Source: Streptococcus ovuberis (lineage in GTDB: Bacteria; Bacillota; Bacilli; Lactobacillales; Streptococcaceae). Taken from it: a stretch of 64,000 nucleotides of DNA. Within the stretch, counting starts at the first letter, position 1, and each line of letters starts with the position of its first letter. Under the pieces are notes generated by a model, which saw only the letters and a list, made by a program, of their open reading frames with translations, had not been told where the DNA came from and made no database searches. The translations under genes and the position numbers were made by a program. Location of the stretch: NCBI RefSeq assembly GCF_012396585.1, contig NZ_JAAXPR010000006.1, forward strand, positions 28,993-92,992, read 5' to 3'. Below are positions 1 to 64,000 of the stretch, in pieces.

Positions 1-970
1 GTTGACTGCCCTGGATAAGGCTTATACAGATACCCTTTCTCAGGCTAAACAAAAGAGTTTCGTGACACAACACTCTGCTTTTACTTACTTGGCTTTGGAC
101 TATGGTTTGAAACAGGTATCAGTGTCAGGCATTAGCCCAGAAAATGAACCGTCTGTGACTCGCTTGGCAGAACTGGCAGATTATATTAAGACCAATGCTA
201 TCAAGTATATCTACTTTGAAGAGACAGCTTCTTCTGCAGTAGCAGAGACCCTCGCCAAAGAAACTGGTGTCAAAACAGCTGTCCTCAATCCTTTGGAAAG
301 CTTGACAGCGGAAGCTATGAAGGCAGGAGAAACCTATATCTCTACAGCAGAATCGAACTTAGAGGCTCTCAAGTTAACGACTGAGACAGAAGGTCCTGAA
401 GTTACCCCAGAGACGCCTGTTAATACTAAAACGGTCTACAATGGTTATTTTGAAGACAGTGACATCAAAGATCGTGACTTGTCAGACTATGCTGGCCAAT
501 GGCAGTCTGTTTACCCTTATCTCCTTGATGGGACCTTTGATCAAGTCTGGGATTATAAGGCTAAGAAATCAGGCGGTGCCATGACAGCAGCTGAGTACAA
601 GGATTACTACGATATTGGGTATAAAACTGATGTTGAGCAAATTAACATCGACAAAGATAGCATGGAATTCATCGTGGATGGAAAAGGGCATAAAAACACC
701 TACAAGTATGTCGGCTATAAAGTCTTGACCTACAAGAAAGGTAACCGTGGCGTTCGTTTCCTCTTTGAGGCAACTAATGAAGATGCTGGCGATTACAAGT
801 ATGTCCAGTTCAGCGACCACAACATTGCTCCTGTTAAGACGGGTCATTTCCATATTTACTTTGGTAGCGAGAGCCAGGAAAAGCTCTTGGAAGAATTGGA
901 AAACTGGCCAACCTACTACCCAACTGACCTCAATGCCTTTGACATTGCACAGGAAATGTTGGCCCATTAA
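1..970 (+). CDS. adcA: Zinc-binding lipoprotein AdcA, C-terminal part (5' end outside window)
   Basis: This is the 3' part of the substrate-binding lipoprotein of the AdcABC zinc ABC importer; the reading frame is open to the left edge, so the lipobox and His-rich loop are not visible. Residues about 1-110 of the visible part belong to the cluster A-I metal-binding fold (helical stretch ending in IYFEETASSAVAETLA). After a Pro/Thr linker, residues about 140-322 form a ZinT domain, with DYAGQWQSVYPYLLDGTFDQ near its start and the metal-site HFHIYFG near its end. A fused ZinT domain is typical of streptococcal AdcA and helps zinc capture under scarcity. The gene stands alone at this end and is followed by IS debris. 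The family assignment is firm; only the truncation by the window edge limits it. Confidence 0.93.
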   Translation, partial: LTALDKAYTDTLSQAKQKSFVTQHSAFTYLALDYGLKQVSVSGISPENEPSVTRLAELADYIKTNAIKYIYFEETASSAVAETLAKETGVKTAVLNPLESLTAEAMKAGETYISTAESNLEALKLTTETEGPEVTPETPVNTKTVYNGYFEDSDIKDRDLSDYAGQWQSVYPYLLDGTFDQVWDYKAKKSGGAMTAAEYKDYYDIGYKTDVEQINIDKDSMEFIVDGKGHKNTYKYVGYKVLTYKKGNRGVRFLFEATNEDAGDYKYVQFSDHNIAPVKTGHFHIYFGSESQEKLLEELENWPTYYPTDLNAFDIAQEMLAH

Positions 971-1240
971 AAACGGGACGCCATTAAGATGGTAGTCTGA
1001 TAGCCTCCCCTTATCGTGGACAGTGAAATAGTAACCCTATTTTACGAGAAACGCTAAGGGGATTTCTTGTGCTCAAAAGAAGGTCAAAGACGGAAGAAGA
1101 CCTGTGAGAGCTTGCCCTGAATCTTCCTCGTTAGGTCATTTCTAGACTTGGAGCTTCCACAGTCCACCGGATTGTGGAATTCCCAACTGACCTTGGACAC
1201 AATCCGAAGGACTTTATCCTTAACAAAAATTAAAAAATAA
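971..1240. other. Intergenic region with hairpin and IS-like debris
   Basis: No intact gene. TCCCCTTA (about 1006-1013) and TAAGGGGA (about 1054-1062) can pair around a long loop and may be an adcA terminator or an IS end. Around 1140-1230, one forward frame reads RLGASTVHRIVEFPTDLG, which looks like the helix-turn-helix of a transposase, but flanking stops make it a relic. The element cannot be named. Confidence 0.35.
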
Positions 1241-1408
1241 CGTCATACGGCCAAGAGGCATCCGATTGAGCAAGTTTGGGCTGAAATTTGTAAATGGGGT
1301 TTAAAAAACAAGGCTTTTAAGACACTGGACGATGTCATTGAGAAGCTACAAGAGGTGATACGAGGCTTAGATTGGTCAGTTTTAAACACCATCGTCAACA
1401 GACATTAG
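1241..1408 (+). pseudogene. IS630-family transposase, C-terminal relic
   Basis: A 55-codon open stretch ending in TAG reads HPIEQVWAEICKWGLKNKAF and then a helical tail. HPIE(Q/K)VWAEI followed by (G)LKNKAF and a TLDDV segment is the C-terminal signature of IS630-type DDE transposases found in streptococci. The catalytic D-D part is absent and there is no start codon or ribosome site, so this is a non-functional remnant. Confidence 0.7.
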
Positions 1409-1600
1409 TTTACAAAAAGTTAGGTTTTGATTTTGGGAGAGAATTGGTTTCAAGTTGCTTTCTCGCTTTCAGAGCCAGTCGTTCAACTGCCTACTGGACG
1501 GTTGCACTGCTAAGGTTTCTGCCTCATTATCACTAGGATTGCCTTGTTTTCAAGTGGAGCACTAAAACGGCTCATGATCAGCTAACGCAATTGCTATTTT

Positions 1601-1723
1601 GAGTTGGAAAATGTGGCAGTCCTTGAAAATTTCTTTGGGGACTTTAAAATGGAGTGATATGAGCGGGTTGTTGATGTGGAGAACGATATCTCCGTTGACA
1701 ACAATAACTATCTCAAGAAATAA
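1601..1723 (+). pseudogene. IS3-type transposase relic (DDE C-terminal fragment)
   Basis: One forward frame reads ELENVAVLENFFGDFKMEW-like sequence with an internal TGA, then a tail ending NNNYLKK and a stop. The run (D/E)NAVxENFFGxxKxE followed by an NNY motif is characteristic of the catalytic Glu region of IS3-family OrfB integrases. It is short, has an in-frame stop and no start, so it is a relic. Fainter similarity may extend upstream to about 1440. Confidence 0.45.
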
Positions 1724-1725
1724 AT

Positions 1726-1764
1726 AAGGGCCTTGCTCCTCTTGAATTGGGGAGCAAGGTCCTT
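1726..1764. terminator. Strong bidirectional hairpin
   Basis: AAGGGCCTTGCTCCTC pairs with GGGGAGCAAGGTCCTT with an 8-nt loop. It lies between IS relics and the convergent regulator gene. T-rich sequence follows loosely on the plus side (TTAATCTTTTG). It probably ends transcription across this junction. Confidence 0.6.
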
Positions 1765-1839
1765 GATTAATCTTTTGTTAGTTCCTTTTCTACTTGGCAG
1801 GGAGCTGCTCAAAGTTTAATTGAACGGCATAGATGGGTT

Positions 1840-2877
1840 TCAGTCATTCTCCTCTAAGGCAAAATCATTCTGCAATTTGGCAATGACTTCCCTCAATAAT
1901 GCCTTGTTGACATTGTACTTGATGTCCTTATCCTTGCGGTTAATGACCAAAAGCTGGGCGTTGATCAATTTTTGGGTATGAAAAGACACAGCCGCTCCTG
2001 TAATATCCAAAGATTCGGCAATATCCTTGCTCTTTGCGTGGGGTTTGGTCAATTCAACCAAGACATTGTAACGAGTCGCATCACTTATGACCTTAATGGT
2101 CGTGGTAAAAGTGTCCACATCCAATTCGTGATGAGATTCTAAAAGCTGGTCCACGCGACAGGAAACAATGAAGTAACCGGTCCCATCAGTATTGTTATAG
2201 GAAGCAAAGCGGAGCAACCAGGGACTGACCAAGTAGAGATGGTAATCATTCTCTGGAAAAACACCAGTACTATATTGTGAAAAATAGTTGGAGCTTGTCA
2301 AAAATTCCTCTAATGAAAAATGCTCCGCATAGGCCTGGCGTTCTGCCCGACCTTTTTCTAAATAGGGTTGATAAAGCTCCACCAACTTGCGAGACAAGTC
2401 TACTAACTCTTTCATGGAAGCCAGTGGGTTGCGATAGAACAGGCTCATGTACCACTTGGATTCGGCTTTCATAGAGGATTGCTCTAATCGTTCCCAAAAG
2501 TCTGCCTCCTGATTCATGTGTTCAATTTCAGTATTGACCAAATCCCGTAACAATTCTTGGATGGTTTCTGCAGAAAATCCTAAGCAGCCCTCATGAACGT
2601 CCTCCATCGTTTGAGGGGCATTCCCTTCATCCACAAGGGTCAAATAAGCACACTGCAAGAGGGTTAAGCCGTAACCCATCAAATGATAGGCTTTGATTTT
2701 TTCTTCATAAGGCAAGAACAAGTCCCGCAACTCTTCCATAATCGGTAGAACATCCCCTAGGATTTCCCGTTCCTTATTGGAAAAATCCCACTCCCTTTCT
2801 GCTTTAGAGGCAAGAAAAATGGGGATAAAACACTGCTCCATGATGTCACTGGCAACAGCTGAATAATGTACCGCCAT
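1840..2877 (-). CDS. ArsR-like winged-helix regulator with long N-terminal domain
   Basis: A 345-residue protein. The first 240 or so residues are an acidic, helical domain I do not recognise. The last 100 form a winged-helix DNA-binding domain of ArsR type: TTTIKVISDATRYNVLVELT, then a recognition helix around SLDITGAAVSFHTQKL and a beta-wing INRKDKDIKYNVN. No cysteine metal site is seen in the DNA-binding helix, so metal sensing is not indicated. It lies 72 bp downstream of an MFS exporter gene on the same strand and probably shares its transcript, which suggests that it controls that transporter. Ligand unknown. Confidence 0.75.
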   Translation of the reverse strand: MAVHYSAVASDIMEQCFIPIFLASKAEREWDFSNKEREILGDVLPIMEELRDLFLPYEEKIKAYHLMGYGLTLLQCAYLTLVDEGNAPQTMEDVHEGCLGFSAETIQELLRDLVNTEIEHMNQEADFWERLEQSSMKAESKWYMSLFYRNPLASMKELVDLSRKLVELYQPYLEKGRAERQAYAEHFSLEEFLTSSNYFSQYSTGVFPENDYHLYLVSPWLLRFASYNNTDGTGYFIVSCRVDQLLESHHELDVDTFTTTIKVISDATRYNVLVELTKPHAKSKDIAESLDITGAAVSFHTQKLINAQLLVINRKDKDIKYNVNKALLREVIAKLQNDFALEEND

Positions 2878-2949
2878 CTGCTACTCCTTTTCTAGACATT
2901 CTTACTCCCATCTTATCAAAATGGCTGCCGTCTGTAAACCATGGATAGA

Positions 2950-4248
2950 TTAAACTTGATTCATACGACTGTCAGTTGCTTGTACTGGCTCTGCTTTTTT
3001 CAGGCTATTTTTAATGGTAACCCCAAAAAGAAGCAGGGACAAGGCCAAGAAAAGAAGTGAAATCATATCAGAAGAAAGGACCAAGACCAAACCAGACAAG
3101 ATAAACTGAGCTCCGACCATTCCAAAGGTACAGAAGGTATTGATGCCTGCTCCTACGGTGGCTAAGCTTTCTTCAGGGATGGAGCGAACGACGTAGGCTT
3201 GCATTTTCGGACTAAAGATTCCAACAGTCATAGTCGTTGCAAAAATAACCAAGAAAACCATATAGGTATTGTGTAAAAGGAAACTTGTGAACATCAACAC
3301 TGGCATCAGCGTCGACCATTTCAAAAGGGTTTCGAAGCTCAATGCTTTAAAAAGAGTCGTTCCCAAAACACTTCCAACGACATTCCCCAGCAGCTGCATG
3401 ATGCTAAAGGTTGCCAAAGTGGTGGCTGGATTGATGAGGACGAACGAAGGATGATCTTTAATGGTTAAGACCAAGAGACTACCGACAGCGACAAAAACGG
3501 CATTTAAACAAGCAATAGTCATAATAGAAGTCTGAAGCAAGGGAAGGTTTTTCATCACTTGATAAGACGCTTTAAGGGATTGCCAAGAATTGGCAAAGAA
3601 ATGACGGGCCTCCCCTTGATTCTCTGAGTGTTGAGCCACCTCAATCGGTCTTTCCTTCAAGAGCTTTTGAAAGGCAGGACGTAGAACGAGCATAATCAAG
3701 CCTGCTCCCAAGAAGGTTCCCGCATTGACGAACGCTAACTGCTGGTAAGTCATCAGCGTGATTAAAAGGGCACCACTGGATTGAAAGACGATTTGCAATA
3801 CGGATCGGGTTGCCTGACGAAAGGCATACATGGTTTCTCTATCCTCATCTGCCACAACCCGTAGGCTAAGGGGCGTGTAAAGCGCGTTTTCGTATTGCCC
3901 CGCCAAGTCAGAAAGCAGATTGGCAATGACAGCAACAATCACAATCCAAAGGGCTGGTGGAAAGCCCATGGCCAAACCAACTAGAACATAAAGTCCAACA
4001 CGAAAGAATTGGGTCGCTAAGATCGTATCTACCTTATTCTTGGTCTTATCGCCCCACATGCCCATGAAAATCATGGTCAAATACGGCAAAGTCTCGGATA
4101 AGGTCACCAATGAAATAGCCAATTTGGCATCCGGCAACAGCAAGACATAATTCATCAATGCCAAGTAATACAAGACATCTCCAAAATTGGACAACATGTC
4201 TGAGACAAAGCTCGCCATAAACAATTTATTCCCAAGGATGCGTTTCAC
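2950..4248 (-). CDS. MFS transporter (12-TM)
   Basis: A 432-residue, very hydrophobic protein with about 12 predicted membrane helices and the cytoplasmic loop-2 motif GMWGDKTKNKVDT, a variant of the MFS GxxxDxxxRK pattern. The sequence resembles streptococcal multidrug or peptide exporters of the major facilitator superfamily, but no substrate can be read from it. It is the first gene of a two-gene minus-strand unit with the ArsR-like regulator. Its promoter lies at 4294-4321, with a candidate operator directly upstream. Confidence 0.82.
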   Translation of the reverse strand: MKRILGNKLFMASFVSDMLSNFGDVLYYLALMNYVLLLPDAKLAISLVTLSETLPYLTMIFMGMWGDKTKNKVDTILATQFFRVGLYVLVGLAMGFPPALWIVIVAVIANLLSDLAGQYENALYTPLSLRVVADEDRETMYAFRQATRSVLQIVFQSSGALLITLMTYQQLAFVNAGTFLGAGLIMLVLRPAFQKLLKERPIEVAQHSENQGEARHFFANSWQSLKASYQVMKNLPLLQTSIMTIACLNAVFVAVGSLLVLTIKDHPSFVLINPATTLATFSIMQLLGNVVGSVLGTTLFKALSFETLLKWSTLMPVLMFTSFLLHNTYMVFLVIFATTMTVGIFSPKMQAYVVRSIPEESLATVGAGINTFCTFGMVGAQFILSGLVLVLSSDMISLLFLALSLLLFGVTIKNSLKKAEPVQATDSRMNQV

Positions 4249-4293
4249 AATCCATCTCCTATTTTACAAAAATTAATCATATGCTTAATTTTT

Positions 4294-4359
4294 ATTTTAC
4301 CACATATTTCCTTTTTGTCAACCGTTTGTTTTATTTTAATTAAACGTTTGTTTATTTTT
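4294..4359 (-). promoter_or_regulatory. Promoter and direct-repeat operator for the MFS/regulator unit
   Basis: On the minus strand, TTGACA (4321-4316) and TAAAAT (4299-4294) are separated by 16 bp. Immediately upstream are two direct repeats containing CAAACG (plus strand CGTTTGTT from 4323 and from 4345), 22 bp apart. That is two helical turns, placing both on one DNA face. They may be sites for the downstream ArsR-like protein. Confidence 0.6.
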
Positions 4360-4553
4360 TAAAAGAAGTTCTAAAATATTTTAGCCAATGAATAGCATGA
4401 ACCTACACCGCTATGCTATAAGTGGTAATGCCAAGAAAGCTAGTCGTTCAGACTGAAAAACGAATCAACAGGACTCAAACGGCTATTTAATCACGGGGCA
4501 TCTGGAGAAATTTCAGCCATTGACTCATATGGTCTTAAAATGTGACCTCTATC

Positions 4554-4605
4554 TTGACAAAACTCGATGACAGGTGTAAACTTTATAGTATCGATTACAT
4601 TTGTC
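4554..4605 (+). promoter_or_regulatory. cop promoter with two CopY operators
   Basis: TTGACA (4554-4559) and TAAACT (4577-4582) are 17 bp apart. GACAGGTGTA (4569-4578) overlaps the -10 side and TACATTTGTC (4596-4605) follows the start region. Each is a near match to the cop box core TACAnnTGTA bound by Zn-CopY and released when copper replaces zinc. Two boxes are usual for streptococcal and enterococcal cop operons. Confidence 0.85.
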
Positions 4606-4622
4606 ATCAAAAAGGAGAAGTG

Positions 4623-5084
4623 ATGGAAAAAGATGCGATGTCTAAAGCAGAGTGGCAGGTGATGCGGGTACTCTGGGCCAATCCAGGTGCGACTAGCTCG
4701 GAAGTGATTACGCATTTGAGTTCAGTTTTGAATTGGCAGGGAGTGACGGTCAAGACGCTTCTCGGCAGGCTGAGGGACAAGGGGCTAATTATAGCGGAAA
4801 AAGTAGCTGGCAAGTACCACTATAGGGCTTTGGTGAGTGAACGTGACAAACTGCTACAGGAAATCAGCACCTTGCAATCCAGTGTTTGTACGACCAAGCA
4901 GGTAGATCTTGTTAGGATTTTATTGGAATGTGGAGCATTTAGTAAAGCAGATTTAGAGGACATTAGTCAGCTTGCTCTGGAAAAGAGAGAGCTGGCGCCT
5001 GAGCGAGTGATTTGTCAGTGTATAGCAGGACAATGTACCTGCGGTCAACATGGAGGAGGATGTCATGGTTCAAGAGAGGTATAA
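4623..5084 (+). CDS. copY: Copper-responsive repressor CopY
   Basis: A BlaI/MecI-type winged-helix repressor of 153 residues. The N-terminal half has the HTH ([20 protein letters not shown], then a recognition helix near [16 protein letters not shown]). The C-terminus carries the metal hook [10 protein letters not shown], i.e. CxCxxxxCxC, that holds zinc in the DNA-bound form and copper(I) in the released form. The start at 4623 has AAGGAG five bases upstream; longer upstream readings cross the promoter. Two cop boxes precede the gene, and copA overlaps its end by 20 bp, so the two are translated together. Confidence 0.93.
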
Positions 5085-7323
5085 GGTAAATGGAATGAGT
5101 TGTGCTTCCTGTGCAGCTAGGGTGGAACGAACCGTTAGTCAATTGGCAGATGTGGCCAGCGCCCAGGTTAATTTAGCCACAGAGTATTTGACTGTTGAAA
5201 GCTATCGTGCGGATTTTGACTGGCAGACCGTTGTAGATGCTGTTACAGCAGCCGGTTATGAAGCGATTCCTAAGGTCAAAAATCAGCGTCAAAGCTATCA
5301 AGCAGACCAAGGCTATCAGGAGAAACAGAGTAAGGCTCTTAAAAGAAAAGTAATCTGGGCAATGGTGTTTGCCCTCCCCTTGCTCTACCTATCAATGGGA
5401 AGTATGCTCGGATTACCGATCCCCAACCAATTATCCCCAGATATAGCTCCCATGGCTTTTGCGTTGATACAGCTGGCTTTAACCGTACCAGTGATGTGGT
5501 TTGGGCGTGATTTTTACCGGAGGGGCTTTCGCAATCTTCTCAAAGCCCACCCGAACATGGATAGCCTGATAGCTGTAGGGACAGGTGCGGCCTTTCTCTA
5601 TGGGCTTTATGCTGTTTGGGCTATTGGCCAGGGGGAGAATCATTTTGCGCACCATCTCTACTTTGAGTCGGTAGGGGTGATTATCACTTTGATTTTGCTT
5701 GGGAAATTTTTGGAGTTGAGAGCGAAACGCCAGACCTCTCAGGCGATTGAGCGCCTAATGGACTTGTCTCCTAAGACAGCGACGGTGGTGCGTCGTGGAC
5801 AGGCGGTCGAGATTGATACAGAGGACATTCGGTTGGGAGATGTGGTACGGGTCAAGCCTGGTGGCATCATCCCTGTGGATGGACGCGTGCTCATAGGTGA
5901 AACGGCTGTGGATGAGTCCATGATTACCGGAGAGAGTATGCCTGTCAATAAGACAGTAGGCGATAATGTCATTAGTGCAACCATCAATCAGCATGGCAGC
6001 ATTGACTACGAAGCAACCAAGGTGGGGGAAGATACGACCCTCTCCAAAATCATCCGACTGGTCGAAGACGCACAAGGCTCTAAAGCACCAATTGCGGCAT
6101 TGGCAGATAAAATCTCCCTTTACTTTGTTCCGATGGTCATTGGGTTGGCAGTGTTAGCCAGTGCCTTTTGGTATTTTGCCAAAGGTGGTGATTTCAGTTT
6201 TGCGCTCCAGATCTTTGTGTCTGTCTTAGTGATTGCTTGCCCTTGTGCGCTGGGATTGGCAACGCCCACGGCCATTATGGTGGGGACCGGTAAGGGAGCG
6301 GAGCACGGGATTTTGGTCAAGTCGGGCCAGGCCCTAGAGACAGCCCATCATGTGGATACTATCGTCTTAGACAAGACAGGCACCATTACAGAAGGCAAAC
6401 CCCAAGTAACAGATGTGCTTGCTATGGCACCATGGCAGGAAAGGGATATCTTAGCGCTAGCGGCTGCTTGTGAGGCGGGTTCAGAGCACCCTGTGGCACG
6501 GGCGATTTTAAGCCATGTTGCAACTGTTTTGCCGGACAAATCAGAGGAGTCACGTTTAAGAGTAACGGATTTTCAGGCCGTCCCAGGACAGGGCATTATC
6601 GGCCGCTACCATCAAGCTCCGGTAGCTTTTGGCAATGAAAAGCTGATGACCGAGCAAGCTGTAACCATCGACGCTCTCAGCCAGACAGCGCAAAGGCTGG
6701 CCGAGGCAGGTAAGACACCGATTTACTTGGCTCTTGACCAGCAGGTGATTGGTCTAATCGCTGTCGCAGATCCAATCAAAGAAACCAGTCGAGAAGCTAT
6801 CGCTGAAATGAAAACTCTGGGGCTAGAGGTGGTCATGTTGACAGGGGATCACGAGGCGACTGCTCAAGCTATCGCTGAAGAAGTCGGGATCACTCAAGTT
6901 TTCAGTCAGGTCTTACCAAAGGATAAGGCACAGATTGTCCAAGACTTGCAGGCTGCGGGTCGACAGGTCGCTATGGTCGGTGATGGAATCAACGATGCTC
7001 CCGCTCTGGTTCAAGCTGATCTTGGTTTAGCCATCGGTTCGGGAACGGATGTTGCGATAGAGTCTGCGGACATGGTGCTGATGCGGGCTAATCTTCAAGA
7101 CGTGCTGACAGCTCTAAAATTGAGTCAAGTGACCCTCAGCACCATCAAAGAGAACCTCTTTTGGGCCTTTGCGTATAACTTGCTAGGGATTCCAGTAGCC
7201 ATGGGTCTCCTCTACCTTTTCGGTGGTCCCCTGCTGGATCCTATGTTAGCAGGCCTTGCCATGAGTTTGAGCTCTGTCTCTGTATTAGCCAATGCCCTGA
7301 GGTTGAAGAGCCGGAAACTGTAG
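5065..7323 (+). CDS. copA: Copper-exporting P1B-type ATPase CopA
   Basis: A 752-residue P-type ATPase that pumps Cu(I) out of the cytoplasm. One N-terminal heavy-metal domain has GMSCASC (Cys about 13 and 16). Eight membrane helices follow, with the Cu(I) translocation motif CPC in [11 protein letters not shown]. The phosphorylation site is [11 protein letters not shown], the P1B signature is [10 protein letters not shown], and the hinge is [16 protein letters not shown] stands just before ATG 5065, which fits better than the in-frame ATG at 5050. The gene overlaps copY. No copZ chaperone gene follows, although copZ is the usual third gene in many streptococcal cop operons. Confidence 0.94.
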
Positions 7324-7413
7324 TGAATAAGGTAGCAGTTTGTTTGCGCTCTTGAGACGAGGCTTTCGAGGTTTTCCAATAACCCTCTTCTGTTTAACGC
7401 TTATAGGCAGTAG

Positions 7414-7785
7414 ATGTATTTTAGTGTTTATCCAGCAGTTGAAAAAGGCCGGTTCCTCACGCTAAAAAGTGAGGAATGGTTGACAACGGAATATTGCCTG
7501 GTTAAACGAAGGAAAAAGTCAGATGGCTATAGTCTATATTCTTTAAAGCTTGCTGATCCATTAGATCTTGGAGGAGGAGGTTTTGTCAATAAATATGGCA
7601 GTAGACCTTATGATGCAGGTGCAGGAGCTGGTCCATTTTTTGGCCCCGGAGGAAATGAGATCATTCGTGATCGAGCTATTAATAGCGGTGTAGGATCACA
7701 CGGAGGGAGTTATTGGAAATGGTATAACAGAAAAGGTGGTAGATTAGGAGCATATGACTATTATGGAAACTATCTCAGACCATAG
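7414..7785 (+). CDS. Polymorphic-toxin tip-like fragment (hypothetical)
   Basis: A 123-codon frame that begins directly after an in-frame stop. The first 45 or so residues look unrelated, and they span a perfect hairpin (TTCCTCAC/GTGAGGAA, 7452-7475). From about residue 46 the sequence changes to LADPLDLGGGG, then a Gly/Pro/Asn-rich stretch, and ends HGGSYWKWYNRKGGRLGAY plus a short tail. A glycine-rich junction followed by a compact domain ending in HGGSYWK...KG.R is typical of toxin C-terminal domains swapped between large secreted toxins. Three related small genes follow at once, the place where immunity genes sit. It is probably a 3' toxin remnant without its delivery module. Activity is unknown; I cannot assign a named toxin family. 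Confidence 0.5.
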   Translation: MYFSVYPAVEKGRFLTLKSEEWLTTEYCLVKRRKKSDGYSLYSLKLADPLDLGGGGFVNKYGSRPYDAGAGAGPFFGPGGNEIIRDRAINSGVGSHGGSYWKWYNRKGGRLGAYDYYGNYLRP

Positions 7786-8086
7786 TAAACTATCCATCGG
7801 CGATTATGACCTCCTTGTCCATGAGGACTTGCGTTTGGCTAAGCAGGTTGGTGAACGGCAGGCTTGGTTGGCCTTCTCCCGAGATGGACAGGTCCTTCAT
7901 GCCTGTTTATCCTACGACGCTGAGGCTCAGGCCTTGCAGATTGAGCCCCGTTGGCAGGTCGGATTGACTTTCAAGGACAACTTGGTCTCTATTTATCCAG
8001 ATTATGACCAGGAGCAGAGTCCTTTCGAGGACGATGGAACAGATCTTCCATATTCAAAAGCCCATTTTACTTATCGATTGGAGTAA
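7754..8086 (+). CDS. Putative immunity protein, first of three paralogues
   Basis: A 110-residue acidic soluble protein of unknown family. It starts inside the end of the toxin-like frame (32-bp overlap) with TTAGGAG just before ATG, so translation is probably coupled. Its core reads AWLAFSRDGQVLHACLSYD, then ALQIEPRWQVGLTFKDNLVSI. The same pattern (W-L-x-F, VLHAxLxYD, a basic or aromatic RWQ, then F-x-x-K) recurs in the two following genes, which marks them as tandem duplicates. Position after a toxin tip suggests immunity, but this is inferred from context only. Confidence 0.55.
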   Translation: MTIMETISDHSKLSIGDYDLLVHEDLRLAKQVGERQAWLAFSRDGQVLHACLSYDAEAQALQIEPRWQVGLTFKDNLVSIYPDYDQEQSPFEDDGTDLPYSKAHFTYRLE

Positions 8087-8089
8087 GCT

Positions 8090-8341
8090 ATGACAGAAAA
8101 AAATTATCGTCAGATTGCCTTTTACGGAAAAAACATCTTTATAGATGAATCCTTTGGTTTTCACGTGGATGAAGAAGCAAAGACCTTGCTGGTTATTGAG
8201 AAGAACTACACTGACTTCAATGCCGTTCTGATCTACCAAGAAGAAGACCAGAGCATCAAGATTTTACCACGCTGGCAGAGCCATTTCTTGCTCAAGGGAG
8301 ATGCGATTTACATTTCTCGCGAGGGGCATGGCAATGGCTGA
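8090..8341 (+). CDS. Putative immunity protein, second paralogue
   Basis: An 83-residue protein starting 3 bp after the previous stop, with GGAG upstream. It shares the array pattern: TLLVIEKNYTDFNAVLIYQ followed by IKILPRWQSHFLLKGDAIYI. The motif LPRWQ matches EPRWQ of the first member. It has no signal peptide or membrane segment. No family is recognised; the role as immunity protein is inferred from position. Confidence 0.55.
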   Translation: MTEKNYRQIAFYGKNIFIDESFGFHVDEEAKTLLVIEKNYTDFNAVLIYQEEDQSIKILPRWQSHFLLKGDAIYISREGHGNG

Positions 8342-8591
8342 GCAGGCGAGTAAGCAAACCATTACGATTGGGGATTGGCAGGTCAGCTTTCCGCAGGACA
8401 TCATCATCTTTAGGGAGCAAGAGGAGTGGTTGGTCTTTACAGAATTCGTCAGGGTCCTTCATGCCAAGCTAACCTATGATACTAAGAATCAGGGATTGTC
8501 CGTTCAGATCCTGACGAATGAATTTGCCTTTAAAGTGGAAAATAGAGTCCTTTGGATTGAACGGCAGAATTCTTCGTGGAAGCTTATTTAA
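8334..8591 (+). CDS. Putative immunity protein, third paralogue
   Basis: An 85-residue protein whose ATG at 8334 lies 8 bp inside the previous gene (ATGGCTGA overlap), with GAGGGG seven bases upstream. An upstream in-frame ATG at 8301 has no ribosome site. Its core EWLVFTEFVRVLHAKLTYD closely mirrors the first member (AWLAFSRDGQVLHACLSYD), with a more diverged second half that has lost RWQ. It ends in a terminator at 8599. Unknown family; part of the same tandem array. Confidence 0.55.
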   Translation: MAEQASKQTITIGDWQVSFPQDIIIFREQEEWLVFTEFVRVLHAKLTYDTKNQGLSVQILTNEFAFKVENRVLWIERQNSSWKLI

Positions 8592-8598
8592 CTGTTAG

Positions 8599-8628
8599 AA
8601 GAGGTTGGGAATGACCACCTCTTTTTTG
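8599..8628 (+). terminator. Rho-independent terminator after the small-gene array
   Basis: AAGAGGT(T)GG pairs with CCACCTCTT, followed by a T-run (TTTTTTG). Confidence 0.7.
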
Positions 8629-8655
8629 TTAAAAAGTTTGAACCATAGAATTTTT

Positions 8656-8707
8656 TTGATAAAAAAATCACAAAATATTTGAATTCGGTTCCAAAAAGTA
8701 TTATAAT
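8656..8707 (+). promoter_or_regulatory. adhP promoter with Rex-like operator
   Basis: TTGAAT (8679-8684) and TATAAT (8702-8707) are 17 bp apart. Just upstream, TTGATAAAAAAATCACAA (8656-8673) matches the Rex consensus TTGTGAAnnnnTTCACAA in 11 of 14 defined positions. Rex senses the NADH/NAD ratio and represses fermentative dehydrogenases; a related site lies before adhE in this window. Confidence 0.6.
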
Positions 8708-8747
8708 AAATGTGAAAATGAAAACCATTCCAAAAGGAGGAAAGAAA

Positions 8748-9770
8748 ATGAAAGCAGTTGTTGTAAACCCAGAAGGGACCTATGTGGAAGTTGCGGAGCA
8801 CGCCATTCGTGCCCTAGAAGCAGGTGAAGCCCTTGTAGACATTGAGTATTGTGGGGTTTGCCATACAGACTTGCACGTAGCTCAAGGAGACTTTGGCAAG
8901 GTGCCTGGACGTGTTCTTGGGCATGAAGGGATTGGTGTAGTCCGCGAAGTTGCTCCAGACGTGACCAGCCTCAAACCTGGAGACCGTGTATCTGTTGCCT
9001 GGTTCTTTGAAGGCTGTGGACACTGCGAATACTGTACAACCGGTAATGAAACCCTTTGCCGTACCGTTAAAAACGCAGGTTACTCTGTTGACGGAGGCAT
9101 GGCAGAGCAGTGTATCGTAACAGCAGATTATGCGGTTAAGGTACCAGAGGGCCTTGATCCTGCGCAGGCAAGCTCCATCACTTGTGCTGGGGTAACAACT
9201 TACAAGGCCATCAAATGCGCTAAACCAACACCGGGTCAATGGGTAGCCATCTACGGAGCAGGTGGTCTTGGAAACTTAGCCATTCAATACGCTAAAAATG
9301 TCTTCAATTGCCATGTTGTAGCGATTGACATCAATCAAGACAAGCTAGATTTAGCTCTTGAAAGTGGAGCGGACTTTGTAGTCAATGGTCGTGAAGTAGA
9401 GGATGTCGCAGGTCTTATCCAAGAAAAGACTGGTGGTGTTCATATTGCAGTTGTTACCGCAGTTTCTAAGGTAGCCTTCAACCAAGCCATTGACTCTGTT
9501 CGTGCAGCTGGTAAGGTTGTCGCTGTCGGCTTACCATCAGAAACAATGGATGTTCCAATCGTCAAGACTGTCCTTGACGGTATCGAAATCATCGGTTCTC
9601 TGGTTGGTACCCGTAAGGATTTGGAAGAAGCCTTCCAATTTGGAGCAGAAGGTAAGGTTGTTCCAGTTGTTGAAAAACGGCCAGTAGAGGATGCTGTTGC
9701 GGTCTTTGATGAAATGGCTGCAGGCACGATCCAAGGTCGTATGGTATTGGATTTCACCCACTCACATTGA
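8748..9770 (+). CDS. adhP: Zinc-dependent alcohol dehydrogenase AdhP
   Basis: A 340-residue medium-chain dehydrogenase that interconverts ethanol and acetaldehyde with NAD(H). The catalytic zinc ligands are in CGVCHTDLH (Cys38) and GHE (His59). The structural zinc loop has the four cysteines of [16 protein letters not shown]. The Rossmann motif is [22 protein letters not shown] precedes ATG 8748, so the 23 extra in-frame codons upstream, which overlap the promoter, are not used. It is monocistronic, with a Rex-like site upstream and a terminator downstream, fitting a role in redox balance during mixed-acid fermentation. Confidence 0.93.
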
Positions 9771-9776
9771 GTTTAA

Positions 9777-9830
9777 GGCTCTATAATTTCTGTAGTGGGT
9801 AGCTCCCCTATGGAGATTATGGAGCTTTTT
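9777..9830 (+). terminator. adhP terminator
   Basis: GCTCTATAATTTC pairs with GGAGATTATGGAGC, followed by TTTTTT. Confidence 0.75.
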
Positions 9831-9856
9831 TGGTGTATCAAAACATACTAAGATTA

Positions 9857-9900
9857 GTAGTGAGGAAATCTCCGACGGGAGAAAATACTCACTACTTTTT
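9857..9900. terminator. Nested hairpin with T-run
   Basis: AGTAGTGAG pairs with CTCACTACT, and inside it TCTCC pairs with GGAGA. A T-run follows (TTTTTC). No gene reads directly into it except adhP from upstream; it may also be the end of an IS relic. Confidence 0.5.
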
Positions 9901-9903
9901 CTT

Positions 9904-10143
9904 TATGTTAAAGTAGTGGTGTCTTGTTAAGTCGCTAGGTCCTTTGACGCTGGACGTCGTAACAAAAACTGAAAGTCACATAATCAAATCAACGCCTTTA
10001 TCGGCATTGACTTGAGGCACTATGAGTCGGGGAACTTCCTTGCCAAGGAACGTATCACCATAGGGGGGGGACATGATAAAAATCCGTTTTCTAATGACAG
10101 TATAACGGAGGCGGAAAGAGTTTTACAGGTACTTCGTTATTAG
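9904..10143. other. Gene-free stretch with unidentified coding debris
   Basis: No intact gene. One forward frame from about 9985 reads INAFIGIDLRHYESGNFLAK and runs to a TAG just before the ISL3 relic. I do not recognise the source protein. A run of eight G residues at about 10063-10070 is unusual and suggests decay. Confidence 0.3.
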
Positions 10144-10470
10144 ATGCTTACAACCTTTCAAACAGTCTTTAAGACCTTTAAAAAATATAAAAAAGACATT
10201 ACTGATGCCCTGGAATTAGCTTACTCCAACGCTAAACTAGAAGCCACGAATAAACTGATCAAAGACATCAAACGAAATGCCTTTGGTTTTAGAAAATTCA
10301 AGAACTTTAAAACTAAAATTTTGATAGCTTTGAATGTGCAAAAAGAGAGAACCAAGCTGATTCTCTCGCGTACATGTTATAAGTCACCGACTACAGTTGA
10401 CAATGAGCCGATTTTGGATGAGTATGACCTAGGGATAGCCAATAAAGCATCAACCCAAAGCTCTCACTAG
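10144..10470 (+). pseudogene. ISL3-family transposase C-terminal relic
   Basis: The 108-codon frame reads TFKKYKKDI, then AYSNAKLEATNKLIKDIKRN, AFGFRKFKNFKTKILIAL and a basic tail. The NAKLEATNKLIKxIKRxAFGF(R)xFxNFK block is the conserved C-terminus of ISL3-type (IS1193/IS1167-like) transposases. The N-terminal zinc finger, HTH and most of the DDE domain are absent, so it is non-functional. The last 25 codons run into the IS end. The same C-terminus appears on the other strand at the right edge of the window. Confidence 0.8.
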
Positions 10471-10497
10471 GCTGATACACCTAATGAGGGCTTTGGG
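10454..10497. terminator. Long hairpin at the ISL3 relic end
   Basis: CCCAAAGCTCTCACTAGG pairs with CCTAATGAGGGCTTTGGG (two wobble pairs), followed by ATTAGTTTTT. It probably serves as a terminator for the IS or for read-through into malT, which ends nearby on the other strand. Confidence 0.6.
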
Positions 10498-10625
10498 ATT
10501 AGTTTTTATATCTGGTGTGAGAGCCAAGCAACTGGTTCCTTCAAGTCTATTGTTCATCCAACCGATGAACAGTGTGAGTCGATTGAACTGAGAAAACGCA
10601 ATAAAGAACTCGAAATGCAGTTCAA

Positions 10626-12791
10626 TTATAGGATAACTTTGGCGACAAGGGTTTCTTTTGTAGCTTCACCCTCTGTTACAAGCGTCACAGATTGGATTTC
10701 TGCTGTATTGGTAAAGACAACCACTGTTGTCGCCTCACGACCGGCTGATTTTATCGCTTCTATGTCGGCAACCAAAAGTAAATCACCTGCTGCCACACGC
10801 TGACCATCGATAACCTTGGTAGAGAATGGCGCACCATTGAGTGCTACTGTATCAAGACCAACATGGATCAAAACCTCCAAGCCCTCGTCTGTTAAAAGAC
10901 CTACTGCATGTTTAGTTGGAAAGACGCTGGTTACAAGCCCTGATACAGGGGCATAGATCGCGCCATGAGCTGGTTCTACTGCATAACCATCTCCCATCAT
11001 TTTTTGTGCAAAAACCGGATCTTTGACGTCTGAAATTGAAATAATCTGTCCTTGTGCAACTGAGTGAACAGACACTGTTACTCCTTTAAAGGCATCTTGA
11101 TTGGCTTCTTCTGAATGCTTTTGGATGACTGTTTTGGGGATTGTGACTCCTGAATCTAACAAGTCCTGTATATCTGATTTTAGAACATCAGCCTTAGGAC
11201 CATAAACAGCTTGAACACCAGAATTCTTAACAATCAATCCCATGGCACCAGCTTGTTTCCAAGCAAGTTCTGAACCAACTTGCTTTATGTCTCTCACACT
11301 AACGCGTAGACGGGTCATGCAGGCGTCGACATCTTCAATGTTTTCCCGACCACCTAGGAGGTTAATAATTTGAACAGCCTGAGAATTGGCATTTGCCACT
11401 TCTCCTCCTGTTTGGATGCTGTCGGTTGCCTCCGTATCATAATTGCCATTGCGACCAGCAGTTGCTAGATTGAATTTCTTAATCATGAAGTTAGCAATCA
11501 GGTACATGATGACAGCGAAGAGAGCAGAAACCCAGATAAAGTTAATCAGGTCCATCCCAATACCTGCCTTCAATGCCATTGGTGTACGTGTTAGAAATTC
11601 AATATTCCCAAACGAATGAACGCGGAGATTAACAAGGTCTGCCATGGCGAATGCCGCACCCTGCACCAGCGCATAGACAATGTAAAGTGGCAGAGCGGCA
11701 AACATAAACATGAATTCGATCGGTTCGGTAACACCTGTTAGAAAAACTGCGAGTGCAGATGAAATAAACATCCCTTTGTACTTCTTCATCTTATCCCGGT
11801 CTACATTACGATACATAGCCAAGGTCAAACCCATAAGAATGCCAGACGAACCAATCATTTGGCCAACCTTGAAACGTGCAGGGGTGATGGTTGCTAATAG
11901 GTCATTATACTGAGCCGTATCTCCGACACCTTTCAGATTGATCAAGTCCGTAATCCAAGCTAGCCAGAGAGGGTCTTGACCAAAAACCTGACTACCAGCT
12001 TGAGCTCCAGTCAAAACGTCATAAGTGCCCCCCAGTGATGTGTAGTTCATTGGAATCGTCAACATATGATGAAGGCCAAACGGCAAGAGCAAGCGTTCTA
12101 AAGTTCCGTAGACAAAGGGAGCTAAAATCGGTGCTGTATCTTGTGAATTGGCAATCCATTTCCCAAAGCTATTGATCCCTGTCTGAACGACTGGCCAAAA
12201 AACTGCCAAGGCAAGAGCGACAATAACTGAGCGGTAAATAACGACGAAAGGAACAAAGCGTTTGCCATTAAAGAAGGTTAGAACATCTGGTAACTTACGG
12301 TAACTGTAATATTTGTTAAAGGCTGTTGCCCCAACAAAACCAGCGATGATTCCGATGAAGACTCCCATATTCAGAGCAGGCTGACCAAGGATATTCACGA
12401 AATAGCCATTGACCGGAATCTGCGTCCCAAAAACCGTTTGAACTGTCGCTTCTGAATCTGCCAACATGTCCGTTGTCACACCGAAAAAGTTTCCTGTGAT
12501 CAGGTTCATCAAGATAAAGGCGAGACCAGCTGAGAAGGCACCACCTGCCCTTTCTTTAGCCCAGCTCCCACCGATTGCTAGGGCAAAAAGCAAGTGAAGA
12601 TTGCCGATAATCCCCCAACCAATTTGGGCCACGATGTTTCCGATGCGGGCCAAAATTTCTGATTCAGGACTGATTAAAGGAATTGAATTTCCGATACTCA
12701 CCATCAAACCGGCCGCAGGCATAACTGCGATCACGACCATCAAACATTTCCCGAATTTTTGCCAAAATTCGAAACTCAATAATTTTTTCAT
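10626..12791 (-). CDS. malT: Maltose PTS transporter, EIICBA (MalT-type)
   Basis: A 721-residue fused PTS permease that imports and phosphorylates its sugar. Residues about 1-430 are the EIIC membrane domain of the glucose/glucoside superfamily. Residues about 460-545 are EIIB with the active cysteine in DVDACMTRLRVSV. Residues about 590-721 are EIIA of the Glc type, with the phospho-accepting His in VLIHVGLDTVALNG. On sequence alone it could be PtsG. The operon partners malQ and a MapP-like phosphatase favour maltose, giving maltose 6'-phosphate inside the cell. It starts 10 bp after mapP and is last in the malQ-mapP-malT operon. Its EIIA may also serve the EIIA-less permeases elsewhere in this window. 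Confidence 0.82.
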   Translation of the reverse strand: MKKLLSFEFWQKFGKCLMVVIAVMPAAGLMVSIGNSIPLISPESEILARIGNIVAQIGWGIIGNLHLLFALAIGGSWAKERAGGAFSAGLAFILMNLITGNFFGVTTDMLADSEATVQTVFGTQIPVNGYFVNILGQPALNMGVFIGIIAGFVGATAFNKYYSYRKLPDVLTFFNGKRFVPFVVIYRSVIVALALAVFWPVVQTGINSFGKWIANSQDTAPILAPFVYGTLERLLLPFGLHHMLTIPMNYTSLGGTYDVLTGAQAGSQVFGQDPLWLAWITDLINLKGVGDTAQYNDLLATITPARFKVGQMIGSSGILMGLTLAMYRNVDRDKMKKYKGMFISSALAVFLTGVTEPIEFMFMFAALPLYIVYALVQGAAFAMADLVNLRVHSFGNIEFLTRTPMALKAGIGMDLINFIWVSALFAVIMYLIANFMIKKFNLATAGRNGNYDTEATDSIQTGGEVANANSQAVQIINLLGGRENIEDVDACMTRLRVSVRDIKQVGSELAWKQAGAMGLIVKNSGVQAVYGPKADVLKSDIQDLLDSGVTIPKTVIQKHSEEANQDAFKGVTVSVHSVAQGQIISISDVKDPVFAQKMMGDGYAVEPAHGAIYAPVSGLVTSVFPTKHAVGLLTDEGLEVLIHVGLDTVALNGAPFSTKVIDGQRVAAGDLLLVADIEAIKSAGREATTVVVFTNTAEIQSVTLVTEGEATKETLVAKVIL

Positions 12792-12801
12792 CTGATTGCT
12801 C

Positions 12802-13593
12802 CTAAATGTTTATTATCATCTCAATACCAAAGTGGTCTGAGATGGCTTGTTTATTGTTTCCATTAAAAATGACCTGACTAGATAGAACTTCCCTTTCTTG
12901 ATTCAAGAAGATGTAATCTAAACGCTTTTCCTGAGTATTCCCATCCCATCCGTCAATAGCCTTTTCAACAGTAATTCCTGAATCCTTGACATGGGCTAGT
13001 TCAAACCCGTCATAGAGGCCAAGGGATTTGATCGCCTCATAGGCTGGTCTATCCGAAACAGCATCTGTGTTAAAGTCTCCAAGTAGAATTTTTAGGACTG
13101 GCTGATCTGTTCGCTTGACGATCGCCGCAATATTCTCCAGTTGATCTTCTCCGGGACTATTGGGTAAATTGATATGGCAAGAATAGCAAGTGATTAATTG
13201 CCCGTTATAAGATACGGTTACGCCCAAAACCTTTCGAGATAAAATAGAATCTAGGGTTCGATGGCGACTACAATAAAAGGTATCTACCTCGTAAACCGGA
13301 AGTTTAGTCAAGATGGCAATTCCTTCATCATAACGGTCATAGCCAATATGTGAATTGCTCCAAAAATAAGAATAGCACGGTCCAACCAAGCTCTCCAAGT
13401 GCTCCAAAACCTTTAGACCGTAATTATCAGCCTTTAGCTCTCGACTGACATAAGGAGCCGTAATGCTCTGATTGACTTCCTGAAGCGCAACCACATCGTA
13501 GTCTTTTTCAGCAATAACCCTAGCCAACTCTTCAATTTTATCTTCTTGATGGTCTTCCAACCAGGCATGAACATTGATTGTTAAGAACTTCAC
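12802..13593 (-). CDS. mapP: Maltose 6'-phosphate phosphatase (MapP-like; EEP fold)
   Basis: A 263-residue member of the endonuclease/exonuclease/phosphatase superfamily. The visible metal and catalytic motifs are TINVHAW (N), ALQEVNQ (metal Glu), LLGDFNTDA (GDFN) and ISDHFGIE (SDH). The same fold is used by the enterococcal MapP, which removes the phosphate from PTS-imported maltose 6'-phosphate so that maltose can enter the amylomaltase route. Placement between a PTS permease gene and malQ, with 9-10 bp gaps on both sides, is the same logic, so MapP is the best call. A nuclease role cannot be excluded by motif alone. Confidence 0.72.
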   Translation of the reverse strand: MKFLTINVHAWLEDHQEDKIEELARVIAEKDYDVVALQEVNQSITAPYVSRELKADNYGLKVLEHLESLVGPCYSYFWSNSHIGYDRYDEGIAILTKLPVYEVDTFYCSRHRTLDSILSRKVLGVTVSYNGQLITCYSCHINLPNSPGEDQLENIAAIVKRTDQPVLKILLGDFNTDAVSDRPAYEAIKSLGLYDGFELAHVKDSGITVEKAIDGWDGNTQEKRLDYIFLNQEREVLSSQVIFNGNNKQAISDHFGIEMIINI

Positions 13594-13602
13594 GTTTGTC
13601 TC

Positions 13603-15111
13603 CTAACTATTTGATACGTTTTCCCGTTGGTAGAGAAGGGTGATGCGAGCCAAAAATTCTTTATGAGTTTGGGTCAAATCTTCTTTTTTCATACGCCATT
13701 GCCAATTACCACCGATAGTTGATGGGAAATTCATACGGCTGTCTGCGTCTAAGTCCAAGATATCCTGCATACTAGCGATAGCTATGTTACTGACTGTTCC
13801 AAAAAGTACTCGCAAGATGGCTTGATTCACTGGCTCAATTGGTTTACGATTACTGTAGGCGTCCACATACTCTTTTTGTTCAGGGCTCAATTTCTGATAC
13901 CAATCATTGACCACCTCGTTGTCATGGGTGCCAATATAGGCGACCGAATGCGGAACACATCGATGAGGTGCATCAATGCTCTTGCCAGTTATGTCACTCA
14001 AGCCAAACTCCAAAATCTTCATACCAGGATATCCACAGTCACTTAGCAGTTGGCGGGCTTTGGAATCAATATTGCCTAAGTCCTCTGCGATAATCGGAAG
14101 ATCTCCAAGAGTTTCCTTGATGGTTTTAAACAGGCTGTAGCCTGGACCCGGTTCCCAAGTACCTTCTTTAGCCACTTTGGCCCTTCCATCAACTTGCCAA
14201 AAATCAGAGAAGCCCTTAAAATGATCAATCCGTAGAACATCATAAAGCTTAAAACTCTCGCGAATCCGATAAATCCACCAGTTAAATCCTGTTCGTTCGT
14301 GCGCTTCCCAATCATAAAGTGGGTTGCCCCACAGCTGGCCATCCGTACTGAATTGATCCGCAGGGACACCAGCTACATAAGTTGGTTTGCGGGATTCATC
14401 TAACTTGAAGAGTTCTGGCTTGGTCCAGACTTCTACACTATCTGCAGAAACATAAATGGGCATATCCCCAATAATCTTGATATGACGCTGATTGGCGTAA
14501 GTTTTCAATGCTTTCCACTGGGTAAAGAAAAAATATTGACAAACTTTGAAGTAGGTTATCTGATTGGCTAGTAGCGACCGGTAATTGGACAAGGCTGCCT
14601 CGTCTCGCGCAAGGATTGCCTGATCTTCCCACTCTTGTAGGGCGCGATTGCCAAATGTTTCCTTGATGGCCATGAATTCTGCATAGTCAGCTAGCCAACT
14701 GCTATGCTCTGTTTCAAAGGCAAGCAAACGCTCTCTGTTCTCACTATTGTTCAAAAAGCGGTTAACAGCTTTGGCTAAAATAGGACGACGCACCCGATCA
14801 ATTAACACATAATCCACTCGATCTTTCCTATCCCCAAAGTCAATCTTTTCCAAATCTAAAGATTCCAGAAGCCCTTGGTCTTTTAAGAGAGCAAAGTCAA
14901 TCAAATGAGTGTTCCCAGCGATAGCTGAGAAGGATTGATAGGGAGAATCGCCATAACTCGTTGTTGTTAGTGGTAAAATCTGCCAGTAAGTTTGTTTCGT
15001 CTCAACCAGAAAATCAACGAAATCATAAGCTGACTGGCCAAAAGAACCGATACCATATTCCCCCGGAAGTGATGTAATGTGCATCAGCACCCCGCTGGTT
15101 CGCTGTGTCAT
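13603..15111 (-). CDS. malQ: 4-alpha-glucanotransferase (amylomaltase) MalQ
   Basis: A 502-residue GH77 enzyme that transfers glucosyl units between malto-oligosaccharides and releases glucose. Motifs: SGVLMHITSLPGEYGIGSFG at the N-terminus, LRIDHFKGF (nucleophile Asp), IIAEDLG (acid/base Glu) and YIGTHDNE (stabilising Asp). A longer frame opens at 15138, but that ATG overlaps the -10 box of the promoter. The start at 15111 has GGAA upstream and the conserved MTxRxSGVLMH N-terminus. It is first in the operon with mapP and malT, so maltose freed by MapP is its probable substrate. Confidence 0.93.
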   Translation of the reverse strand: MTQRTSGVLMHITSLPGEYGIGSFGQSAYDFVDFLVETKQTYWQILPLTTTSYGDSPYQSFSAIAGNTHLIDFALLKDQGLLESLDLEKIDFGDRKDRVDYVLIDRVRRPILAKAVNRFLNNSENRERLLAFETEHSSWLADYAEFMAIKETFGNRALQEWEDQAILARDEAALSNYRSLLANQITYFKVCQYFFFTQWKALKTYANQRHIKIIGDMPIYVSADSVEVWTKPELFKLDESRKPTYVAGVPADQFSTDGQLWGNPLYDWEAHERTGFNWWIYRIRESFKLYDVLRIDHFKGFSDFWQVDGRAKVAKEGTWEPGPGYSLFKTIKETLGDLPIIAEDLGNIDSKARQLLSDCGYPGMKILEFGLSDITGKSIDAPHRCVPHSVAYIGTHDNEVVNDWYQKLSPEQKEYVDAYSNRKPIEPVNQAILRVLFGTVSNIAIASMQDILDLDADSRMNFPSTIGGNWQWRMKKEDLTQTHKEFLARITLLYQRENVSNS

Positions 15112-15136
15112 AACTTTTTCCTTTCTTTTGTATTTC

Positions 15137-15200
15137 ATTTTACCGGAAGCGCTTTAATTTGTCAATAACTTTTCCGTAATAATTTTTGTGTTTTCCGTAA
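15137..15200 (-). promoter_or_regulatory. malQ operon promoter, cre-like site and direct repeats
   Basis: Minus strand: TTGACA (15165-15160) and TAAAAT (15142-15137), 17-bp spacing. The spacer holds ATTAAAGCGCTTCCG, two mismatches from the CcpA cre consensus. Upstream, TTACGGAAA occurs twice (plus-strand TTTCCGTAA at 15171 and 15192), 21 bp apart on one DNA face, and may bind the adjacent GntR regulator. Confidence 0.65.
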
Positions 15201-15307
15201 AAACTCTTTTTGATGATTCCCACCTCAAAATTCAAAGTATTCTCTTTTTTTTAATACTCTTTTATGGTAAACTTAAAAAAAACTACCTTTAGTCAGGAAG
15301 TCTTTAG

Positions 15308-16015
15308 ATGAGTAAATATAAAAAAGTGTACACAGATATTAAAAATAAGATCGAACAAGCCATCTGGAAAGCTAACGACGAACTGCCAACAGAGAATGAA
15401 TTGATGGATATGTACTCTTATTCCAAAGATACTATCAGGAAAGCCTTATCCATGCTGGAGTTAGAAGGATATATTCAGAAACGTCAAGGTAGAAATTCTA
15501 TTGTCCTAGACCATAACCACATGAAAAAGCAGTATGTCTCTGAACTCAAGACTGCTAGTGAGTTAAACCGACTTGCGCTCCACAACATTGAAACTGAGAT
15601 GACCGACCTCTATATTGTTCAAGGCCAACCTGATTTGATGGAAACCTTTGGAGTAGATGAGGCCGTTGATTTCTATCGCGTTGGTCGGGTAAGGACTATT
15701 GATGGGGAGCGTTCAGAGTATGAGATTTCTTACTTTGATCGCCGCATCATTCCCTTTCTCAACCGTAGGATAGCAGAAGGGTCTATTTATCGGTATTTGG
15801 AGGAAGAGCTAGGCTTAACTATTTCTCATTCTCGCCGTGAAATCTCCTTTCGCCATGCCAATGAAGAAGAGAGAGCGTTGATGGACTTAGGTGACTATGA
15901 AATGGTCGTGGTGGTTAAGAGCATAGCTTATCTAACCAGTGGACAAATTTTCCAGATCGATACCATCAGCTATCGGCCAGATAAGGTAAGCTTTATCTCT
16001 ATTGCTAAACGATAA
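15308..16015 (+). CDS. GntR/HutC-family regulator (TreR-like, UTRA domain)
   Basis: A 235-residue regulator. Residues 1-70 form the GntR winged helix (PTENELMDMYSYSKDTIRKAL, with the wing IQKRQGRNSIV). Residues about 90-230 form the UTRA effector domain that usually binds a phosphosugar. The overall form matches streptococcal TreR (about 237 residues), but no trehalose genes are present. It stands divergent from malQ-mapP-malT with about 170 bp between them, so control of that operon is likely, with a phosphorylated disaccharide as candidate effector. This position is more often held by a LacI-type MalR. Confidence 0.82.
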   Translation: MSKYKKVYTDIKNKIEQAIWKANDELPTENELMDMYSYSKDTIRKALSMLELEGYIQKRQGRNSIVLDHNHMKKQYVSELKTASELNRLALHNIETEMTDLYIVQGQPDLMETFGVDEAVDFYRVGRVRTIDGERSEYEISYFDRRIIPFLNRRIAEGSIYRYLEEELGLTISHSRREISFRHANEEERALMDLGDYEMVVVVKSIAYLTSGQIFQIDTISYRPDKVSFISIAKR

Positions 16016-16057
16016 TCAGCGAAACATTACTGGATTTTAAAACGGATATTCCCATGC

Positions 16058-16372
16058 TTATAATCTAAGATTGATGTGTTTGTCAATTACCATAGAGTAC
16101 TCTTGCGTTTTGAATAACCCACAAAAACTAGATATGTTAATTCGCGAGGGGATATTGACTATGTGGTCTGGTGTTAAATGTCTTTTGGTCGCTTGGATAT
16201 CTATGCGACTACACAAGCGATGAAATAGTTTACCTAAACTACTTCGACAGTAATTATAGATTGCTTTTCGTCCATACTTAGAGGTGAACACAACGGCATA
16301 CATATTTTCACGATGCTTACATATGTACGTTAGCTCTGCCCCATTTTCGTTTACATTATAATAAAATTTCAT
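16058..16372 (-). pseudogene. IS200-type TnpA relic
   Basis: The frame reads NMYAVVFTSKYGRKAIYNYC, SSLGKLFHRLCSRIDIQATKRHL and TPDHIVNIPSRINISSFCG. This follows the Y1 transposase pattern (H-x-VFxxKYRRKxI, EGHLMPDHVHMLVxIPPxxSVSSFMG), but with the HUH motif and surrounding residues eroded (TPDHIVN for MPDHVHM) and the catalytic tyrosine helix missing. It is a decayed IS200 copy. Confidence 0.7.
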
Positions 16373-16768
16373 GAGAAGATATAACTTTTGTGAAAACGGT
16401 TATCTGAAAATGTTTTTTTCTCCATATGTTTGATGTGGGTAAACACAATGTGGTAGAACACATCCGTTCTTGTTCAAGTATTGGGTCCATAATTTTTCAA
16501 ATTTCTACGATGAATATAGCCTCTGTATAAATTATAGAGCCTTTTTGGGCGTAGTAAAGAGCCTAAACAATTTAGATAAATTGTTTAGGCCCGTTGTAAA
16601 ATGAAGTGCAACAGAAAAGACAACTACATCTGCTATACTGAAAGTTGTTAAACCAGTAGATGTAATAACAATCTGTCTATGCTTGTGTTGAGATTTAATG
16701 ATTACACATTTCATCAGACTTAGAAGCAGATATTAAAATGTATCATGATTGATCCTTTGCCTGATGTA
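16373..16768. repeat. Gene-free stretch with hairpins
   Basis: Contains a terminator-like stem CTCTGTA/TATAGAG (16521-16541) with a T-run after GCC. It also has a perfect 12-bp inverted repeat, GCCTAAACAATT/AATTGTTTAGGC, at 16561-16590 with a 6-nt loop, and a pair ACATCT/AGATGT further right. No credible gene: the 60-codon minus-strand frame crossing both hairpins has no ribosome site. The structures may be IS ends. Confidence 0.5.
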
Positions 16769-17734
16769 TTAGTCTTCATAAAGAAGTTTTCCGGTTTTAT
16801 TAAACTGATTAAAACCGTGAATAAAAGCTTGTTTAGTTAATTGCCAATTGTTATGTGGGAAAAAATTAATCATATGATCCAGCATCTCAATCATATTCTC
16901 AGCTTTTTTAAGAGCCTGTAGATTATTTTGCATCAGCCAGAGGAAAATTTCTTCCATATCAAGCTCTACCATTCTAAGTAGGAGTAAATTGCTGGCGACT
17001 GGAGATGGTGTGACTGTTGCTCTAGCCTTGTTAATCAGGTCTTGAGAATGCAGATACAATTCAAGAGCAGAGAGGTATTTGACCATATAGACCACGTCAG
17101 TAATCGCACGAAAAGCCAAACGGTAGTCATTGCTTTGGCAGGCTTTTTTGAGATTAGCTAGGACAGTCTCTGTGTAGGCCAACTGCTCTTTAAGAGGCAA
17201 TTTTGGGAAGATAAGCAAAAGCAATTGTCCTTCGTAGGTGTTGAGGCAAAGGTTATGCTTTAACATGTGAGAAATGAAAGGTTTTAAGTTACGGCTCTCA
17301 AGAACACCTGGAGAATTACTGTGAGATAGGAGTAACCATTCAAAGAAAATTTCTTTAATAAAAGGATTATCTTCATAGTAATCTTCTAATTCTTCTTGGA
17401 GTTGTTTTTTCATGCTACCCCATGTGTAATTATTGCTTTGAGTACTACGCAAATTCCAGAACATTTTTTGAGCAGAGGCCGTTTGCTCTCCAGGATAATC
17501 TCCCATAAAATCGATCCATTCAACACCGATAGAAATTAGCAAGCGGTTGAAGGTAACAATTGACACGGTGGTTTTACCGAGTTCAAACTGGCTGAGAGCT
17601 TGGGGACTCAAAATGTTTCCCGCTGCTTCTTTAAGCGAATAGCCCCGTCTTTCACGCCAAGATCGGAAGTGAGGACCGAAAAGTTGTTGTTTTGCTACAA
17701 GGCTAATTTTTTTAGTTTGCGTCTGCTCTGTCAT
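16769..17734 (-). CDS. Rgg/GadR/MutR-family regulator
   Basis: A 321-residue protein with an N-terminal XRE-type HTH (FRSWRERRGYSLKEAAGNIL, SPQALSQFELGKTTVSI) and a C-terminal all-helical repeat domain typical of Rgg proteins, which bind short hydrophobic peptides. It is somewhat longer at the N-terminus than usual (about 22 residues before the HTH). It is divergent from an LPXTG surface-protein gene with 224 bp between them, so that gene is its most likely target. No convincing pheromone gene with a ribosome site is visible nearby. Confidence 0.83.
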   Translation of the reverse strand: MTEQTQTKKISLVAKQQLFGPHFRSWRERRGYSLKEAAGNILSPQALSQFELGKTTVSIVTFNRLLISIGVEWIDFMGDYPGEQTASAQKMFWNLRSTQSNNYTWGSMKKQLQEELEDYYEDNPFIKEIFFEWLLLSHSNSPGVLESRNLKPFISHMLKHNLCLNTYEGQLLLLIFPKLPLKEQLAYTETVLANLKKACQSNDYRLAFRAITDVVYMVKYLSALELYLHSQDLINKARATVTPSPVASNLLLLRMVELDMEEIFLWLMQNNLQALKKAENMIEMLDHMINFFPHNNWQLTKQAFIHGFNQFNKTGKLLYED

Positions 17735-17958
17735 TTTTGTCCATCCTTATCCTGATAACTAGTTCCATTGTAACATAGATAGGGTAACTTATTGGGGCTT
17801 GCTCAAGTACTCCTTTAAATTTATCGCCAAAATCCCTCCAATGAAATGATTTTTGAACTTTTTGAAAGTGGAACTTGATAAAACTATTTTAGCTATTTTA
17901 TTTTTTGTAAAATAAAGTAGAGAAGTTATTATCTCAAAAAACAAACAGGAGTTCTTTT

Positions 17959-19698
17959 ATGAATCATAAATTTCTTAAATTAGCCTCTGCAGCTGTCTTA
18001 ACAGCAGTCCTTGCAACAGCTTCTGGTCAAGCGGTGTATGCTCAAGAATCTGCTACAGAACCAGCAGTAGTGACTGGCGAGGTATCGGAGGCACAAACTA
18101 ATTATCATCACACGTTAAGTGTGACGGCTACTCCAGATAGTGATAGCACTTGGGTAAATGTCAAAACTGCCTTTACTAACGATGCTGGTCGTATAAGTGC
18201 TGAAAATCGTGCTATAAACGATTACATCCAAGCAGAGTTCGCTTATGTCAATGTGACAACAGGAGAATCGATTGACAAATCGAATGGGATGATTTATTTT
18301 GATAAGCTTCATGTGACTGACCGACAGCACGTCTCTGGCGATAGTTCGCCATGGCCTGATGGTATATATGAAGTTAGGGTTAACACTAAAGAACCGTACA
18401 CTGATGCGTCGGGCAATAAACATACCTATTCTGGTATAGGGCATTTTCAGATTACAGCCGGTAAAGTGAACGGACAATCAGCAAATAAAGCAGAGAGCAT
18501 TATCACAGCACAACGAGTTGGGACTCTTGACAACCCTTATCAGCTAAATGCAAGTTTGAAGGAAATCAACGATAATACTTATGATTTAGTGGTGGATTTC
18601 GCTAATGATGGTGGCAAGTTGCCAACTAGTCAACTGAGTCCAACAATCTATGGTGACCCTTATATTGAAGTAGATGTTGATTATGTTCACATGCCAACAA
18701 ATACCATTGTTGAAAAAAATGGTATACTTCAAAAGTTTAATGATTCAGATCTCTACTACCCTATTTTTACAGATAAAGATAAATGGTTAGATGGCGACTA
18801 TGAGGCTCGACTCTACACTAGGAATCCATATGTGGATATTAACGGCATGAAGCATTACTACGCAGGTTTAGTGAAGTTTACCTTGAAAAATGGCCGTGTA
18901 GTGACTACGACACTACCAGAGGCAACTTCAACTGACCAAGGTATGACTTCAGCTCCTCAACCAGCAAAGCCGACCCCTCAGACAGAGCCTAAAGTTGACG
19001 TGGCTACCCCTATTGAGAAACCTACCACTTCTGACCAGCCAATCCTTGCTCAGAAAGGGGATTTCTCTGCTCTGGTTGGGACATGGAAAAATGCCCTAAA
19101 CCAGACAGCTGTGATCACGGCAGATGGTAAAGTAAACTTTGATGGCAAAACAAGTGGACAGCTGGAATATATCAATTATGCCGATGGGCGTCAAGTCTTT
19201 GATTTCAATGTGAAAACAGAGCAAGGTCTTGGATTTGGATTAGTTTATATTCCTGCTGGTAACACATTGCATAATGCAACAGTTCTTGATGATTCCGATC
19301 ATAGTAAGGAACGTTTAATTTTCGGTCAAGGAATTCCTTCGCCGGTCAAAGATCACGCCATGTACCGAGTATTAGCAACTGACGAAACAAAAAATCCCGA
19401 AGTTAGCACATTGCCTGAAAAGGTACAGACTATTGTTGGCAATGGCAAAGTAGAAGTAGCGACGAAGGGACAGCAGGCATCAACTGATACTAGTAAGGAA
19501 GGCAAGGCCCCATTAGGTCAGGAGAAAGAAAAATCCACACCATCTGCTTCGAAAAATGAACAGGATACAACAACCTCATCACGCCCTACCCTACCTAAAA
19601 CTGGCGAACAAGGATCAGTAGTATCAACGCTTTTAGGAGCTGCTCTTGCTTTAACTAGTTTAGGGGTATTCAAGCGTCGTCGCTCTACCACTCTTTAA
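17959..19698 (+). CDS. LPXTG surface protein with two tandem domains and a DUF6287-like domain
   Basis: A 579-residue secreted, sortase-anchored protein. Residues 1-28 are a signal peptide (cleavage near VYA-QE, no YSIRK motif). Residues about 47-170 and 195-320 are homologous repeats: both contain a WPDGIYEVRVNTKEPY / WLDGDYEARLYTRNPY block followed by D-x-x-G-x-K-H-x-Y-x-G and a beta-strand ending in GKV/GRV. A Pro/Thr linker follows. Residues about 365-475 resemble DUF6287 (FSALVGTWKNALNQTAVIT). The C-terminus is LPKTGEQ, a hydrophobic segment and KRRR. RBS AGGAG precedes ATG 17959. Function is unknown; adhesion or ligand binding is plausible from the architecture. Confidence 0.85.
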   Translation: MNHKFLKLASAAVLTAVLATASGQAVYAQESATEPAVVTGEVSEAQTNYHHTLSVTATPDSDSTWVNVKTAFTNDAGRISAENRAINDYIQAEFAYVNVTTGESIDKSNGMIYFDKLHVTDRQHVSGDSSPWPDGIYEVRVNTKEPYTDASGNKHTYSGIGHFQITAGKVNGQSANKAESIITAQRVGTLDNPYQLNASLKEINDNTYDLVVDFANDGGKLPTSQLSPTIYGDPYIEVDVDYVHMPTNTIVEKNGILQKFNDSDLYYPIFTDKDKWLDGDYEARLYTRNPYVDINGMKHYYAGLVKFTLKNGRVVTTTLPEATSTDQGMTSAPQPAKPTPQTEPKVDVATPIEKPTTSDQPILAQKGDFSALVGTWKNALNQTAVITADGKVNFDGKTSGQLEYINYADGRQVFDFNVKTEQGLGFGLVYIPAGNTLHNATVLDDSDHSKERLIFGQGIPSPVKDHAMYRVLATDETKNPEVSTLPEKVQTIVGNGKVEVATKGQQASTDTSKEGKAPLGQEKEKSTPSASKNEQDTTTSSRPTLPKTGEQGSVVSTLLGAALALTSLGVFKRRRSTTL

Positions 19699-19801
19699 AC
19701 ATTACTATTAGAGACTGTTAGGGTATTTTTATTTGAAAATATAGTAAAAGGACGCAAAAAGGCAGTTCTTACTCTATATTAGAGGTAAGAAACAATTTGT
19801 T

Positions 19802-19842
19802 AAGGTACTAGAACTGTTGCCTCAGGCCTAGTGCCTTTTTTT
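19802..19842 (+). terminator. Terminator after the LPXTG gene
   Basis: AAGGTACTAG pairs with CTAGTGCCTT (one wobble), followed by TTTTTTT. Confidence 0.75.
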
Positions 19843-20046
19843 GTTGGTACGGTTGGTGTGTAGAGTAGTTTGTAAAAAAATACTTGAAACCATTTTCAAA
19901 AAATGGTAGAATTGAAAAAGAAACAAGAAATCGCTTCCAAAGATTGTGAAAATAAAAACTTTTGGAAAAGGAGGTGACCAAATAGAAAGGGGGAGTAAGG
20001 AGGAGAAAAAACCTCAAAAAAAGATTGTGAAATTTATTGAAAACTA

Positions 20047-20097
20047 TTTACATTTTTTTGGAAATGTAGTACAATAATATTGTGAATAAATTAACAA
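20047..20097 (+). promoter_or_regulatory. adhE promoter with Rex operator
   Basis: TTTACA (20047-20052) and TACAAT (20070-20075) are 17 bp apart. TTGTGAATAAATTAACAA (20080-20097) matches the Rex consensus TTGTGAAnnnnTTCACAA with one mismatch and lies just after the -10 box, where it would block transcription when NADH is low. Partial TTGTGAAA half-sites also occur upstream (about 19944 and 20025). Confidence 0.75.
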
Positions 20098-20120
20098 ACT
20101 CATCAAAAAGGAGTCTATAC

Positions 20121-22763
20121 ATGAGTGATAAAGCAAAAAAAGTTGCTGTAGAAGATGTGAATCAAGCGATTGATAGCTTGGTTCAAAAAGGGCTAGTTGC
20201 CTTGGACGAAATGCGCAAGCTCAATCAAGAGCAAGTGGACTATATTGTCGCGAAAGCTTCTGTAGCTGCCCTTGATGCCCATGGTGAGTTAGCCATGCAC
20301 GCCTATGAGGAAACAGGACGCGGTGTTTTCGAAGATAAGGCGACTAAAAACCTCTTTGCCTGTGAGCACGTTGTTAACAATATGCGCCACCAAAAAACAG
20401 TGGGCATTATTGAGGAAGACGATGTAAAAGGCTTGACCTTGATTGCTGAACCTGTCGGAGTTATTTGTGGTATCACACCAACAACCAACCCTACTTCAAC
20501 AGCGATTTTTAAGGCTTTAATTTCCCTTAAAACACGTAACCCAATCATCTTTGCTTTCCACCCATCAGCTCAGAAATCGTCAGCTCATGCCGCACAAATC
20601 GTTCGTGACGCTGCTATTGCTGCTGGTGCTCCTGAAAACTGTGTGCAGTGGATTGAAACCCCATCTCTTGAGGCAACTAACGCCTTGATGAACCACCCAG
20701 GGATCGCCACTATTTTAGCAACTGGTGGTAACGCTATGGTTAAGGCAGCATACTCATGCGGTAAACCAGCTCTCGGTGTAGGTGCGGGTAATGTTCCAGC
20801 TTACGTTGAAAAATCAGCTAATATCCGTCAAGCGGCACATGACATTGTGATGTCTAAGTCCTTTGATAATGGTATGGTGTGTGCTTCTGAGCAAGCGGTT
20901 ATTATCGACAATGAGATTTATGATGAATTTGTCACAGAATTCAAGTCTTACCACACTTACTTCGTCAACAAGAAAGAAAAAGCCCTTCTTGAAGAATTCT
21001 GCTTCGGTGCTAAAGCCAACAGCAAAAATTGTGCAGGTGCAAAACTCAATCCAGATATCGTTGGGAAGCCAGCAGTATGGATTGCGGAGCAGGCAGGTTT
21101 CTCTGTACCAGAAGGGACCAACATCCTTGCTGCAGAATGTAAAGAAGTTGGTGAAAATGAACCATTGACACGTGAGAAATTATCGCCTGTCATCGCTGTT
21201 TTAAGAGCTGAAACACGTGAAGACGGTCTTGAAAAAGCGCGTCAAATGGTTGAATTCCATGGTCTTGGACACTCAGCTGCTATCCATACAAAAGACGAAG
21301 ACCTTGCCAAAGAATTTGGTGGTATCGTGCGTGCTATCCGTGTTATTTGGAACTCTCCTTCTACCTTTGGTGGTATCGGTGACGTTTACAATGCCTTCTT
21401 ACCTTCATTGACGCTGGGTTGTGGTTCATACGGCAGCAACTCAGTATCTGGTAACGTTAGTGCTGTAAATCTCTTGAACATCAAAAAAGTAGGAAGACGT
21501 AGAAATAATATGCAATGGTTTAAAGTTCCTTCAAAAACATATTTCGAGCGTGATTCGATCGAATACTTGCAAAAATGTCGTGACGTTGAACGCGTTATGA
21601 TTGTGACAGACAAAGCCATGGTTGAACTTGGATTCTTGGATCGTATCTTAGAGCAACTTCATCTTCGTCGTAACAAGGTAACTTACCAAATCTTTGCTGA
21701 AGTGGAACCAGATCCAGATATCACCACCGTTTATAAAGGTACTGAGCTCATGCGTACCTTCAAACCTGATACCATTATTGCTCTTGGTGGTGGTTCTCCG
21801 ATGGATGCTGCTAAAGTGATGTGGCTCTTCTACGAACAACCAGAAGTGGACTTCCATGACCTTGTTCAAAAATTCATGGATATCCGTAAACGTGCCTTCA
21901 AGTTCCCAGAACTCGGTAAGAAAACGAAGTTTATTGCCATCCCAACAACATCTGGTACTGGTTCTGAAGTGACCCCATTTGCGGTTATCTCAGATAAAGA
22001 AAACAACCGTAAGTACCCAATCGCTGACTACTCATTGACCCCAACCGTTGCTATTGTTGACCCAGCACTTGTCATGACCGTGCCAGGATTCATCGCGGCA
22101 GATACTGGTATGGACGTCTTGACTCATGCAACAGAAGCCTATGTATCCCAAATGGCCAATGACTTTACAGACGGTTTGGCTCTTCAAGCCATCAAGATTG
22201 TCTTTGAATACTTGGAGCGCTCTGTGAAAGAAGCAGACTTTGAGTCTCGTGAGAAAATGCATAACGCCTCTACAATGGCTGGTATGGCCTTTGCCAACGC
22301 CTTCCTCGGTATTTCTCACTCAATGGCACATAAGATTGGTGCTCGCTTCCATACGGTTCACGGTCGTACCAATGCAATTCTCTTGCCATACGTTATCCGT
22401 TACAACGGTACACGTCCTGCCAAGACTGCGACATGGCCTAAGTACAACTACTACCGTGCGGATGAGAAGTATCAAGATATTGCAAAATTGCTCGGACTTC
22501 CAGCATCAACACCAGAAGAAGCTGTGGAATCTTATGCTAAAGCGGTCTATGACCTCGGTTGCCGTCTCGGTATCGAGATGAACCTTAAAGCACAGGGTGT
22601 GGATGAGAACGAACTGAAGAAATATTCTCGTGAATTGGCTCTCCTTGCCTACGAGGACCAATGTTCTCCAGCCAACCCACGCTTGCCAATGGTTGACCAT
22701 ATGCAAGAAATCATTGAAGATGCCTACTATGGTTATGGTGAACGTCCAGGACGTCGCAAATAA
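20121..22763 (+). CDS. adhE: Bifunctional acetaldehyde-CoA/alcohol dehydrogenase AdhE
   Basis: An 880-residue fusion enzyme that reduces acetyl-CoA to acetaldehyde and then to ethanol, regenerating NAD. Residues about 1-440 are the acylating aldehyde dehydrogenase, with the catalytic Cys in SFDNGMVCASEQ. Residues about 455-880 are an iron-type alcohol dehydrogenase with GGGSPMDAAKV (NAD), TTSGTGSEVTPF and the metal-binding histidines in GISHSMAHKIGARFH and HGRTNA. The start at 20121 has AAAAAGGAG upstream; a GTG 13 codons earlier lies within the Rex operator and is not used. It is monocistronic, with a terminator at 22777. Confidence 0.96.
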   Translation: MSDKAKKVAVEDVNQAIDSLVQKGLVALDEMRKLNQEQVDYIVAKASVAALDAHGELAMHAYEETGRGVFEDKATKNLFACEHVVNNMRHQKTVGIIEEDDVKGLTLIAEPVGVICGITPTTNPTSTAIFKALISLKTRNPIIFAFHPSAQKSSAHAAQIVRDAAIAAGAPENCVQWIETPSLEATNALMNHPGIATILATGGNAMVKAAYSCGKPALGVGAGNVPAYVEKSANIRQAAHDIVMSKSFDNGMVCASEQAVIIDNEIYDEFVTEFKSYHTYFVNKKEKALLEEFCFGAKANSKNCAGAKLNPDIVGKPAVWIAEQAGFSVPEGTNILAAECKEVGENEPLTREKLSPVIAVLRAETREDGLEKARQMVEFHGLGHSAAIHTKDEDLAKEFGGIVRAIRVIWNSPSTFGGIGDVYNAFLPSLTLGCGSYGSNSVSGNVSAVNLLNIKKVGRRRNNMQWFKVPSKTYFERDSIEYLQKCRDVERVMIVTDKAMVELGFLDRILEQLHLRRNKVTYQIFAEVEPDPDITTVYKGTELMRTFKPDTIIALGGGSPMDAAKVMWLFYEQPEVDFHDLVQKFMDIRKRAFKFPELGKKTKFIAIPTTSGTGSEVTPFAVISDKENNRKYPIADYSLTPTVAIVDPALVMTVPGFIAADTGMDVLTHATEAYVSQMANDFTDGLALQAIKIVFEYLERSVKEADFESREKMHNASTMAGMAFANAFLGISHSMAHKIGARFHTVHGRTNAILLPYVIRYNGTRPAKTATWPKYNYYRADEKYQDIAKLLGLPASTPEEAVESYAKAVYDLGCRLGIEMNLKAQGVDENELKKYSRELALLAYEDQCSPANPRLPMVDHMQEIIEDAYYGYGERPGRRK

Positions 22764-22776
22764 TCTCAGGACTCCA

Positions 22777-22804
22777 ACCTAGCTAGAGAGATCTGGCTAG
22801 GTTT
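22777..22804 (+). terminator. adhE terminator
   Basis: AACCTAGC pairs with GGCTAGGTT, followed by TTCTTGG. Confidence 0.65.
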
Positions 22805-22888
22805 TCTTGGTGTGTGTAGGCCAAAAAATTGTTAGAAAGACAAGGTTGCTTGCAGCAAAGGAATTGCTCAAGGTTTATGAAACCATAA

Positions 22889-22930
22889 AAACCCTAGCGC
22901 TTGACTGTTGAAACAGCAACGCTAGAGTTT
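22889..22930. terminator. Long hairpin between convergent adhE and XRE gene
   Basis: AAACCCTAGCG pairs with CGCTAGAGTTT, with an inner CTGTT/AACAG stem. It lies between convergent genes and may stop transcription from both sides. Confidence 0.5.
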
Positions 22931-23003
22931 GGCTTAAAACTTGTCTGGCATTTGTTGTGTAGCTTCCATAGAAGCGATAGTCCTACTCGGAAGTTTAGAT
23001 CAT

Positions 23004-23597
23004 TTAGTGCAAAGGAAAGAGTTTAAGAGTGATGAAAGCTACGAGGACCACAATAGTTGCGCTGATCAGGGCAAACATTAGGACAATGAGAGGTTTCTGA
23101 TAAGGAGCCTTGGCTTTCTCTTCTCGTTTCTGGAGAGAGTCTAGCAGATGACCGTTAGAAACAGCCAGGATCTCCTTATAGGTTTGGACATCGTACTTAT
23201 TTTTAAAACGCTCAATGCGGTTGGCAAAATAGATAGTTGGAAGGAACTGTAGGACGAGGATTAAGACTCCCCACCATTCTAAAAAATAGACAAGAGGAAA
23301 ACCAGTGAGCATCATGCTAAGCATGCCAATTAGCATGAAGTAGGTATCTTTATCGAACTGCTTCAGTTCAGAGTGTTGAACGATGGTTTTCATTTCTTCA
23401 AGATCTCCTTTGATTAAGTCATCAAGGCTCACCTGAAAGATCTGACTGAGTAGGATTAGGCTTTGCACATCGGGATAGGTGTGATTATTTTCCCAGTTGG
23501 AAATAGTCTGCCTTGTCACGTAAATCTGTTCAGCCAAATCTTCTTGGGAGAGCTTAGCAATTTTACGGTAATGGACTAGGTGTTGTCCGAGTTTCAT
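23004..23597 (-). CDS. Membrane-anchored XRE-family regulator
   Basis: A 197-residue protein. Residues 1-62 form an XRE HTH (LSQEDLAEQIYVTRQTISNW, then a PDVQSLILLSQIFQVSLDDL segment). Residues about 85-125 hold two membrane helices, and another lies at about 170-193 near the C-terminus. The HTH resembles the one at 61892. Proteins of this layout are common in Firmicutes and often control neighbouring membrane or stress genes, but no partner is evident here. RBS GGAGG precedes the start. Confidence 0.8.
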   Translation of the reverse strand: MKLGQHLVHYRKIAKLSQEDLAEQIYVTRQTISNWENNHTYPDVQSLILLSQIFQVSLDDLIKGDLEEMKTIVQHSELKQFDKDTYFMLIGMLSMMLTGFPLVYFLEWWGVLILVLQFLPTIYFANRIERFKNKYDVQTYKEILAVSNGHLLDSLQKREEKAKAPYQKPLIVLMFALISATIVVLVAFITLKLFPLH

Positions 23598-23702
23598 GAG
23601 GCCTCCTTTCTGTTTCCAGTATAACGAATAGGACTAAAATCGGTCTATCAAATGTCTTTGACCTTTGACAATTAGCTATATCAGATTATATCATAGCTTG
23701 AC

Positions 23703-23770
23703 AGTTCCTTGACAACCTTGTCAAGGAACTGGTTGAGACTAATAAGAAAAGGGAAAAATTCCTTTTCTTA
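23703..23770. repeat. Two inverted repeats before hisS
   Basis: AGTTCCTTGACAA/TTGTCAAGGAACT (23703-23730) is a perfect 13-bp inverted repeat with a 2-bp centre. TAAGAAAAGG/CCTTTTCTTA (23743-23770) follows directly. The first looks like an operator for a dimeric regulator (it contains inward TTGACA-like elements), or a tight terminator. No T-box motif was found upstream of hisS. Confidence 0.55.
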
Positions 23771-23895
23771 CTAGTTTAATTCCCCTGTCTTTTATGATAA
23801 AATAAGGAAACACTGATCTTTTGAAAACCCATCTGTGGTTGAACTCAGAGAGCTGTTTGAACAGATAATAGATGTACTAGAGGAAAGGAATGCCA

Positions 23896-25173
23896 ATGAA
23901 ACTCCAAAAACCCAAAGGAACCCAAGATATTTTGCCAGGTCAGTCTGAACGTTGGCAATATGTCGAAGCAGTGGCGCGTGAGACGTTTGCCAGCTACAAT
24001 TATGCAGAGATCCGGACACCGCTTTTTGAGCATTACGAGGTTTTTGCCCGTTCTGTCGGAGACACGACTGATATCGTGACCAAGGAAATGTATGATTTTT
24101 ACGACAAGGGTGACCGACATATCACTTTACGCCCAGAGGGCACTGCTGCTGTTGTACGTTCTTATGTGGAAAACAAACTATTTGCACCAGAAGTGCCAAA
24201 GCCAGTCAAGGTCTATTACATGGGGGCTATGTTCCGCTATGAGCGCCCCCAGGCTGGACGCTTGCGTGAATTTCATCAATTGGGTGTTGAGTGTTTTGGG
24301 TCTAGCAATCCTGCGACCGATGTTGAGACCATGGCTATGGCTTATCAACTGTTCAACAAGTTGGGAATCAAGGATGTGGTCCTTCACCTTAATACGCTAG
24401 GAACGCCTGGAAGTCGTGCCAAATACCGTCAGGCCTTGATTGATTACCTGACACCTTTGAAGGATCAGCTGTCCAAGGACAGCCAACGCCGTTTGGAGGA
24501 AAATCCTCTACGGGTTCTAGACAGTAAAGAAAAAGAGGACAAAGTGGCAGTCGCAAATGCACCGTCTATCTTAGATTATCTGGACGAGGAGAGTCAGGCT
24601 CATTTTGATGCGGTGCGTGAAATGCTGGAAGCACTCAAGATTCCTTATGTCATTGATACCAATATGGTTCGTGGTTTAGACTATTACAACCACACGATTT
24701 TTGAATTCATTACCAAGGTCAACGACAGTGAATTAACCATCTGTGCCGGTGGCCGTTATGATGGTTTGGTCGCACAAATGGGCGGTCCTGAGACTCCAGG
24801 TTTTGGGTTTGGCCTTGGCCAGGAACGGTTGCTTATGATTTTAGAGGCTCAAGGCTTGAAATTACCAATAGAGCCAGCTTTGGATCTTTATGTTGCTGTT
24901 TTGGGCGATGTGGTTAATGCGGCTGCGCTGGAAATCGTGCAGGCGGTTCGTCTTCAAGGGTTTAAGGTTGAGCGAGATGTCCTAGGACGCAAGCTCAAGT
25001 CACAGTTTAAATCGGCAGATCAGTTTGCGGCCAAAACCATCCTGACGCTAGGGGAAAGTGAGCTGGAAGCGGGTCAAGTCACCGTTAAAAATAACCAAAC
25101 GCGTGCAGAAGTCACCGTCAGTTTGGAAGCGCTCAAGACTAATTTTGCAGCGATTTTAGAAGAGCTCTTTTAG
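23896..25173 (+). CDS. hisS: Histidyl-tRNA synthetase
   Basis: A 425-residue class II synthetase. Motif 2 region: [20 protein letters not shown]. Histidine-specific motifs: [12 protein letters not shown] and AGGRYDGLV. Motif 3: [14 protein letters not shown]-terminal anticodon-binding domain follows from about residue 325. Two ATGs are in frame; the one at 23896 ([10 protein letters not shown], the conserved N-terminus) has AGGAAAGG at a normal distance, while 23890 is too close. It is usually followed by aspS in streptococci; here about 20 kb of accessory DNA separates them. Confidence 0.95.
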
Positions 25174-25201
25174 GAGATCAAGCTCTAGAAATCGGTAGCT
25201 T

Positions 25202-25495
25202 ATGAAAAAATCCATTAGTATCATTTTACTCACCTTCTTAGGCTTGTTGGCTATTACTGTGGCAATCTTTGCCTCAATCTGCCTCAGTCTTTTAAGGTAG
25301 AAAAAGAAGCAGATATCTATCTGGTTAAAAAGAAGGGGGTGATCGCCTATAAGATTTCTCCCGAAGGCCTGTCTGAAATGTCTCATAGTCCTGTGACCGT
25401 GGCGAAGGAGTGGGTCCGAGATATGGTACAGCGGGCAGATTTGGACCATCGCCGATGGTGAATATGGCATTGAACTCTGGGTCAATGAGAGCTAA
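25202..25495 (+). pseudogene. Small membrane/lipoprotein-like gene broken by frameshifts
   Basis: It begins MKKSISIILLTFLGLLAITV, a signal or membrane segment, and stops after 32 codons. A second frame continues SFKVEKEADIYLVKKKGVIA and EWVRDMVQRADL, and a third ends TIADGEYGIELWVNES plus stop. The three segments join to one protein of about 95 residues with two frameshifts. The family is not recognised. It may be a remnant of the original hisS-downstream gene. Confidence 0.6.
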
Positions 25496-25563
25496 TGGTT
25501 GACTTAAAGATTTTGATAGAATGGCATTAGGAATTTCTCTAAACGGATAACTAAAAACAAAAC

Positions 25564-25613
25564 ATCACACTGTTTTACCTGGGTTTTAAACCAAGGTAAG
25601 GCAGTGTGATTTT
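25564..25613. terminator. Hairpin in left copy of the flanking repeat
   Basis: ATCACACTG pairs with CAGTGTGAT, followed by TTTC. It is the counterpart of the hairpin at 37062-37122 next to the aldo/keto reductase gene. Confidence 0.55.
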
Positions 25614-25809
25614 CATTTGGAGTCACAACTTTTCTCAGGAAGAGTTATGGACTAATTTGGTTTTGGCAAGGCACCTACAATCTGATGTGGCTTGTAAAGT
25701 TCGTCCAAGTAGGCCATATCTTCTGGGGTCAGATGGACTTCAAAGGCCCCATAAAGTCATCCAAATAGGCCTCTTTAGTGACACCGACAATAGGGGAATG
25801 AATCCCTTT
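25602..25809. repeat. Flanking repeat, left copy
   Basis: About 208 bp closely similar to 37111-37327, from CAGTGTGATTTT through to GAATGAATCCCTTT. They differ by scattered substitutions and an 8-bp GAAGAGTT duplication in the right copy. The pair brackets the sugar-utilisation islet. The copies are in the same orientation. Confidence 0.85.
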
Positions 25810-25812
25810 AAT
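25652..25812 (-). pseudogene. Aldo/keto reductase 3' fragment
   Basis: Reading the minus strand gives KGIHSPIVGVTKEAYLDDFM, then after a one-base deletion FEVHLTPEDMAYLDELYKPH and QIVGALPKPN plus stop. This is the last 50 or so residues of the intact reductase at 37169-38167, with substitutions (for example DELYKPHQIV for DEPYKPHQVV). The rest of the gene is absent, so it marks a recombination junction. Confidence 0.85.
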
Positions 25813-25856
25813 TTCTTAGGGCTAGTGCAGCACGATACAATAATTCAGAATCTGGC

Positions 25857-26885
25857 TCAACTATGAGTTTCTAGTTTTTTTACGGACTGTCGAACCACTA
25901 AGCGGGTATTGATACGGGTCTGTGTTTGATTAATTTCACCATTTTTGATGATGGAGACAGCTTTTTCAAGAGCTTTTGTCACCATAAACTGACGATTGAT
26001 ATCAATGGTGGATAATTCTGGTGTGATAATGACGGATTCTGAAATGTTGTCAAATCCGATGACAGAAACATCTTCAGGAACGCGAATGCCGGCAGCTTGG
26101 AGAGAGCGAATCAGGCTGATGGCGATAGAATCGTTCTCACAAAAAAAGGCCGTTGGCAATGTGGAAGAAGGAATCTTATCAGGATAAGTTCCAATAGAAT
26201 TAGCAGGAAAACGTAAGCGCTGAAATTGTTTGGAATCCAGATTGTATTTTTTCATAGCTCCTTCAAAACCTTGATAACGCTCTTGAAAATTTTGAATCCG
26301 ATATTTTGCCATGGCGTAGCCAATGTCCTTATGGCCATTTTGAATCAGATGTTCCGTAGCAAGGAAAGCCCCTTGATAGTTATTAATGCTAATGAAATTA
26401 CTATTAAGATGATCGAAACAAGTATCGATGACAATAATGTGATGGTGTAATTCTTTAAGAGCGATTAAAATACTCTCAGGAAGATCGGTCCCGAGTAAAA
26501 TAATGGCATCTGAAGCTTGCTGGCTTTCAAGGGTCATTAGATCTTCTTTAAGATGGCTAATGGAAATAGAATTAACAGTAAGATGAATGTGAAAATCAGT
26601 AGAAAGTACCAAAAAGTCATTGATCAACTCATTGAAATGAGGTAGTTTTTGAAAATTATAAGTGAATCGATTGATGTCATTGCAGGCCAATAGACGGACC
26701 GTATAGCGATAGGCCTCCCTCTCTTTTTTTCTGGACTGCCGTAATGGCTGATAATCGTTTTCTTTAACGAGTTGGAGAATTTCCGCCCTTTTTTTCTGAC
26801 TGACACCGGGTTTATCATTTAAAACGAGCGAGACTGTTGCCTTTGAAACCCCGGCCAATCGAGCAATATCTTCTAGCTTTATCAT
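25857..26885 (-). CDS. LacI-family repressor of the islet
   Basis: A 342-residue LacI/GalR regulator: HTH IKLEDIARLAGVSKATVSLV at residues 2-21, hinge region near residue 50, then a periplasmic-binding-protein-like effector domain (NNYQGAFLATEHLIQNGHKDIGY; VPEDVSVIGFDN). AAGGA precedes ATG 26885; nine earlier in-frame codons lack a ribosome site. It is divergent from the transketolase operon, and a perfect 17-bp palindrome lies between them. A near copy of that palindrome precedes the esterase operon, so it probably controls both. The effector is not known. Confidence 0.87.
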   Translation of the reverse strand: MIKLEDIARLAGVSKATVSLVLNDKPGVSQKKRAEILQLVKENDYQPLRQSRKKEREAYRYTVRLLACNDINRFTYNFQKLPHFNELINDFLVLSTDFHIHLTVNSISISHLKEDLMTLESQQASDAIILLGTDLPESILIALKELHHHIIVIDTCFDHLNSNFISINNYQGAFLATEHLIQNGHKDIGYAMAKYRIQNFQERYQGFEGAMKKYNLDSKQFQRLRFPANSIGTYPDKIPSSTLPTAFFCENDSIAISLIRSLQAAGIRVPEDVSVIGFDNISESVIITPELSTIDINRQFMVTKALEKAVSIIKNGEINQTQTRINTRLVVRQSVKKLETHS

Positions 26886-26944
26886 AATCTTGTCCTTGGT
26901 AGTTAGTGTCATTCAAGTATAAGTGAAAACAAACGATGTGTCAA

Positions 26945-27022
26945 TTAGTTTACTAAACTAAAATAAAATAAGTTTATTTTTTATTAAAAACGCTTGCAAG
27001 AAAATCGTGTGGGTTTTAAAAT
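26945..27022 (+). promoter_or_regulatory. LacI-type operator, cre-like site and promoter of the transketolase operon
   Basis: TTAGTTTACTAAACTAA (26945-26961) is a perfect 8+1+8 palindrome. TTGCAA (26994-26999) and TAAAAT (27017-27022) form a promoter with 17-bp spacing. AAAAACGCTTGCA overlapping the -35 box resembles a CcpA cre site (about three mismatches). Confidence 0.7.
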
Positions 27023-27153
27023 AAGCTTGTAAAATCCTTTCAGTCAGAAAGGGATGGTTTAGAATAACGGAATACCTAAGCGCTATAGAAAGTATAGAAG
27101 GGAGTAGTTGTCAATCTTTGTGTGGGGTATTTCAGTAAGGAGAATGTCTAAAA

Positions 27154-27987
27154 GTGAATTTATTAGATTTAAAACGTAAAGCTATTGAGCTTCGAAAAGA
27201 TTTTGTGACCATGATCTACGAGGCAGGAGCAGGCCATGTAGGATCGGACTTGTCTTGTACTGATATTTTAGTCAGTCTTTATTATCACCAACTTCATGTT
27301 GATCCAACTAATCCAGAAGCCCCTGAACGGGACCGCTACATCCAAAGTAAGGGGCATGCTGTTGAGATCCTTTGGGCTATTTTAGCGGATAAGGGGTTTA
27401 TTGAAAAGGAAGAATTAAAAACCTTCTCTCAATTTGATTCACGCCTATTAGGGCATCCGAATAATCTTGTTGATGGGATTGAGATGAACACAGGTTCATT
27501 AGGGCATGGCTTGTCTGTTTCCGTCGGGAGTGCTTTGGCAGCTAAATTAGATGGGGCTAGCTATCAGACTTATACGCTGATGGGGGATGGTGAATTGGCC
27601 GAAGGCTCTGTTTGGGAAGCAGCGATGGCGGCTGCTCAATATAAGCTGGATAATTTGACAGCTATTATTGACCGCAATGGACTTCAAATTACTGGGTCTA
27701 CGGAAGATGTCATGGGACTAAAAGATCTTCATGGCAAATGGGAAGCTTTCGGTTGGCATGTGGTTGATGTGGCAGATGGCAATGACATCGAGCAATTATT
27801 AGCTGCATATAATGACAAGATTGAAGGTAAACCAATGGTTATTATTGCGAATACCTTAAAAGGAAAAGGAGTATCTGCGGCAGAAGGAATGGCAAGTTGG
27901 CATCACCATGCTCTTAATCACGAAGAGTATGAGGCGGCAATTGCTGACCTAGATCGAGCGTTGGAGGAGTTAGGAAATGGCAAATAA
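27154..27987 (+). CDS. Transketolase, N-terminal (TPP-binding) subunit
   Basis: A 277-residue half-size transketolase. It holds the thiamine-diphosphate half: HVGSDLSCTDILVSLYYHQL, GHGLSVSVGSALA and the GDG...N motif GDGELAEGSVWEAAMAAAQY ending in DRNG. Split transketolases occur in sugar-specific operons, including those for D-apiose (apulose-4-phosphate transketolase, AptA/AptB). It starts with GTG, with AAGGAG about 11 bases upstream; no other in-frame start is near. It overlaps the C-terminal subunit gene by 11 bp, which favours equal synthesis of both. An ordinary pentose-phosphate role is possible. Confidence 0.9.
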   Translation: MNLLDLKRKAIELRKDFVTMIYEAGAGHVGSDLSCTDILVSLYYHQLHVDPTNPEAPERDRYIQSKGHAVEILWAILADKGFIEKEELKTFSQFDSRLLGHPNNLVDGIEMNTGSLGHGLSVSVGSALAAKLDGASYQTYTLMGDGELAEGSVWEAAMAAAQYKLDNLTAIIDRNGLQITGSTEDVMGLKDLHGKWEAFGWHVVDVADGNDIEQLLAAYNDKIEGKPMVIIANTLKGKGVSAAEGMASWHHHALNHEEYEAAIADLDRALEELGNGK

Positions 27988-28915
27988 GATAGCCAACAGA
28001 GCAGTAATGTGTGATGTTTTAGTAGAAGCAGGCCAAACTAATAAAGATATTGTGGTCCTAACCAGTGACTCAAGAGGGTCGGCTTCTCTTGTCAAATTTG
28101 GGGAGACCCTACCTGAACAACACATAGAAGTCGGAATCGCTGAGCAAAATATAGTGGGTGTGGCAGCTGGATTAGCTCTCAACGGGAAACGTCCTTTTGT
28201 AGCATCGCCCGCATGTTTTCTTAGTATGCGAAGCATTGAGCAAGTTAAAGTTGACGTGGCTTATTCTAACCAGAACGTGAAATTGGTCGGAATTAGCGGG
28301 GGCGTCAGCTACGGTGCTCTGGGAATGAGTCACCATTCCCTTCAAGATATTGCGGTGACGCGGGCCATTCCAAATTTAGAAGTTATTATTCCGGCAGACC
28401 GTCATGAAACAAAAGCAGTTTTTGAATACTTAGTCAAGTCAGACAAGCCAGCCTACATTCGTCTTGGCCGAAATCCAGTTGAAGATTGCTTCACAGCTGA
28501 TAATGTTGTTTTTGAAATTGGGAAAGCGCGTGAGATGGTATCGGGAGATGACATCACGATTGCAGCAGTTGGCGAAACGGTCCGAGTGGCTATGGATGCT
28601 GCGGAAAACTTGGCAAATGAGGGGATAAAAGCACGGGTTCTCAATTTTGCAAGTTTAAAACCATTTGATACAGAGGCTGTAAAAAAAGCAATCACAGAGA
28701 CAGCAGGTATTGTGTCTGTTGAAGAACATAGTTCGCATGGAGGGCTCGGAGAGGCAATTGCATCGGTTGTTGCGCAAGAAGGTCGTGGTATTTTAAAAAT
28801 AATGGCGTTGCCAGACGATCACATTGTCACTGGGACAACCGCAGAAGTTTTCAATCACTATGGTATATCGGTTGACGGTATCAGTCAATCTGTTAAAGAA
28901 CTTTTAAAAAGGTAG
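27977..28915 (+). CDS. Transketolase, C-terminal (pyrimidine-binding) subunit
   Basis: A 312-residue partner of the preceding subunit. The catalytic Glu that activates TPP is in EVGIAEQNIVGVAAGLALNG. SMRSIEQVKVDVAYSNQNVK and the C-terminal HSSHGGLGEAIASV region complete the pyrimidine-binding and C-terminal domains. Together with the N-terminal subunit it would move a two-carbon unit from a ketose phosphate to an aldose phosphate. It overlaps the upstream gene and lies 7 bp before the isomerase gene. Confidence 0.9.
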   Translation: MANKIANRAVMCDVLVEAGQTNKDIVVLTSDSRGSASLVKFGETLPEQHIEVGIAEQNIVGVAAGLALNGKRPFVASPACFLSMRSIEQVKVDVAYSNQNVKLVGISGGVSYGALGMSHHSLQDIAVTRAIPNLEVIIPADRHETKAVFEYLVKSDKPAYIRLGRNPVEDCFTADNVVFEIGKAREMVSGDDITIAAVGETVRVAMDAAENLANEGIKARVLNFASLKPFDTEAVKKAITETAGIVSVEEHSSHGGLGEAIASVVAQEGRGILKIMALPDDHIVTGTTAEVFNHYGISVDGISQSVKELLKR

Positions 28916-28922
28916 GTAAAAA

Positions 28923-30359
28923 ATGGATAAAGTAACTTTAGGATTTGCTCCAACACGTCGCAATTTGTTTAGTGCAGATGCAGCTATTGAGTATGCTAAT
29001 TACACCCGCGAAAAATTAGATGAATGGGCTATTGATTACATTGATATCAAGGATATTAATGAAGATGGGTTGATTTTTGATGATGCTAGTGTCAACGCTG
29101 CTGCTGAAAAATTTAAGGCTGCAGGAATTGATGGCCTCTTTATCGCTAACGAAAACTTTGGCACAGAATACGCAGTTGCACGCTTGGCAAAACAGCTTGA
29201 TGTGCCTGTCTTGCTCTGGGGCCCGAAAGATGAAACGCCAGCCGAAGACGGTTCTCGTCTGCGTGACAGTCAGTGTGGCCTTTTTGCCATCGGAAAAGTG
29301 TTGCGCCGTTTCAAGGTACCTTTTACCTATATCAAGAACTCTGATGTGGACGACCCTGCGTTTGAACGTGGTGTGAAAGATTTTGTTAAGGTTTGTAATG
29401 TTGTCAAAACCTTTAAAAACACCCGTATTTTACAAGTTGGTCCTCGTCCATTTGACTTCTGGACGGTTATCTGCAATGAGGGAGAGTTGTTGGAACGATT
29501 CAACATCGACTTATCACCAGTTCCAATCCGTGAATTGGTCAATGAAATCAATCGTGTTAAGGCTGAAGAAGCTGAAACAGTAAAATCGGTCGAAGACTGG
29601 TTCCATACACATACAGAGGTTCAAATTACAGCAGATGAATTGACCATGGTTGCTGCTTTAAAAGTAGCTCTTGAAAATTTGTGCAAGTTTTACGGTTGTA
29701 ATGCGGGTGTCATTCAGTGTTGGACAGCTCTTCAAGAAGAAATCGGTATTTTACCTTATGCATCCTTATCTCTTTTGCAAGAAGAAGGCATTCCATTTGT
29801 CTGTGAAACAGATGTTCATGGGGCAATCTCAGAACTTCTAGTAGAAGCTGCATCTATGGGAGAGCATCGCGCGATATTTGCTGATGTGAACTGTCGCCAC
29901 CCAGAAAATCCAAATGGTGAATTGCTCCAACATTTAGGGGTGTTTGCTTATCAAACAGCTGAAACCAAACCAATTTTGCCACCACGTCATTTTGTCTTTG
30001 ATTATCCTGGTTCTGTTGGCTTCCTAGCTAAGAAAACAGATTATACCTTGTGTCGCTTTGATGGGGATAATGGAGAGTATTCTTTATTGATTGGTAACGC
30101 CAAGGGCATTGACGGCCCATACAACCAAGGGACCTACTGTTATGTCGAATTTGACAATTTGAACCGTTTAGAATCGCACTTAGTGTATGGCCCTTACATC
30201 CATCACGTGGCAGCCATTCAGTCTGATGTCGTTCCAGTGCTTTATGAAGCTTGTAAATATCTGGGAATCAAAGCAGACCTCTACGATCCAATCGAAGATG
30301 AAGTGAAGGCGTACTTGGCTGGGGATGATGCAACCTACTTCCGTCCCGCTCGAGGCTAA
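28923..30359 (+). CDS. Sugar isomerase of the L-fucose/L-arabinose isomerase superfamily
   Basis: A 478-residue protein with the three-part layout of fucose isomerases. LGFAPTRRNLF opens an N-terminal Rossmann domain; a second alpha/beta domain contains ILQVGPRPFDFWTVICNEGE; and the C-terminal beta-barrel part has metal-site motifs such as CETDVHGAIS and ADVNCRHPENP. It is shorter than classical FucI (about 590 residues) and belongs to the smaller family members. No fuculose-phosphate aldolase gene is present, so L-fucose is unlikely as the substrate. In this operon it most likely converts an aldose to the ketose used by the following kinase. The substrate is inferred, not shown. Confidence 0.83.
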   Translation: MDKVTLGFAPTRRNLFSADAAIEYANYTREKLDEWAIDYIDIKDINEDGLIFDDASVNAAAEKFKAAGIDGLFIANENFGTEYAVARLAKQLDVPVLLWGPKDETPAEDGSRLRDSQCGLFAIGKVLRRFKVPFTYIKNSDVDDPAFERGVKDFVKVCNVVKTFKNTRILQVGPRPFDFWTVICNEGELLERFNIDLSPVPIRELVNEINRVKAEEAETVKSVEDWFHTHTEVQITADELTMVAALKVALENLCKFYGCNAGVIQCWTALQEEIGILPYASLSLLQEEGIPFVCETDVHGAISELLVEAASMGEHRAIFADVNCRHPENPNGELLQHLGVFAYQTAETKPILPPRHFVFDYPGSVGFLAKKTDYTLCRFDGDNGEYSLLIGNAKGIDGPYNQGTYCYVEFDNLNRLESHLVYGPYIHHVAAIQSDVVPVLYEACKYLGIKADLYDPIEDEVKAYLAGDDATYFRPARG

Positions 30360-30363
30360 GCCT

Positions 30364-31812
30364 ATGACTTATGTGATAGGGATTGATCAAAGCACTCAGG
30401 GAACGAAGGTACTCCTTTTTGATCAAGAAGGAAATATTGTAAAGAAGGTCAGCAAATCACATCAGCAATTAGTCAACGAAAAAGGTTGGGTGTCTCATGA
30501 TCCATTAGAGATTTATAACAATGTGTTATCTCTTGTTCGAGAAATCGTTGTTGGGATTGATAAAACTGAAATAAAAACCGTTGGAATCACCAATCAAAGA
30601 GAGACTGCCTTGGTCTGGAATAGAAAGACAGGGTTGCCAGTCGAGAATGCCATTGTCTGGCAATGTGCCCGAGCCAAGGAGATAACAGATAGCTTCAATA
30701 TTTCTCAGGCTTCTATGGTCAAACGAAAAACAGGTTTGCCCTTGTCACCTTATTTTTCAGCGGCTAAATACGCTTGGATTCTGAGACAGATGGATGAATT
30801 GCCCGAAGAGTTAGCTTGTGGAACAGTAGATTCATGGTTGGTCTATCAATTAACCAAAGGGGAGTCTTTCGTTACAGATGTTTCCAATGCTAGTCGGACA
30901 CAGTTAATGAATTTAACGACCTTATCGTGGGACGAAGAACTTTGTCACCTCTTTGACATCTCAAGGTCTTACCTCCCTGACATTAAGCCATCTGACAGTC
31001 ATTTTGGTTGGACAGACTTTGATGGAATTCTTCCTGCTACGATTCCTATTCATGCCGTGATCGGGGATTCTCATGCAGCACTTTTTGCCCACAAAGGTGA
31101 GCAACCAGGAGCTATCAAGGCAACATATGGAACAGGTTCCTCTATTATGATGAATATTGGAACAGAGGTCAGTATGATCCCTAACCATCTTGCAGTCTCG
31201 GTTGGTTGGCAGTCTCAAGGAATATGTCATTATGTTCTTGAGGGGAATGTTAATTACTCAGGAGCTGTCATTACTTGGTTACAAGAACAGGTGGGGCTGA
31301 TAAAATCAACGGATGAATTAGAAGACCTGGTTGCACAAGCTAGACCAGAAGACCAAACCTACCTTATTCCAGCTTTTTCGGGATTGGGGGCACCCTATTT
31401 TAGAGATGATATCACCGCTTCCTTTGTAGGAATGACCCGCATAACTGGTCGTGCTGAACTGGCTAAAGCAACTTTGGAAAGCATCGCCTATCAGATCAAC
31501 GCTGTGATTAGCGCAATGAAGGATGTTTCCAATTTACCGATTAAACAAATTAGTGTGGATGGTGGTCCAACTAAAAATCAGTACCTCATGCAATTTCAAA
31601 GTAATTTGACTAATGCAGAGATTGCCATTGCCACTATTGAGGAGGCCTCTTGCACAGGCGTCGCTTATATGGCAGGGATATCTTGTGGAGCTTATTCAGA
31701 ACATATTCTTGACCAATTGAGTAGCCATCGAATTTCTCCTGAACCTTCCTTTGCTTCTATTCGTTTGGAAAAGCTGGCAGGTTGGAACCAGGTCGTTAAT
31801 CGTTTGTTATAG
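30364..31812 (+). CDS. FGGY-family ketose kinase
   Basis: A 482-residue two-domain ATP-dependent sugar kinase. It has the phosphate-1 loop GIDQSTQGTKVLLFD, a GITNQRETALVWNRKTG block like glycerol kinase, the catalytic Asp region IGDSHAALFA, the adenosine motif YGTGSSIMMN and a C-terminal DGGPTKNQYLMQFQ signature. It starts 4 bp after the isomerase stop; an upstream in-frame ATG inside the isomerase gene lacks a ribosome site. Its glycerol-kinase-like features might suit a branched or short ketose such as apulose. It is the last gene of the operon, followed by a large terminator. Confidence 0.87.
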   Translation: MTYVIGIDQSTQGTKVLLFDQEGNIVKKVSKSHQQLVNEKGWVSHDPLEIYNNVLSLVREIVVGIDKTEIKTVGITNQRETALVWNRKTGLPVENAIVWQCARAKEITDSFNISQASMVKRKTGLPLSPYFSAAKYAWILRQMDELPEELACGTVDSWLVYQLTKGESFVTDVSNASRTQLMNLTTLSWDEELCHLFDISRSYLPDIKPSDSHFGWTDFDGILPATIPIHAVIGDSHAALFAHKGEQPGAIKATYGTGSSIMMNIGTEVSMIPNHLAVSVGWQSQGICHYVLEGNVNYSGAVITWLQEQVGLIKSTDELEDLVAQARPEDQTYLIPAFSGLGAPYFRDDITASFVGMTRITGRAELAKATLESIAYQINAVISAMKDVSNLPIKQISVDGGPTKNQYLMQFQSNLTNAEIAIATIEEASCTGVAYMAGISCGAYSEHILDQLSSHRISPEPSFASIRLEKLAGWNQVVNRLL

Positions 31813-31822
31813 TTTTTAGTGC

Positions 31823-31886
31823 CAAAGCGTAATAGAGTGAGCAGACTAACCTCACGGGAGTCTGTTCCATTCTATTACGCTTTTTG
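31823..31886. terminator. Large branched terminator after the kinase
   Basis: AAAGCGTAATAGA pairs perfectly with TCTATTACGCTTT, with an inner AGACT/AGTCT stem. T-run TTTTT on the plus side. It separates the operon from the convergent AraC gene. Confidence 0.85.
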
Positions 31887-31957
31887 AGCATGGCGGGCGG
31901 ATGAGCGATTTAATGGAATAGAACATCCAGTGTCACCGCTTTAAACTTTTTGAAGAC

Positions 31958-32959
31958 TCACATAGAATTTATACTACTGTTATCTAATCGGTATTGTGCA
32001 GGTGTCATCCCATAGCGTGCTTTAAAGAGTTTATAGTACTGATTCAAGTTTGAAAACCCTGAATCGATAGCGATATCTTGTATAGAAACAGAAGAATGGA
32101 GCAAGGGAATCAAGCTGACTTCGAGCTTTTTGGAATGAAGCAATTGTTTAAATGTTAAGCCAGTAGTTTGCTTGACAAGTTGGCTAAAGTAACTGCTATT
32201 ATAGCCAAATTGTTTGGCACACTCAGATAGTGTTGCTGTCAAGTAATGATGGTCGATGAAACTTAAAATATCTAACGTGAGTTGTTGTTTATTGCTATCT
32301 TCACTGATACCGTTAGCTTCTACAGAGAAAGAGTTGACCAATTCTAAAAGAATGAGTTGCAAAAAATGACTGGATACTTGCGTGTGGTATTGTGTTGGGA
32401 AATACGTTTCATGGAGTAGCTGCTGGAATAGAAGGTGTAGGTAATTAGTGTTGGTGCTACGAAAGATAAGGTATTGATTGTGGTGACGACTTTCGGAGAT
32501 TGCTTGAAAGAGAAATTGAGATAAGGCTGAAAAGTTTTGGGAGAGATTCAAAAAGTGTTGCTTAAAATACTCTTGGGTGACATTGATGCTGATAATAATA
32601 TCTTCTAGACCAACTTCGCTAGCTTCATGACTAGTGTTGGTATCAATGATGATTAAATCCCCTTGATTAAGCGTAATTGTTTTTTCATTCACTTTGTGTT
32701 GCCCTGTTCTTTTATAAACGTAATTTATTTCAATGACATCTGTGACATGTTCTGGTACAGGCACGAATCGACTTTGTTTTCTTATATAAAAGGGAGCAAT
32801 CTTTTCAAGAGGAAAATTTTTATAGGAAAAATGGTAGATGGCTCTATTTTGAATAGTTGTCATTGGATGTTTGTAATAATCAGGAACATCATTTTCAAGA
32901 TAGCGTTTTTCGCTATCGGTCAATGCATACAACTGTTTCTCTAATTGCTCGAAGTTCAT
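31958..32959 (-). CDS. AraC-family regulator
   Basis: A 333-residue protein. The N-terminal part has a cupin-like sensor domain (VIEINYVYKRTGQHKVNE followed by LNQGDLIIIDTNTSHEAS). The C-terminal 100 residues hold the double HTH (LSECAKQFGYNSSYFSQLVK and SIQDIAIDSGFSNLNQYYKL, ending ARYGMTPAQYR). It is divergent from the esterase/GH140-like/PTS operon with about 135 bp between, so it is probably an activator of that unit in addition to the LacI repressor. Confidence 0.87.
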   Translation of the reverse strand: MNFEQLEKQLYALTDSEKRYLENDVPDYYKHPMTTIQNRAIYHFSYKNFPLEKIAPFYIRKQSRFVPVPEHVTDVIEINYVYKRTGQHKVNEKTITLNQGDLIIIDTNTSHEASEVGLEDIIISINVTQEYFKQHFLNLSQNFSALSQFLFQAISESRHHNQYLIFRSTNTNYLHLLFQQLLHETYFPTQYHTQVSSHFLQLILLELVNSFSVEANGISEDSNKQQLTLDILSFIDHHYLTATLSECAKQFGYNSSYFSQLVKQTTGLTFKQLLHSKKLEVSLIPLLHSSVSIQDIAIDSGFSNLNQYYKLFKARYGMTPAQYRLDNSSINSM

Positions 32960-33018
32960 TGAATACTCCTGAAAAAATGATAGTTAATTTCTAATGATTT
33001 GATAGTTCTATTTTAACA

Positions 33019-33076
33019 TGAAAACGCTATAATCATTATTAAGTCAATGAATTATTTTCTTAGTTTACTAAACAAA
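33019..33076 (+). promoter_or_regulatory. cre site and second LacI-type operator before the esterase operon
   Basis: TGAAAACGCTATAA (33019-33032) fits the cre consensus TGWAANCGNTNWCA with one mismatch. TTAGTTTACTAAACAAA (33060-33076) differs from the perfect palindrome at 26945 in one base of the right half. It lies between the divergent AraC and esterase genes. Confidence 0.72.
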
Positions 33077-33094
33077 AAAATGATAGGGGGATTT

Positions 33095-34003
33095 ATGAAA
33101 TATTTTGAGAGAAAATTAGGTCAAAATGGTGCATATGCGAAATACTATTTTCAAGAACCTAGCCATGAAATCGACTTACAGCGTAAGTACCCAACGATCG
33201 TGGTTTGTCCGGGTGGTGCTTACTTTTGGACCTCATTTCGAGAAGATGAACAAGTGGCGTTACGCTTCTTAGCGGAAGGGTTCCATGTTGTTGTGGTTCA
33301 TTATGCAACAGAAGGTCAGGCAGCTTATGCTAGTGATAATCCTGATGAACTTCCTAAAAATCCAGTATCTGTTTTTCCAAATCCTCTTGTTGAATTAGCA
33401 ACAGCAGTTGCTTATTTGAGAGAAAATGCAGAGACCTACAATGTTGACGAGGACTTTATCGTCGTCTCTGGCTATTCTGCTGGAGGAAATCTAGCGGGTC
33501 AATTGGCGACTATGTGGCATGAAGAATGGCTAGAAGAAAAAGTTGGAAAGAAAAAAGACCTGTACCGTCCAACGCACGCGATGCTTGGTTATGCTGCACT
33601 AGATTTTAATGCTTCGGGTGAGCAAGAAGGTCGTCTCAATAAAGTAGCATTAGCTGCGACAGGTCATCTGCACGGTAATAAAGAAATCAGTGAGGCGATG
33701 AATCCGATTAGCCACGTTTCGGATAAAACCCCACCGTGCTTTATCTGGCACACACGTGAGGATGTCCTTGTTCCTGCTAATAATGCGCTTCGGTTTGCCT
33801 TAGAACTTGAAAAACAGGGTGTCGCTTATGAGGTACATGTTTTTGATAAAGGAAAACATGGTCTAGTATTAGGTGATTTACGGACAGGAATCAAGGCAAG
33901 TAATAAAAATGCGCAAGTCTATAAATGGGTTGATTTATTCCTCGAATGGTTGTATCCCATAAAGACAGATCGTGGTGGTTTTTACCAGTCTATAGACGGT
34001 TAG
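33095..34003 (+). CDS. Alpha/beta-hydrolase esterase (acetyl/feruloyl-esterase-like)
   Basis: A 302-residue hydrolase of the BD-FAE/acetyl-esterase type. VVCPGGAYFWTSF supplies the oxyanion region, SGYSAGGNLAGQL the nucleophilic Ser, REDVLVP the Asp and KGKHGLVLG the His. There is no signal peptide, so it acts in the cytoplasm. AGGGGG precedes ATG 33095; an in-frame ATG at 33047 would place the operator inside the gene and has no ribosome site. First gene of the operon with the GH140-like enzyme and the PTS permease, where it may remove acyl groups from imported glycosides. Confidence 0.83.
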   Translation: MKYFERKLGQNGAYAKYYFQEPSHEIDLQRKYPTIVVCPGGAYFWTSFREDEQVALRFLAEGFHVVVVHYATEGQAAYASDNPDELPKNPVSVFPNPLVELATAVAYLRENAETYNVDEDFIVVSGYSAGGNLAGQLATMWHEEWLEEKVGKKKDLYRPTHAMLGYAALDFNASGEQEGRLNKVALAATGHLHGNKEISEAMNPISHVSDKTPPCFIWHTREDVLVPANNALRFALELEKQGVAYEVHVFDKGKHGLVLGDLRTGIKASNKNAQVYKWVDLFLEWLYPIKTDRGGFYQSIDG

Positions 34004-34018
34004 TAAAAGGAGAAAATG

Positions 34019-35362
34019 ATGTTTCAAGTCGCAAAAGGGCAGCGCTATTTTACACGAGACAGTAGACCTATCTTTTATCTAGCAGATACTTGTTGGAGTG
34101 CTTTTACGAATATCTCAGAAGAGGATTGGGAATATTATTTAAATTATCGTCGTGAGCAAGGCTTTAATGTTATCCAAGTGAATATGCTGTGGCAATGGGA
34201 TGCAAGCAGTTCACGTCTAGATGTTTTACCTTTTCATCAATTGGACAATGGGCATTTTGATTTTTCTTGCCCTAATAAGGATTATTTTGATAGAGCGGAA
34301 CGGATGATAGCTAAAGCTTATGAGAAAGGGATCACAATAGCTCTTGTCTTACTCTGGGCCAATTATGTTCCAGATACGTGGGCTAGTCAAATGAATATCA
34401 GGCAAGTTGGTTTGTTTCCCAAAGAGTGTATTGAGGATTACGTGACAGATGTCGTTTCGCGTTATGACCAATATAACCCCCTTTATATCATTAGTGGGGA
34501 TACTGATTTTCAGACTCAAGAAGTTATTGAAGATTATTATGGCAAGGCGCTAAAGAAAGTAAAGGAATTGTCGCCAGATGCTTTGACAGCAATGCATATT
34601 AGAGGACGTTACAAGGAGATTCCGGATTACTTTTTGAAGGATGAATCCATTGATTTTTATATGTACCAATCTGGGCACAATCAACAATTTCAAGAAACTG
34701 CTTATACTCTGGCGGACTACTTTTATCAGAAGATGCCAATTAAGCCTGTTATCAATTCAGAACCTTGCTATGAATTGATGGGATATAGTCGACGTGAATA
34801 TGGACGCTTTGATCGGAGAGATGTGAGGAAAATTGCTTGGCAAAGTGTTCTGTCAGGTGCGCATGCAGGAATCACCTATGGTGCACATGGGATCTGGAGC
34901 TGGCATGATGAGAGTCTTGTTTTTGACTCGTCCATTGGTGAGGCTTTTGAAACGCCTTATGATTGGCGGGATGCTTTAAAATTTGAAGGGGCCTTTGATT
35001 ATGGTTTTGTAAGACATTTTTTTGAATCAGAAGACTTATTTGATATCGCTCCAGCACAGCACTTGTTACTTAATGGGAAGTCAAATACTGAAGGAATGCT
35101 ACAGTCTAGCGAATTTCAAAAATCCGTGTCTACAGAGATAAGGGTGGCAGAAAATGATAGCTTAATCCTTGTATACATTCCATCAAATATTCAAGTCAAG
35201 CTTTTTGGAGATTACAGTAAGCAGAGTGCTTATTACCTGGATCTGGACAAAAATAGGAGAGCGGAAGCGACTGGTGTATTCAATTCAGAAAAGAATCAAA
35301 CCACTTTTAAGATGTCGCGCTTTGTCCAGGATACCTTATTAGTTATCAGTAAAAAAATCTAA
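34019..35362 (+). CDS. Cytoplasmic DUF4038/GH140-like hydrolase (putative apiosidase)
   Basis: A 447-residue TIM-barrel protein resembling the DUF4038 apiosidase-like family, whose characterised GH140 members cleave apiose from rhamnogalacturonan II side chains. Visible landmarks: FYLADTCWSAFTNISEEDWE near the start, FNVIQVNMLWQWD, IISGDTDFQ (Asp about 161 and 163), and INSEPCYE (Glu about 248), the expected placement of catalytic acidic residues on beta-strands 4 and 7. A C-terminal beta-domain (about 345-447) follows. No signal peptide is present, unlike the secreted Bacteroides enzymes, so it should act on PTS-imported sugar. ATG 34016 and 34019 are both possible; the second has better spacing to AAAGGAG. 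Confidence 0.72.
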   Translation: MFQVAKGQRYFTRDSRPIFYLADTCWSAFTNISEEDWEYYLNYRREQGFNVIQVNMLWQWDASSSRLDVLPFHQLDNGHFDFSCPNKDYFDRAERMIAKAYEKGITIALVLLWANYVPDTWASQMNIRQVGLFPKECIEDYVTDVVSRYDQYNPLYIISGDTDFQTQEVIEDYYGKALKKVKELSPDALTAMHIRGRYKEIPDYFLKDESIDFYMYQSGHNQQFQETAYTLADYFYQKMPIKPVINSEPCYELMGYSRREYGRFDRRDVRKIAWQSVLSGAHAGITYGAHGIWSWHDESLVFDSSIGEAFETPYDWRDALKFEGAFDYGFVRHFFESEDLFDIAPAQHLLLNGKSNTEGMLQSSEFQKSVSTEIRVAENDSLILVYIPSNIQVKLFGDYSKQSAYYLDLDKNRRAEATGVFNSEKNQTTFKMSRFVQDTLLVISKKI

Positions 35363-35407
35363 AAAATTGATAGTCTTTTTCTAAAACAGAGGTAGTTACA
35401 ATGAGTT

Positions 35408-35421
35408 GGAAAACGATTACA
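35408..35421 (+). promoter_or_regulatory. cre-like site before the PTS gene
   Basis: GGAAAACGATTACA differs from the cre consensus TGWAANCGNTNWCA only at the first position. It lies 44 bp before the EIIBC start, within the 89-bp gap after the hydrolase gene, and suggests separate catabolite control of the permease. Confidence 0.55.
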
Positions 35422-35451
35422 ATTAAAGTATCATAAAAAAGGGGAAGGCTT

Positions 35452-36809
35452 ATGACAAACGAAACATTAGCTCAAAATATCCTAGATCTCGTTGGAGGTC
35501 CAGAAAATGTGACACGTGCTACACACTGTGCAACTCGCCTAAGGCTTGTTCTAAAAGATGAAAGTAAGGTTCAAAAAGAGGCGATTGACGGCTTAGAAAA
35601 AGTCAATGGAAGCGTCTTTGCGGGTGGGCAGTATCAAGTGATTATTGGTTTGACTGTTCCTGCAGTCCATGAGGCATTTTTAAAGGCTATGGGGACTCCA
35701 ATGACAGATGTGGAAGCTCCATCTGAGAAAGAACAAGGGAATCTTTTTAATCGCTTTTTCAAGAGTATTGTAGGGATTATGACACCCACATTTGGCATTA
35801 TGGGGGCGGCTGGTATCTTGAAAGGATTACTGGCCCTTGCAGTTGCTATGAAACTCTTGCAACCAACGGATGGGGCCTATCAAATTTGGTACGCTGTGGC
35901 ACAAAGTTTCTTTTATTTTTTACCTATATGGGTTGGATTCAACGCCAGTAAGGTGTTTGGTGGCAGTCAATTTATAGGTGCAGCGCTTGGTGCTTCCCTC
36001 GTGTTTCCCGACATCATTGCCTTACAGACTGCTGGTGAGAGCATTTCCTTCTTTGGTATCCCAGTTGTTCTGGTCAACTATACGCAGTCTCTGTTTCCTG
36101 CGATGGTTGCGGCTTTTGTAGCAGCTAAAATCGAAAAATTCTTGCTAAAAGAATTCATGAAACAGTCAGTTGGATGTTTACACCGCTCATGACTATAGTG
36201 ATTACAGCGCCTTTGGCTTTCTTGGTTTTGGGTCCTGTCATGACACAATTATCAAACGGTTTAGCTACTATTGTGATGGCTATCTATAATTTCAGTCCGA
36301 TTCTTTTTGGAATTATTGGAGGTGCTTTTTGGCAAGTAGTTGTTATTTTTGGATTGCATTATGCTTTTATTCCTGTACTCATTAATAATATTACGAATCT
36401 TGGACAAGATCCTATTAATGCTGTTTTCCAGGTCACAGTATTTGCTTTAGCTGGTGCCGCTATTGGGTTTGCATTGAAGACCAAAAATGCGAAAAATAAA
36501 TCTATGGGCTATTCCGTTGGTATTACAGGATTGATTGGTATCACAGAACCGATTATCTACAGCGTAGCTCTTCCGTATCGTCGTCAATTCGTTTATGCCT
36601 TTATTTCAGGAGGAATGGCTGGTGCCATCCAAGCCTTTGCGAATGCTAAAATCTACGGTTTCGGAAATGGTGGATTGATGGCATTTCCATTATTCATTGA
36701 CCCACAAACCAACAGCTTGCACAGCATGTATTCCTTTATAATTGCAGCAGCAGTAGCATTCTTTGTTCCAATTATTTTGAACTTTGTTTTGGGAACTGGT
36801 GAAGATTGA
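35452..36809 (+). pseudogene. PTS EIIBC (beta-glucoside type), split by a frameshift
   Basis: The first frame (35452-36192) encodes EIIB (GGPENVTRATHCATRLRLVL, active Cys) and the first half of EIIC. The second (overlapping, to 36809) begins in frame at RIHETVSWMFTPLMT and continues with GLHYAFIPVLINNI and GITEPIIYSVALPYRR to the end. The two halves join seamlessly if one A is restored to the AAAA run at 36147-36150, giving a normal EIIBC of about 452 residues. No EIIA domain follows. As sequenced the permease is broken; a sequencing error, a homopolymer phase switch or -1 slippage could rescue it. It belongs to the Bgl family, which transports glucosides, and its role here would be import of the islet's substrate. 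Confidence 0.85.
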
Positions 36810-37061
36810 GACTCCCGATTCTTATCGCCACATGGCGCTTTTCTAGAGAGCAGAATAGAGCCAGTAGAGGCCGCTCAAAATATTTGGATAGAGTTTGTAT
36901 CCTCGACCTGAGAACCTTAAACAGTCAGGGGAGTGACTGTTTGAGGGTAGCGAGTTAGCAAACAACTGATGGTTCATCCGTTAGGCTAGAAGTGATAAAT
37001 TCAACTATCATTTCATTCTCATGTATGGGAGACAATCTTAGACAGCTTCAACTAAAACCTA
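36810..37061. other. Gene-free stretch at the right end of the islet
   Basis: Contains a strong hairpin CCTTAAACAGTCA/TGACTGTTTGAGG (36915-36946, loop GGGGAG) without a T-run. No credible open frame. This is the novel-DNA side of the right islet junction. Confidence 0.5.
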
Positions 37062-37122
37062 AAAATCACACTGTTCGGCTTAATCTTGATGGTTTTCAAG
37101 ACGAGGCTGACAGTGTGATTTT
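37062..37122 (-). terminator. Terminator of the aldo/keto reductase unit
   Basis: AAAATCACACTGT pairs with ACAGTGTGATTTT. On the minus strand the stem is followed by TTTTTAGG. A diverged copy lies at 25564-25613. Confidence 0.75.
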
Positions 37123-37327
37123 CGTTTGGAGTCACAACTTTTCTCAGGAAGAGTTGAAGAGTTATGGATTAATTTGGTTTTGGCAGGGCGCCTACAACTT
37201 GATGAGGCTTGTAAGGTTCGTCTAAGTAAGCCATCTCTTCTGGGGTCAGGCTGACAGCAAAAGCGCCCATAAAGTCATCCAAATAGGCTTCTTTAGTGAC
37301 ACCGACAATAGGGGAATGAATCCCTTT
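37111..37327. repeat. Flanking repeat, right copy
   Basis: Counterpart of 25602-25809. It covers the terminator arm, the region after the stop codon and the last 50 or so codons of the intact aldo/keto reductase. This copy is the functional one. Confidence 0.85.
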
Positions 37328-38167
37328 TTGCCAGAGCCAAGCTAGAGCTACTTGGCTGCGGGTGATGCCATGCCGCTCTGCTAGGGTAGCTACGCGTTCC
37401 ACAATTGCCCGATCATCGTCTTCGGTGCTATCGTATTTGGCTTTAGCGACAGCATCGGTTTTACTACGAGCGGTATCTGCTGTCCAGTCACGAACCACTC
37501 GACCGGCTGCTAATGGACTATAAGGGACCAGTGCGACGCCCGAATCTTGACAAAATGGCATCATCTCCCGCTCATCCTCACGGTAGAGGAGGTTATAGTG
37601 GTTTTGCATAACCGAAAACTTGGTCCACCCATATTTTTCAGCCACATATTGGGCTTTTTGGAATTGCCAGGCATACATAGCAGAAGCCCCTAAATAATGC
37701 ACCTTACCAGCAACAACCAAATCATGAAGCGCAGCCATGGTTTCTTCGATAGGGGTGTGATAATCCCATCGGTGAATGTAGAGCAGGTCGATATAATCTG
37801 TTCCTAAACGTTTTAAACTGGCTTCAACTTGGTGGAAAATAGCCTTACGTGAAAGTCCAGTAGTATTACGTCCATCATCTTTGCCATCACCAAAGAACAG
37901 CTTGGTCGCGATGACGATCTGCTCTCGCTTAGCGAAATCTCTCAAAGCTCGGCCTAAATACTCCTCACTGGTCCCACCTGCATAAGTATTGGCTGTATCA
38001 AAAAAGTTAATGCCTAGATCCAGAGCTTTCTTAATCAGCTGACGACTGCGGTCTTCGTCTAGGAGCCAGCCTGAGTGAAATCCTTTGGAAGCATCTCCAA
38101 AACTCATACAACCAAGGCAAAGCTTTGAAACTTCTAACCCCGTTTGACCTAATCTTGTGTATTCCAT
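37169..38167 (-). CDS. Aldo/keto reductase
   Basis: A 332-residue NADPH-dependent oxidoreductase of the (beta/alpha)8 AKR family. DTANTYAGGTSEEYLG carries the catalytic Tyr, VIATKLFFGDG the Lys, and LLYIHRWDYHTPIEETM the His. It is similar to YajO/YghZ-like reductases. It lies 6 bp after the MFS gene at 38174 and ends in the terminator at 37062. Its 3' end is duplicated as a relic at 25652. Physiological substrate unknown. Confidence 0.9.
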   Translation of the reverse strand: MEYTRLGQTGLEVSKLCLGCMSFGDASKGFHSGWLLDEDRSRQLIKKALDLGINFFDTANTYAGGTSEEYLGRALRDFAKREQIVIATKLFFGDGKDDGRNTTGLSRKAIFHQVEASLKRLGTDYIDLLYIHRWDYHTPIEETMAALHDLVVAGKVHYLGASAMYAWQFQKAQYVAEKYGWTKFSVMQNHYNLLYREDEREMMPFCQDSGVALVPYSPLAAGRVVRDWTADTARSKTDAVAKAKYDSTEDDDRAIVERVATLAERHGITRSQVALAWLWQKGIHSPIVGVTKEAYLDDFMGAFAVSLTPEEMAYLDEPYKPHQVVGALPKPN

Positions 38168-38173
38168 GATAAC

Positions 38174-39331
38174 CTACTTTCTATTTTTTTGATTTTTGAT
38201 GACCATTAAGGCAAAGCTCCCTATTGCAAGGAAGCATAGAAAGAGTCCTTCTACCAAGTAAATGGATTTGACCTCTTTTAAGTGTAACATATTTTGAAGA
38301 ACTTTAATGCTGACAGGTGCAAAGGCAGATCCGATGTTAAAGCCCATCAATAGGAGTGCTGTCCGACGCTCGCCACTACCATCTGAAACCTGATTAGCTA
38401 AATTCATCAAATAAGGGACAAAACTTCTAAAGGCTAGGCCGATCGCGATGTTAGATAGCAGGACTAAACTAAGGTTTCTGGTCAAGCCTAAACACAGTAA
38501 AGATACTCCCATACCGGTCAGGGCTACTGGCAGGAGCCACTGCTTAAACAGTTGGATACTTTTTCCAAAAAGTAAGCCGGCTGACATGGCCCCAAAGCCC
38601 ATAAGAGCTAGTGCCAGACTAGCATCCTTAGCCGTTCCAAAACGACCTTCCAAAAGCAGAGCGGTCAGTTTAACAGAAACACTCATATAAACGGTAATGA
38701 GAATCATCAAAAGGACGATGAGCAGTAAAAATGCCTTGTCTATTTTAATCTTAGTGTGTTGCCTAGCTTCTACTGTCCTAGGGCTACCAATATTAGGTAC
38801 AAAGAAACTAAAGAGTAAAAGGACTGGCAAGATGATGAGGTAAACCCAAAGCGTCTGGCGCCATCCGCCTGCAATCAGTTGGGCTACCAAAAGTGAGGTC
38901 ACGATGCCACCGATTCCCTCAAAAGCTGATTGAAATCCAATCATGCTGGAAAGTTCATTTCCCTTGTATAGATGCGAGGAAAAACTAAAGAGCAAGGGGT
39001 TAAACAGGCCGATACCGATACCGAAGGTCACCCGACTGATAAATAACCAAATAAAAGAGCTTGTTAACATAGGGGCAAAGCCGCTAACCAGGGTGATCAC
39101 CAATCCGAGTTGGACCGTTTGTTTGTACCCCAGTTTTTCTGCCAAGTGTGGGCTAAAGGAAACCGTCAACATGGTAAAGAGGGCGGGTAGAGTAGATAAA
39201 AGCTCTACTAGGGTACTGTTGATCTTACTGTATTCCTGGGTAATTTCAGGTAAAGAAGGTAAGAGTACTCCGGAAGAGAGCACGATCACAGAAACCAATA
39301 AAAGAGAGAGTTTTTGAAGTCTGGCAGTCAT
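38174..39331 (-). CDS. MFS transporter
   Basis: A 385-residue protein with about 12 membrane helices and an opening LLLVSVIVLSSGVLLPSLPE typical of the CynX/NarK-like or drug-proton antiporter MFS group. The loop-2 motif is represented by LAEKLGYKQTVQLGL. It lies directly before the aldo/keto reductase on one transcript and about 180 bp after the GH1 gene. The substrate cannot be inferred. Confidence 0.83.
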   Translation of the reverse strand: MTARLQKLSLLLVSVIVLSSGVLLPSLPEITQEYSKINSTLVELLSTLPALFTMLTVSFSPHLAEKLGYKQTVQLGLVITLVSGFAPMLTSSFIWLFISRVTFGIGIGLFNPLLFSFSSHLYKGNELSSMIGFQSAFEGIGGIVTSLLVAQLIAGGWRQTLWVYLIILPVLLLFSFFVPNIGSPRTVEARQHTKIKIDKAFLLLIVLLMILITVYMSVSVKLTALLLEGRFGTAKDASLALALMGFGAMSAGLLFGKSIQLFKQWLLPVALTGMGVSLLCLGLTRNLSLVLLSNIAIGLAFRSFVPYLMNLANQVSDGSGERRTALLLMGFNIGSAFAPVSIKVLQNMLHLKEVKSIYLVEGLFLCFLAIGSFALMVIKNQKNRK

Positions 39332-39514
39332 AATTTACATTCCTTTTTGAGATTCCATAGAGAATAGAACCATCCGCTGATGGATGCAGGCGAGAGAAAG
39401 TTTGGACTCTGTTGGAGGAGGGATAGCTCCATAGAGCTACTTGTGTCCTGAGGAAGTCTGGCTAGTGACTCTTTCCTGCTTTTTTTCTGTTATTTGACCT
39501 TTAGATAGCTTTTC

Positions 39515-40963
<1,449 letters not shown>

Positions 40964-41149
40964 TCATAGAAAGTTTTCTTTCATAATCCCCGCTGTTTTT
41001 TCGTTTAAATAATAACTGTCACTCTGTCCTGATGAGTTGGCATCATCCCTTCTGTTAAGAGTGATACCTCGGTAGAGTGAGTTGGGTTCCTCATAAGAAT
41101 TGGCATCTGTAGTTGATAGTTTGTTGGGTTAATCGGAGCCGCCTCAAAA

Positions 41150-41390
41150 CGAAATGCGGTTTATCCGAATGGTAAATGGACATCTTTTCGGCATAGTTTA
41201 CAAAGAATTGCCGACCTAGTTCCATCGTATTAAGGCTGACATGGATAAGCAGTTAAGCACCAGTATCTGATAAGAGTCCGAGGGCAAGTTTGGTAGGCAA
41301 ACGAGTTATGGCCTCACGCATTAGCAAAACTTTTGCCCAAGGTCTCAAAAGCAAAGACTGCATCAGTTACTGCTGATAGAGACAGGATTT
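41150..41390 (-). pseudogene. Decayed EIIA(Glc) domain
   Basis: Minus-strand frames read SAVTDAVFAFETLGKSFANA, LPTKLALGLLSDTGA, LLIHVSLNTMELGRQFFVNY and so on, interrupted by stops and frameshifts. VFAxxxLGxxxA, PTKHAxGLxSDxG and LLIHVxLNTxELG are the conserved blocks of EIIA(Glc), including the phospho-His. It lies just downstream of the EIIBC gene, which suggests that an original EIIBCA (BglP-like) protein lost its EIIA. The remaining 40940-41150 stretch shows nothing recognisable. Confidence 0.75.
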
Positions 41391-41451
41391 AACCTAGTAT
41401 TAGGTATACCAAAACTTACTCTTTACGAACTAGCGCTGTCTCAACAAGTGT

Positions 41452-42825
41452 TTAGGCAGTTGATTCGTTTTTTTCAAATTTTAAGGATAAAAGGTAAGTT
41501 AAGCTTGCTGTTGTGACAATCGTAATTCCCATAGCTATAAGAATATTCCAGAAAAATCCCATGGTATTATCCCCAATATAGAGAACAACAGCGGGTAATC
41601 CAGATGATCCGGTCGCAAATCGACGGACTTGCATGAGACCGGCGTAAAGTCCTCCAAGTCCACCACCAACCATGGCAGCGTAGAGTGGGTATTTTTTAGG
41701 AAGGCTAATACCATAAAGAATAGGCTCTGTTATTCCCATGTAACCGGTAATTGCACCTGAGGTCGCAATTTGCTTGGTGCGCTTATCCTTTGCTCTAAAG
41801 GCAACGACTGCTGCTGCAGTCGCTTGAGCCATATTGGATAATAGAGCTCCAGGGCCAAAGATGGAATCGTACCCAACTTGTGCCATCTGCATAATCCCCA
41901 GTGGCGCAATCCCATTATGGATCCCAAACATTACCATTACGGGTAAAAGAGATCCGATAAGGACCGCTGGTACCCAACTAGCATGGACAGAGAGGTAAGT
42001 GAAGATCGAAGCTAATCCGCTTCCTATGATGGCTCCAATAGGACCTAGTGTAGAAAAAGCGAGGGTTCCCATAATTAAGAAAGTCAAGAGTGGCACAAAA
42101 ACTAGCTCTATTGATTTCGGTATTATTTTATTTAAAAAGCCTTCTACATAAGATTGGACAAAGACAACTAAAATTGCTGGGATAACTGATGAGGTATAGG
42201 TTGCCAATTTAAACGGAATCAGTCCGAAGAAATAGACCGGTTCCCCAGCTGTGACAAAATTAGTCCAGTTTGGATGAAGCATCATAGCAACAACACCAAC
42301 AGCTAATATTGGATTTGTCTTTAATTTTTGGGCGGAGGTAAAAGCTAAAATGAGGGGGAGATAGTAGAAAACACCGTCTGCAAAAGTATTGAGCATGGTG
42401 TAGGTTTGACTGGTATTGTCAATAATCTTAAAGACTACAAGTAAGGCAAGGACGGCCTTGACCATCCCTGCTCCAGATAAGGCAGGGATAACTGGTTGAA
42501 AGGCAGCAGCAATAAAATCGATGACTTGCTGAGTAAGTGATGCTTTCTCTGTTTCCTGGCTCATTTCTGGAGAAAGTGCTATTAGTGGGATCACTTCTTC
42601 ATAGACATCTTTAACGTGGGTTCCGATGACAACCTGATGTACACCTGCATTTAACAAGTACATGGTCACTCCATCAAGCTGTTCCAGTTTTTCTTTTTCT
42701 ACCAGACCTGCATCTTTTAGTTTAAAACGCAAACGTGTCTGACAATGATAGACATCGGCAACATTATCTTTGCCGCCGAGGTGACTCACGATTGATTTAG
42801 CGAGCTCCGTGAACTTTTTTGACAT
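41452..42825 (-). CDS. PTS beta-glucoside transporter EIIBC
   Basis: A 457-residue permease. EIIB at residues about 1-90 has the active Cys in DVYHCQTRLRFKL. EIIC occupies about 100-450, with GMFGIHNGI-like VMFGIHNGIAPLG and GITEPILYGISLPKKYP. It imports and phosphorylates beta-glucosides for the GH1 enzyme. It lacks the EIIA domain, remnants of which lie downstream, so it needs EIIA in trans. The RpiR-type regulator is divergent, 146 bp away. Confidence 0.9.
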   Translation of the reverse strand: MSKKFTELAKSIVSHLGGKDNVADVYHCQTRLRFKLKDAGLVEKEKLEQLDGVTMYLLNAGVHQVVIGTHVKDVYEEVIPLIALSPEMSQETEKASLTQQVIDFIAAAFQPVIPALSGAGMVKAVLALLVVFKIIDNTSQTYTMLNTFADGVFYYLPLILAFTSAQKLKTNPILAVGVVAMMLHPNWTNFVTAGEPVYFFGLIPFKLATYTSSVIPAILVVFVQSYVEGFLNKIIPKSIELVFVPLLTFLIMGTLAFSTLGPIGAIIGSGLASIFTYLSVHASWVPAVLIGSLLPVMVMFGIHNGIAPLGIMQMAQVGYDSIFGPGALLSNMAQATAAAVVAFRAKDKRTKQIATSGAITGYMGITEPILYGISLPKKYPLYAAMVGGGLGGLYAGLMQVRRFATGSSGLPAVVLYIGDNTMGFFWNILIAMGITIVTTASLTYLLSLKFEKNESTA

Positions 42826-42971
42826 AAGACCACTCCTTCGTAGTTGTTTTCATTTTTATTATAAGGTCTTGACTGGACAAAATCAGCTCTTTTCGGTAAA
42901 CTTGGTATGCGATTTCATTTTTTTACCTTTAAGGATAGCAAAGCTGAAATAAACTGAAATGGAGGGCGTCT

Positions 42972-43823
42972 ATGCTTGATAAGATTAAAGAATTAGCTGC
43001 TAGTAGCCAATCATCCAAGGGGACTATTGCGACCTACCTGCTAGAGCACCTCAAGGACATTGAGCACCAGTCTTTGGAAGAATTGGCCAAGGCCACCTAC
43101 ACCTCCAAGGCTAGTTTAGTTCGGTTCGCTCAAACATTGGGTTACAAGGGGTGGACAGATTTTCTGCCGGCCTTGATTGCTGAGCGCTACTATTCAGTGA
43201 CTCATTACTCTGAGGTGGATCACAGCTTGCCTTTTGGTCAAGACGATAGTAGCTCTGCCATTATCCAAAAAATCGCCACGATTCAAAAAGAGAGTATACA
43301 AGATACCGCAGATAGACTGGTGCCTGAAGATTTAGAAAAGGCGGTAGTTTGGTTAGCCAAGGCACGCAGAGTGGTTCTTTTCGGACTGAGCCCCAACGAG
43401 TATATCGGTCACCTCTTCAAGCGAAAAATGCTTGCGTTGGGCAAGACGATAGAGGTCGCTCATGTTGGGGAATTTGGGCTGACAACAGCTTCTTTGACAA
43501 AGGATGATCTAGCTATTTTAATTTCCTATTCGGGGAATTCCAGCGGCATAGAGACACTAAGGTTTATCCCTCAGCTCAAGGAAAAATCGGTGCCTATCAT
43601 CGGCCTAACGAGTGAACAGGGGCACAGCTTACGACAGGCAGCTGACCTCATCTTTACAATCTGTACCCGTGAGGATAAGTTCCGCAAGATCGGCAATTTT
43701 TCAACGGAAGAGTCTATCCTTTTTATCCTAAACACCCTTTATGCCCTCTATTTCAAGTCGGATTATTTTGCCCACTATGTTCACAAGACCCTGCTCTCCC
43801 AACAGTTAGAAGGCAAACGTTAG
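42972..43823 (+). CDS. RpiR/MurR-family regulator
   Basis: A 283-residue regulator with an N-terminal HTH (QSLEELAKATYTSKASLVRFAQ, GYKGWTDF) and a C-terminal SIS phosphosugar-binding domain (VVLFGLSPNEYIGHLFKRKM, AILISYSGNSSG, IIGLTSEQGHSL). It is divergent from the beta-glucoside PTS gene and probably regulates it in response to a phosphorylated sugar. RBS GGAGG precedes ATG. Confidence 0.88.
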   Translation: MLDKIKELAASSQSSKGTIATYLLEHLKDIEHQSLEELAKATYTSKASLVRFAQTLGYKGWTDFLPALIAERYYSVTHYSEVDHSLPFGQDDSSSAIIQKIATIQKESIQDTADRLVPEDLEKAVVWLAKARRVVLFGLSPNEYIGHLFKRKMLALGKTIEVAHVGEFGLTTASLTKDDLAILISYSGNSSGIETLRFIPQLKEKSVPIIGLTSEQGHSLRQAADLIFTICTREDKFRKIGNFSTEESILFILNTLYALYFKSDYFAHYVHKTLLSQQLEGKR

Positions 43824-43838
43824 GATTCAAGAGAAGGG

Positions 43839-43888
43839 AAAAAGTGGTCAGCACACTTCCTTTGGAAGCGTAGCTGTACCACTTTTTT
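43839..43888. terminator. Bidirectional terminator between convergent genes
   Basis: AAAAAGTGGTCAGC pairs with GCTGTACCACTTTTT around a short loop, with T-runs on both strands. It overlaps the last bases of the hydrolase gene. Confidence 0.8.
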
Positions 43889-44681
43889 ATTTTCTAGTTA
43901 AGTTAAAGGGTTGTCCTGCAGCTAGAACTTGGATGCGTTCTGGATTGACGACCTTATCCATTAGATCTTGTGGGTCCATGTTAAAGGTGTTCATATTCGG
44001 CGCATCAACTGTTCCCCAATGTTGACAGATCAGGTCTGCCTGTGGGTAGGTATTGGCCAGACGGACGGCATTAAGAAAGCCAATATGCCAGAAGTTATCC
44101 GACCAATCAAAGAAAATAGCATCTGGTGCAGGCATCTCGTACTGCTCAGGAAGGGCTTTAGAATCACCAGGGATGTAAATCGTCCCATCAGGGGTTGTGA
44201 GGTAAAAACCGCATAGGTCCTCGACCGCATAGGTCCGACCGTACTTAGGATTATCGCTTTTCCAGTTGTGCCAAGCTCTTGTCACCTCAACTGTGACATC
44301 GTTGACAGAAAAGCGGTCGCCAACGGCATGTCCTGTAGCTGTTAACCCTTCTTGTTTGATTAATCCAGCGACAAAGTGTGGTGCATGGTACTCAACCACT
44401 CGCTCACGGGTCAATTGGCGGAAACTCTTGCTAAAATGATCGTTGTCATCATGGGTGATCAGAACCGCATCCAAATGAGGGATTTTCTCCGACGTGATGG
44501 GCATTTCGATCAAAAGAGGCATATCAAAATCCTCAACCACGGGGTCAATCATGATATTAGTGCCGCGACTGTTGATGTGAAGGCCAGAATTACCTAGCCA
44601 CCGCAAGACAGTTCCTTGGATCGGTTCAAAGGCTTCTGCACCGTAAGCTTGGGTTTTTGGTGGGGTCGCTTGTTTGGTCAT
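43887..44681 (-). CDS. MBL-fold metallo-hydrolase (UlaG-like)
   Basis: A 264-residue metallo-beta-lactamase-fold protein. The metal motif is ITHDDNDHFSKS (HxDxDH variant), with further ligands in IYIPGDSKA and ICQHWGTVDAP. The best overall resemblance is to the UlaG/RomA-like branch, which includes phosphodiesterases and lactonases. It appears monocistronic, convergent to the RpiR gene. The substrate is unknown. Confidence 0.85.
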   Translation of the reverse strand: MTKQATPPKTQAYGAEAFEPIQGTVLRWLGNSGLHINSRGTNIMIDPVVEDFDMPLLIEMPITSEKIPHLDAVLITHDDNDHFSKSFRQLTRERVVEYHAPHFVAGLIKQEGLTATGHAVGDRFSVNDVTVEVTRAWHNWKSDNPKYGRTYAVEDLCGFYLTTPDGTIYIPGDSKALPEQYEMPAPDAIFFDWSDNFWHIGFLNAVRLANTYPQADLICQHWGTVDAPNMNTFNMDPQDLMDKVVNPERIQVLAAGQPFNLTRK

Positions 44682-45082
44682 GTCAATCTCCTCAATTCCT
44701 TTTCCTCTACTTTACGTTAAATAGCCTTAAAATGCAAGTCTCTGCCCAAAGCTTGAAACCAGATTTCAAGATAGCGTGGTAAGATGAAACGCGGACGAGA
44801 TAACCTGAAAAAGAGAGAGTGATTTTGACGTTGTTGGAGACTCTAGCTGCTCTTTCTTTTTGGGGGACAACTGGCTTAAATGCTTGGAGAGGTAATGAGT
44901 GGGGATTGTTGCCTGTTTATTTTGGTTTGTGGAATTGAAACACTTGCAATGATTTTTAAGTTTTTAAATCTTTCCTAACGCTCAGGTTTACGCTTGTTGT
45001 GATGAGATTTTCTCGTCTGACCTGCCCAAAGTCAAGGCTTTTATGTTACAATAGAAAAGACTATAAGATTTTGGAGAATGAT
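44682..45082. other. Gene-free stretch before aspS
   Basis: No gene, relic or repeat is recognised. It should contain the aspS promoter; TTACAAT at about 45045-45051 may be its -10 region. Confidence 0.3.
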
Positions 45083-46840
45083 ATGACACGTAGTATGTAT
45101 GCAGGCCGTGTTCGTGCCGAACACATTGGACAGACGCTGACCCTGACGGGCTGGGTGGCTCGCCGCCGTGACTTGGGAGGCTTGATTTTCATTGATTTGC
45201 GCGACCGTGAGGGTATCATGCAGTTGGTGGTCAACCCTGAGACAGCGTCTAGCAATGTGGTGGCTATCGCCAATGGCTTGCGCAGTGAGTTTGTCATCGA
45301 AGTGACAGGCGAGATTTTAGCCCGTGAGCAGGCGAATCCGAACTTGCCAACAGGCGAGGTAGAGATGGCAGTTGCTAGTCTTCGTGTGCTGAACGAAGCC
45401 AAGACCACACCATTTGAAATCAAAGACGGTGTTGAAGTCAGTGACGATACGCGCCTGCGCTACCGCTACCTTGACCTGCGCCGTCCAGAAATGCTGGACA
45501 ACTTCAAACTCCGCGCCAAGACCACACACGCCATCCGCAACTATCTGGATGAGCTGGAATTTATCGATGTGGAAACGCCGATGTTGACCAAGTCAACGCC
45601 AGAAGGGGCGCGTGACTATCTGGTGCCGAGCCGTGTGCACGAGGGGCATTTTTACGCCTTGCCACAGAGCCCACAGATCACCAAGCAGCTCTTGATGAAT
45701 GCTGGCTTTGACCGCTACTATCAAATTGTCAAGTGTTTCCGTGACGAAGACTTGCGTGGGGATCGCCAGCCTGAATTTACCCAAGTGGACTTGGAGACCT
45801 CTTTCCTATCTGACCAAGAAATCCAAGACATCGTTGAGGGGATGCTGGCTCGTGTCATGAAGGAGACCAAAGGTATCGACGTTAGCCTGCCTTTCCCACG
45901 CATGAGCTATGATGTCGCTATGAACAGCTACGGGTCAGACAAGCCTGATACCCGCTTTGACATGCTCTTGCAGGATGTCTCAGAGCTAGCCAAAACCGTC
46001 GACTTCAAAGTCTTTTCAGAAGCAGAAGTGGTTAAGGCTATCGTGGTCAAGGGGGCAGCCGACCGTTATTCGCGGAAGGACATCGACAAGCTGACAGAAT
46101 TTGCCAAGCAGTTTGGTGCCAAGGGTCTGGCTTGGGTAAAGTACACAGAAGCGAGTCTCAATGGACCGATTGCTAAATTCTTGCCAGCTATTGAGGGTGA
46201 CTTGATCGCTCGTCTGGAGTTGGCTGAAAACGATTTGGTGCTCTTTGTTGCAGACCGTCTTGATGTCGCCAACAACACTCTCGGTGCTCTTCGTAACCGT
46301 CTGGGTAAGGAGCTCGGTCTCATCAACCCAGACCAGTTCAACTTCCTTTGGGTCATCGACTGGCCACTCTTTGAGTATTCGGAAGAGGAAGGGCGTTACA
46401 TGTCTGCGCACCATCCGTTTACCCTACCAACAGCTGAAACAGCAGGTCTTTTGAACGGTGGCGACCTCAGTCAAATCAAGGCTGTCGCCTATGACATTGT
46501 CCTCAACGGCTACGAGCTAGGTGGTGGTTCTTTGCGGATCAATCGCCGCGACCTGCAAGAACAAATGTTTGCAGCGCTTGGCTTCTCCAAGGAAGAGGCA
46601 CAGGAGCAATTCGGCTTCTTGCTAGAGGCGATGGACTATGGCTTCCCACCGCACGGTGGCTTGGCTATCGGTCTTGACCGTTTGGTCATGCTCCTAGCTG
46701 GCAAGGACAACATCCGCGAAGTCATCGCCTTCCCGAAAAACAACAAGGCTTCTGACCCGATGACCCAAGCCCCAAGCCCAGTTGCCCAGAAACAGTTGGA
46801 TGAGTTGAATATCCAGTTAAAGGATTATGAAGAAGAATAA
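45083..46840 (+). CDS. aspS: Aspartyl-tRNA synthetase
   Basis: A 585-residue class II synthetase. An N-terminal OB-fold anticodon domain ([20 protein letters not shown]) is followed by the catalytic core with motif 2 [17 protein letters not shown], a bacterial insertion domain (about 290-420) and motif 3 [19 protein letters not shown]. The start at 45083 has TTGGAG upstream; 28 upstream in-frame codons are not conserved. It is the first gene of the aspS-yitT-yitT-nrdI run. Confidence 0.96.
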
Positions 46841-46874
46841 ATATTACCGTTTTTTCCGTAAAAAGGTATTTCGA

Positions 46875-47768
46875 ATGGCTAAAGACCATGAAATTTTGAA
46901 GGTGCTGATCAGCATTTCTAAGGAGAAGTATGCGGAGCGCTTGTCTGGAGCTATTATTTATGGTCTTTTGTCTGCCATTGCGGTCAATGTTTTTTATGTG
47001 CCAAGTGGAATCTATTCGAGCGGTGCGACAGGGTTAGCACAGATTCTATCCACCATTTCGCAACGCTTGTTTGGAATCCATATTCCGATTGCGGTCGGTT
47101 TTTATGCCATCAATGCGCCTTTATTGCTGATGGCTTGGCGGAAAATAGGTCATAAGTTCACGGTCTTTACCTTCTTGACGGTTACCATGAGTGCTTTTTT
47201 CATCCAATTTATCCCCAAGATCAGTTTGACGGATGAACCTTTGATGAATGCTATTTTCGGGGCCATTTTCTTAGGGACTGGAATTGGCTATGCGCTCAAA
47301 AATAATGTCTCCAGCGGAGGCAGCGATATTATCAGTATCTTGATCCGTCAAAAAACGGGTCGTCGCGTAGGCGTCATTTCCATCACGATCAATGTGATGA
47401 TTATGGTTATGGCAGGAGTATTGTTTGGTTGGGAGTATGCGCTGTATTCTATGATTGCTGTCTTTGTAACCGGGCGAGTGACTGACGCAATCTATGTCAA
47501 GCAAAAGAAAATGCAAGCAACCATTATCACCAACAAACCAGAACGCGTTATTGCCCGCATCCACAAGAAGCTCCACCGAGGTGTGACCATTATCAATGAG
47601 GCAGAAGGTGCCTACCAGCATGAGAAAAAAGCTGTTCTGATTACCATCATCACCCAGGCAGAGTTCAATGATTTCAAGCATCAGATGCGTAAAGCAGATC
47701 CAGCCGCTTTCATATCGGTGGCAGAAAATGTCCAGATTATCGGACGATTTGTAGAAGATGAGAATTAG
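46875..47768 (+). CDS. YitT-family membrane protein (DUF2179), first of a pair
   Basis: A 297-residue protein with five or six membrane helices and a C-terminal cytoplasmic DUF2179 domain (ATIITNKPERVIARIHKKLHRG, then a VLITIITQAE strand). SSGGSDIISILI is the family Gly/Ser motif. AAAAGG lies 8 bases before ATG 46875; an in-frame ATG at 46827 inside aspS would add 16 residues but its AAAGGA is only 2 bases away. The function of the family is not known; some members are linked to ion or metabolite transport. Confidence 0.8.
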   Translation: MAKDHEILKVLISISKEKYAERLSGAIIYGLLSAIAVNVFYVPSGIYSSGATGLAQILSTISQRLFGIHIPIAVGFYAINAPLLLMAWRKIGHKFTVFTFLTVTMSAFFIQFIPKISLTDEPLMNAIFGAIFLGTGIGYALKNNVSSGGSDIISILIRQKTGRRVGVISITINVMIMVMAGVLFGWEYALYSMIAVFVTGRVTDAIYVKQKKMQATIITNKPERVIARIHKKLHRGVTIINEAEGAYQHEKKAVLITIITQAEFNDFKHQMRKADPAAFISVAENVQIIGRFVEDEN

Positions 47769-47786
47769 GAGAAGAATCAACCTCGT

Positions 47787-48671
47787 ATGAAAGTGAATTA
47801 CCGCATTTCCCCCTTGAATATCATTATGATTACCATAGGGACAGCGCTTTATGCCTTTGGTTTTGTCAATTTTAATATGGAGAATCACCTGGCAGAAGGA
47901 GGTGTTAGCGGGATTACCTTGATATTGCATTCGCTGTGGGGCTTGAATCCTGCCTATACCTCACTGTTGATCAATATTCCAATCCTCCTAATGGGATGGA
48001 AATTTTTCGGGCGTAAGGCCTTGGTATTGACCATCTATGGCACGATTGCGCTATCTATTTTTATTGAGATTTTCCAGCGTGTTGAATTGCATATCAATGT
48101 CGGCCAAGATTTGCTCATCGCTGCTCTGTTATCGGGGGTCTTTGCAGGGACGGGGCTGGGTCTTGTTTTTCGTTACGGTGGAACGACTGGCGGTTCAGAT
48201 GTGATTGCCCGCATTATTGAACATAAAACAGGAAACCAAGTCGGTCAGAGTTTGCTGGTTCTGGACTTGTTTGTCATGCTAGCTTCTCTTAGTTACATTG
48301 ATTTGCGCCACATGATGTATACGGTTATCATGGCTTTTGTTGTCAGCCAGATTATTGACTTGGTCCAAAATGGTGGCTATGCTGTCAGAGGGATGTTGAT
48401 TATTACCAAGCACCCAGAAGGGGTTGCTCGAACGATCCTTGAGGAATTGGGGCGTGGGGTAACCTATCTTCATGGCCAGGGGGGGTATTCGCAGAAAGAT
48501 ATGCGGTTGCTTTACGTTGTGCTCGGCCCTCATGAAGTCAATACGGTAAAGGCGGCTCTTGGTCAGATTGATCCCCAGGCGTTTGTGTCTATTATTAATG
48601 TTCATGAAGTGATTGGAGAAGGCTTTACCTGGGATGTTCCCAAAAAGGTTAAATTGCCTTGGCAGAAGTGA
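47787..48671 (+). CDS. YitT-family membrane protein (DUF2179), second of a pair
   Basis: A 294-residue paralogue of the preceding gene: [52 protein letters not shown] and a C-terminal DUF2179 domain ([20 protein letters not shown]). It lies 18 bp after its partner and presumably is co-transcribed. The AGGAG site is 13 bases from ATG, a long spacing. A heteromeric complex of the two is possible but not shown. Confidence 0.82.
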
Positions 48672-48694
48672 GTTGTTTAGACAGGAGTGATTCG

Positions 48695-49153
48695 ATGACA
48701 ACATTTCGGTTTGTGTATATCAGTCTCAGTGGCAATACTGCCTCGTTTGTGAAGCGTTTGAGTCAGTATCTGTTGGAAAAGCACCCCGAACTGGAGATTG
48801 AGGCCATTGACATCAAGGACTTGGTCAAGGAAGGGCGCCCTTTCTTTGCAATATCAGGTGCCTTTGTTGCCTTTTTGCCGACCTATTTAGAGGGAGGCAA
48901 TGGCATTGATAACGGGGACCAAGAAATCTTGACGAATCCTTTGGGTGATTTTATCGCTTTTGAAGACAATGCTAGCAAATGTTTGGGGATAGTCGGTTCC
49001 GGAAATCGGAATTTTAACAATCAATACTGCTTGACCGCTAAACAGTATAGCCAGCGTTTCGGCTTCCCGGTTTTAGATGATTTTGAAATGCGGGGGATGT
49101 TGGGCGACATTAAGCGAATCGCTGAGAAAATCGAAAACCTGTATGGTTTTTAG
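48695..49153 (+). CDS. nrdI: NrdI-family flavodoxin
   Basis: A 152-residue flavoprotein. FMN phosphate loop SLSGNTASF; flavin-ring loops near [11 protein letters not shown] and [17 protein letters not shown]-terminal FEMRGMLGD. NrdI activates the dimanganese cofactor of class Ib ribonucleotide reductase NrdF. It stands apart from nrdEF, as the additional nrdI of streptococci often does. RBS AGGAG lies 7 bases before ATG 48695. Confidence 0.88.
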
Positions 49154-49205
49154 TAAATGTTACTGAAATGTATTATAATGAAAGAAAATGCTAAAGGAGA
49201 CAAAA

Positions 49206-50222
49206 ATGGCAATTCTGATTACAGGAGGGGCGGGCTACATTGGTAGCCATACCGTGGTAGAATTAGTTGCAGCTGGCCATTCTGTGGTGATTGTAGACGA
49301 TTTTTCGAACTCCTCACCAGAGGTATTGAAGCGACTTAAGACTATCACAGGACAAGAGATTCCTTTCCATGAAGGGTCTATCTTAGATAAAGACTTTTTA
49401 CGAGACGTTTTTCAGCAATATGACATCGAAGCGGTGATTCATTTTGCAGCGTATAAGGCAGTCGGTGAATCAGTCGCCAAACCGCTTATGTACTACCATA
49501 ACAATATTTCGGGAACCATCGCCCTTTTAGAAGTTATGGCGGAAATGGGTGTAAAACACATTGTCTTCTCTTCGTCAGCGACGGTCTACGGAATGAACAA
49601 CACCGTTCCATTCTTAGAGGATATGCCGACTTCTGCGACAAATCCTTATGGTTACACTAAAGTGATGATGGAGCAGATTTTGAACGATGTGGCTACTTCT
49701 GATCCAGACTGGTCTGTGACCAATTTGCGCTACTTCAATCCCATCGGTGCTCACGAGTCTGGCTTGATTGGCGAAGCACCTAATGGCATTCCAAATAACC
49801 TGATGCCTTATATCTCGCAAGTAGCTGTCGGCAAGCGAGAGCAGTTGTCTGTTTTTGGTGATGATTATGACACGCCAGATGGAACAGGTGTGAGGGACTA
49901 TATTCATGTGGTGGATCTTGCTAAGGGGCATGTCCTTGCTCTGGAGAAAAACTTGGCCCAAAAAGGTGCGCAGGTTTACAATCTCGGAACAGGTATCGGC
50001 TACAGTGTCCTAGATTTGGTCAAAGCTTTTGAGGCGGAGAACGGAATTGAGATTCCATATGTGATTAGCCCTCGGCGTCCAGGTGATATTGCGACCTGCT
50101 ATGCTGATGCGCAAAAAGCTAAAGATGACCTTGGCTGGGTTGCTGAGAAAGACTTGCCAGATATGGTACGTGATACCTGGCGCTGGCAAAAAAACAACCC
50201 AAATGGCTATGAGAATGCCTAG
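49206..50222 (+). CDS. galE: UDP-glucose 4-epimerase
   Basis: A 338-residue short-chain dehydrogenase/epimerase. NAD loop GGAGYIGSH, catalytic SSSATVYG (Ser) and YGYTK (Tyr, Lys), and the C-terminal [11 protein letters not shown]. It interconverts UDP-glucose and UDP-galactose for the Leloir pathway and surface-glycan precursors. AAAGGAG precedes ATG 49206, and a TATAAT at 49174 suggests its own promoter. Ends in the terminator at 50227. Confidence 0.94.
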
Positions 50223-50226
50223 AAAG

Positions 50227-50264
50227 AAACCCTCCAGCATGCTTAATGTTTGCTGGAGGGTTTT
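50227..50264 (+). terminator. galE terminator
   Basis: AAACCCTCCAGCA pairs with TGCTGGAGGGTTT, then TTGAG. Confidence 0.85.
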
Positions 50265-51011
50265 GAGTTCCGATATAAGACCATCAACGAGACGTTCATA
50301 CACTAGGAGATTACCGTTAGTGCTGTTTCTTAAATGACATTGATGAAGATGCTTTTTGAGCTAAAAATAAGTTTGATCAGTAAGAACTCGTTTACTTACT
50401 AGTGCCAAAACATGATATTTCTTGAGGTTTTTGCTCTGAGGTTTGCTGAAAGAGTAGGTAGCGGTAAAGAAAATCAAGGCTACTAGTAAAAGCTTCGGAT
50501 GAATGAAATAAGGAAAGCAAAATACTGTTAAAAACTTGTGGAGATCATCTTTTTTAACATTGCCGATGAGAAGGATTATTCTTAACTATAGAGAAGTACG
50601 ATGTTCCGATCAAAGTCGCTTCAACGGATACGGATTTTTTATACTTACTTTAAATTCAAAATCTGAATATAAGGTCTTCTCTGATGATTTTTGGGTTGGC
50701 GTATTACTTAAAAATGTTACTTACCGCCAAATCACTCAGTTTTTTTCGTCTAGCAGCATTACAATAGCGAATGATTTCAAGGGAAGCAAAGTGGCTTTGC
50801 ACCTCTTTAAACGAGGAACAAAGCCGTTATTTGCTCTTTTATTATAGTGTTATCCACTTAAAAGAAGCTGTTCAGTTCTTTCTAGGAGGTGGTTTTCGCA
50901 ATCCCTTACAGTTTTACAGTTTACAAAGGACGGTTTTCTTTGTAAGAGAGATAGTTCAACGTATAGTTCTGAAAGCAGAATAACTGGAAAGCTAAAGAAT
51001 TATTCGGGAGG
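50265..51011. other. Gene-free stretch after galE
   Basis: Short open frames exist (for example 50536-50847, 103 codons), but none has a ribosome site or recognisable sequence. A forward frame near 50538 reads VEIIFFNIADEKDYS and then hits stops, so a decayed gene is possible. The source cannot be named. Confidence 0.3.
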
Positions 51012-53183
51012 TTAGTCCTTGCTCCTCTTGATTTGTGCAAGCCCTAATAATGCTAGTAGACTGCTACCTAACAAGGCTAAGATCGACGGTAGGTCACCTG
51101 TCATCGGTAGGTGAGCTGTTCTCTGAATAGAAGCCGTCTTCGCTTTAGATGTTAGGGGAATTTGCTTGATTTTTATCTCCGAATTTTCTGCAGGTAATTC
51201 CATTTTGTTCGATTTTGTTTGGATTTCCTTGCTAATATCAGAACTCATTGATGTTTTAGGAACAATCGGAATAGATTCTTTAGGTTGTTCATTTTTTCGA
51301 GGAAGTGTTGATTTAGGCTTAGGCACTGGTTTCACTTCCGGCACTTGCTTTTTCTCGGTTTCTGGCTTAGCCTCAGGTGCTGGCTTAACCTCGGGTGTTG
51401 GTTTTGTTTCAGTTTTTGGCTTAGCCTCAGTTTTTGGCTTAGCCTCAGTTTTTGGCTTAGCCTCAGTTTTTGGTTTTACCTCAGTTTTTGGTTTTGCCTC
51501 AGTTTTTGGCTTAGCCTCGGGTGTTGGTTTTACTTCCGGTACTTGCTTTTTCTCGGTTTCTGGATCAGCCTCGGGTGTTGGTTTTACTTCCGGTACTTGC
51601 TTTTTCTCGGTTTCTGGATCAGCCTCGGGTGTTGGTTTTACTTCCGGTACTTGCTTTTTCTCGGTTTCTGGATCAGCCTCGGGTGTTGGTTTCACTTCCG
51701 GTACTTGCTTTTTCTCGGTTTCTGGATCAGCCTCGGGTGTTGGTTTTACTTCCGGTACTTGCTTTTTCTCAGTTTCTGGCTTAGCCTCAGTTTTTGGTTT
51801 TGCCTCAGGTGCTGGCTTAGCCTCAGGTGCTGGTTTTGTTTCAGGCGCTGGTTTAGGCTCAGTCTCTGGCTTAGCCTCGGGCACTGCTCTCTCCTCAGAC
51901 TTAGGGGCCATCTCAGGTGTTGATTTAGGCTTGGGCGCTGGAGAAATTATTAAGGAGCTGTCTCCTATACCTTTTTCTTCCTGCTTTTCCCTTTCAACTT
52001 GTTCTAGTAACTTTTTGACTAGTTCATTTTTGAGGGTGTCTTCAAATTTTTTCTTTTCTTCTTGATTTATTTTCTCACCTTTAAAACGATACCAGTTCCC
52101 AGCTCCCTGAGTGATTTGATTTATCCCCGTTAAGAATGGAAGATTTGTGGGATCGACTGTATCAGATAGCTTCGCAGTAATTTGATATCGATACTTATCT
52201 GATGTATCCAGATAGGTTTCACCTGTTTTTTTAACGATTAACATAGTGGAGAAATCATTTGGTGAAAATCCCTGTTTATCAGGCTCTACACGAGAAACAT
52301 GTGTGTCCCACTCACTTTGATAGTTATAGCTACCATTGTCTCGTTTTAAATATCCATAGGTTTGATTGAAATCGCCAGTGAAAAAATGAGAATCCTTTAT
52401 TTGGAAACGTTCTTTCTTTTTACCAGTCCTTTCAAAATCAATGTTTTCTAATTGAACTCCTTTGGGGAGCATAAAAATCATATTAGGTCCAACCCAATTT
52501 TCTCCAGCGTCGTTGAAAGAGACAGTCCAAGTTATATGAGTGATCTTTTTATTGTTGCCGATACCATCATAGTGATATCCTATTTGGTAAGTTACGCTTT
52601 TATGCGTATAATTAACATCTTCTTCATAAGCCATTGGAACAGTTGTTGACTTTTTATTAACGATACCATCACTTGCTTGAGGCGATTTGATTTCCTGTGC
52701 TTGTATAGAACTTCTTAGGCTCGTTGTTTCTGGCTTTGGCTTAGTTATTTCAGGTAAAGTAGCTTCAGCAGGTTGGGACCGGTCTACTTGAGACGAACTT
52801 GGTGTGCTATCGTCGTTACCTTCTCGCTCTAATGTAGCTACGGGCTCTGAGTCTGAATTAATTGTTTCGGTGGGTTTGGTTTCCAGTATGACATCAGTTG
52901 TTTCCGAAATCTCGCTTCCTTTGATTTTCGTATCATCAGTGTGATTCTCAGTTTTAGAGATTTCCGCATCCGAACCTATCGCCGGTTGCTCTTCTTTTAG
53001 TCGACTGGCTTCTGTATGAGAAAAAATCTCTGCACTGGGTGGTGAACTGATTGCTACTTCATCCTTACCATCAGCTTGAACGAATTGTGTCGGTAGTCCG
53101 ATCAGCAAGGTTCCAATGAGAACAGACCCGACCCCAACTTGGAGTTTTCGAATGCTATAACGTTTTCGGTTATCAAATAACAT
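51012..53183 (-). CDS. YSIRK/LPXTG adhesin with Pro/Glu/Lys repeats (SadP/Fhb-like)
   Basis: A 723-residue cell-wall-anchored protein. YSIRKLQVGVGSVLIG is the cross-wall-targeting signal peptide; residues about 38-185 are acidic and disordered. Residues about 186-370 form a beta-rich domain (SVTYQIGYHYDGIGNNKKIT, ITWTVSFNDAGENWVGPN, WYRFKG) that resembles the N-terminal binding domain of the S. suis adhesins SadP/Fhb, which bind galabiose glycolipids and factor H. A stalk of 18-residue (PEADPETEKKQVPEVKPT) and 6-residue (KPKTEA) repeats spans about 420-640. The anchor is LPMTGD, a hydrophobic helix and KRSKD. The anchor and repeats are certain; the SadP/Fhb match is from memory of the family and is moderate. 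Confidence 0.8.
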   Translation of the reverse strand: MLFDNRKRYSIRKLQVGVGSVLIGTLLIGLPTQFVQADGKDEVAISSPPSAEIFSHTEASRLKEEQPAIGSDAEISKTENHTDDTKIKGSEISETTDVILETKPTETINSDSEPVATLEREGNDDSTPSSSQVDRSQPAEATLPEITKPKPETTSLRSSIQAQEIKSPQASDGIVNKKSTTVPMAYEEDVNYTHKSVTYQIGYHYDGIGNNKKITHITWTVSFNDAGENWVGPNMIFMLPKGVQLENIDFERTGKKKERFQIKDSHFFTGDFNQTYGYLKRDNGSYNYQSEWDTHVSRVEPDKQGFSPNDFSTMLIVKKTGETYLDTSDKYRYQITAKLSDTVDPTNLPFLTGINQITQGAGNWYRFKGEKINQEEKKKFEDTLKNELVKKLLEQVEREKQEEKGIGDSSLIISPAPKPKSTPEMAPKSEERAVPEAKPETEPKPAPETKPAPEAKPAPEAKPKTEAKPETEKKQVPEVKPTPEADPETEKKQVPEVKPTPEADPETEKKQVPEVKPTPEADPETEKKQVPEVKPTPEADPETEKKQVPEVKPTPEAKPKTEAKPKTEVKPKTEAKPKTEAKPKTEAKPKTETKPTPEVKPAPEAKPETEKKQVPEVKPVPKPKSTLPRKNEQPKESIPIVPKTSMSSDISKEIQTKSNKMELPAENSEIKIKQIPLTSKAKTASIQRTAHLPMTGDLPSILALLGSSLLALLGLAQIKRSKD
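51407..51783 (-). repeat. Tandem DNA repeats in the adhesin stalk
   Basis: Five 54-bp units (51514-51783; the middle ones nearly identical, the outer one varied) encode PEADPETEKKQVPEVKPT and close variants. They are followed by an 18-bp array (51407-51513) encoding KPKTEA-type units. Such arrays change copy number by slippage or recombination, so stalk length probably varies between strains. Confidence 0.9.
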
Positions 53184-53328
53184 AAAGATGTCTCGCTTTC
53201 TACCTCTGAAATTAGAAGGTGCTCTATAATTATCATTATAGCTATAAGAAGAGAGAAAGGGAATGGAGGTAATGTAATAGTTACCTAATTTTTGTGTATA
53301 GGCAAGGATTAAGAAAAAACAGTAACTA

Positions 53329-53367
53329 AAAAAGCCCTTCCTAACAGAACTATCAGGAAGAGCTTTT
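53329..53367 (-). terminator. argS terminator
   Basis: AAAAGCCCTTCCT pairs with AGGAAGAGCTTTT (one wobble or mismatch). On the minus strand a T-run follows the stem. Confidence 0.75.
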
Positions 53368-53435
53368 GCTGTCTAATCGTGAAGAACTTGATCTCCAATA
53401 GCCTATTCCATGCTATATAAGAGAATCGTTGCACC

Positions 53436-55124
53436 TTACATTTTTTCAGGAGCAGCAACACCAAGCAAGCGCAGAGCTTCTTTGAGAACAATGCCTGTGG
53501 CATAGGCCAGTGCGAGGCGACTGTCGCGTTCTGGGCTTTCGTCCAAGATGCGGGTGTGTGCGTAATACTTGTTGAAGGCTTGTGCCAACTGAATCGCATA
53601 CTTAGCCACGATAGACGGGTCGTACTTGTCTGCGGCACGCTCAACAGTGGCTGTAAAGTTTTGCAGGTGTTTGATGATGTCCCAACTTTCAGCATCATTG
53701 AGGCTGTAAGTTGCGGAAGTATCTGCCTTGAAGGCAGCCTTTCTCAGGATAGACTGGATACGGGCGTAGGCATACTGGACGTATGGTCCAGTCTCGCCTT
53801 CAAAGGACACCATGGCTTCTAGGTCAAAGTCATAACCGTTGTCAGGGTCGGTCTTCAGGTCGTAGAATTTAACCGCACCGACGCCGACGGCGTGCGCGAC
53901 GGCTTCCTTGTTTTCAAGGTCAGGATTTTTGGCCTCGATTTGGCTAAGGGCACGAGCAACGGCTTCGTCAAGGGTTGGCTCTAAGCGGATAATGTTCCCC
54001 TTGCGGGTAGACAGTTTTTTCTTGTTCTTAGTGACAAGGCCAAAGCTGACATGGATCATATCGTCTGACCAGTCAAAGCCCATTTCTTTCAGAACGCTCT
54101 TGAGCTGTTTGAAGTGGTGAGACTGCTCTTGGCCGACCACGTAGATATTTTTTTCGAAGTCAAACGTCCGCTTGCGGTACATGGCAGTTGCCATATCACG
54201 CGTGATATAAAGGGTAGCACCGTCTGATTTTTTAATCAGAGCAGGGGGCAGATCGTATTTTTCAAGGTTGACGATTTTGGCTCCTTTTGACTCTTGCAAG
54301 AGGTTTTTGTCCTCCAAGATTTGGATGCCCTCGTCCATCTTGTCATTGTAGAAGGCTTCTCCCTGGAAATGGTCAAAAGAAACCCCTAACTTATCGTAGA
54401 TACGGTTGAACTCAATCAAGCTCTCATCACGGAACCATTGCCATAATTCCCAAGCTTCAGGGTCACGGTCTTCTAATTTTTTAAACCATTGACGAGCCTG
54501 TTCGTCCAACTCTGGATTTTCTTCGGCTTCTGCGTTGATACGAACGTAGAGTTTGAGGAGTTCATCGATTGGGTTGGCTTCAACGGCCTCCTTATTCCCC
54601 CAGAGTTTGTAAGCGACAATTAGCATCCCAAACTGCTTGCCCCAGTCTCCTAAATGGTTGATACGGATGAGGTTGTAGCCTAGTTTCTGGTAGAGATTAG
54701 CAATCGCGTCTCCGATAACAGTTGACCGTAAATGACCAACAGAGAATGGCTTGGCGATGTTTGGACTGGACATGTCGAGCGTGATGTTTTTACCGTCACC
54801 AAGATGTTGCTGTCCATAATTTTCTTTTTCAGCGATGACCTGTTTAAGGACCTCTGCAGAGACGTCTGCCTTATCTAAGAAAAAGTTGACATAAGGACCT
54901 GTTGCCACAACCTTGCTAAAGCCAGTCGAATCAATTTTTTCAGCGATTTCAGTTGCGATAGCCTGCGGTGCTTTGCGTTCTACCTTGGCCAAAGAGAAGG
55001 CGGGGAAGGCTATATCCCCAAGGTCAGTTGATTTTGGTTTTTCTAGCAGTTGGCTAATGGTTTCTTGGTCTAGGCTCGGAATGACTTCGGCTAGACTTTT
55101 TGCAGCAGTAGATTTGTAATCCAT
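53436..55124 (-). CDS. argS: Arginyl-tRNA synthetase
   Basis: A 562-residue class I synthetase. The HIGH-type signature is [20 protein letters not shown] and the KMSKS counterpart is [15 protein letters not shown]. An N-terminal Arg_N domain (residues about 1-85) and a C-terminal DALR anticodon-binding domain ([15 protein letters not shown] onwards) are present. GAAGGAGG precedes the start at 55124; the longer frame starting at 55139 includes the ribosome site. It is divergent from argR, 128 bp away. Confidence 0.95.
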
Positions 55125-55252
55125 AGATGCCTCCTTCACAAATAATCTATGCCTCTATTCTAACATAAATCAGGGTAAAAATACTTAATAATCCTGAAAA
55201 AATTCCGTTTTTTTGGTATAATCTTCCATGAGAAAAAATATGGAGTTGCATC

Positions 55253-55714
55253 ATGAGAAAAAGAGAACGCTTGGAGTTGATTAAGGAGTTGGTAAGGAGT
55301 AGCCGCTTAAGAACTCAAAAAGATGTCCAACTAGGCTTGGAAGAACGAGGTGTGGAAGTAACACAGACAACCTTATCACGAGATTTACGCCAACTAGGCC
55401 TAATCAAGGTTCGTGAAAAAGAGGGTTCCTTTTATACCCTACCAAAATCGGACGATATGGATGACTTTATCATCTTATTGGCACCCTTTATTCAAAAAGT
55501 TGAACGGGCTAGTTTTATCCTAGTCTTGCACACGCAATTGGGAGAGACGGGGGTTAGTTCCAATATTATTGATAATGCAAAGCCAGAACAGATTTTGGGG
55601 ACTGTTGCTGGCGCGAACACGCTGCTGGTGATCTGCCGTGATGAGGCCGCTGCTATGGCAGTTGAAAAAAACCTTAAGACCCAACAAGTCCTTTTAGGTA
55701 TGGAGATTGACTAA
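55253..55714 (+). CDS. argR: Arginine regulator ArgR
   Basis: A 153-residue repressor/activator. The N-terminal winged helix ([36 protein letters not shown]) is followed by the C-terminal hexamerisation and arginine-binding core ([20 protein letters not shown]). The usual GTIAGDDT is GTVAGANT here, so the Asp pair that contacts arginine appears substituted; ArgR paralogues with that change occur in lactic acid bacteria. A TATAAT at 55217 is the likely -10. It is one base from mutS. Confidence 0.9.
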
Positions 55715-55715
55715 G

Positions 55716-58271
55716 ATGGCAACAGAGAAAATTTCACCAGGCATGCAACAGTATCTGGATATCAAAGCTAACTATCCAGATGCCTTTTTGCTGTTTAGGA
55801 TGGGAGATTTTTATGAGTTATTTTATGAGGATGCAGTTGAAGCAGCTCAGATTTTAGAATTAACCTTAACGAGCCGTAATCGCAATGCAGAAAACCCGAT
55901 TCCTATGGCTGGCATGCCGTACCACTCTGCGCAGACCTATATTGACACGTTAGTGGAATTAGGGCACAAGGTCGCTATTGCGGAGCAGATAGAAGATCCT
56001 AAACAGGCAGTTGGTGTGGTTAAGCGTGAGGTAGTACAAGTGATTACTCCAGGGACCATGGCTGACTCTGGCAAGGGAGAACATGCTAATAACTTTTTGA
56101 TTGCTATTGACTGTCAGGATGGGGCATATGGCCTAGCTTATATGGATGTGGTGACAGGAGACTTTTTTGTCACCGAGTTAGCAGATTTCCAAGCCGCTAT
56201 TGGTGAAATCCGTAATTTGCGGGCACGCGAAGTGGTTGTCGGCTATGAGCTTTCAGAGGAGGCTGAGCAACTCTTATCAGGGCAAATGAATCTCTTGTTG
56301 TCACAGCAGTCGGAAACCTTGTCGGACAGCCCCTTAATCCCTTCTAGCCTGACAGCGGTGGAAGCTTGCTCAGCTGGCAAATTGTTGGCCTATGTAGCGC
56401 GCACTCAGTTGAGAGAACTTGACCATCTAAAGCCTGCTCGGCCTTATCAGGTTAAGGATGTCTTGCAAATGGATTATGCCACTAAGGCCAGTCTGGACCT
56501 GCTAGAAAATGCACGAACAGGTAAGAAACATGGCAGTCTCTTCTGGTTGCTGGATGAGACCAAGACTGCCATGGGGATGCGACTGCTGCGAGCTTGGTTG
56601 GATAGGCCGTTGATCAAGCAAGGCCAGATTGAGGCTCGCCAAGAAGTCGTTCAGATCTTTATGGATGCTTTTTTTGAGCGGGCGGATCTGGTTGAAGCGT
56701 TAAAAGGTGTCTACGATATTGAACGCTTGGCTAGTCGAGTGTCCTTTGGCAAGTCTACCCCCAAGGATCTCTTGCAATTGGGGCAGACCCTGGGACATGT
56801 GCCTCAGATTCGATCGATTTTGGAGGGACTCAATCAGTCTGCCTTAAAGCCTTTGATGGAGCGTTTGGATCCTTTGCCAGAACTTTATGCATTGATTAGC
56901 TCTGCCATTGACCCTCAAGCGCCAGCAGTCATTACAGAAGGAGGCATTATCCGAGATGGGTTTGACGAGACTTTGGACAAGTACCGTGTGGTTCTCCGTG
57001 ATGGGGCGGCTTGGATAGCAGAGCTGGAAGCGAGGGAGCGTGAGGCAACCGGCATTACCAACTTAAAGATTGACTATAACCGCAAGGATGGCTACTATTT
57101 CCACGTGACCAACTCGCAACTAGGGCATGTGCCCAGCCATTTCTTCCGGAAGGCTACGCTGAAGAATTCGGAACGCTACGGCACAGAGGAATTGAACAAA
57201 CTAGAAAGGGATATTTTAGAGGCTAGGGAGCAGTCGTCTACTTTAGAGTATGAAATTTTCATGCGAATCCGTCAGGAGGTAGCCAAGTATATCAAACGGC
57301 TACAGGGCCTAGCGAAGACTATTGCAACAGTGGATGTCTTGCAGAGTTTTGCTCAGGTAGCAGAGCAATACCATCTCAGTCGTCCCGAATTTACTGACAA
57401 AGCAAATCTAGACATTGTCAATGGTCGTCATGCAGTGGTTGAGAAGGTCATGGGGACCCAGCGCTACGTCCCTAACCATATCCACATGGGACCAGAGACA
57501 GCCATTCAGCTGATCACAGGGCCAAATATGAGTGGCAAATCGACGTATATGCGTCAGTTAGCGGTTATTATTATCATGGCACAAGTCGGGGCCTATGTAC
57601 CAGCTGAGTCAGCTAAGTTGCCTATTTTTGACGCTATTTTCACTCGAATTGGTGCAGCGGATGATTTGGTTGGCGGTCAGTCGACCTTTATGGTGGAAAT
57701 GATGGAGGCTAATAAGGCTATTCGATTGGCTACGAAAAACTCCCTGATTCTGTTTGATGAGTTGGGTAGAGGAACAGCGACCTATGATGGGATGGCTCTT
57801 GCTCAGGCCATTATCGAATATATCCATAACCGTGTCGGGGCGAAGACCCTCTTTGCCACCCATTACCACGAATTGACCGAACTGAGTCAGGAGCTCAAGC
57901 AGTTGGTGAACGTTCATGTGGCTACCCTAGAGCAAGACGGTCAGGTGACTTTCCTCCATAAGATTGCTCAAGGACCTGCGGATAAGTCTTATGGGATTCA
58001 TGTGGCTAAGATTGCAGGTTTGCCAGAGAGTTTACTAGAGCGAGCGGACGGTATCTTGCAACAGTTAGAAAGCCAATCTACTCAGCTTATCCGTCACTCT
58101 CAGATACCTCTAGCAACAGATAGTGATCAGCCAGAGGCTGTTCAGCAAGACCTTTTTTCACTGGCTGAAGCCCATCCAGTGGTAGAAGCCCTCAAAGATG
58201 TGGATCTCAATAGCATGACCCCGCTTGAAGCCATGAACCTTCTGGCAGAATGGAAAAAAGAAGTGAAATGA
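55716..58271 (+). CDS. mutS: DNA mismatch repair protein MutS
   Basis: An 851-residue mismatch-recognition ATPase. Phe-x-Glu mismatch motif in [13 protein letters not shown]; Walker [15 protein letters not shown]; Walker [20 protein letters not shown]; the C-terminal SxP/QQDLFS segment before the end fits a beta-clamp-binding motif (VQQDLFSL). ATG 55716 is chosen over TTG 55707, which overlaps argR. Transcribed with argR. Confidence 0.96.
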
Positions 58272-58316
58272 TATGGACAAAACTGTTCCAAACAAGAAGC
58301 CATCGTTGCTTGTTAG

Positions 58317-58693
58317 GTGGCCCTAAGGACACTGGAAAAAATTAGGGCTAGCCGATTTGAAGGCAGAATGAGTAGCTCGTTTGATCTCCCAGGCGGAGGC
58401 GTTTTGGTCAGTCTTATTAAGCACACCCAGATAAATGACCTAAAAGCAGAGCTGCAGGTCCTGCAGAGCCAGCTAGAGATAGCCCCCAAAAGAGTTGGGA
58501 GATATCAAACAGGCCTTAGAGAGCGACTTCTGATGGTCGGAGAAACGTTTTCTCTTTGACGTGGTATTGAACGAGGTCTTTACAGATGTCCTGGTCCATA
58601 ACCAACGGAAGGAATGACGTCAGATTTTGGAACGTCTAGACTATGAACTGAAGAGCGACTTGGCTCAACTTCTGGAAGAAGGCTCCGCTTAGT
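58317..58693 (+). pseudogene. Unidentified decayed gene
   Basis: An 80-codon first part has a coiled-coil-like stretch (INDLKAELQVLQSQLEIAPK). A second frame continues KRFLFDVVLNEVFTDVLVHN, a stop, then RQILERLDYELKSDLAQLLE and EGSA plus stop. The pieces look like one helical protein broken by a frameshift and one or two stops. The family is not recognised. Confidence 0.5.
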
Positions 58694-58705
58694 GCGGGGC
58701 TTTTG
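58680..58705 (+). terminator. Terminator after the decayed gene
   Basis: GCTCCGC pairs with GCGGGGC, followed by TTTT. Confidence 0.6.
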
Positions 58706-58822
58706 CCGTTTAGCGTTCACGTTCGACCACATAGGCAAGACCTCTTGAAATCCCTGCTTGAATGAGGTTTAATAGACTTATGAAAGCTAGCGATCATTTA
58801 AAACATAAAGGAGAGGATATCG

Positions 58823-59266
58823 TTGAAAATAGAAGTAAAGATTGCAGGCCATCTCAAGGAGGAGATAGTCAGGGTGGAAGGACCGGTCTATAGCCAAAGG
58901 ATTAGCCAAGTGGTTGATTTTGTCAAGGGCTTAGACTAGGTCAGGAATCGCCTGAAAGCCAAAAAGGGCCAGGAGGTTCATCTCTTAGAGATAGATCGGA
59001 TTTATCGGCTGGTTATTGAAGACAAGGTTGTCCATATCAAGACAGCGACTCAAGACTTTACCAGCTCTGACAGGTTATACCAGTTCAAAGGCACTCTGCC
59101 AGCACATTTTCTTCAGATTTCCCAGTCCGAAATCATCAATCTCAATCGGTTGGACCATCTCCAGCTGACCCCTAATGGTCTGGTAAAACTGATTCTCAAA
59201 AATGGAGAAGTGACCTATTCTTCTAGAAGATACTTATCAAGCATTAAGGAGGCATTAGCATTATGA
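58823..59266 (+). pseudogene. LytTR-family regulator interrupted by a nonsense codon
   Basis: A 147-codon frame opening with TTG after GGAGAGG. TAG occurs at codon 39 (58937-58939), and the frame is otherwise intact to TGA. After the stop it encodes a LytTR DNA-binding domain: EVHLLEIDRIYRLVIEDKVV, FLQISQSEIINLNRLDHLQL and SRRYLSSIKEAL. The first 38 codons match the short N-terminal region of the stand-alone LytTR regulators that pair with DUF3021 genes. No ATG follows the stop, so the DNA-binding domain is probably not made. The TGA overlaps the ATG of the DUF3021 gene. Confidence 0.8.
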
Positions 59267-59709
59267 AAAAATATCTAACTTCAGGAACTTTAGGAATCGC
59301 GATTGGCACTGCCATTTCCCTCATCATGTCAATTATTTTTGGTGACGGTAACTACCTGCCAGTCAATCCTTTCTCAACCATGGGAATTTATTATAGCGAG
59401 CGGTTTACACCTGTTGCGATCATGGGCATAGCAGTGGTGGTATGGTTTTTGATTGGCTTGCTCTTTCAAGCGGCAGACCTCTGTTTTGAGCAGGAATGGA
59501 GCCTCTTGCGAATGAGCGCGACCCACTTTATAGTGGTCAGTATCGGTTTTACGGGATTAGCGATTTTAGCGGGTTGGTTCCCTCTAACGTTTGTTGGGCT
59601 ACTCTTTTTCTGGCTGGTATATATAGTGGTTTATGTGATTATTTATCTCATCCAATACCGTAAAATGAAAGCCTATGTGGCAAGTATCAATGAGGCAATG
59701 GAGTCCTAA
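59263..59709 (+). CDS. DUF3021 family membrane protein
   Basis: A 148-residue protein with four membrane helices (residues about 8-28, 50-70, 85-110 and 115-135), with LLRMSATHFIVVSIGFTGLA and an aromatic fourth helix, as in DUF3021 partners of LytTR regulators. It overlaps the end of the LytTR frame (ATGA), the usual arrangement for this pair, in which the membrane protein restrains the regulator. The partner here is broken. AAGGAGG precedes ATG. Confidence 0.8.
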   Translation: MKKYLTSGTLGIAIGTAISLIMSIIFGDGNYLPVNPFSTMGIYYSERFTPVAIMGIAVVVWFLIGLLFQAADLCFEQEWSLLRMSATHFIVVSIGFTGLAILAGWFPLTFVGLLFFWLVYIVVYVIIYLIQYRKMKAYVASINEAMES

Positions 59710-59726
59710 AATGGTAAACTCTCTTT

Positions 59727-59765
59727 CAGGTGCTTTTTTAACAGCACCTGTTTTTGTGGTATAAT
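59727..59765 (+). promoter_or_regulatory. Terminator overlapped by the mutL promoter
   Basis: CAGGTGC/GCACCTG with TTTTT (59727-59755) ends the DUF3021 unit. TTAACA (59738-59743) and TATAAT (59760-59765), 16 bp apart, form a promoter for mutL within it. Confidence 0.65.
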
Positions 59766-59828
59766 GGTTAAACGATTGGTGGAATTGTTTAAATAGAAAT
59801 AAGACAAAAAGAGAATGAGAGGAGTACC

Positions 59829-61799
59829 ATGACAGTGACAAAAATTATGGAGTTACCAGAAGTCTTGGCTAACCAGATTGCTGCTGGAGAGGTAGTTGAA
59901 AGACCGGCCAGTGTCGTCAAAGAGTTGGTAGAGAACGCCATTGATGCGGGTGCTGATCAAATTGAAGTGAAGATAGAAGAAGCAGGTCTTAGTCTGATAG
60001 AGGTGATAGATAATGGCGAGGGGATGTCTAGTCAAGATGCCATCCTGAGTTTGCGCCGCCATGCGACCTCAAAGATAAAAAGTCAGTCAGACCTCTTTCG
60101 GATTCGAACCTTGGGTTTTCGAGGGGAAGCTCTTCCTTCTATTGCTTCTGTCAGCCACTTGACCCTTGAGACAGCTCGGCCAGAAGAGGGTATGGGGACG
60201 CTATTACTGACTAAGGCTGGCCAAATCGAAAGCCAAGAGACCATTAGTCGGCCTCAAGGAACAACTATCAGGGTTGAGAATCTCTTTTTCAATACACCAG
60301 CTCGTCTCAAATACGTCAAGAGTCAGCAGGCAGAAGTTTCTCACATTGTTGATGTTATCAACCGTCTCAGCTTGGCCCATCCGGAAGTGGCCTTTACCCT
60401 GATTAATGATGGCAATACTCTGATCCAGACTGCTGGATCAGGCCAGTTGAAGCAGGCCTTGGCTGGGGTTTACGGTCTTTTGACAGCTAAAAAAATGGTT
60501 GAAATTGAGGGTTCTGACTTAGATTTTGAAGTGTCTGGATACGTTTCATTGCCGGAGCTAACTCGTGCTAACCGTAACTATATCAGTATCTTTATCAATG
60601 GCCGCTATATCAAAAATTTCTTGCTTAACCGAGCCATTCTTGAAGGGTATGGCAGTAAACTCATGGTAGGACGATTTCCAATTGCGGTTATTGACATTCA
60701 AATAGACCCTTACTTGGCTGATGTCAATGTTCACCCGACTAAGCAGGAAGTTAGAATCTCCAAAGAGGCAGAGCTGATGAAACTGATTAGTAAAGCTATT
60801 GCAGAAAGTTTAAAGGCTCAGGACTTGATTCCAGATGCGCTAGAAAATTTAGCAAAAAAGACCACCCGATCGATTGAAAAACCTGTTCAGACCAGTCTGC
60901 CACTAAAAACGACAAATCTTTACTACGATGCCCAGAAGCAGGACTTCTACTTGAAACCTCAGGAGACTTCTCCACAAATTGCTGAGGAGAAACTGGATTT
61001 ACAGAAAATTGACAAGAGTGTCAATGTAGTTGACGGCTCCAGTGACTTTGTTGATAAACCTCGGATCAAGGTGGCCCAGCGTTTAGAAGGTGACAACAGT
61101 CATGGGGAACATCCAGATTTGACAAAAAAAGAGATTGATAAGGCCCTGAAACGTCTGGAGAACGAGGAAGCTTCAACCTTTCCTGAGCTAGACTACTTTG
61201 GACAAATGCACGGAACCTATCTCTTTGCCCAAGGTCAAGGAGGGCTTTATATCATTGATCAACATGCTGCTCAAGAGCGGGTCAAGTATGAGTATTATCG
61301 TGAAAAAATTGGTGAGGTTGACACCAGTCAACAACAGTTGTTGGTCCCTTATCTCTTTGAGTTTCCTGCCAATGATGCGCTTTTGCTGAATGAACGGATG
61401 GACAGTTTGCGTCAAGTTGGTGTCAACTTAGAAGCATATGGTGTCAATCAATTTATTCTCAGGGAACATCCGATTTGGATGCGAGAAGACGAGATCGAAA
61501 GTGGTATCTACGAGATGTGCGACATGCTACTCTTAACAAAAGAAGTTTCGATCAAGCAGTACCGAGCAGAGTTGGCCATCATGATGTCCTGTAAACGCAG
61601 CATCAAGGCCAATCACAAGCTGGACGACTACTCCGCACGGGACTTGTTGGTACAGCTCTCCCAATGTGACAATCCTTACAACTGCCCTCACGGTCGCCCA
61701 GTCCTTGTCAACTTTACCAAGTCAGACATGGAAAAAATGTTCCGCCGTATTCAGGAAAATCACACCAGCTTGCGTGAGTTAGGGAAATACGAAGGGTGA
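59829..61799 (+). CDS. mutL: DNA mismatch repair protein MutL
   Basis: A 656-residue GHKL ATPase. N-terminal ATP-binding motifs: [37 protein letters not shown] and [20 protein letters not shown] variable linker (about 340-440) is followed by a C-terminal dimer domain with the endonuclease metal motif [12 protein letters not shown] (DQHAxxER type) and the zinc-site CPHGRP. It acts after MutS and nicks the strand to be repaired. AGAGGAG precedes ATG. Confidence 0.96.
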
Positions 61800-61891
61800 A
61801 GGACATTTGACAAGGAAATCATCAGCGATGTAAAAGAGATGTGACTAGACATGTTTTGTCAATCTCGTGTAAATTAAAGGAGGATAAACTC

Positions 61892-62263
61892 ATGACCTTG
61901 GGGCAAGACTTGAAAGCACGGCGACTGGCTGCTGGATATAGCCAAGAAGAGGTAGCAGAGCTCTTGTTGGTATCTCGTCAGACGGTGATCAACTGGGAAA
62001 AGGATAGGCATCTACCAGATGTGGAAAATATATCTCGCCTGGCAGAACTATATCAGCTGTCGATGGATGAACTATACGGACAGAGGGAAAAACAGTCGCA
62101 CTCTTTTACCAAAAGCAGCCACCTCAAGCACTACCTGATCCTTTTAGGCATTCTATTGCTGGGGAGTGTGGTTTCCTTTGAAGGGATTAATTTGATGTTG
62201 GTGCTCCTTTTAGTCCAACTCTTGTGCTACATCTGGTCAGAGATTTATCACTACATCATTTAG
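61892..62263 (+). CDS. Membrane-tethered XRE regulator
   Basis: A 123-residue protein. Residues 1-65 form an XRE HTH (YSQEEVAELLLVSRQTVINW, PDVENISRLAELYQLSMDEL). Residues about 80-118 contain one or two membrane helices. AAAGGAGG precedes ATG 61892; upstream in-frame codons lack a site. It lies 13 bp before the CPBP gene and probably forms an operon with it. The HTH resembles the one at 23004. Confidence 0.8.
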   Translation: MTLGQDLKARRLAAGYSQEEVAELLLVSRQTVINWEKDRHLPDVENISRLAELYQLSMDELYGQREKQSHSFTKSSHLKHYLILLGILLLGSVVSFEGINLMLVLLLVQLLCYIWSEIYHYII

Positions 62264-62276
62264 AAAGAGGTGTTTC

Positions 62277-62933
62277 ATGACTTATCTCAAGCGTTATTGG
62301 CCAGTGGTTTACCTGGTGCTCTATCGTCTTTTTATCAGTCGGTATTTCCTGCGAGGGATATTTGATCCGATTTGGTTTGGGGTGTTTGCCTATCTTCTTC
62401 TGGCTGGTCTAGGTTTATTGACTTTCCGTGAGGAATGGCGGCGAGGTCTAAAGGTGCTGAAGCGCCAAAAAGAAAAGATAGTGTTTTGGCTGCTTAGTGG
62501 TTTTGTGGCGAACTTTGTTTTCCAGATTCTCTTTGGCATCGTTTCACAGTTTTTACTTGCAATGATTGGACAAGCAGACTATGTCCTGCAAAATGAGGAG
62601 CATGTGGCACATTTATTAACGAGTGTTCCCCTCCCTCTCGTCCTCCTAGCAGCAGGTATATCGGGTCCCTTGGTTGAAGAGTTGGCTTATCGTGTGGTGA
62701 TTTTCTCCTATTTGAAAAAATGGCTGCCGCTGGGTCTGGCCATGACGGTTCAGGCAGTGATCTTTGGCATGATTCACATGCACGTGCTGAGCTGGGCGGA
62801 ATTTCTCAGCGTCTTACCGCACATGGGAAGCGGACTGGTCTTTGGCTATCTTTATCACAAGACAGAGAGCCTGCCAATCAGCTGGGGCGTTCACAGCCTG
62901 TGGAATATCATGGCATTATTGCTAGGAGCATAG
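62277..62933 (+). CDS. CPBP-family intramembrane metalloprotease
   Basis: A 218-residue membrane protein with the CPBP (Abi) motifs: GPLVEELAYRVV (EExxxR type), VIFGMIHMH (FxxxH) and GVHSLWNI (HxxxN). These provide the metal site within the membrane. Such proteins process membrane or peptide substrates and in streptococci are often linked to bacteriocin self-immunity; no bacteriocin gene is visible here. Co-transcribed with the XRE gene, and followed by a terminator. Confidence 0.85.
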   Translation: MTYLKRYWPVVYLVLYRLFISRYFLRGIFDPIWFGVFAYLLLAGLGLLTFREEWRRGLKVLKRQKEKIVFWLLSGFVANFVFQILFGIVSQFLLAMIGQADYVLQNEEHVAHLLTSVPLPLVLLAAGISGPLVEELAYRVVIFSYLKKWLPLGLAMTVQAVIFGMIHMHVLSWAEFLSVLPHMGSGLVFGYLYHKTESLPISWGVHSLWNIMALLLGA

Positions 62934-62941
62934 GGAAGGTA

Positions 62942-62966
62942 GCGAGCGTTTAGAGCTCGCTTTTTT
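62942..62966 (+). terminator. Terminator before ruvA
   Basis: GCGAGC pairs with GCTCGC, followed by TTTTTT. Confidence 0.8.
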
Positions 62967-63020
62967 CAGACCAATTGTGGTACAATAAAAATCCAGTTTA
63001 CCGACTAGAAAGGACCTACT

Positions 63021-63620
63021 ATGTACGACTATATCAAAGGCACACTGACCAAAATCACCGCCAAGCATCTCGTGGTCGAGGCTTATGGCATCGGCTACCT
63101 GCTTCATATCGCCAATCCCTACCGTTTTTCAGACCGTGTTGGTCAGGATGTCCAGCTCTACCTCTATCAGGTGGTGCGTGAGGATGCCCAGCTCCTCTAC
63201 GCTTTTGCCAGCGAAAGTGAGAAAGAGGTCTTTCTCAACCTCATCTCGGTTACAGGAATTGGACCAACCACAGCCCTCGCCATCATCGCAGTGGACGACA
63301 ATGATGGGCTAGTTGCCGCCATCGATAGCAGCAACATCACCTACCTGACCAAGTTCCCCAAGGTCGGCAAAAAAACAGCCCAGCAGATGGTGCTGGACTT
63401 GGCTGGTAAGTTTGAACCTAGTGCTACTTCGGCTGACGCCAATAGCAGAGCTGAGAAGGCTCTGACCCAAGAAAACACCGCTCTCGAAGAAGCCATAGAG
63501 GCTCTTCTAGCCCTCGGCTACAAAGCGGCTGAGCTCAAGAAGATCAAAGCATTCTTTGATGGTACGAATGATACGACTGAGAATTATATCAAGTCAGCCC
63601 TCAAAATGCTGATGAAATAG
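63021..63620 (+). CDS. ruvA: Holliday junction helicase subunit RuvA
   Basis: A 199-residue protein. N-terminal OB fold ([26 protein letters not shown]), two helix-hairpin-helix motifs ([14 protein letters not shown] and [16 protein letters not shown]), and a C-terminal domain that binds RuvB ([17 protein letters not shown]). It grips four-way junctions for RuvB-driven branch migration. TACAAT upstream and GAAAGGA before ATG. It follows the mutSL region, as in other streptococci. Confidence 0.95.
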
Positions 63621-63905
63621 ACAGAGGCTGAGATTTTAAGAGAAGAGGCCTGTTTCGCATTTCAGAAAAGCGAGAACCTGCAGAGAACGACTCCTTGTCG
63701 CAATAATGGTCCTTGCCTAAGGAATGTTATCAGGAGAAAGAAGGACTGGAGCTTGGAGCTATATCTGACCGTTATACCAGGAAGTAACAGTTGTTCAAAA
63801 TGTTAGAGTGGTTGAATAATGATTTAGGCGACAGGGAAAAGCAAAAAGCTTGAAGAAGGGATGTCAGTTCTTCGCCTCATTGTCAACTGTAGTGGGTTGA
63901 CCAAT
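63621..63905. other. Gene-free stretch after ruvA, with IS end
   Basis: No gene is recognised. The segment about 63885-63901 (minus-strand CTACAGTTGACAATGAG) matches the sequence after the ISL3 relic at 10393-10409, so the right part is the end region of an ISL3-type element. Confidence 0.45.
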
Positions 63906-64000
63906 CTAACATCGAGAGAGGACAAGCTTTGTCTTCTCTTGTTTTATGTTTATCGCAATGAAAATGCGAGTTTTGAAGTTTTCAAAGTTCCGAAACCCAA
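63906..64000 (-). CDS. ISL3-family transposase, C-terminal end (cut by window edge)
   Basis: The minus strand from 64000 reads GFRNFENFKTRIFIAINIKQ, then EKTKLVLSRC and a TAG stop at 63908-63906. This matches the conserved ISL3 C-terminus (GFRNFxNFKxRIxIAxNI) and the relic at 10144-10470. The remainder lies beyond the window, so whether this copy is intact cannot be told. Confidence 0.75.
   Translation of the reverse strand, partial: GFRNFENFKTRIFIAINIKQEKTKLVLSRC

Follow-up and report, generated by a model that had tools for sequence, protein, structure and literature searches.

An islet of ten ORFs in Streptococcus ovuberis is probably an apioside-utilisation system, comprising PTS import and a cytosolic GH140 hydrolase, followed by isomerase, kinase and two-subunit transketolase steps; the genomic context is strong and the activities are predicted. 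The islet lies in the window, the 64,000-nucleotide stretch of contig NZ_JAAXPR010000006.1 that was analysed. Judging from sequence, it would be a widespread variant of the known D-apiose pathway. The original prediction placed it in a Streptococcus; the islet is not peculiar to one, as the core is widespread in Firmicutes, a Listeria islet included.

Gene content of the islet

ORF calls and Pfam and NCBIfam families confirm the ten ORFs where they had been predicted, including two regulators, a split transketolase, an isomerase, an FGGY kinase, an esterase, a DUF4038 protein and EIIBC (Table 1). They form two divergent units. The permease gene is disrupted, as had been predicted: EIIBC is split over two frames here but is a single frame in loci L003 and L004, and the S. 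moroccensis copy is without a matching start. This strain may therefore not import the substrate through EIIBC. No aldolase gene was found among the ten islet proteins scanned, which agrees with the proposed aldolase-free route, and the islet contains no epimerase gene. The S. ovuberis genome also encodes a separate full-length transketolase and a separate GlpK (736.6 bits). The GH1 enzyme next to the islet is possibly a phospho-beta-glucosidase, which would act on the leftover glucoside phosphate. No Rfam families were detected in 24500-38500 at gathering thresholds, and promoter and terminator scans yielded about as much as shuffles.

Table 1. Features of the islet and its surroundings (positions within the window)
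Feature	Position	Strand	Evidence and remarks
LacI-family regulator	25857..26912	-	Peripla_BP_3 110 bits, LacI 59 bits
Perfect 17-bp palindrome TTAGTTTACTAAACTAA, likely LacI-family operator	26945..26961	.	Genome-wide pattern scan
Cre-like (CcpA) site, one mismatch	26985..26998	+	Weak consensus match
Transketolase N-terminal (ThDP) subunit, AptA-like	27154..27987	+	Pfam, trees, residues
Transketolase C-terminal subunit, AptB-like	27977..28915	+	Pfam, trees, residues
Putative D-apiose isomerase, L-arabinose/L-fucose isomerase fold	28923..30359	+	Predicted fold
Putative D-apulose kinase, glycerol-kinase-like FGGY kinase	30325..31812	+	NCBIfam, PDB matches, tree, residues
Terminator-like hairpin, 13-bp arms then T run	31824..31884	+	By eye; absent from hairpin scan (loop limit 8)
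AraC-family regulator	31958..32959	-	Pfam
Cre-like site, one mismatch	33019..33032	+	Weak consensus match
Alpha/beta-hydrolase esterase (BD-FAE)	33047..34003	+	Pfam, NCBIfam; presumed deacylating role
Second operator-like site, one mismatch, TTAGTTTACTAAACAAA	33060..33076	.	Genome-wide pattern scan
GH140-family (DUF4038) hydrolase, putative intracellular beta-apiosidase	34016..35362	+	PF13204, catalytic pair
PTS EIIB (beta-glucoside type) with the beginning of EIIC	35452..36192	+	Pfam, NCBIfam
Rest of EIIC, other frame	36174..36809	+	Permease gene disrupted
Neighbouring GH1 enzyme, outside the islet proper	39515..40939	-	GH1 428 bits

Transketolase

The transketolase of the window falls in one clade with AptA/AptB, apart from the ordinary split transketolases (FastTree local supports 0.997-1.0; rooted at the midpoint and also on six full-length enzymes). 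The phylogeny thus bears out the predicted kinship with AptA/AptB and not with the ordinary pentose-phosphate enzymes. Two residues of the C subunit, L115 and H120, replace D and Q; they are shared by 79/79 core pairs and 6/6 Apt-type pairs, and the same positions are D and Q in 30/30 ordinary split enzymes. The Apt clade also takes in Rhizobium and Streptomyces enzymes of unassigned substrate and two clostridial pairs, one of which has a transaldolase and a GH43 enzyme in its cluster. As most of these extra members carry the same diagnostic residues, the clade is wider than apiose. Plain identity of the N half reaches 54% to many clostridial split enzymes, compared with 46% to AptA, and N-half relatives are found in 129 of the 149 genomes of the phylum; being generic in the phylum, the split transketolase was dropped as a marker. 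An Erwinia locus (L122) encodes an Apt-like pair (71-78%) whose surroundings contain neither an isomerase nor an importer nor a kinase.

Kinase

The window kinase falls below the cut-offs of both NCBIfam GlpK models (501 bits against 590, and 496.5 against 498). AplK scores 495 bits on the GlpK model, near the 501 bits of the window kinase; six GlpK proteins score 736-748. One core-locus kinase, that of L062, passes both cut-offs, and the 29 top-ranking of the 38 PDB matches listed for the window kinase bear the name of glycerol kinase. Two pocket positions are S,S in 80/80 core kinases and in AplK, and Q,F in 9/9 GlpK; we take these to be Q246 and F270 of GlpK, residues touching glycerol. In the kinase tree (FastTree, midpoint-rooted) the window kinase lies in a clade separate from AplK. 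The original prediction had counted it as part of the known apiose transketolase route, and in this it has to be corrected: because the kinase is outside the AplK clade, the islet is filed as a variant which works like the pathway and not as an orthologous member of it.

Isomerase

The isomerase had been assigned to the fucose-isomerase family. Its predicted L-arabinose/L-fucose isomerase fold spans the whole chain and upholds this at the level of structure; the Fucose_iso_C domain match does not, as it reaches 22 bits and the cut-off is 29.3, so that the superfamily is shown by fold instead. E295, D321, H337, H427 and H428 are invariant in 47/47 isomerases and are candidate metal-site residues. 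The sole NCBIfam match is the sulfoquinovose isomerase SftI, at 95 bits against a cut-off of 700. PDB sequence searches with the window isomerase and with the Rahnella isomerase gave no match at E 0.001. We infer that the substrate is D-apiose. The original prediction saw the enzyme as a non-orthologous replacement of TIM-barrel apiose isomerases; it may either replace the published D-apiose isomerase ApsI or be akin to it.

GH140 hydrolase and its association with the isomerase

A score of 310 bits on PF13204 'Apiosidase', for which the cut-off is 26.5, confirms the placement of the DUF4038 protein in GH140. Its residues D162 and E249 correspond in the alignment to Asp187/Glu284, the proposed catalytic pair of BT_1012, and no signal peptide is visible by eye. 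Apiosidase activity has been shown for part of the members of PF13204; the window protein is a putative one. The family is closely tied to the isomerase: GH140 is present in 15 of the 295 genomes of the order, all of them among the 18 which have the isomerase, and in 0/277 isomerase-negative genomes (Fisher p 1.4e-22). Fourteen of the 16 GH140 genes are 77-5854 bp from an isomerase gene; the other two are on other contigs.

Regulatory sites

The palindrome is odd-centred; it was spotted by eye in intergenic sequences and then tested by pattern scan. The 17-bp pattern has only two sites in the 2.47 Mb genome, one heading each islet operon, and one LacI-type repressor is likely to control both operons via the two palindromes. 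The second site falls within the esterase ORF as called, which makes 33080 or 33095 the likely true start of that gene. Relatives of the palindrome are found in S. moroccensis (L002; 7013 and 14129, the latter being the second site), in L003 (7088) and in Enterococcus raffinosus (L013; 6522-6539, approximately 100 bp ahead of the isomerase gene). The S. suis locus (L004) has a single match with three mismatches, no better than shuffles. The cre-like matches, scanned with what we take to be the cre consensus for CcpA sites, are weak (2 in the window against 2.67 expected from shuffles); both fall in the two promoter regions.

Distribution of the core genes

The four core genes (the transketolase pair, isomerase and kinase) are clustered in many bacteria from the gut and from food and in pectin degraders. 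Eleven of the 80 core loci adjoin an ABC system with DUF2291, the binding protein of which is 54-64% identical to a protein of R. etli p42f. The latter is the protein in PDB 5ibq, the ligand of which is presumably D-apiose, and four genes lie between its gene and that for OiaX, 3-oxo-isoapionate-4-phosphate decarboxylase. In a PDB comparison, the L062 binding protein scores 393 bits to the R. etli apiose protein and 198 bits to ribose-binding proteins. Records of Rahnella, Sodalis and Klebsiella contain an ABC set of like composition, an AptA/AptB pair and a kinase; the position between AptB and kinase is taken by an isomerase relative (28-29%). Rahnella and Sodalis proteins are 78-79% (AptA), 73-76% (AptB) and 72% (kinase) identical to those of E. 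coli SE15; their binding proteins reach only 42-44% to the SE15 counterpart. The co-occurrence with GH140, the binding proteins related to the one near OiaX and the enterobacterial Apt clusters support the apiose reading of the original prediction.

No PF13204, apiose-type binding protein or Sde182-like hydrolase was found in the flanking DNA examined for 37 of the 80 core loci, 20 of which have cut flanks, and several core loci adjoin unrelated genes. Co-location and Pfam place a PF07632 hydrolase near core loci which lack GH140.

Proposed pathway and alternatives

The beta-glucoside-type EIIBC would phosphorylate the glucose C6 of an apiosyl-(1->2)-glucoside during import, and the esterase would strip acyl groups from the glycoside. 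GH140 is predicted, from its family, catalytic pair and context, to free D-apiose in the cytosol. The enzyme with the arabinose/fucose isomerase fold would then use a metal site to isomerise D-apiose to D-apulose, as its fold and invariant residues suggest, and the kinase would form D-apulose 4-phosphate. The HOCH2-C(OH)-CH2OH unit of apulose is glycerol with the C2 hydrogen replaced; this would explain both the recruitment of a glycerol-kinase relative and the two serines. In the known pathway the transketolase passes the two-carbon unit of apulose 4-phosphate on to glyceraldehyde 3-phosphate, which yields DHAP and xylulose 5-phosphate; judging from its lineage, the AptA/AptB-like enzyme would do likewise here.

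The core may serve another apioside or pectin sugar, such as an ordinary pentose or a deoxy sugar, with GH140 as one of several feeder hydrolases, a pentose isomerase and an extra pentose-phosphate transketolase. The 37 core loci without an apiose marker would fit this, as would the isomerase fold, which is also that of L-arabinose isomerase, and the enzymes of unassigned substrate in the transketolase clade. However, it is rendered unlikely by several observations: GH140 never occurs without this isomerase across the 295 genomes; the binding proteins in 11 loci resemble the R. etli apiose protein, which that of L062 matches much better than it does ribose-binding proteins; the islet lacks an epimerase gene; and the kinase and transketolase residues recur in the apiose cluster of E. 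coli.

A glycerol or dihydroxyacetone system, at which the annotation of the Listeria kinase as 'glycerol kinase' hints, is very improbable. The PDB matches, the 501-bit GlpK score and the L062 kinase speak for it, but the window kinase misses both GlpK cut-offs and has serine at the two presumed glycerol-contacting positions, the genome has its own GlpK, and the use of glycerol calls for no isomerase, transketolase or GH140. The sulfo-TK pathway for sulfoquinovose, with an SqvD-type isomerase and SqwGH split transketolase, is least probable of all, although NCBIfam matches the isomerase to SftI alone and the text of PMC9594981 describes SqvD as a member of the FucI family and SqwGH as a transketolase. 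The SftI cut-off is missed by far and GH140 is present in the islet; the route, as described, proceeds without a kinase and involves SqwI and sulfoacetaldehyde enzymes, which do not occur among the genes of the islet. All three alternatives (sulfo-TK, use of glycerol, an ordinary pentose route) were set aside on this evidence.

The apioside reading can be extended, with about even confidence, to the following: Firmicutes have an apiose pathway of their own, with an Apt-type transketolase, an isomerase of the arabinose/fucose isomerase fold and an apulose kinase derived from glycerol kinase; in Listeria and the lactic acid bacteria, whole apiosides are imported by PTS and hydrolysed inside the cell; lmo1030-1036 is an apioside operon; and PF07632 would be a second, nucleoside-hydrolase-like apiofuranosidase family in loci without GH140. 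Parsley, celery, liquorice and grape commonly contain apiosides. Apiose is also part of pectin (rhamnogalacturonan II), so the system bears on which gut or fermented-food microbe eats which plant compound. The reading gives a testable substrate to an operon which is widespread among Firmicutes, both plant-associated ones and those of gut and food, and whose genes, in the literature examined, go under the names glycerol kinase, beta-glucosidase, amylase or hypothetical; this includes the lineage-variable L. monocytogenes islet. It also suggests that a glycerol kinase and a transketolase may have been reshaped for a branched sugar through few residue changes.

Comparison with known systems

The D-apiose transketolase pathway with AptA/AptB and AplK was reportedly described by Carter et al. 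in 2018. That pathway and the islet have in common a kinase and a dedicated two-subunit transketolase of one supported clade, the residues of both enzymes, and the lack of an aldolase gene. They differ in the importer, which is an ABC system for free apiose there and a PTS with GH140 lacking a visible signal peptide in the window and other Bacilli; in the lineage of the kinase; and in the isomerase, which in the window belongs to the arabinose/fucose isomerase superfamily and has relatives in the Rahnella, Sodalis and Klebsiella clusters. According to PMC13001218, apiose supports the growth of E. coli strains that carry the SE15-type cluster, which is described there with two oxidoreductases and without an isomerase. 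Among the matches listed in open-licence literature, this paper was the only one on topic for apiose with isomerase and transketolase; no mention of apulose and no apiose PTS/apiosidase system in Enterococcus were found in that literature.

BT_1012 (PDB 3kzs) shares the PF13204 domain and the proposed catalytic Asp/Glu pair with the window protein. According to the text of PMC7939467, it acts on rhamnogalacturonan II and carries a signal peptide; the window GH140 has none visible and adjoins a PTS. The sulfo-TK pathway (SqvD, SqwGH) is alike in its FucI-family isomerase and transketolase; it differs in lacking a kinase, and its sulfonate enzymes are absent from the islet. A glycan cluster of Lactobacillus jensenii, compared by its description in PMC10711310, also has a fucose isomerase, DUF4038, DUF5060 and transporters; it carries an alpha-rhamnosidase and is interpreted there as alpha/beta-amylase and mucin-related.

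A close likeness is found in Listeria monocytogenes lmo1030-1036, which, by gene order, we take to be locus L114. It has a LacI regulator, isomerase (61%), transketolase subunits (65-67%), kinase (40%), GH140 (48%) and a beta-glucoside PTS; unlike the window, its PTS is annotated as IIBCA in one gene, and AraC and the esterase are missing. In the relevant parts of PMC2996996 and PMC8079631, these genes are named glycerol kinase, beta-glucoside PTS, hypothetical or beta-glucosidase. From its gene content, lmo1030-1036 appears to be the same system as the islet.

Organisation of the islet

According to ORF calls in the window, the predicted apioside utilisation islet consists of two divergent units. 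Since a full-length transketolase and a glycerol kinase (GlpK) are present elsewhere in the S. ovuberis genome, the islet enzymes come in addition to these. Genes for a GH1 enzyme and another PTS EIIBC adjoin the islet.

Positions and layout of the islet and of related loci (L-numbers)
Feature	Position	Direction	Basis or remark
Predicted apioside islet	25857-36809 of the window		
LacI-family regulator		leftward	ORF and family search
Transketolase N, transketolase C, isomerase, FGGY kinase (the core)		rightward, in this order	frames overlap or almost touch
Hairpin, 13-bp arms and T run		end of kinase-side operon	intergenic sequence
AraC-family regulator		leftward	beyond hairpin
Esterase, PF13204 (GH140) hydrolase, PTS EIIBC		rightward, in this order	ORF and Pfam/NCBIfam
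Listeria monocytogenes NCTC7974 cassette	L114, 4004-13086		
Enterococcus PF07632 proteins	L009, 13647-15125; L011, 13645-15111		
Clostridial clusters with two transketolase pairs	L181, 3900-12022; L182, 6897-12904		
LacI/kinase/GH95 cluster	L183, 3517-9800		

The islet EIIBC gene is spread over two frames in the window. It occupies one single frame in Streptococcus sp. S784/96/1 (L003) and S. suis AP_SS21; in S. moroccensis (L002) the frame is open, and the start region has no match. Because the permease gene is disrupted, uptake may have been lost in the window strain. Both EIIBC pieces align with the IIABC model only to position 449 of 618; hence no EIIA domain is encoded. Identity between the window and S. 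moroccensis is 99% for the isomerase, 96-98% for the transketolase, 74% for the kinase, 70% for the esterase and 80% for GH140, and the window kinase is 88% like that of strain S784/96/1. This mosaic suggests recombination within the islet.

A perfect 17-bp palindrome, TTAGTTTACTAAACTAA, sits between the lacI and transketolase genes, and a copy with one mismatch lies upstream of the likely esterase start. Scanning all 2.47 Mb of the genome for TTAGTTTANTAAACWAA gave only these two islet sites, and the reversed control had zero matches. Both sites are kept in S. moroccensis and the first in strain S784/96/1. Enterococcus raffinosus has a perfect copy ~100 bp upstream of the isomerase gene; no copy was found in the S. 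suis locus allowing up to two mismatches. An 18-base form occurs in 7 of 186 loci, four of the seven being second copies of the window, S. moroccensis and S784/96/1 regions. The palindromes would tie both operons into one regulon, presumably as binding sites for a regulator.

Distribution of the core genes

An isomerase scan of genome contigs gave 471 related stretches, of which the best 80 are the core loci considered here; contig ends cut the flanks of 37 of these 80. A mechanical ORF caller recovered the transketolase C subunit in 76/80, the N subunit in 71/80 and the kinase in 72/80, and 75 loci gave a clean transketolase pair. Carriers among these best 80 loci are Streptococcus, Enterococcus, Listeria, Vagococcus, Marinilactibacillus, Amphibacillus, Lachnospiraceae, Pectinatus and Ruminiclostridium; a protein search added lactobacilli, among the 120 of 5346 matches listed. 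The core is rare in Streptococcus (4 of 247 genomes, S. ovuberis included). The L. monocytogenes NCTC7974 record encodes LacI, isomerase, two transketolase subunits, a 'glycerol kinase', beta-glucoside PTS IIBCA and DUF4038. This is the same cassette as the window islet and, by gene order and recall, presumably lmo1030-1036. The NCTC7974 record bears a plasmid label and carries chromosomal genes, such as rnjA.

Transketolase and kinase

A tree of 122 concatenated N+C transketolase pairs placed 79 core pairs in a single clade (support 1.0), with two clostridial pairs as sister. Core pairs with their clostridial sisters, enterobacterial Apt pairs (AptA/AptB of the known D-apiose pathway) and those of Caballeronia, Rhizobium and Streptomyces form a clade of 90 taxa (support 1.0, or 0.997 if rooted on six full-length transketolases), separate from ordinary split transketolases. 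Two C-subunit sites, which we take to be D469 and Q474 at the substrate channel of E. coli transketolase, are D and Q in 30/30 ordinary split enzymes and L and H in all 79 core pairs and all six Apt-type pairs (five enterobacterial, one Caballeronia). L and H also occur in three Rhizobium/Streptomyces pairs and the two clostridial sister pairs, so these residues mark the whole clade and not apiose alone. Against the Apt grouping, the window N half is up to 54% identical to many clostridial split enzymes, compared with 46% to AptA.

The core kinases form two groups in a tree, one of 58 that includes the window kinase and one of 18 from Enterococcus, Listeria, Vagococcus, Marinilactibacillus, Amphibacillus and Ruminiclostridium; AplK, the known pathway's kinase, forms a third. 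Support for the group of 18 is just 0.57, and for its placement near GlpK 0.39. Two sites, presumably Q246 and F270 of GlpK, which contact glycerol, are both serine in 80/80 of the core kinases plus AplK, and Q and F in 9/9 GlpK. Apulose is glycerol with a hydroxyacetyl group replacing the C2 hydrogen, and an apulose kinase would therefore need room at C2. On the NCBIfam GlpK equivalog (cut-off 590 bits), the six of nine GlpK covered scored 736-748 bits; the window kinase (501), AplK (495) and the Listeria kinase (484) fell below the cut-off, and the Ruminiclostridium kinase (599) slightly above it.

Links to apiose

Of 295 genomes from the order, 18 carry the isomerase and 15 carry PF13204, every one of these 15 also having the isomerase (Fisher p 1.4e-22, over genomes that are not independent: PF13204 in 7 genera, isomerase in 10). 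Fourteen of 16 PF13204 genes lie within 77 to 5854 bp of the isomerase gene, and two are on other contigs. GH140, of window type or diverged, occurs in 18/80 core loci (three diverged members confirmed with Pfam), and nine further loci encode a DUF5060-Apiosidase-DUF5605 protein (Pfam-checked in three). D162 and E249 of the window GH140 align with Asp187 and Glu284 of BT_1012, its proposed catalytic pair (PMC4032388); BT_1012 is a beta-apiosidase (PMC7939467).

At least one of PF13204, an apiose-type binding protein and a PF07632 protein marks 43/80 core loci; 37 have none of the three, 20 of these having cut flanks. PF07632 nucleoside-hydrolase-like proteins take the place of GH140 in two Enterococcus loci, and a PF07632 Sde182 protein is beside or near the core in L003, L045, L065 and L066, with a shorter piece in L002 (assignment Pfam-checked in L003, L009 and L066 of the seven loci). 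It is a candidate second apiofuranosidase family. Five loci have a cluster of rhamnosidase-like proteins close to the core, with Pfam checks in two; this agrees with the Rha-Api linkage in pectin that PMC7939467 describes. The Lactobacillus jensenii cluster of PMC10711310 has a fucose isomerase, DUF4038, DUF5060 and a rhamnosidase. It is interpreted there as amylase and mucin-related; an interpretation in terms of apiose or rhamnogalacturonan seems more probable.

An ABC importer with a DUF2291 protein adjoins the core in 11/80 loci, none of which shows a PF13204 protein in the available flanks. The importer's binding protein shares 54-64% identity with its Rhizobium etli p42f counterpart, the protein in PDB 5ibq, whose ligand we take to be D-apiose. 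In a PDB search with one of the 11, the Ruminiclostridium protein scored 393 bits against 5ibq and 198 bits against the first ribose-binding protein. Four genes separate the R. etli binding-protein gene from that of OiaX, the 3-oxo-isoapionate-4-phosphate decarboxylase, which acts in apiose breakdown. Two supply routes are thus seen: PTS and GH140 would serve the whole glycoside, and ABC the free sugar.

Comparison with Apt-type clusters

The clostridial clusters L181 and L182 each encode two transketolase pairs, of which the second is sister to the core transketolases; L181 further encodes a 30% isomerase relative and proteins resembling transaldolase and GH43. L183 combines LacI, a kinase with S,S residues, a 30% isomerase relative and GH95, with no transketolase found adjoining them. 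Erwinia has an Apt-like pair without the remaining cluster genes. Rhizobium/Streptomyces clusters (L118, L120, L121) have an Apt-like transketolase and an AplK-like kinase (38-42%), the Rhizobium ones also ABC importer genes.

The E. coli SE15 cluster, the query in PMC13001218, comprises AptA, AptB, AplK and two oxidoreductases; E. coli strains carrying the cluster grew on D-apiose in that study. It has no isomerase. The Caballeronia cluster (binding protein 66% like SE15, DUF2291, transketolase pair, dehydrogenase) resembles it in this, with no isomerase within the 12.8 kb examined. In Rahnella CP042359, Sodalis pHS1 and Klebsiella CP110761, an ABC set that includes DUF2291 is accompanied by a transketolase pair and an FGGY kinase. 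Rahnella and Sodalis are 78-79% identical to SE15 in AptA, 73-76% in AptB, 72% in the kinase, 55-56% in the permease and just 42-44% in the binding protein. Between AptB and the kinase, the Rahnella, Sodalis and Klebsiella clusters encode an L-fucose/L-arabinose isomerase family protein with 28-29% identity to the isomerase of the window.
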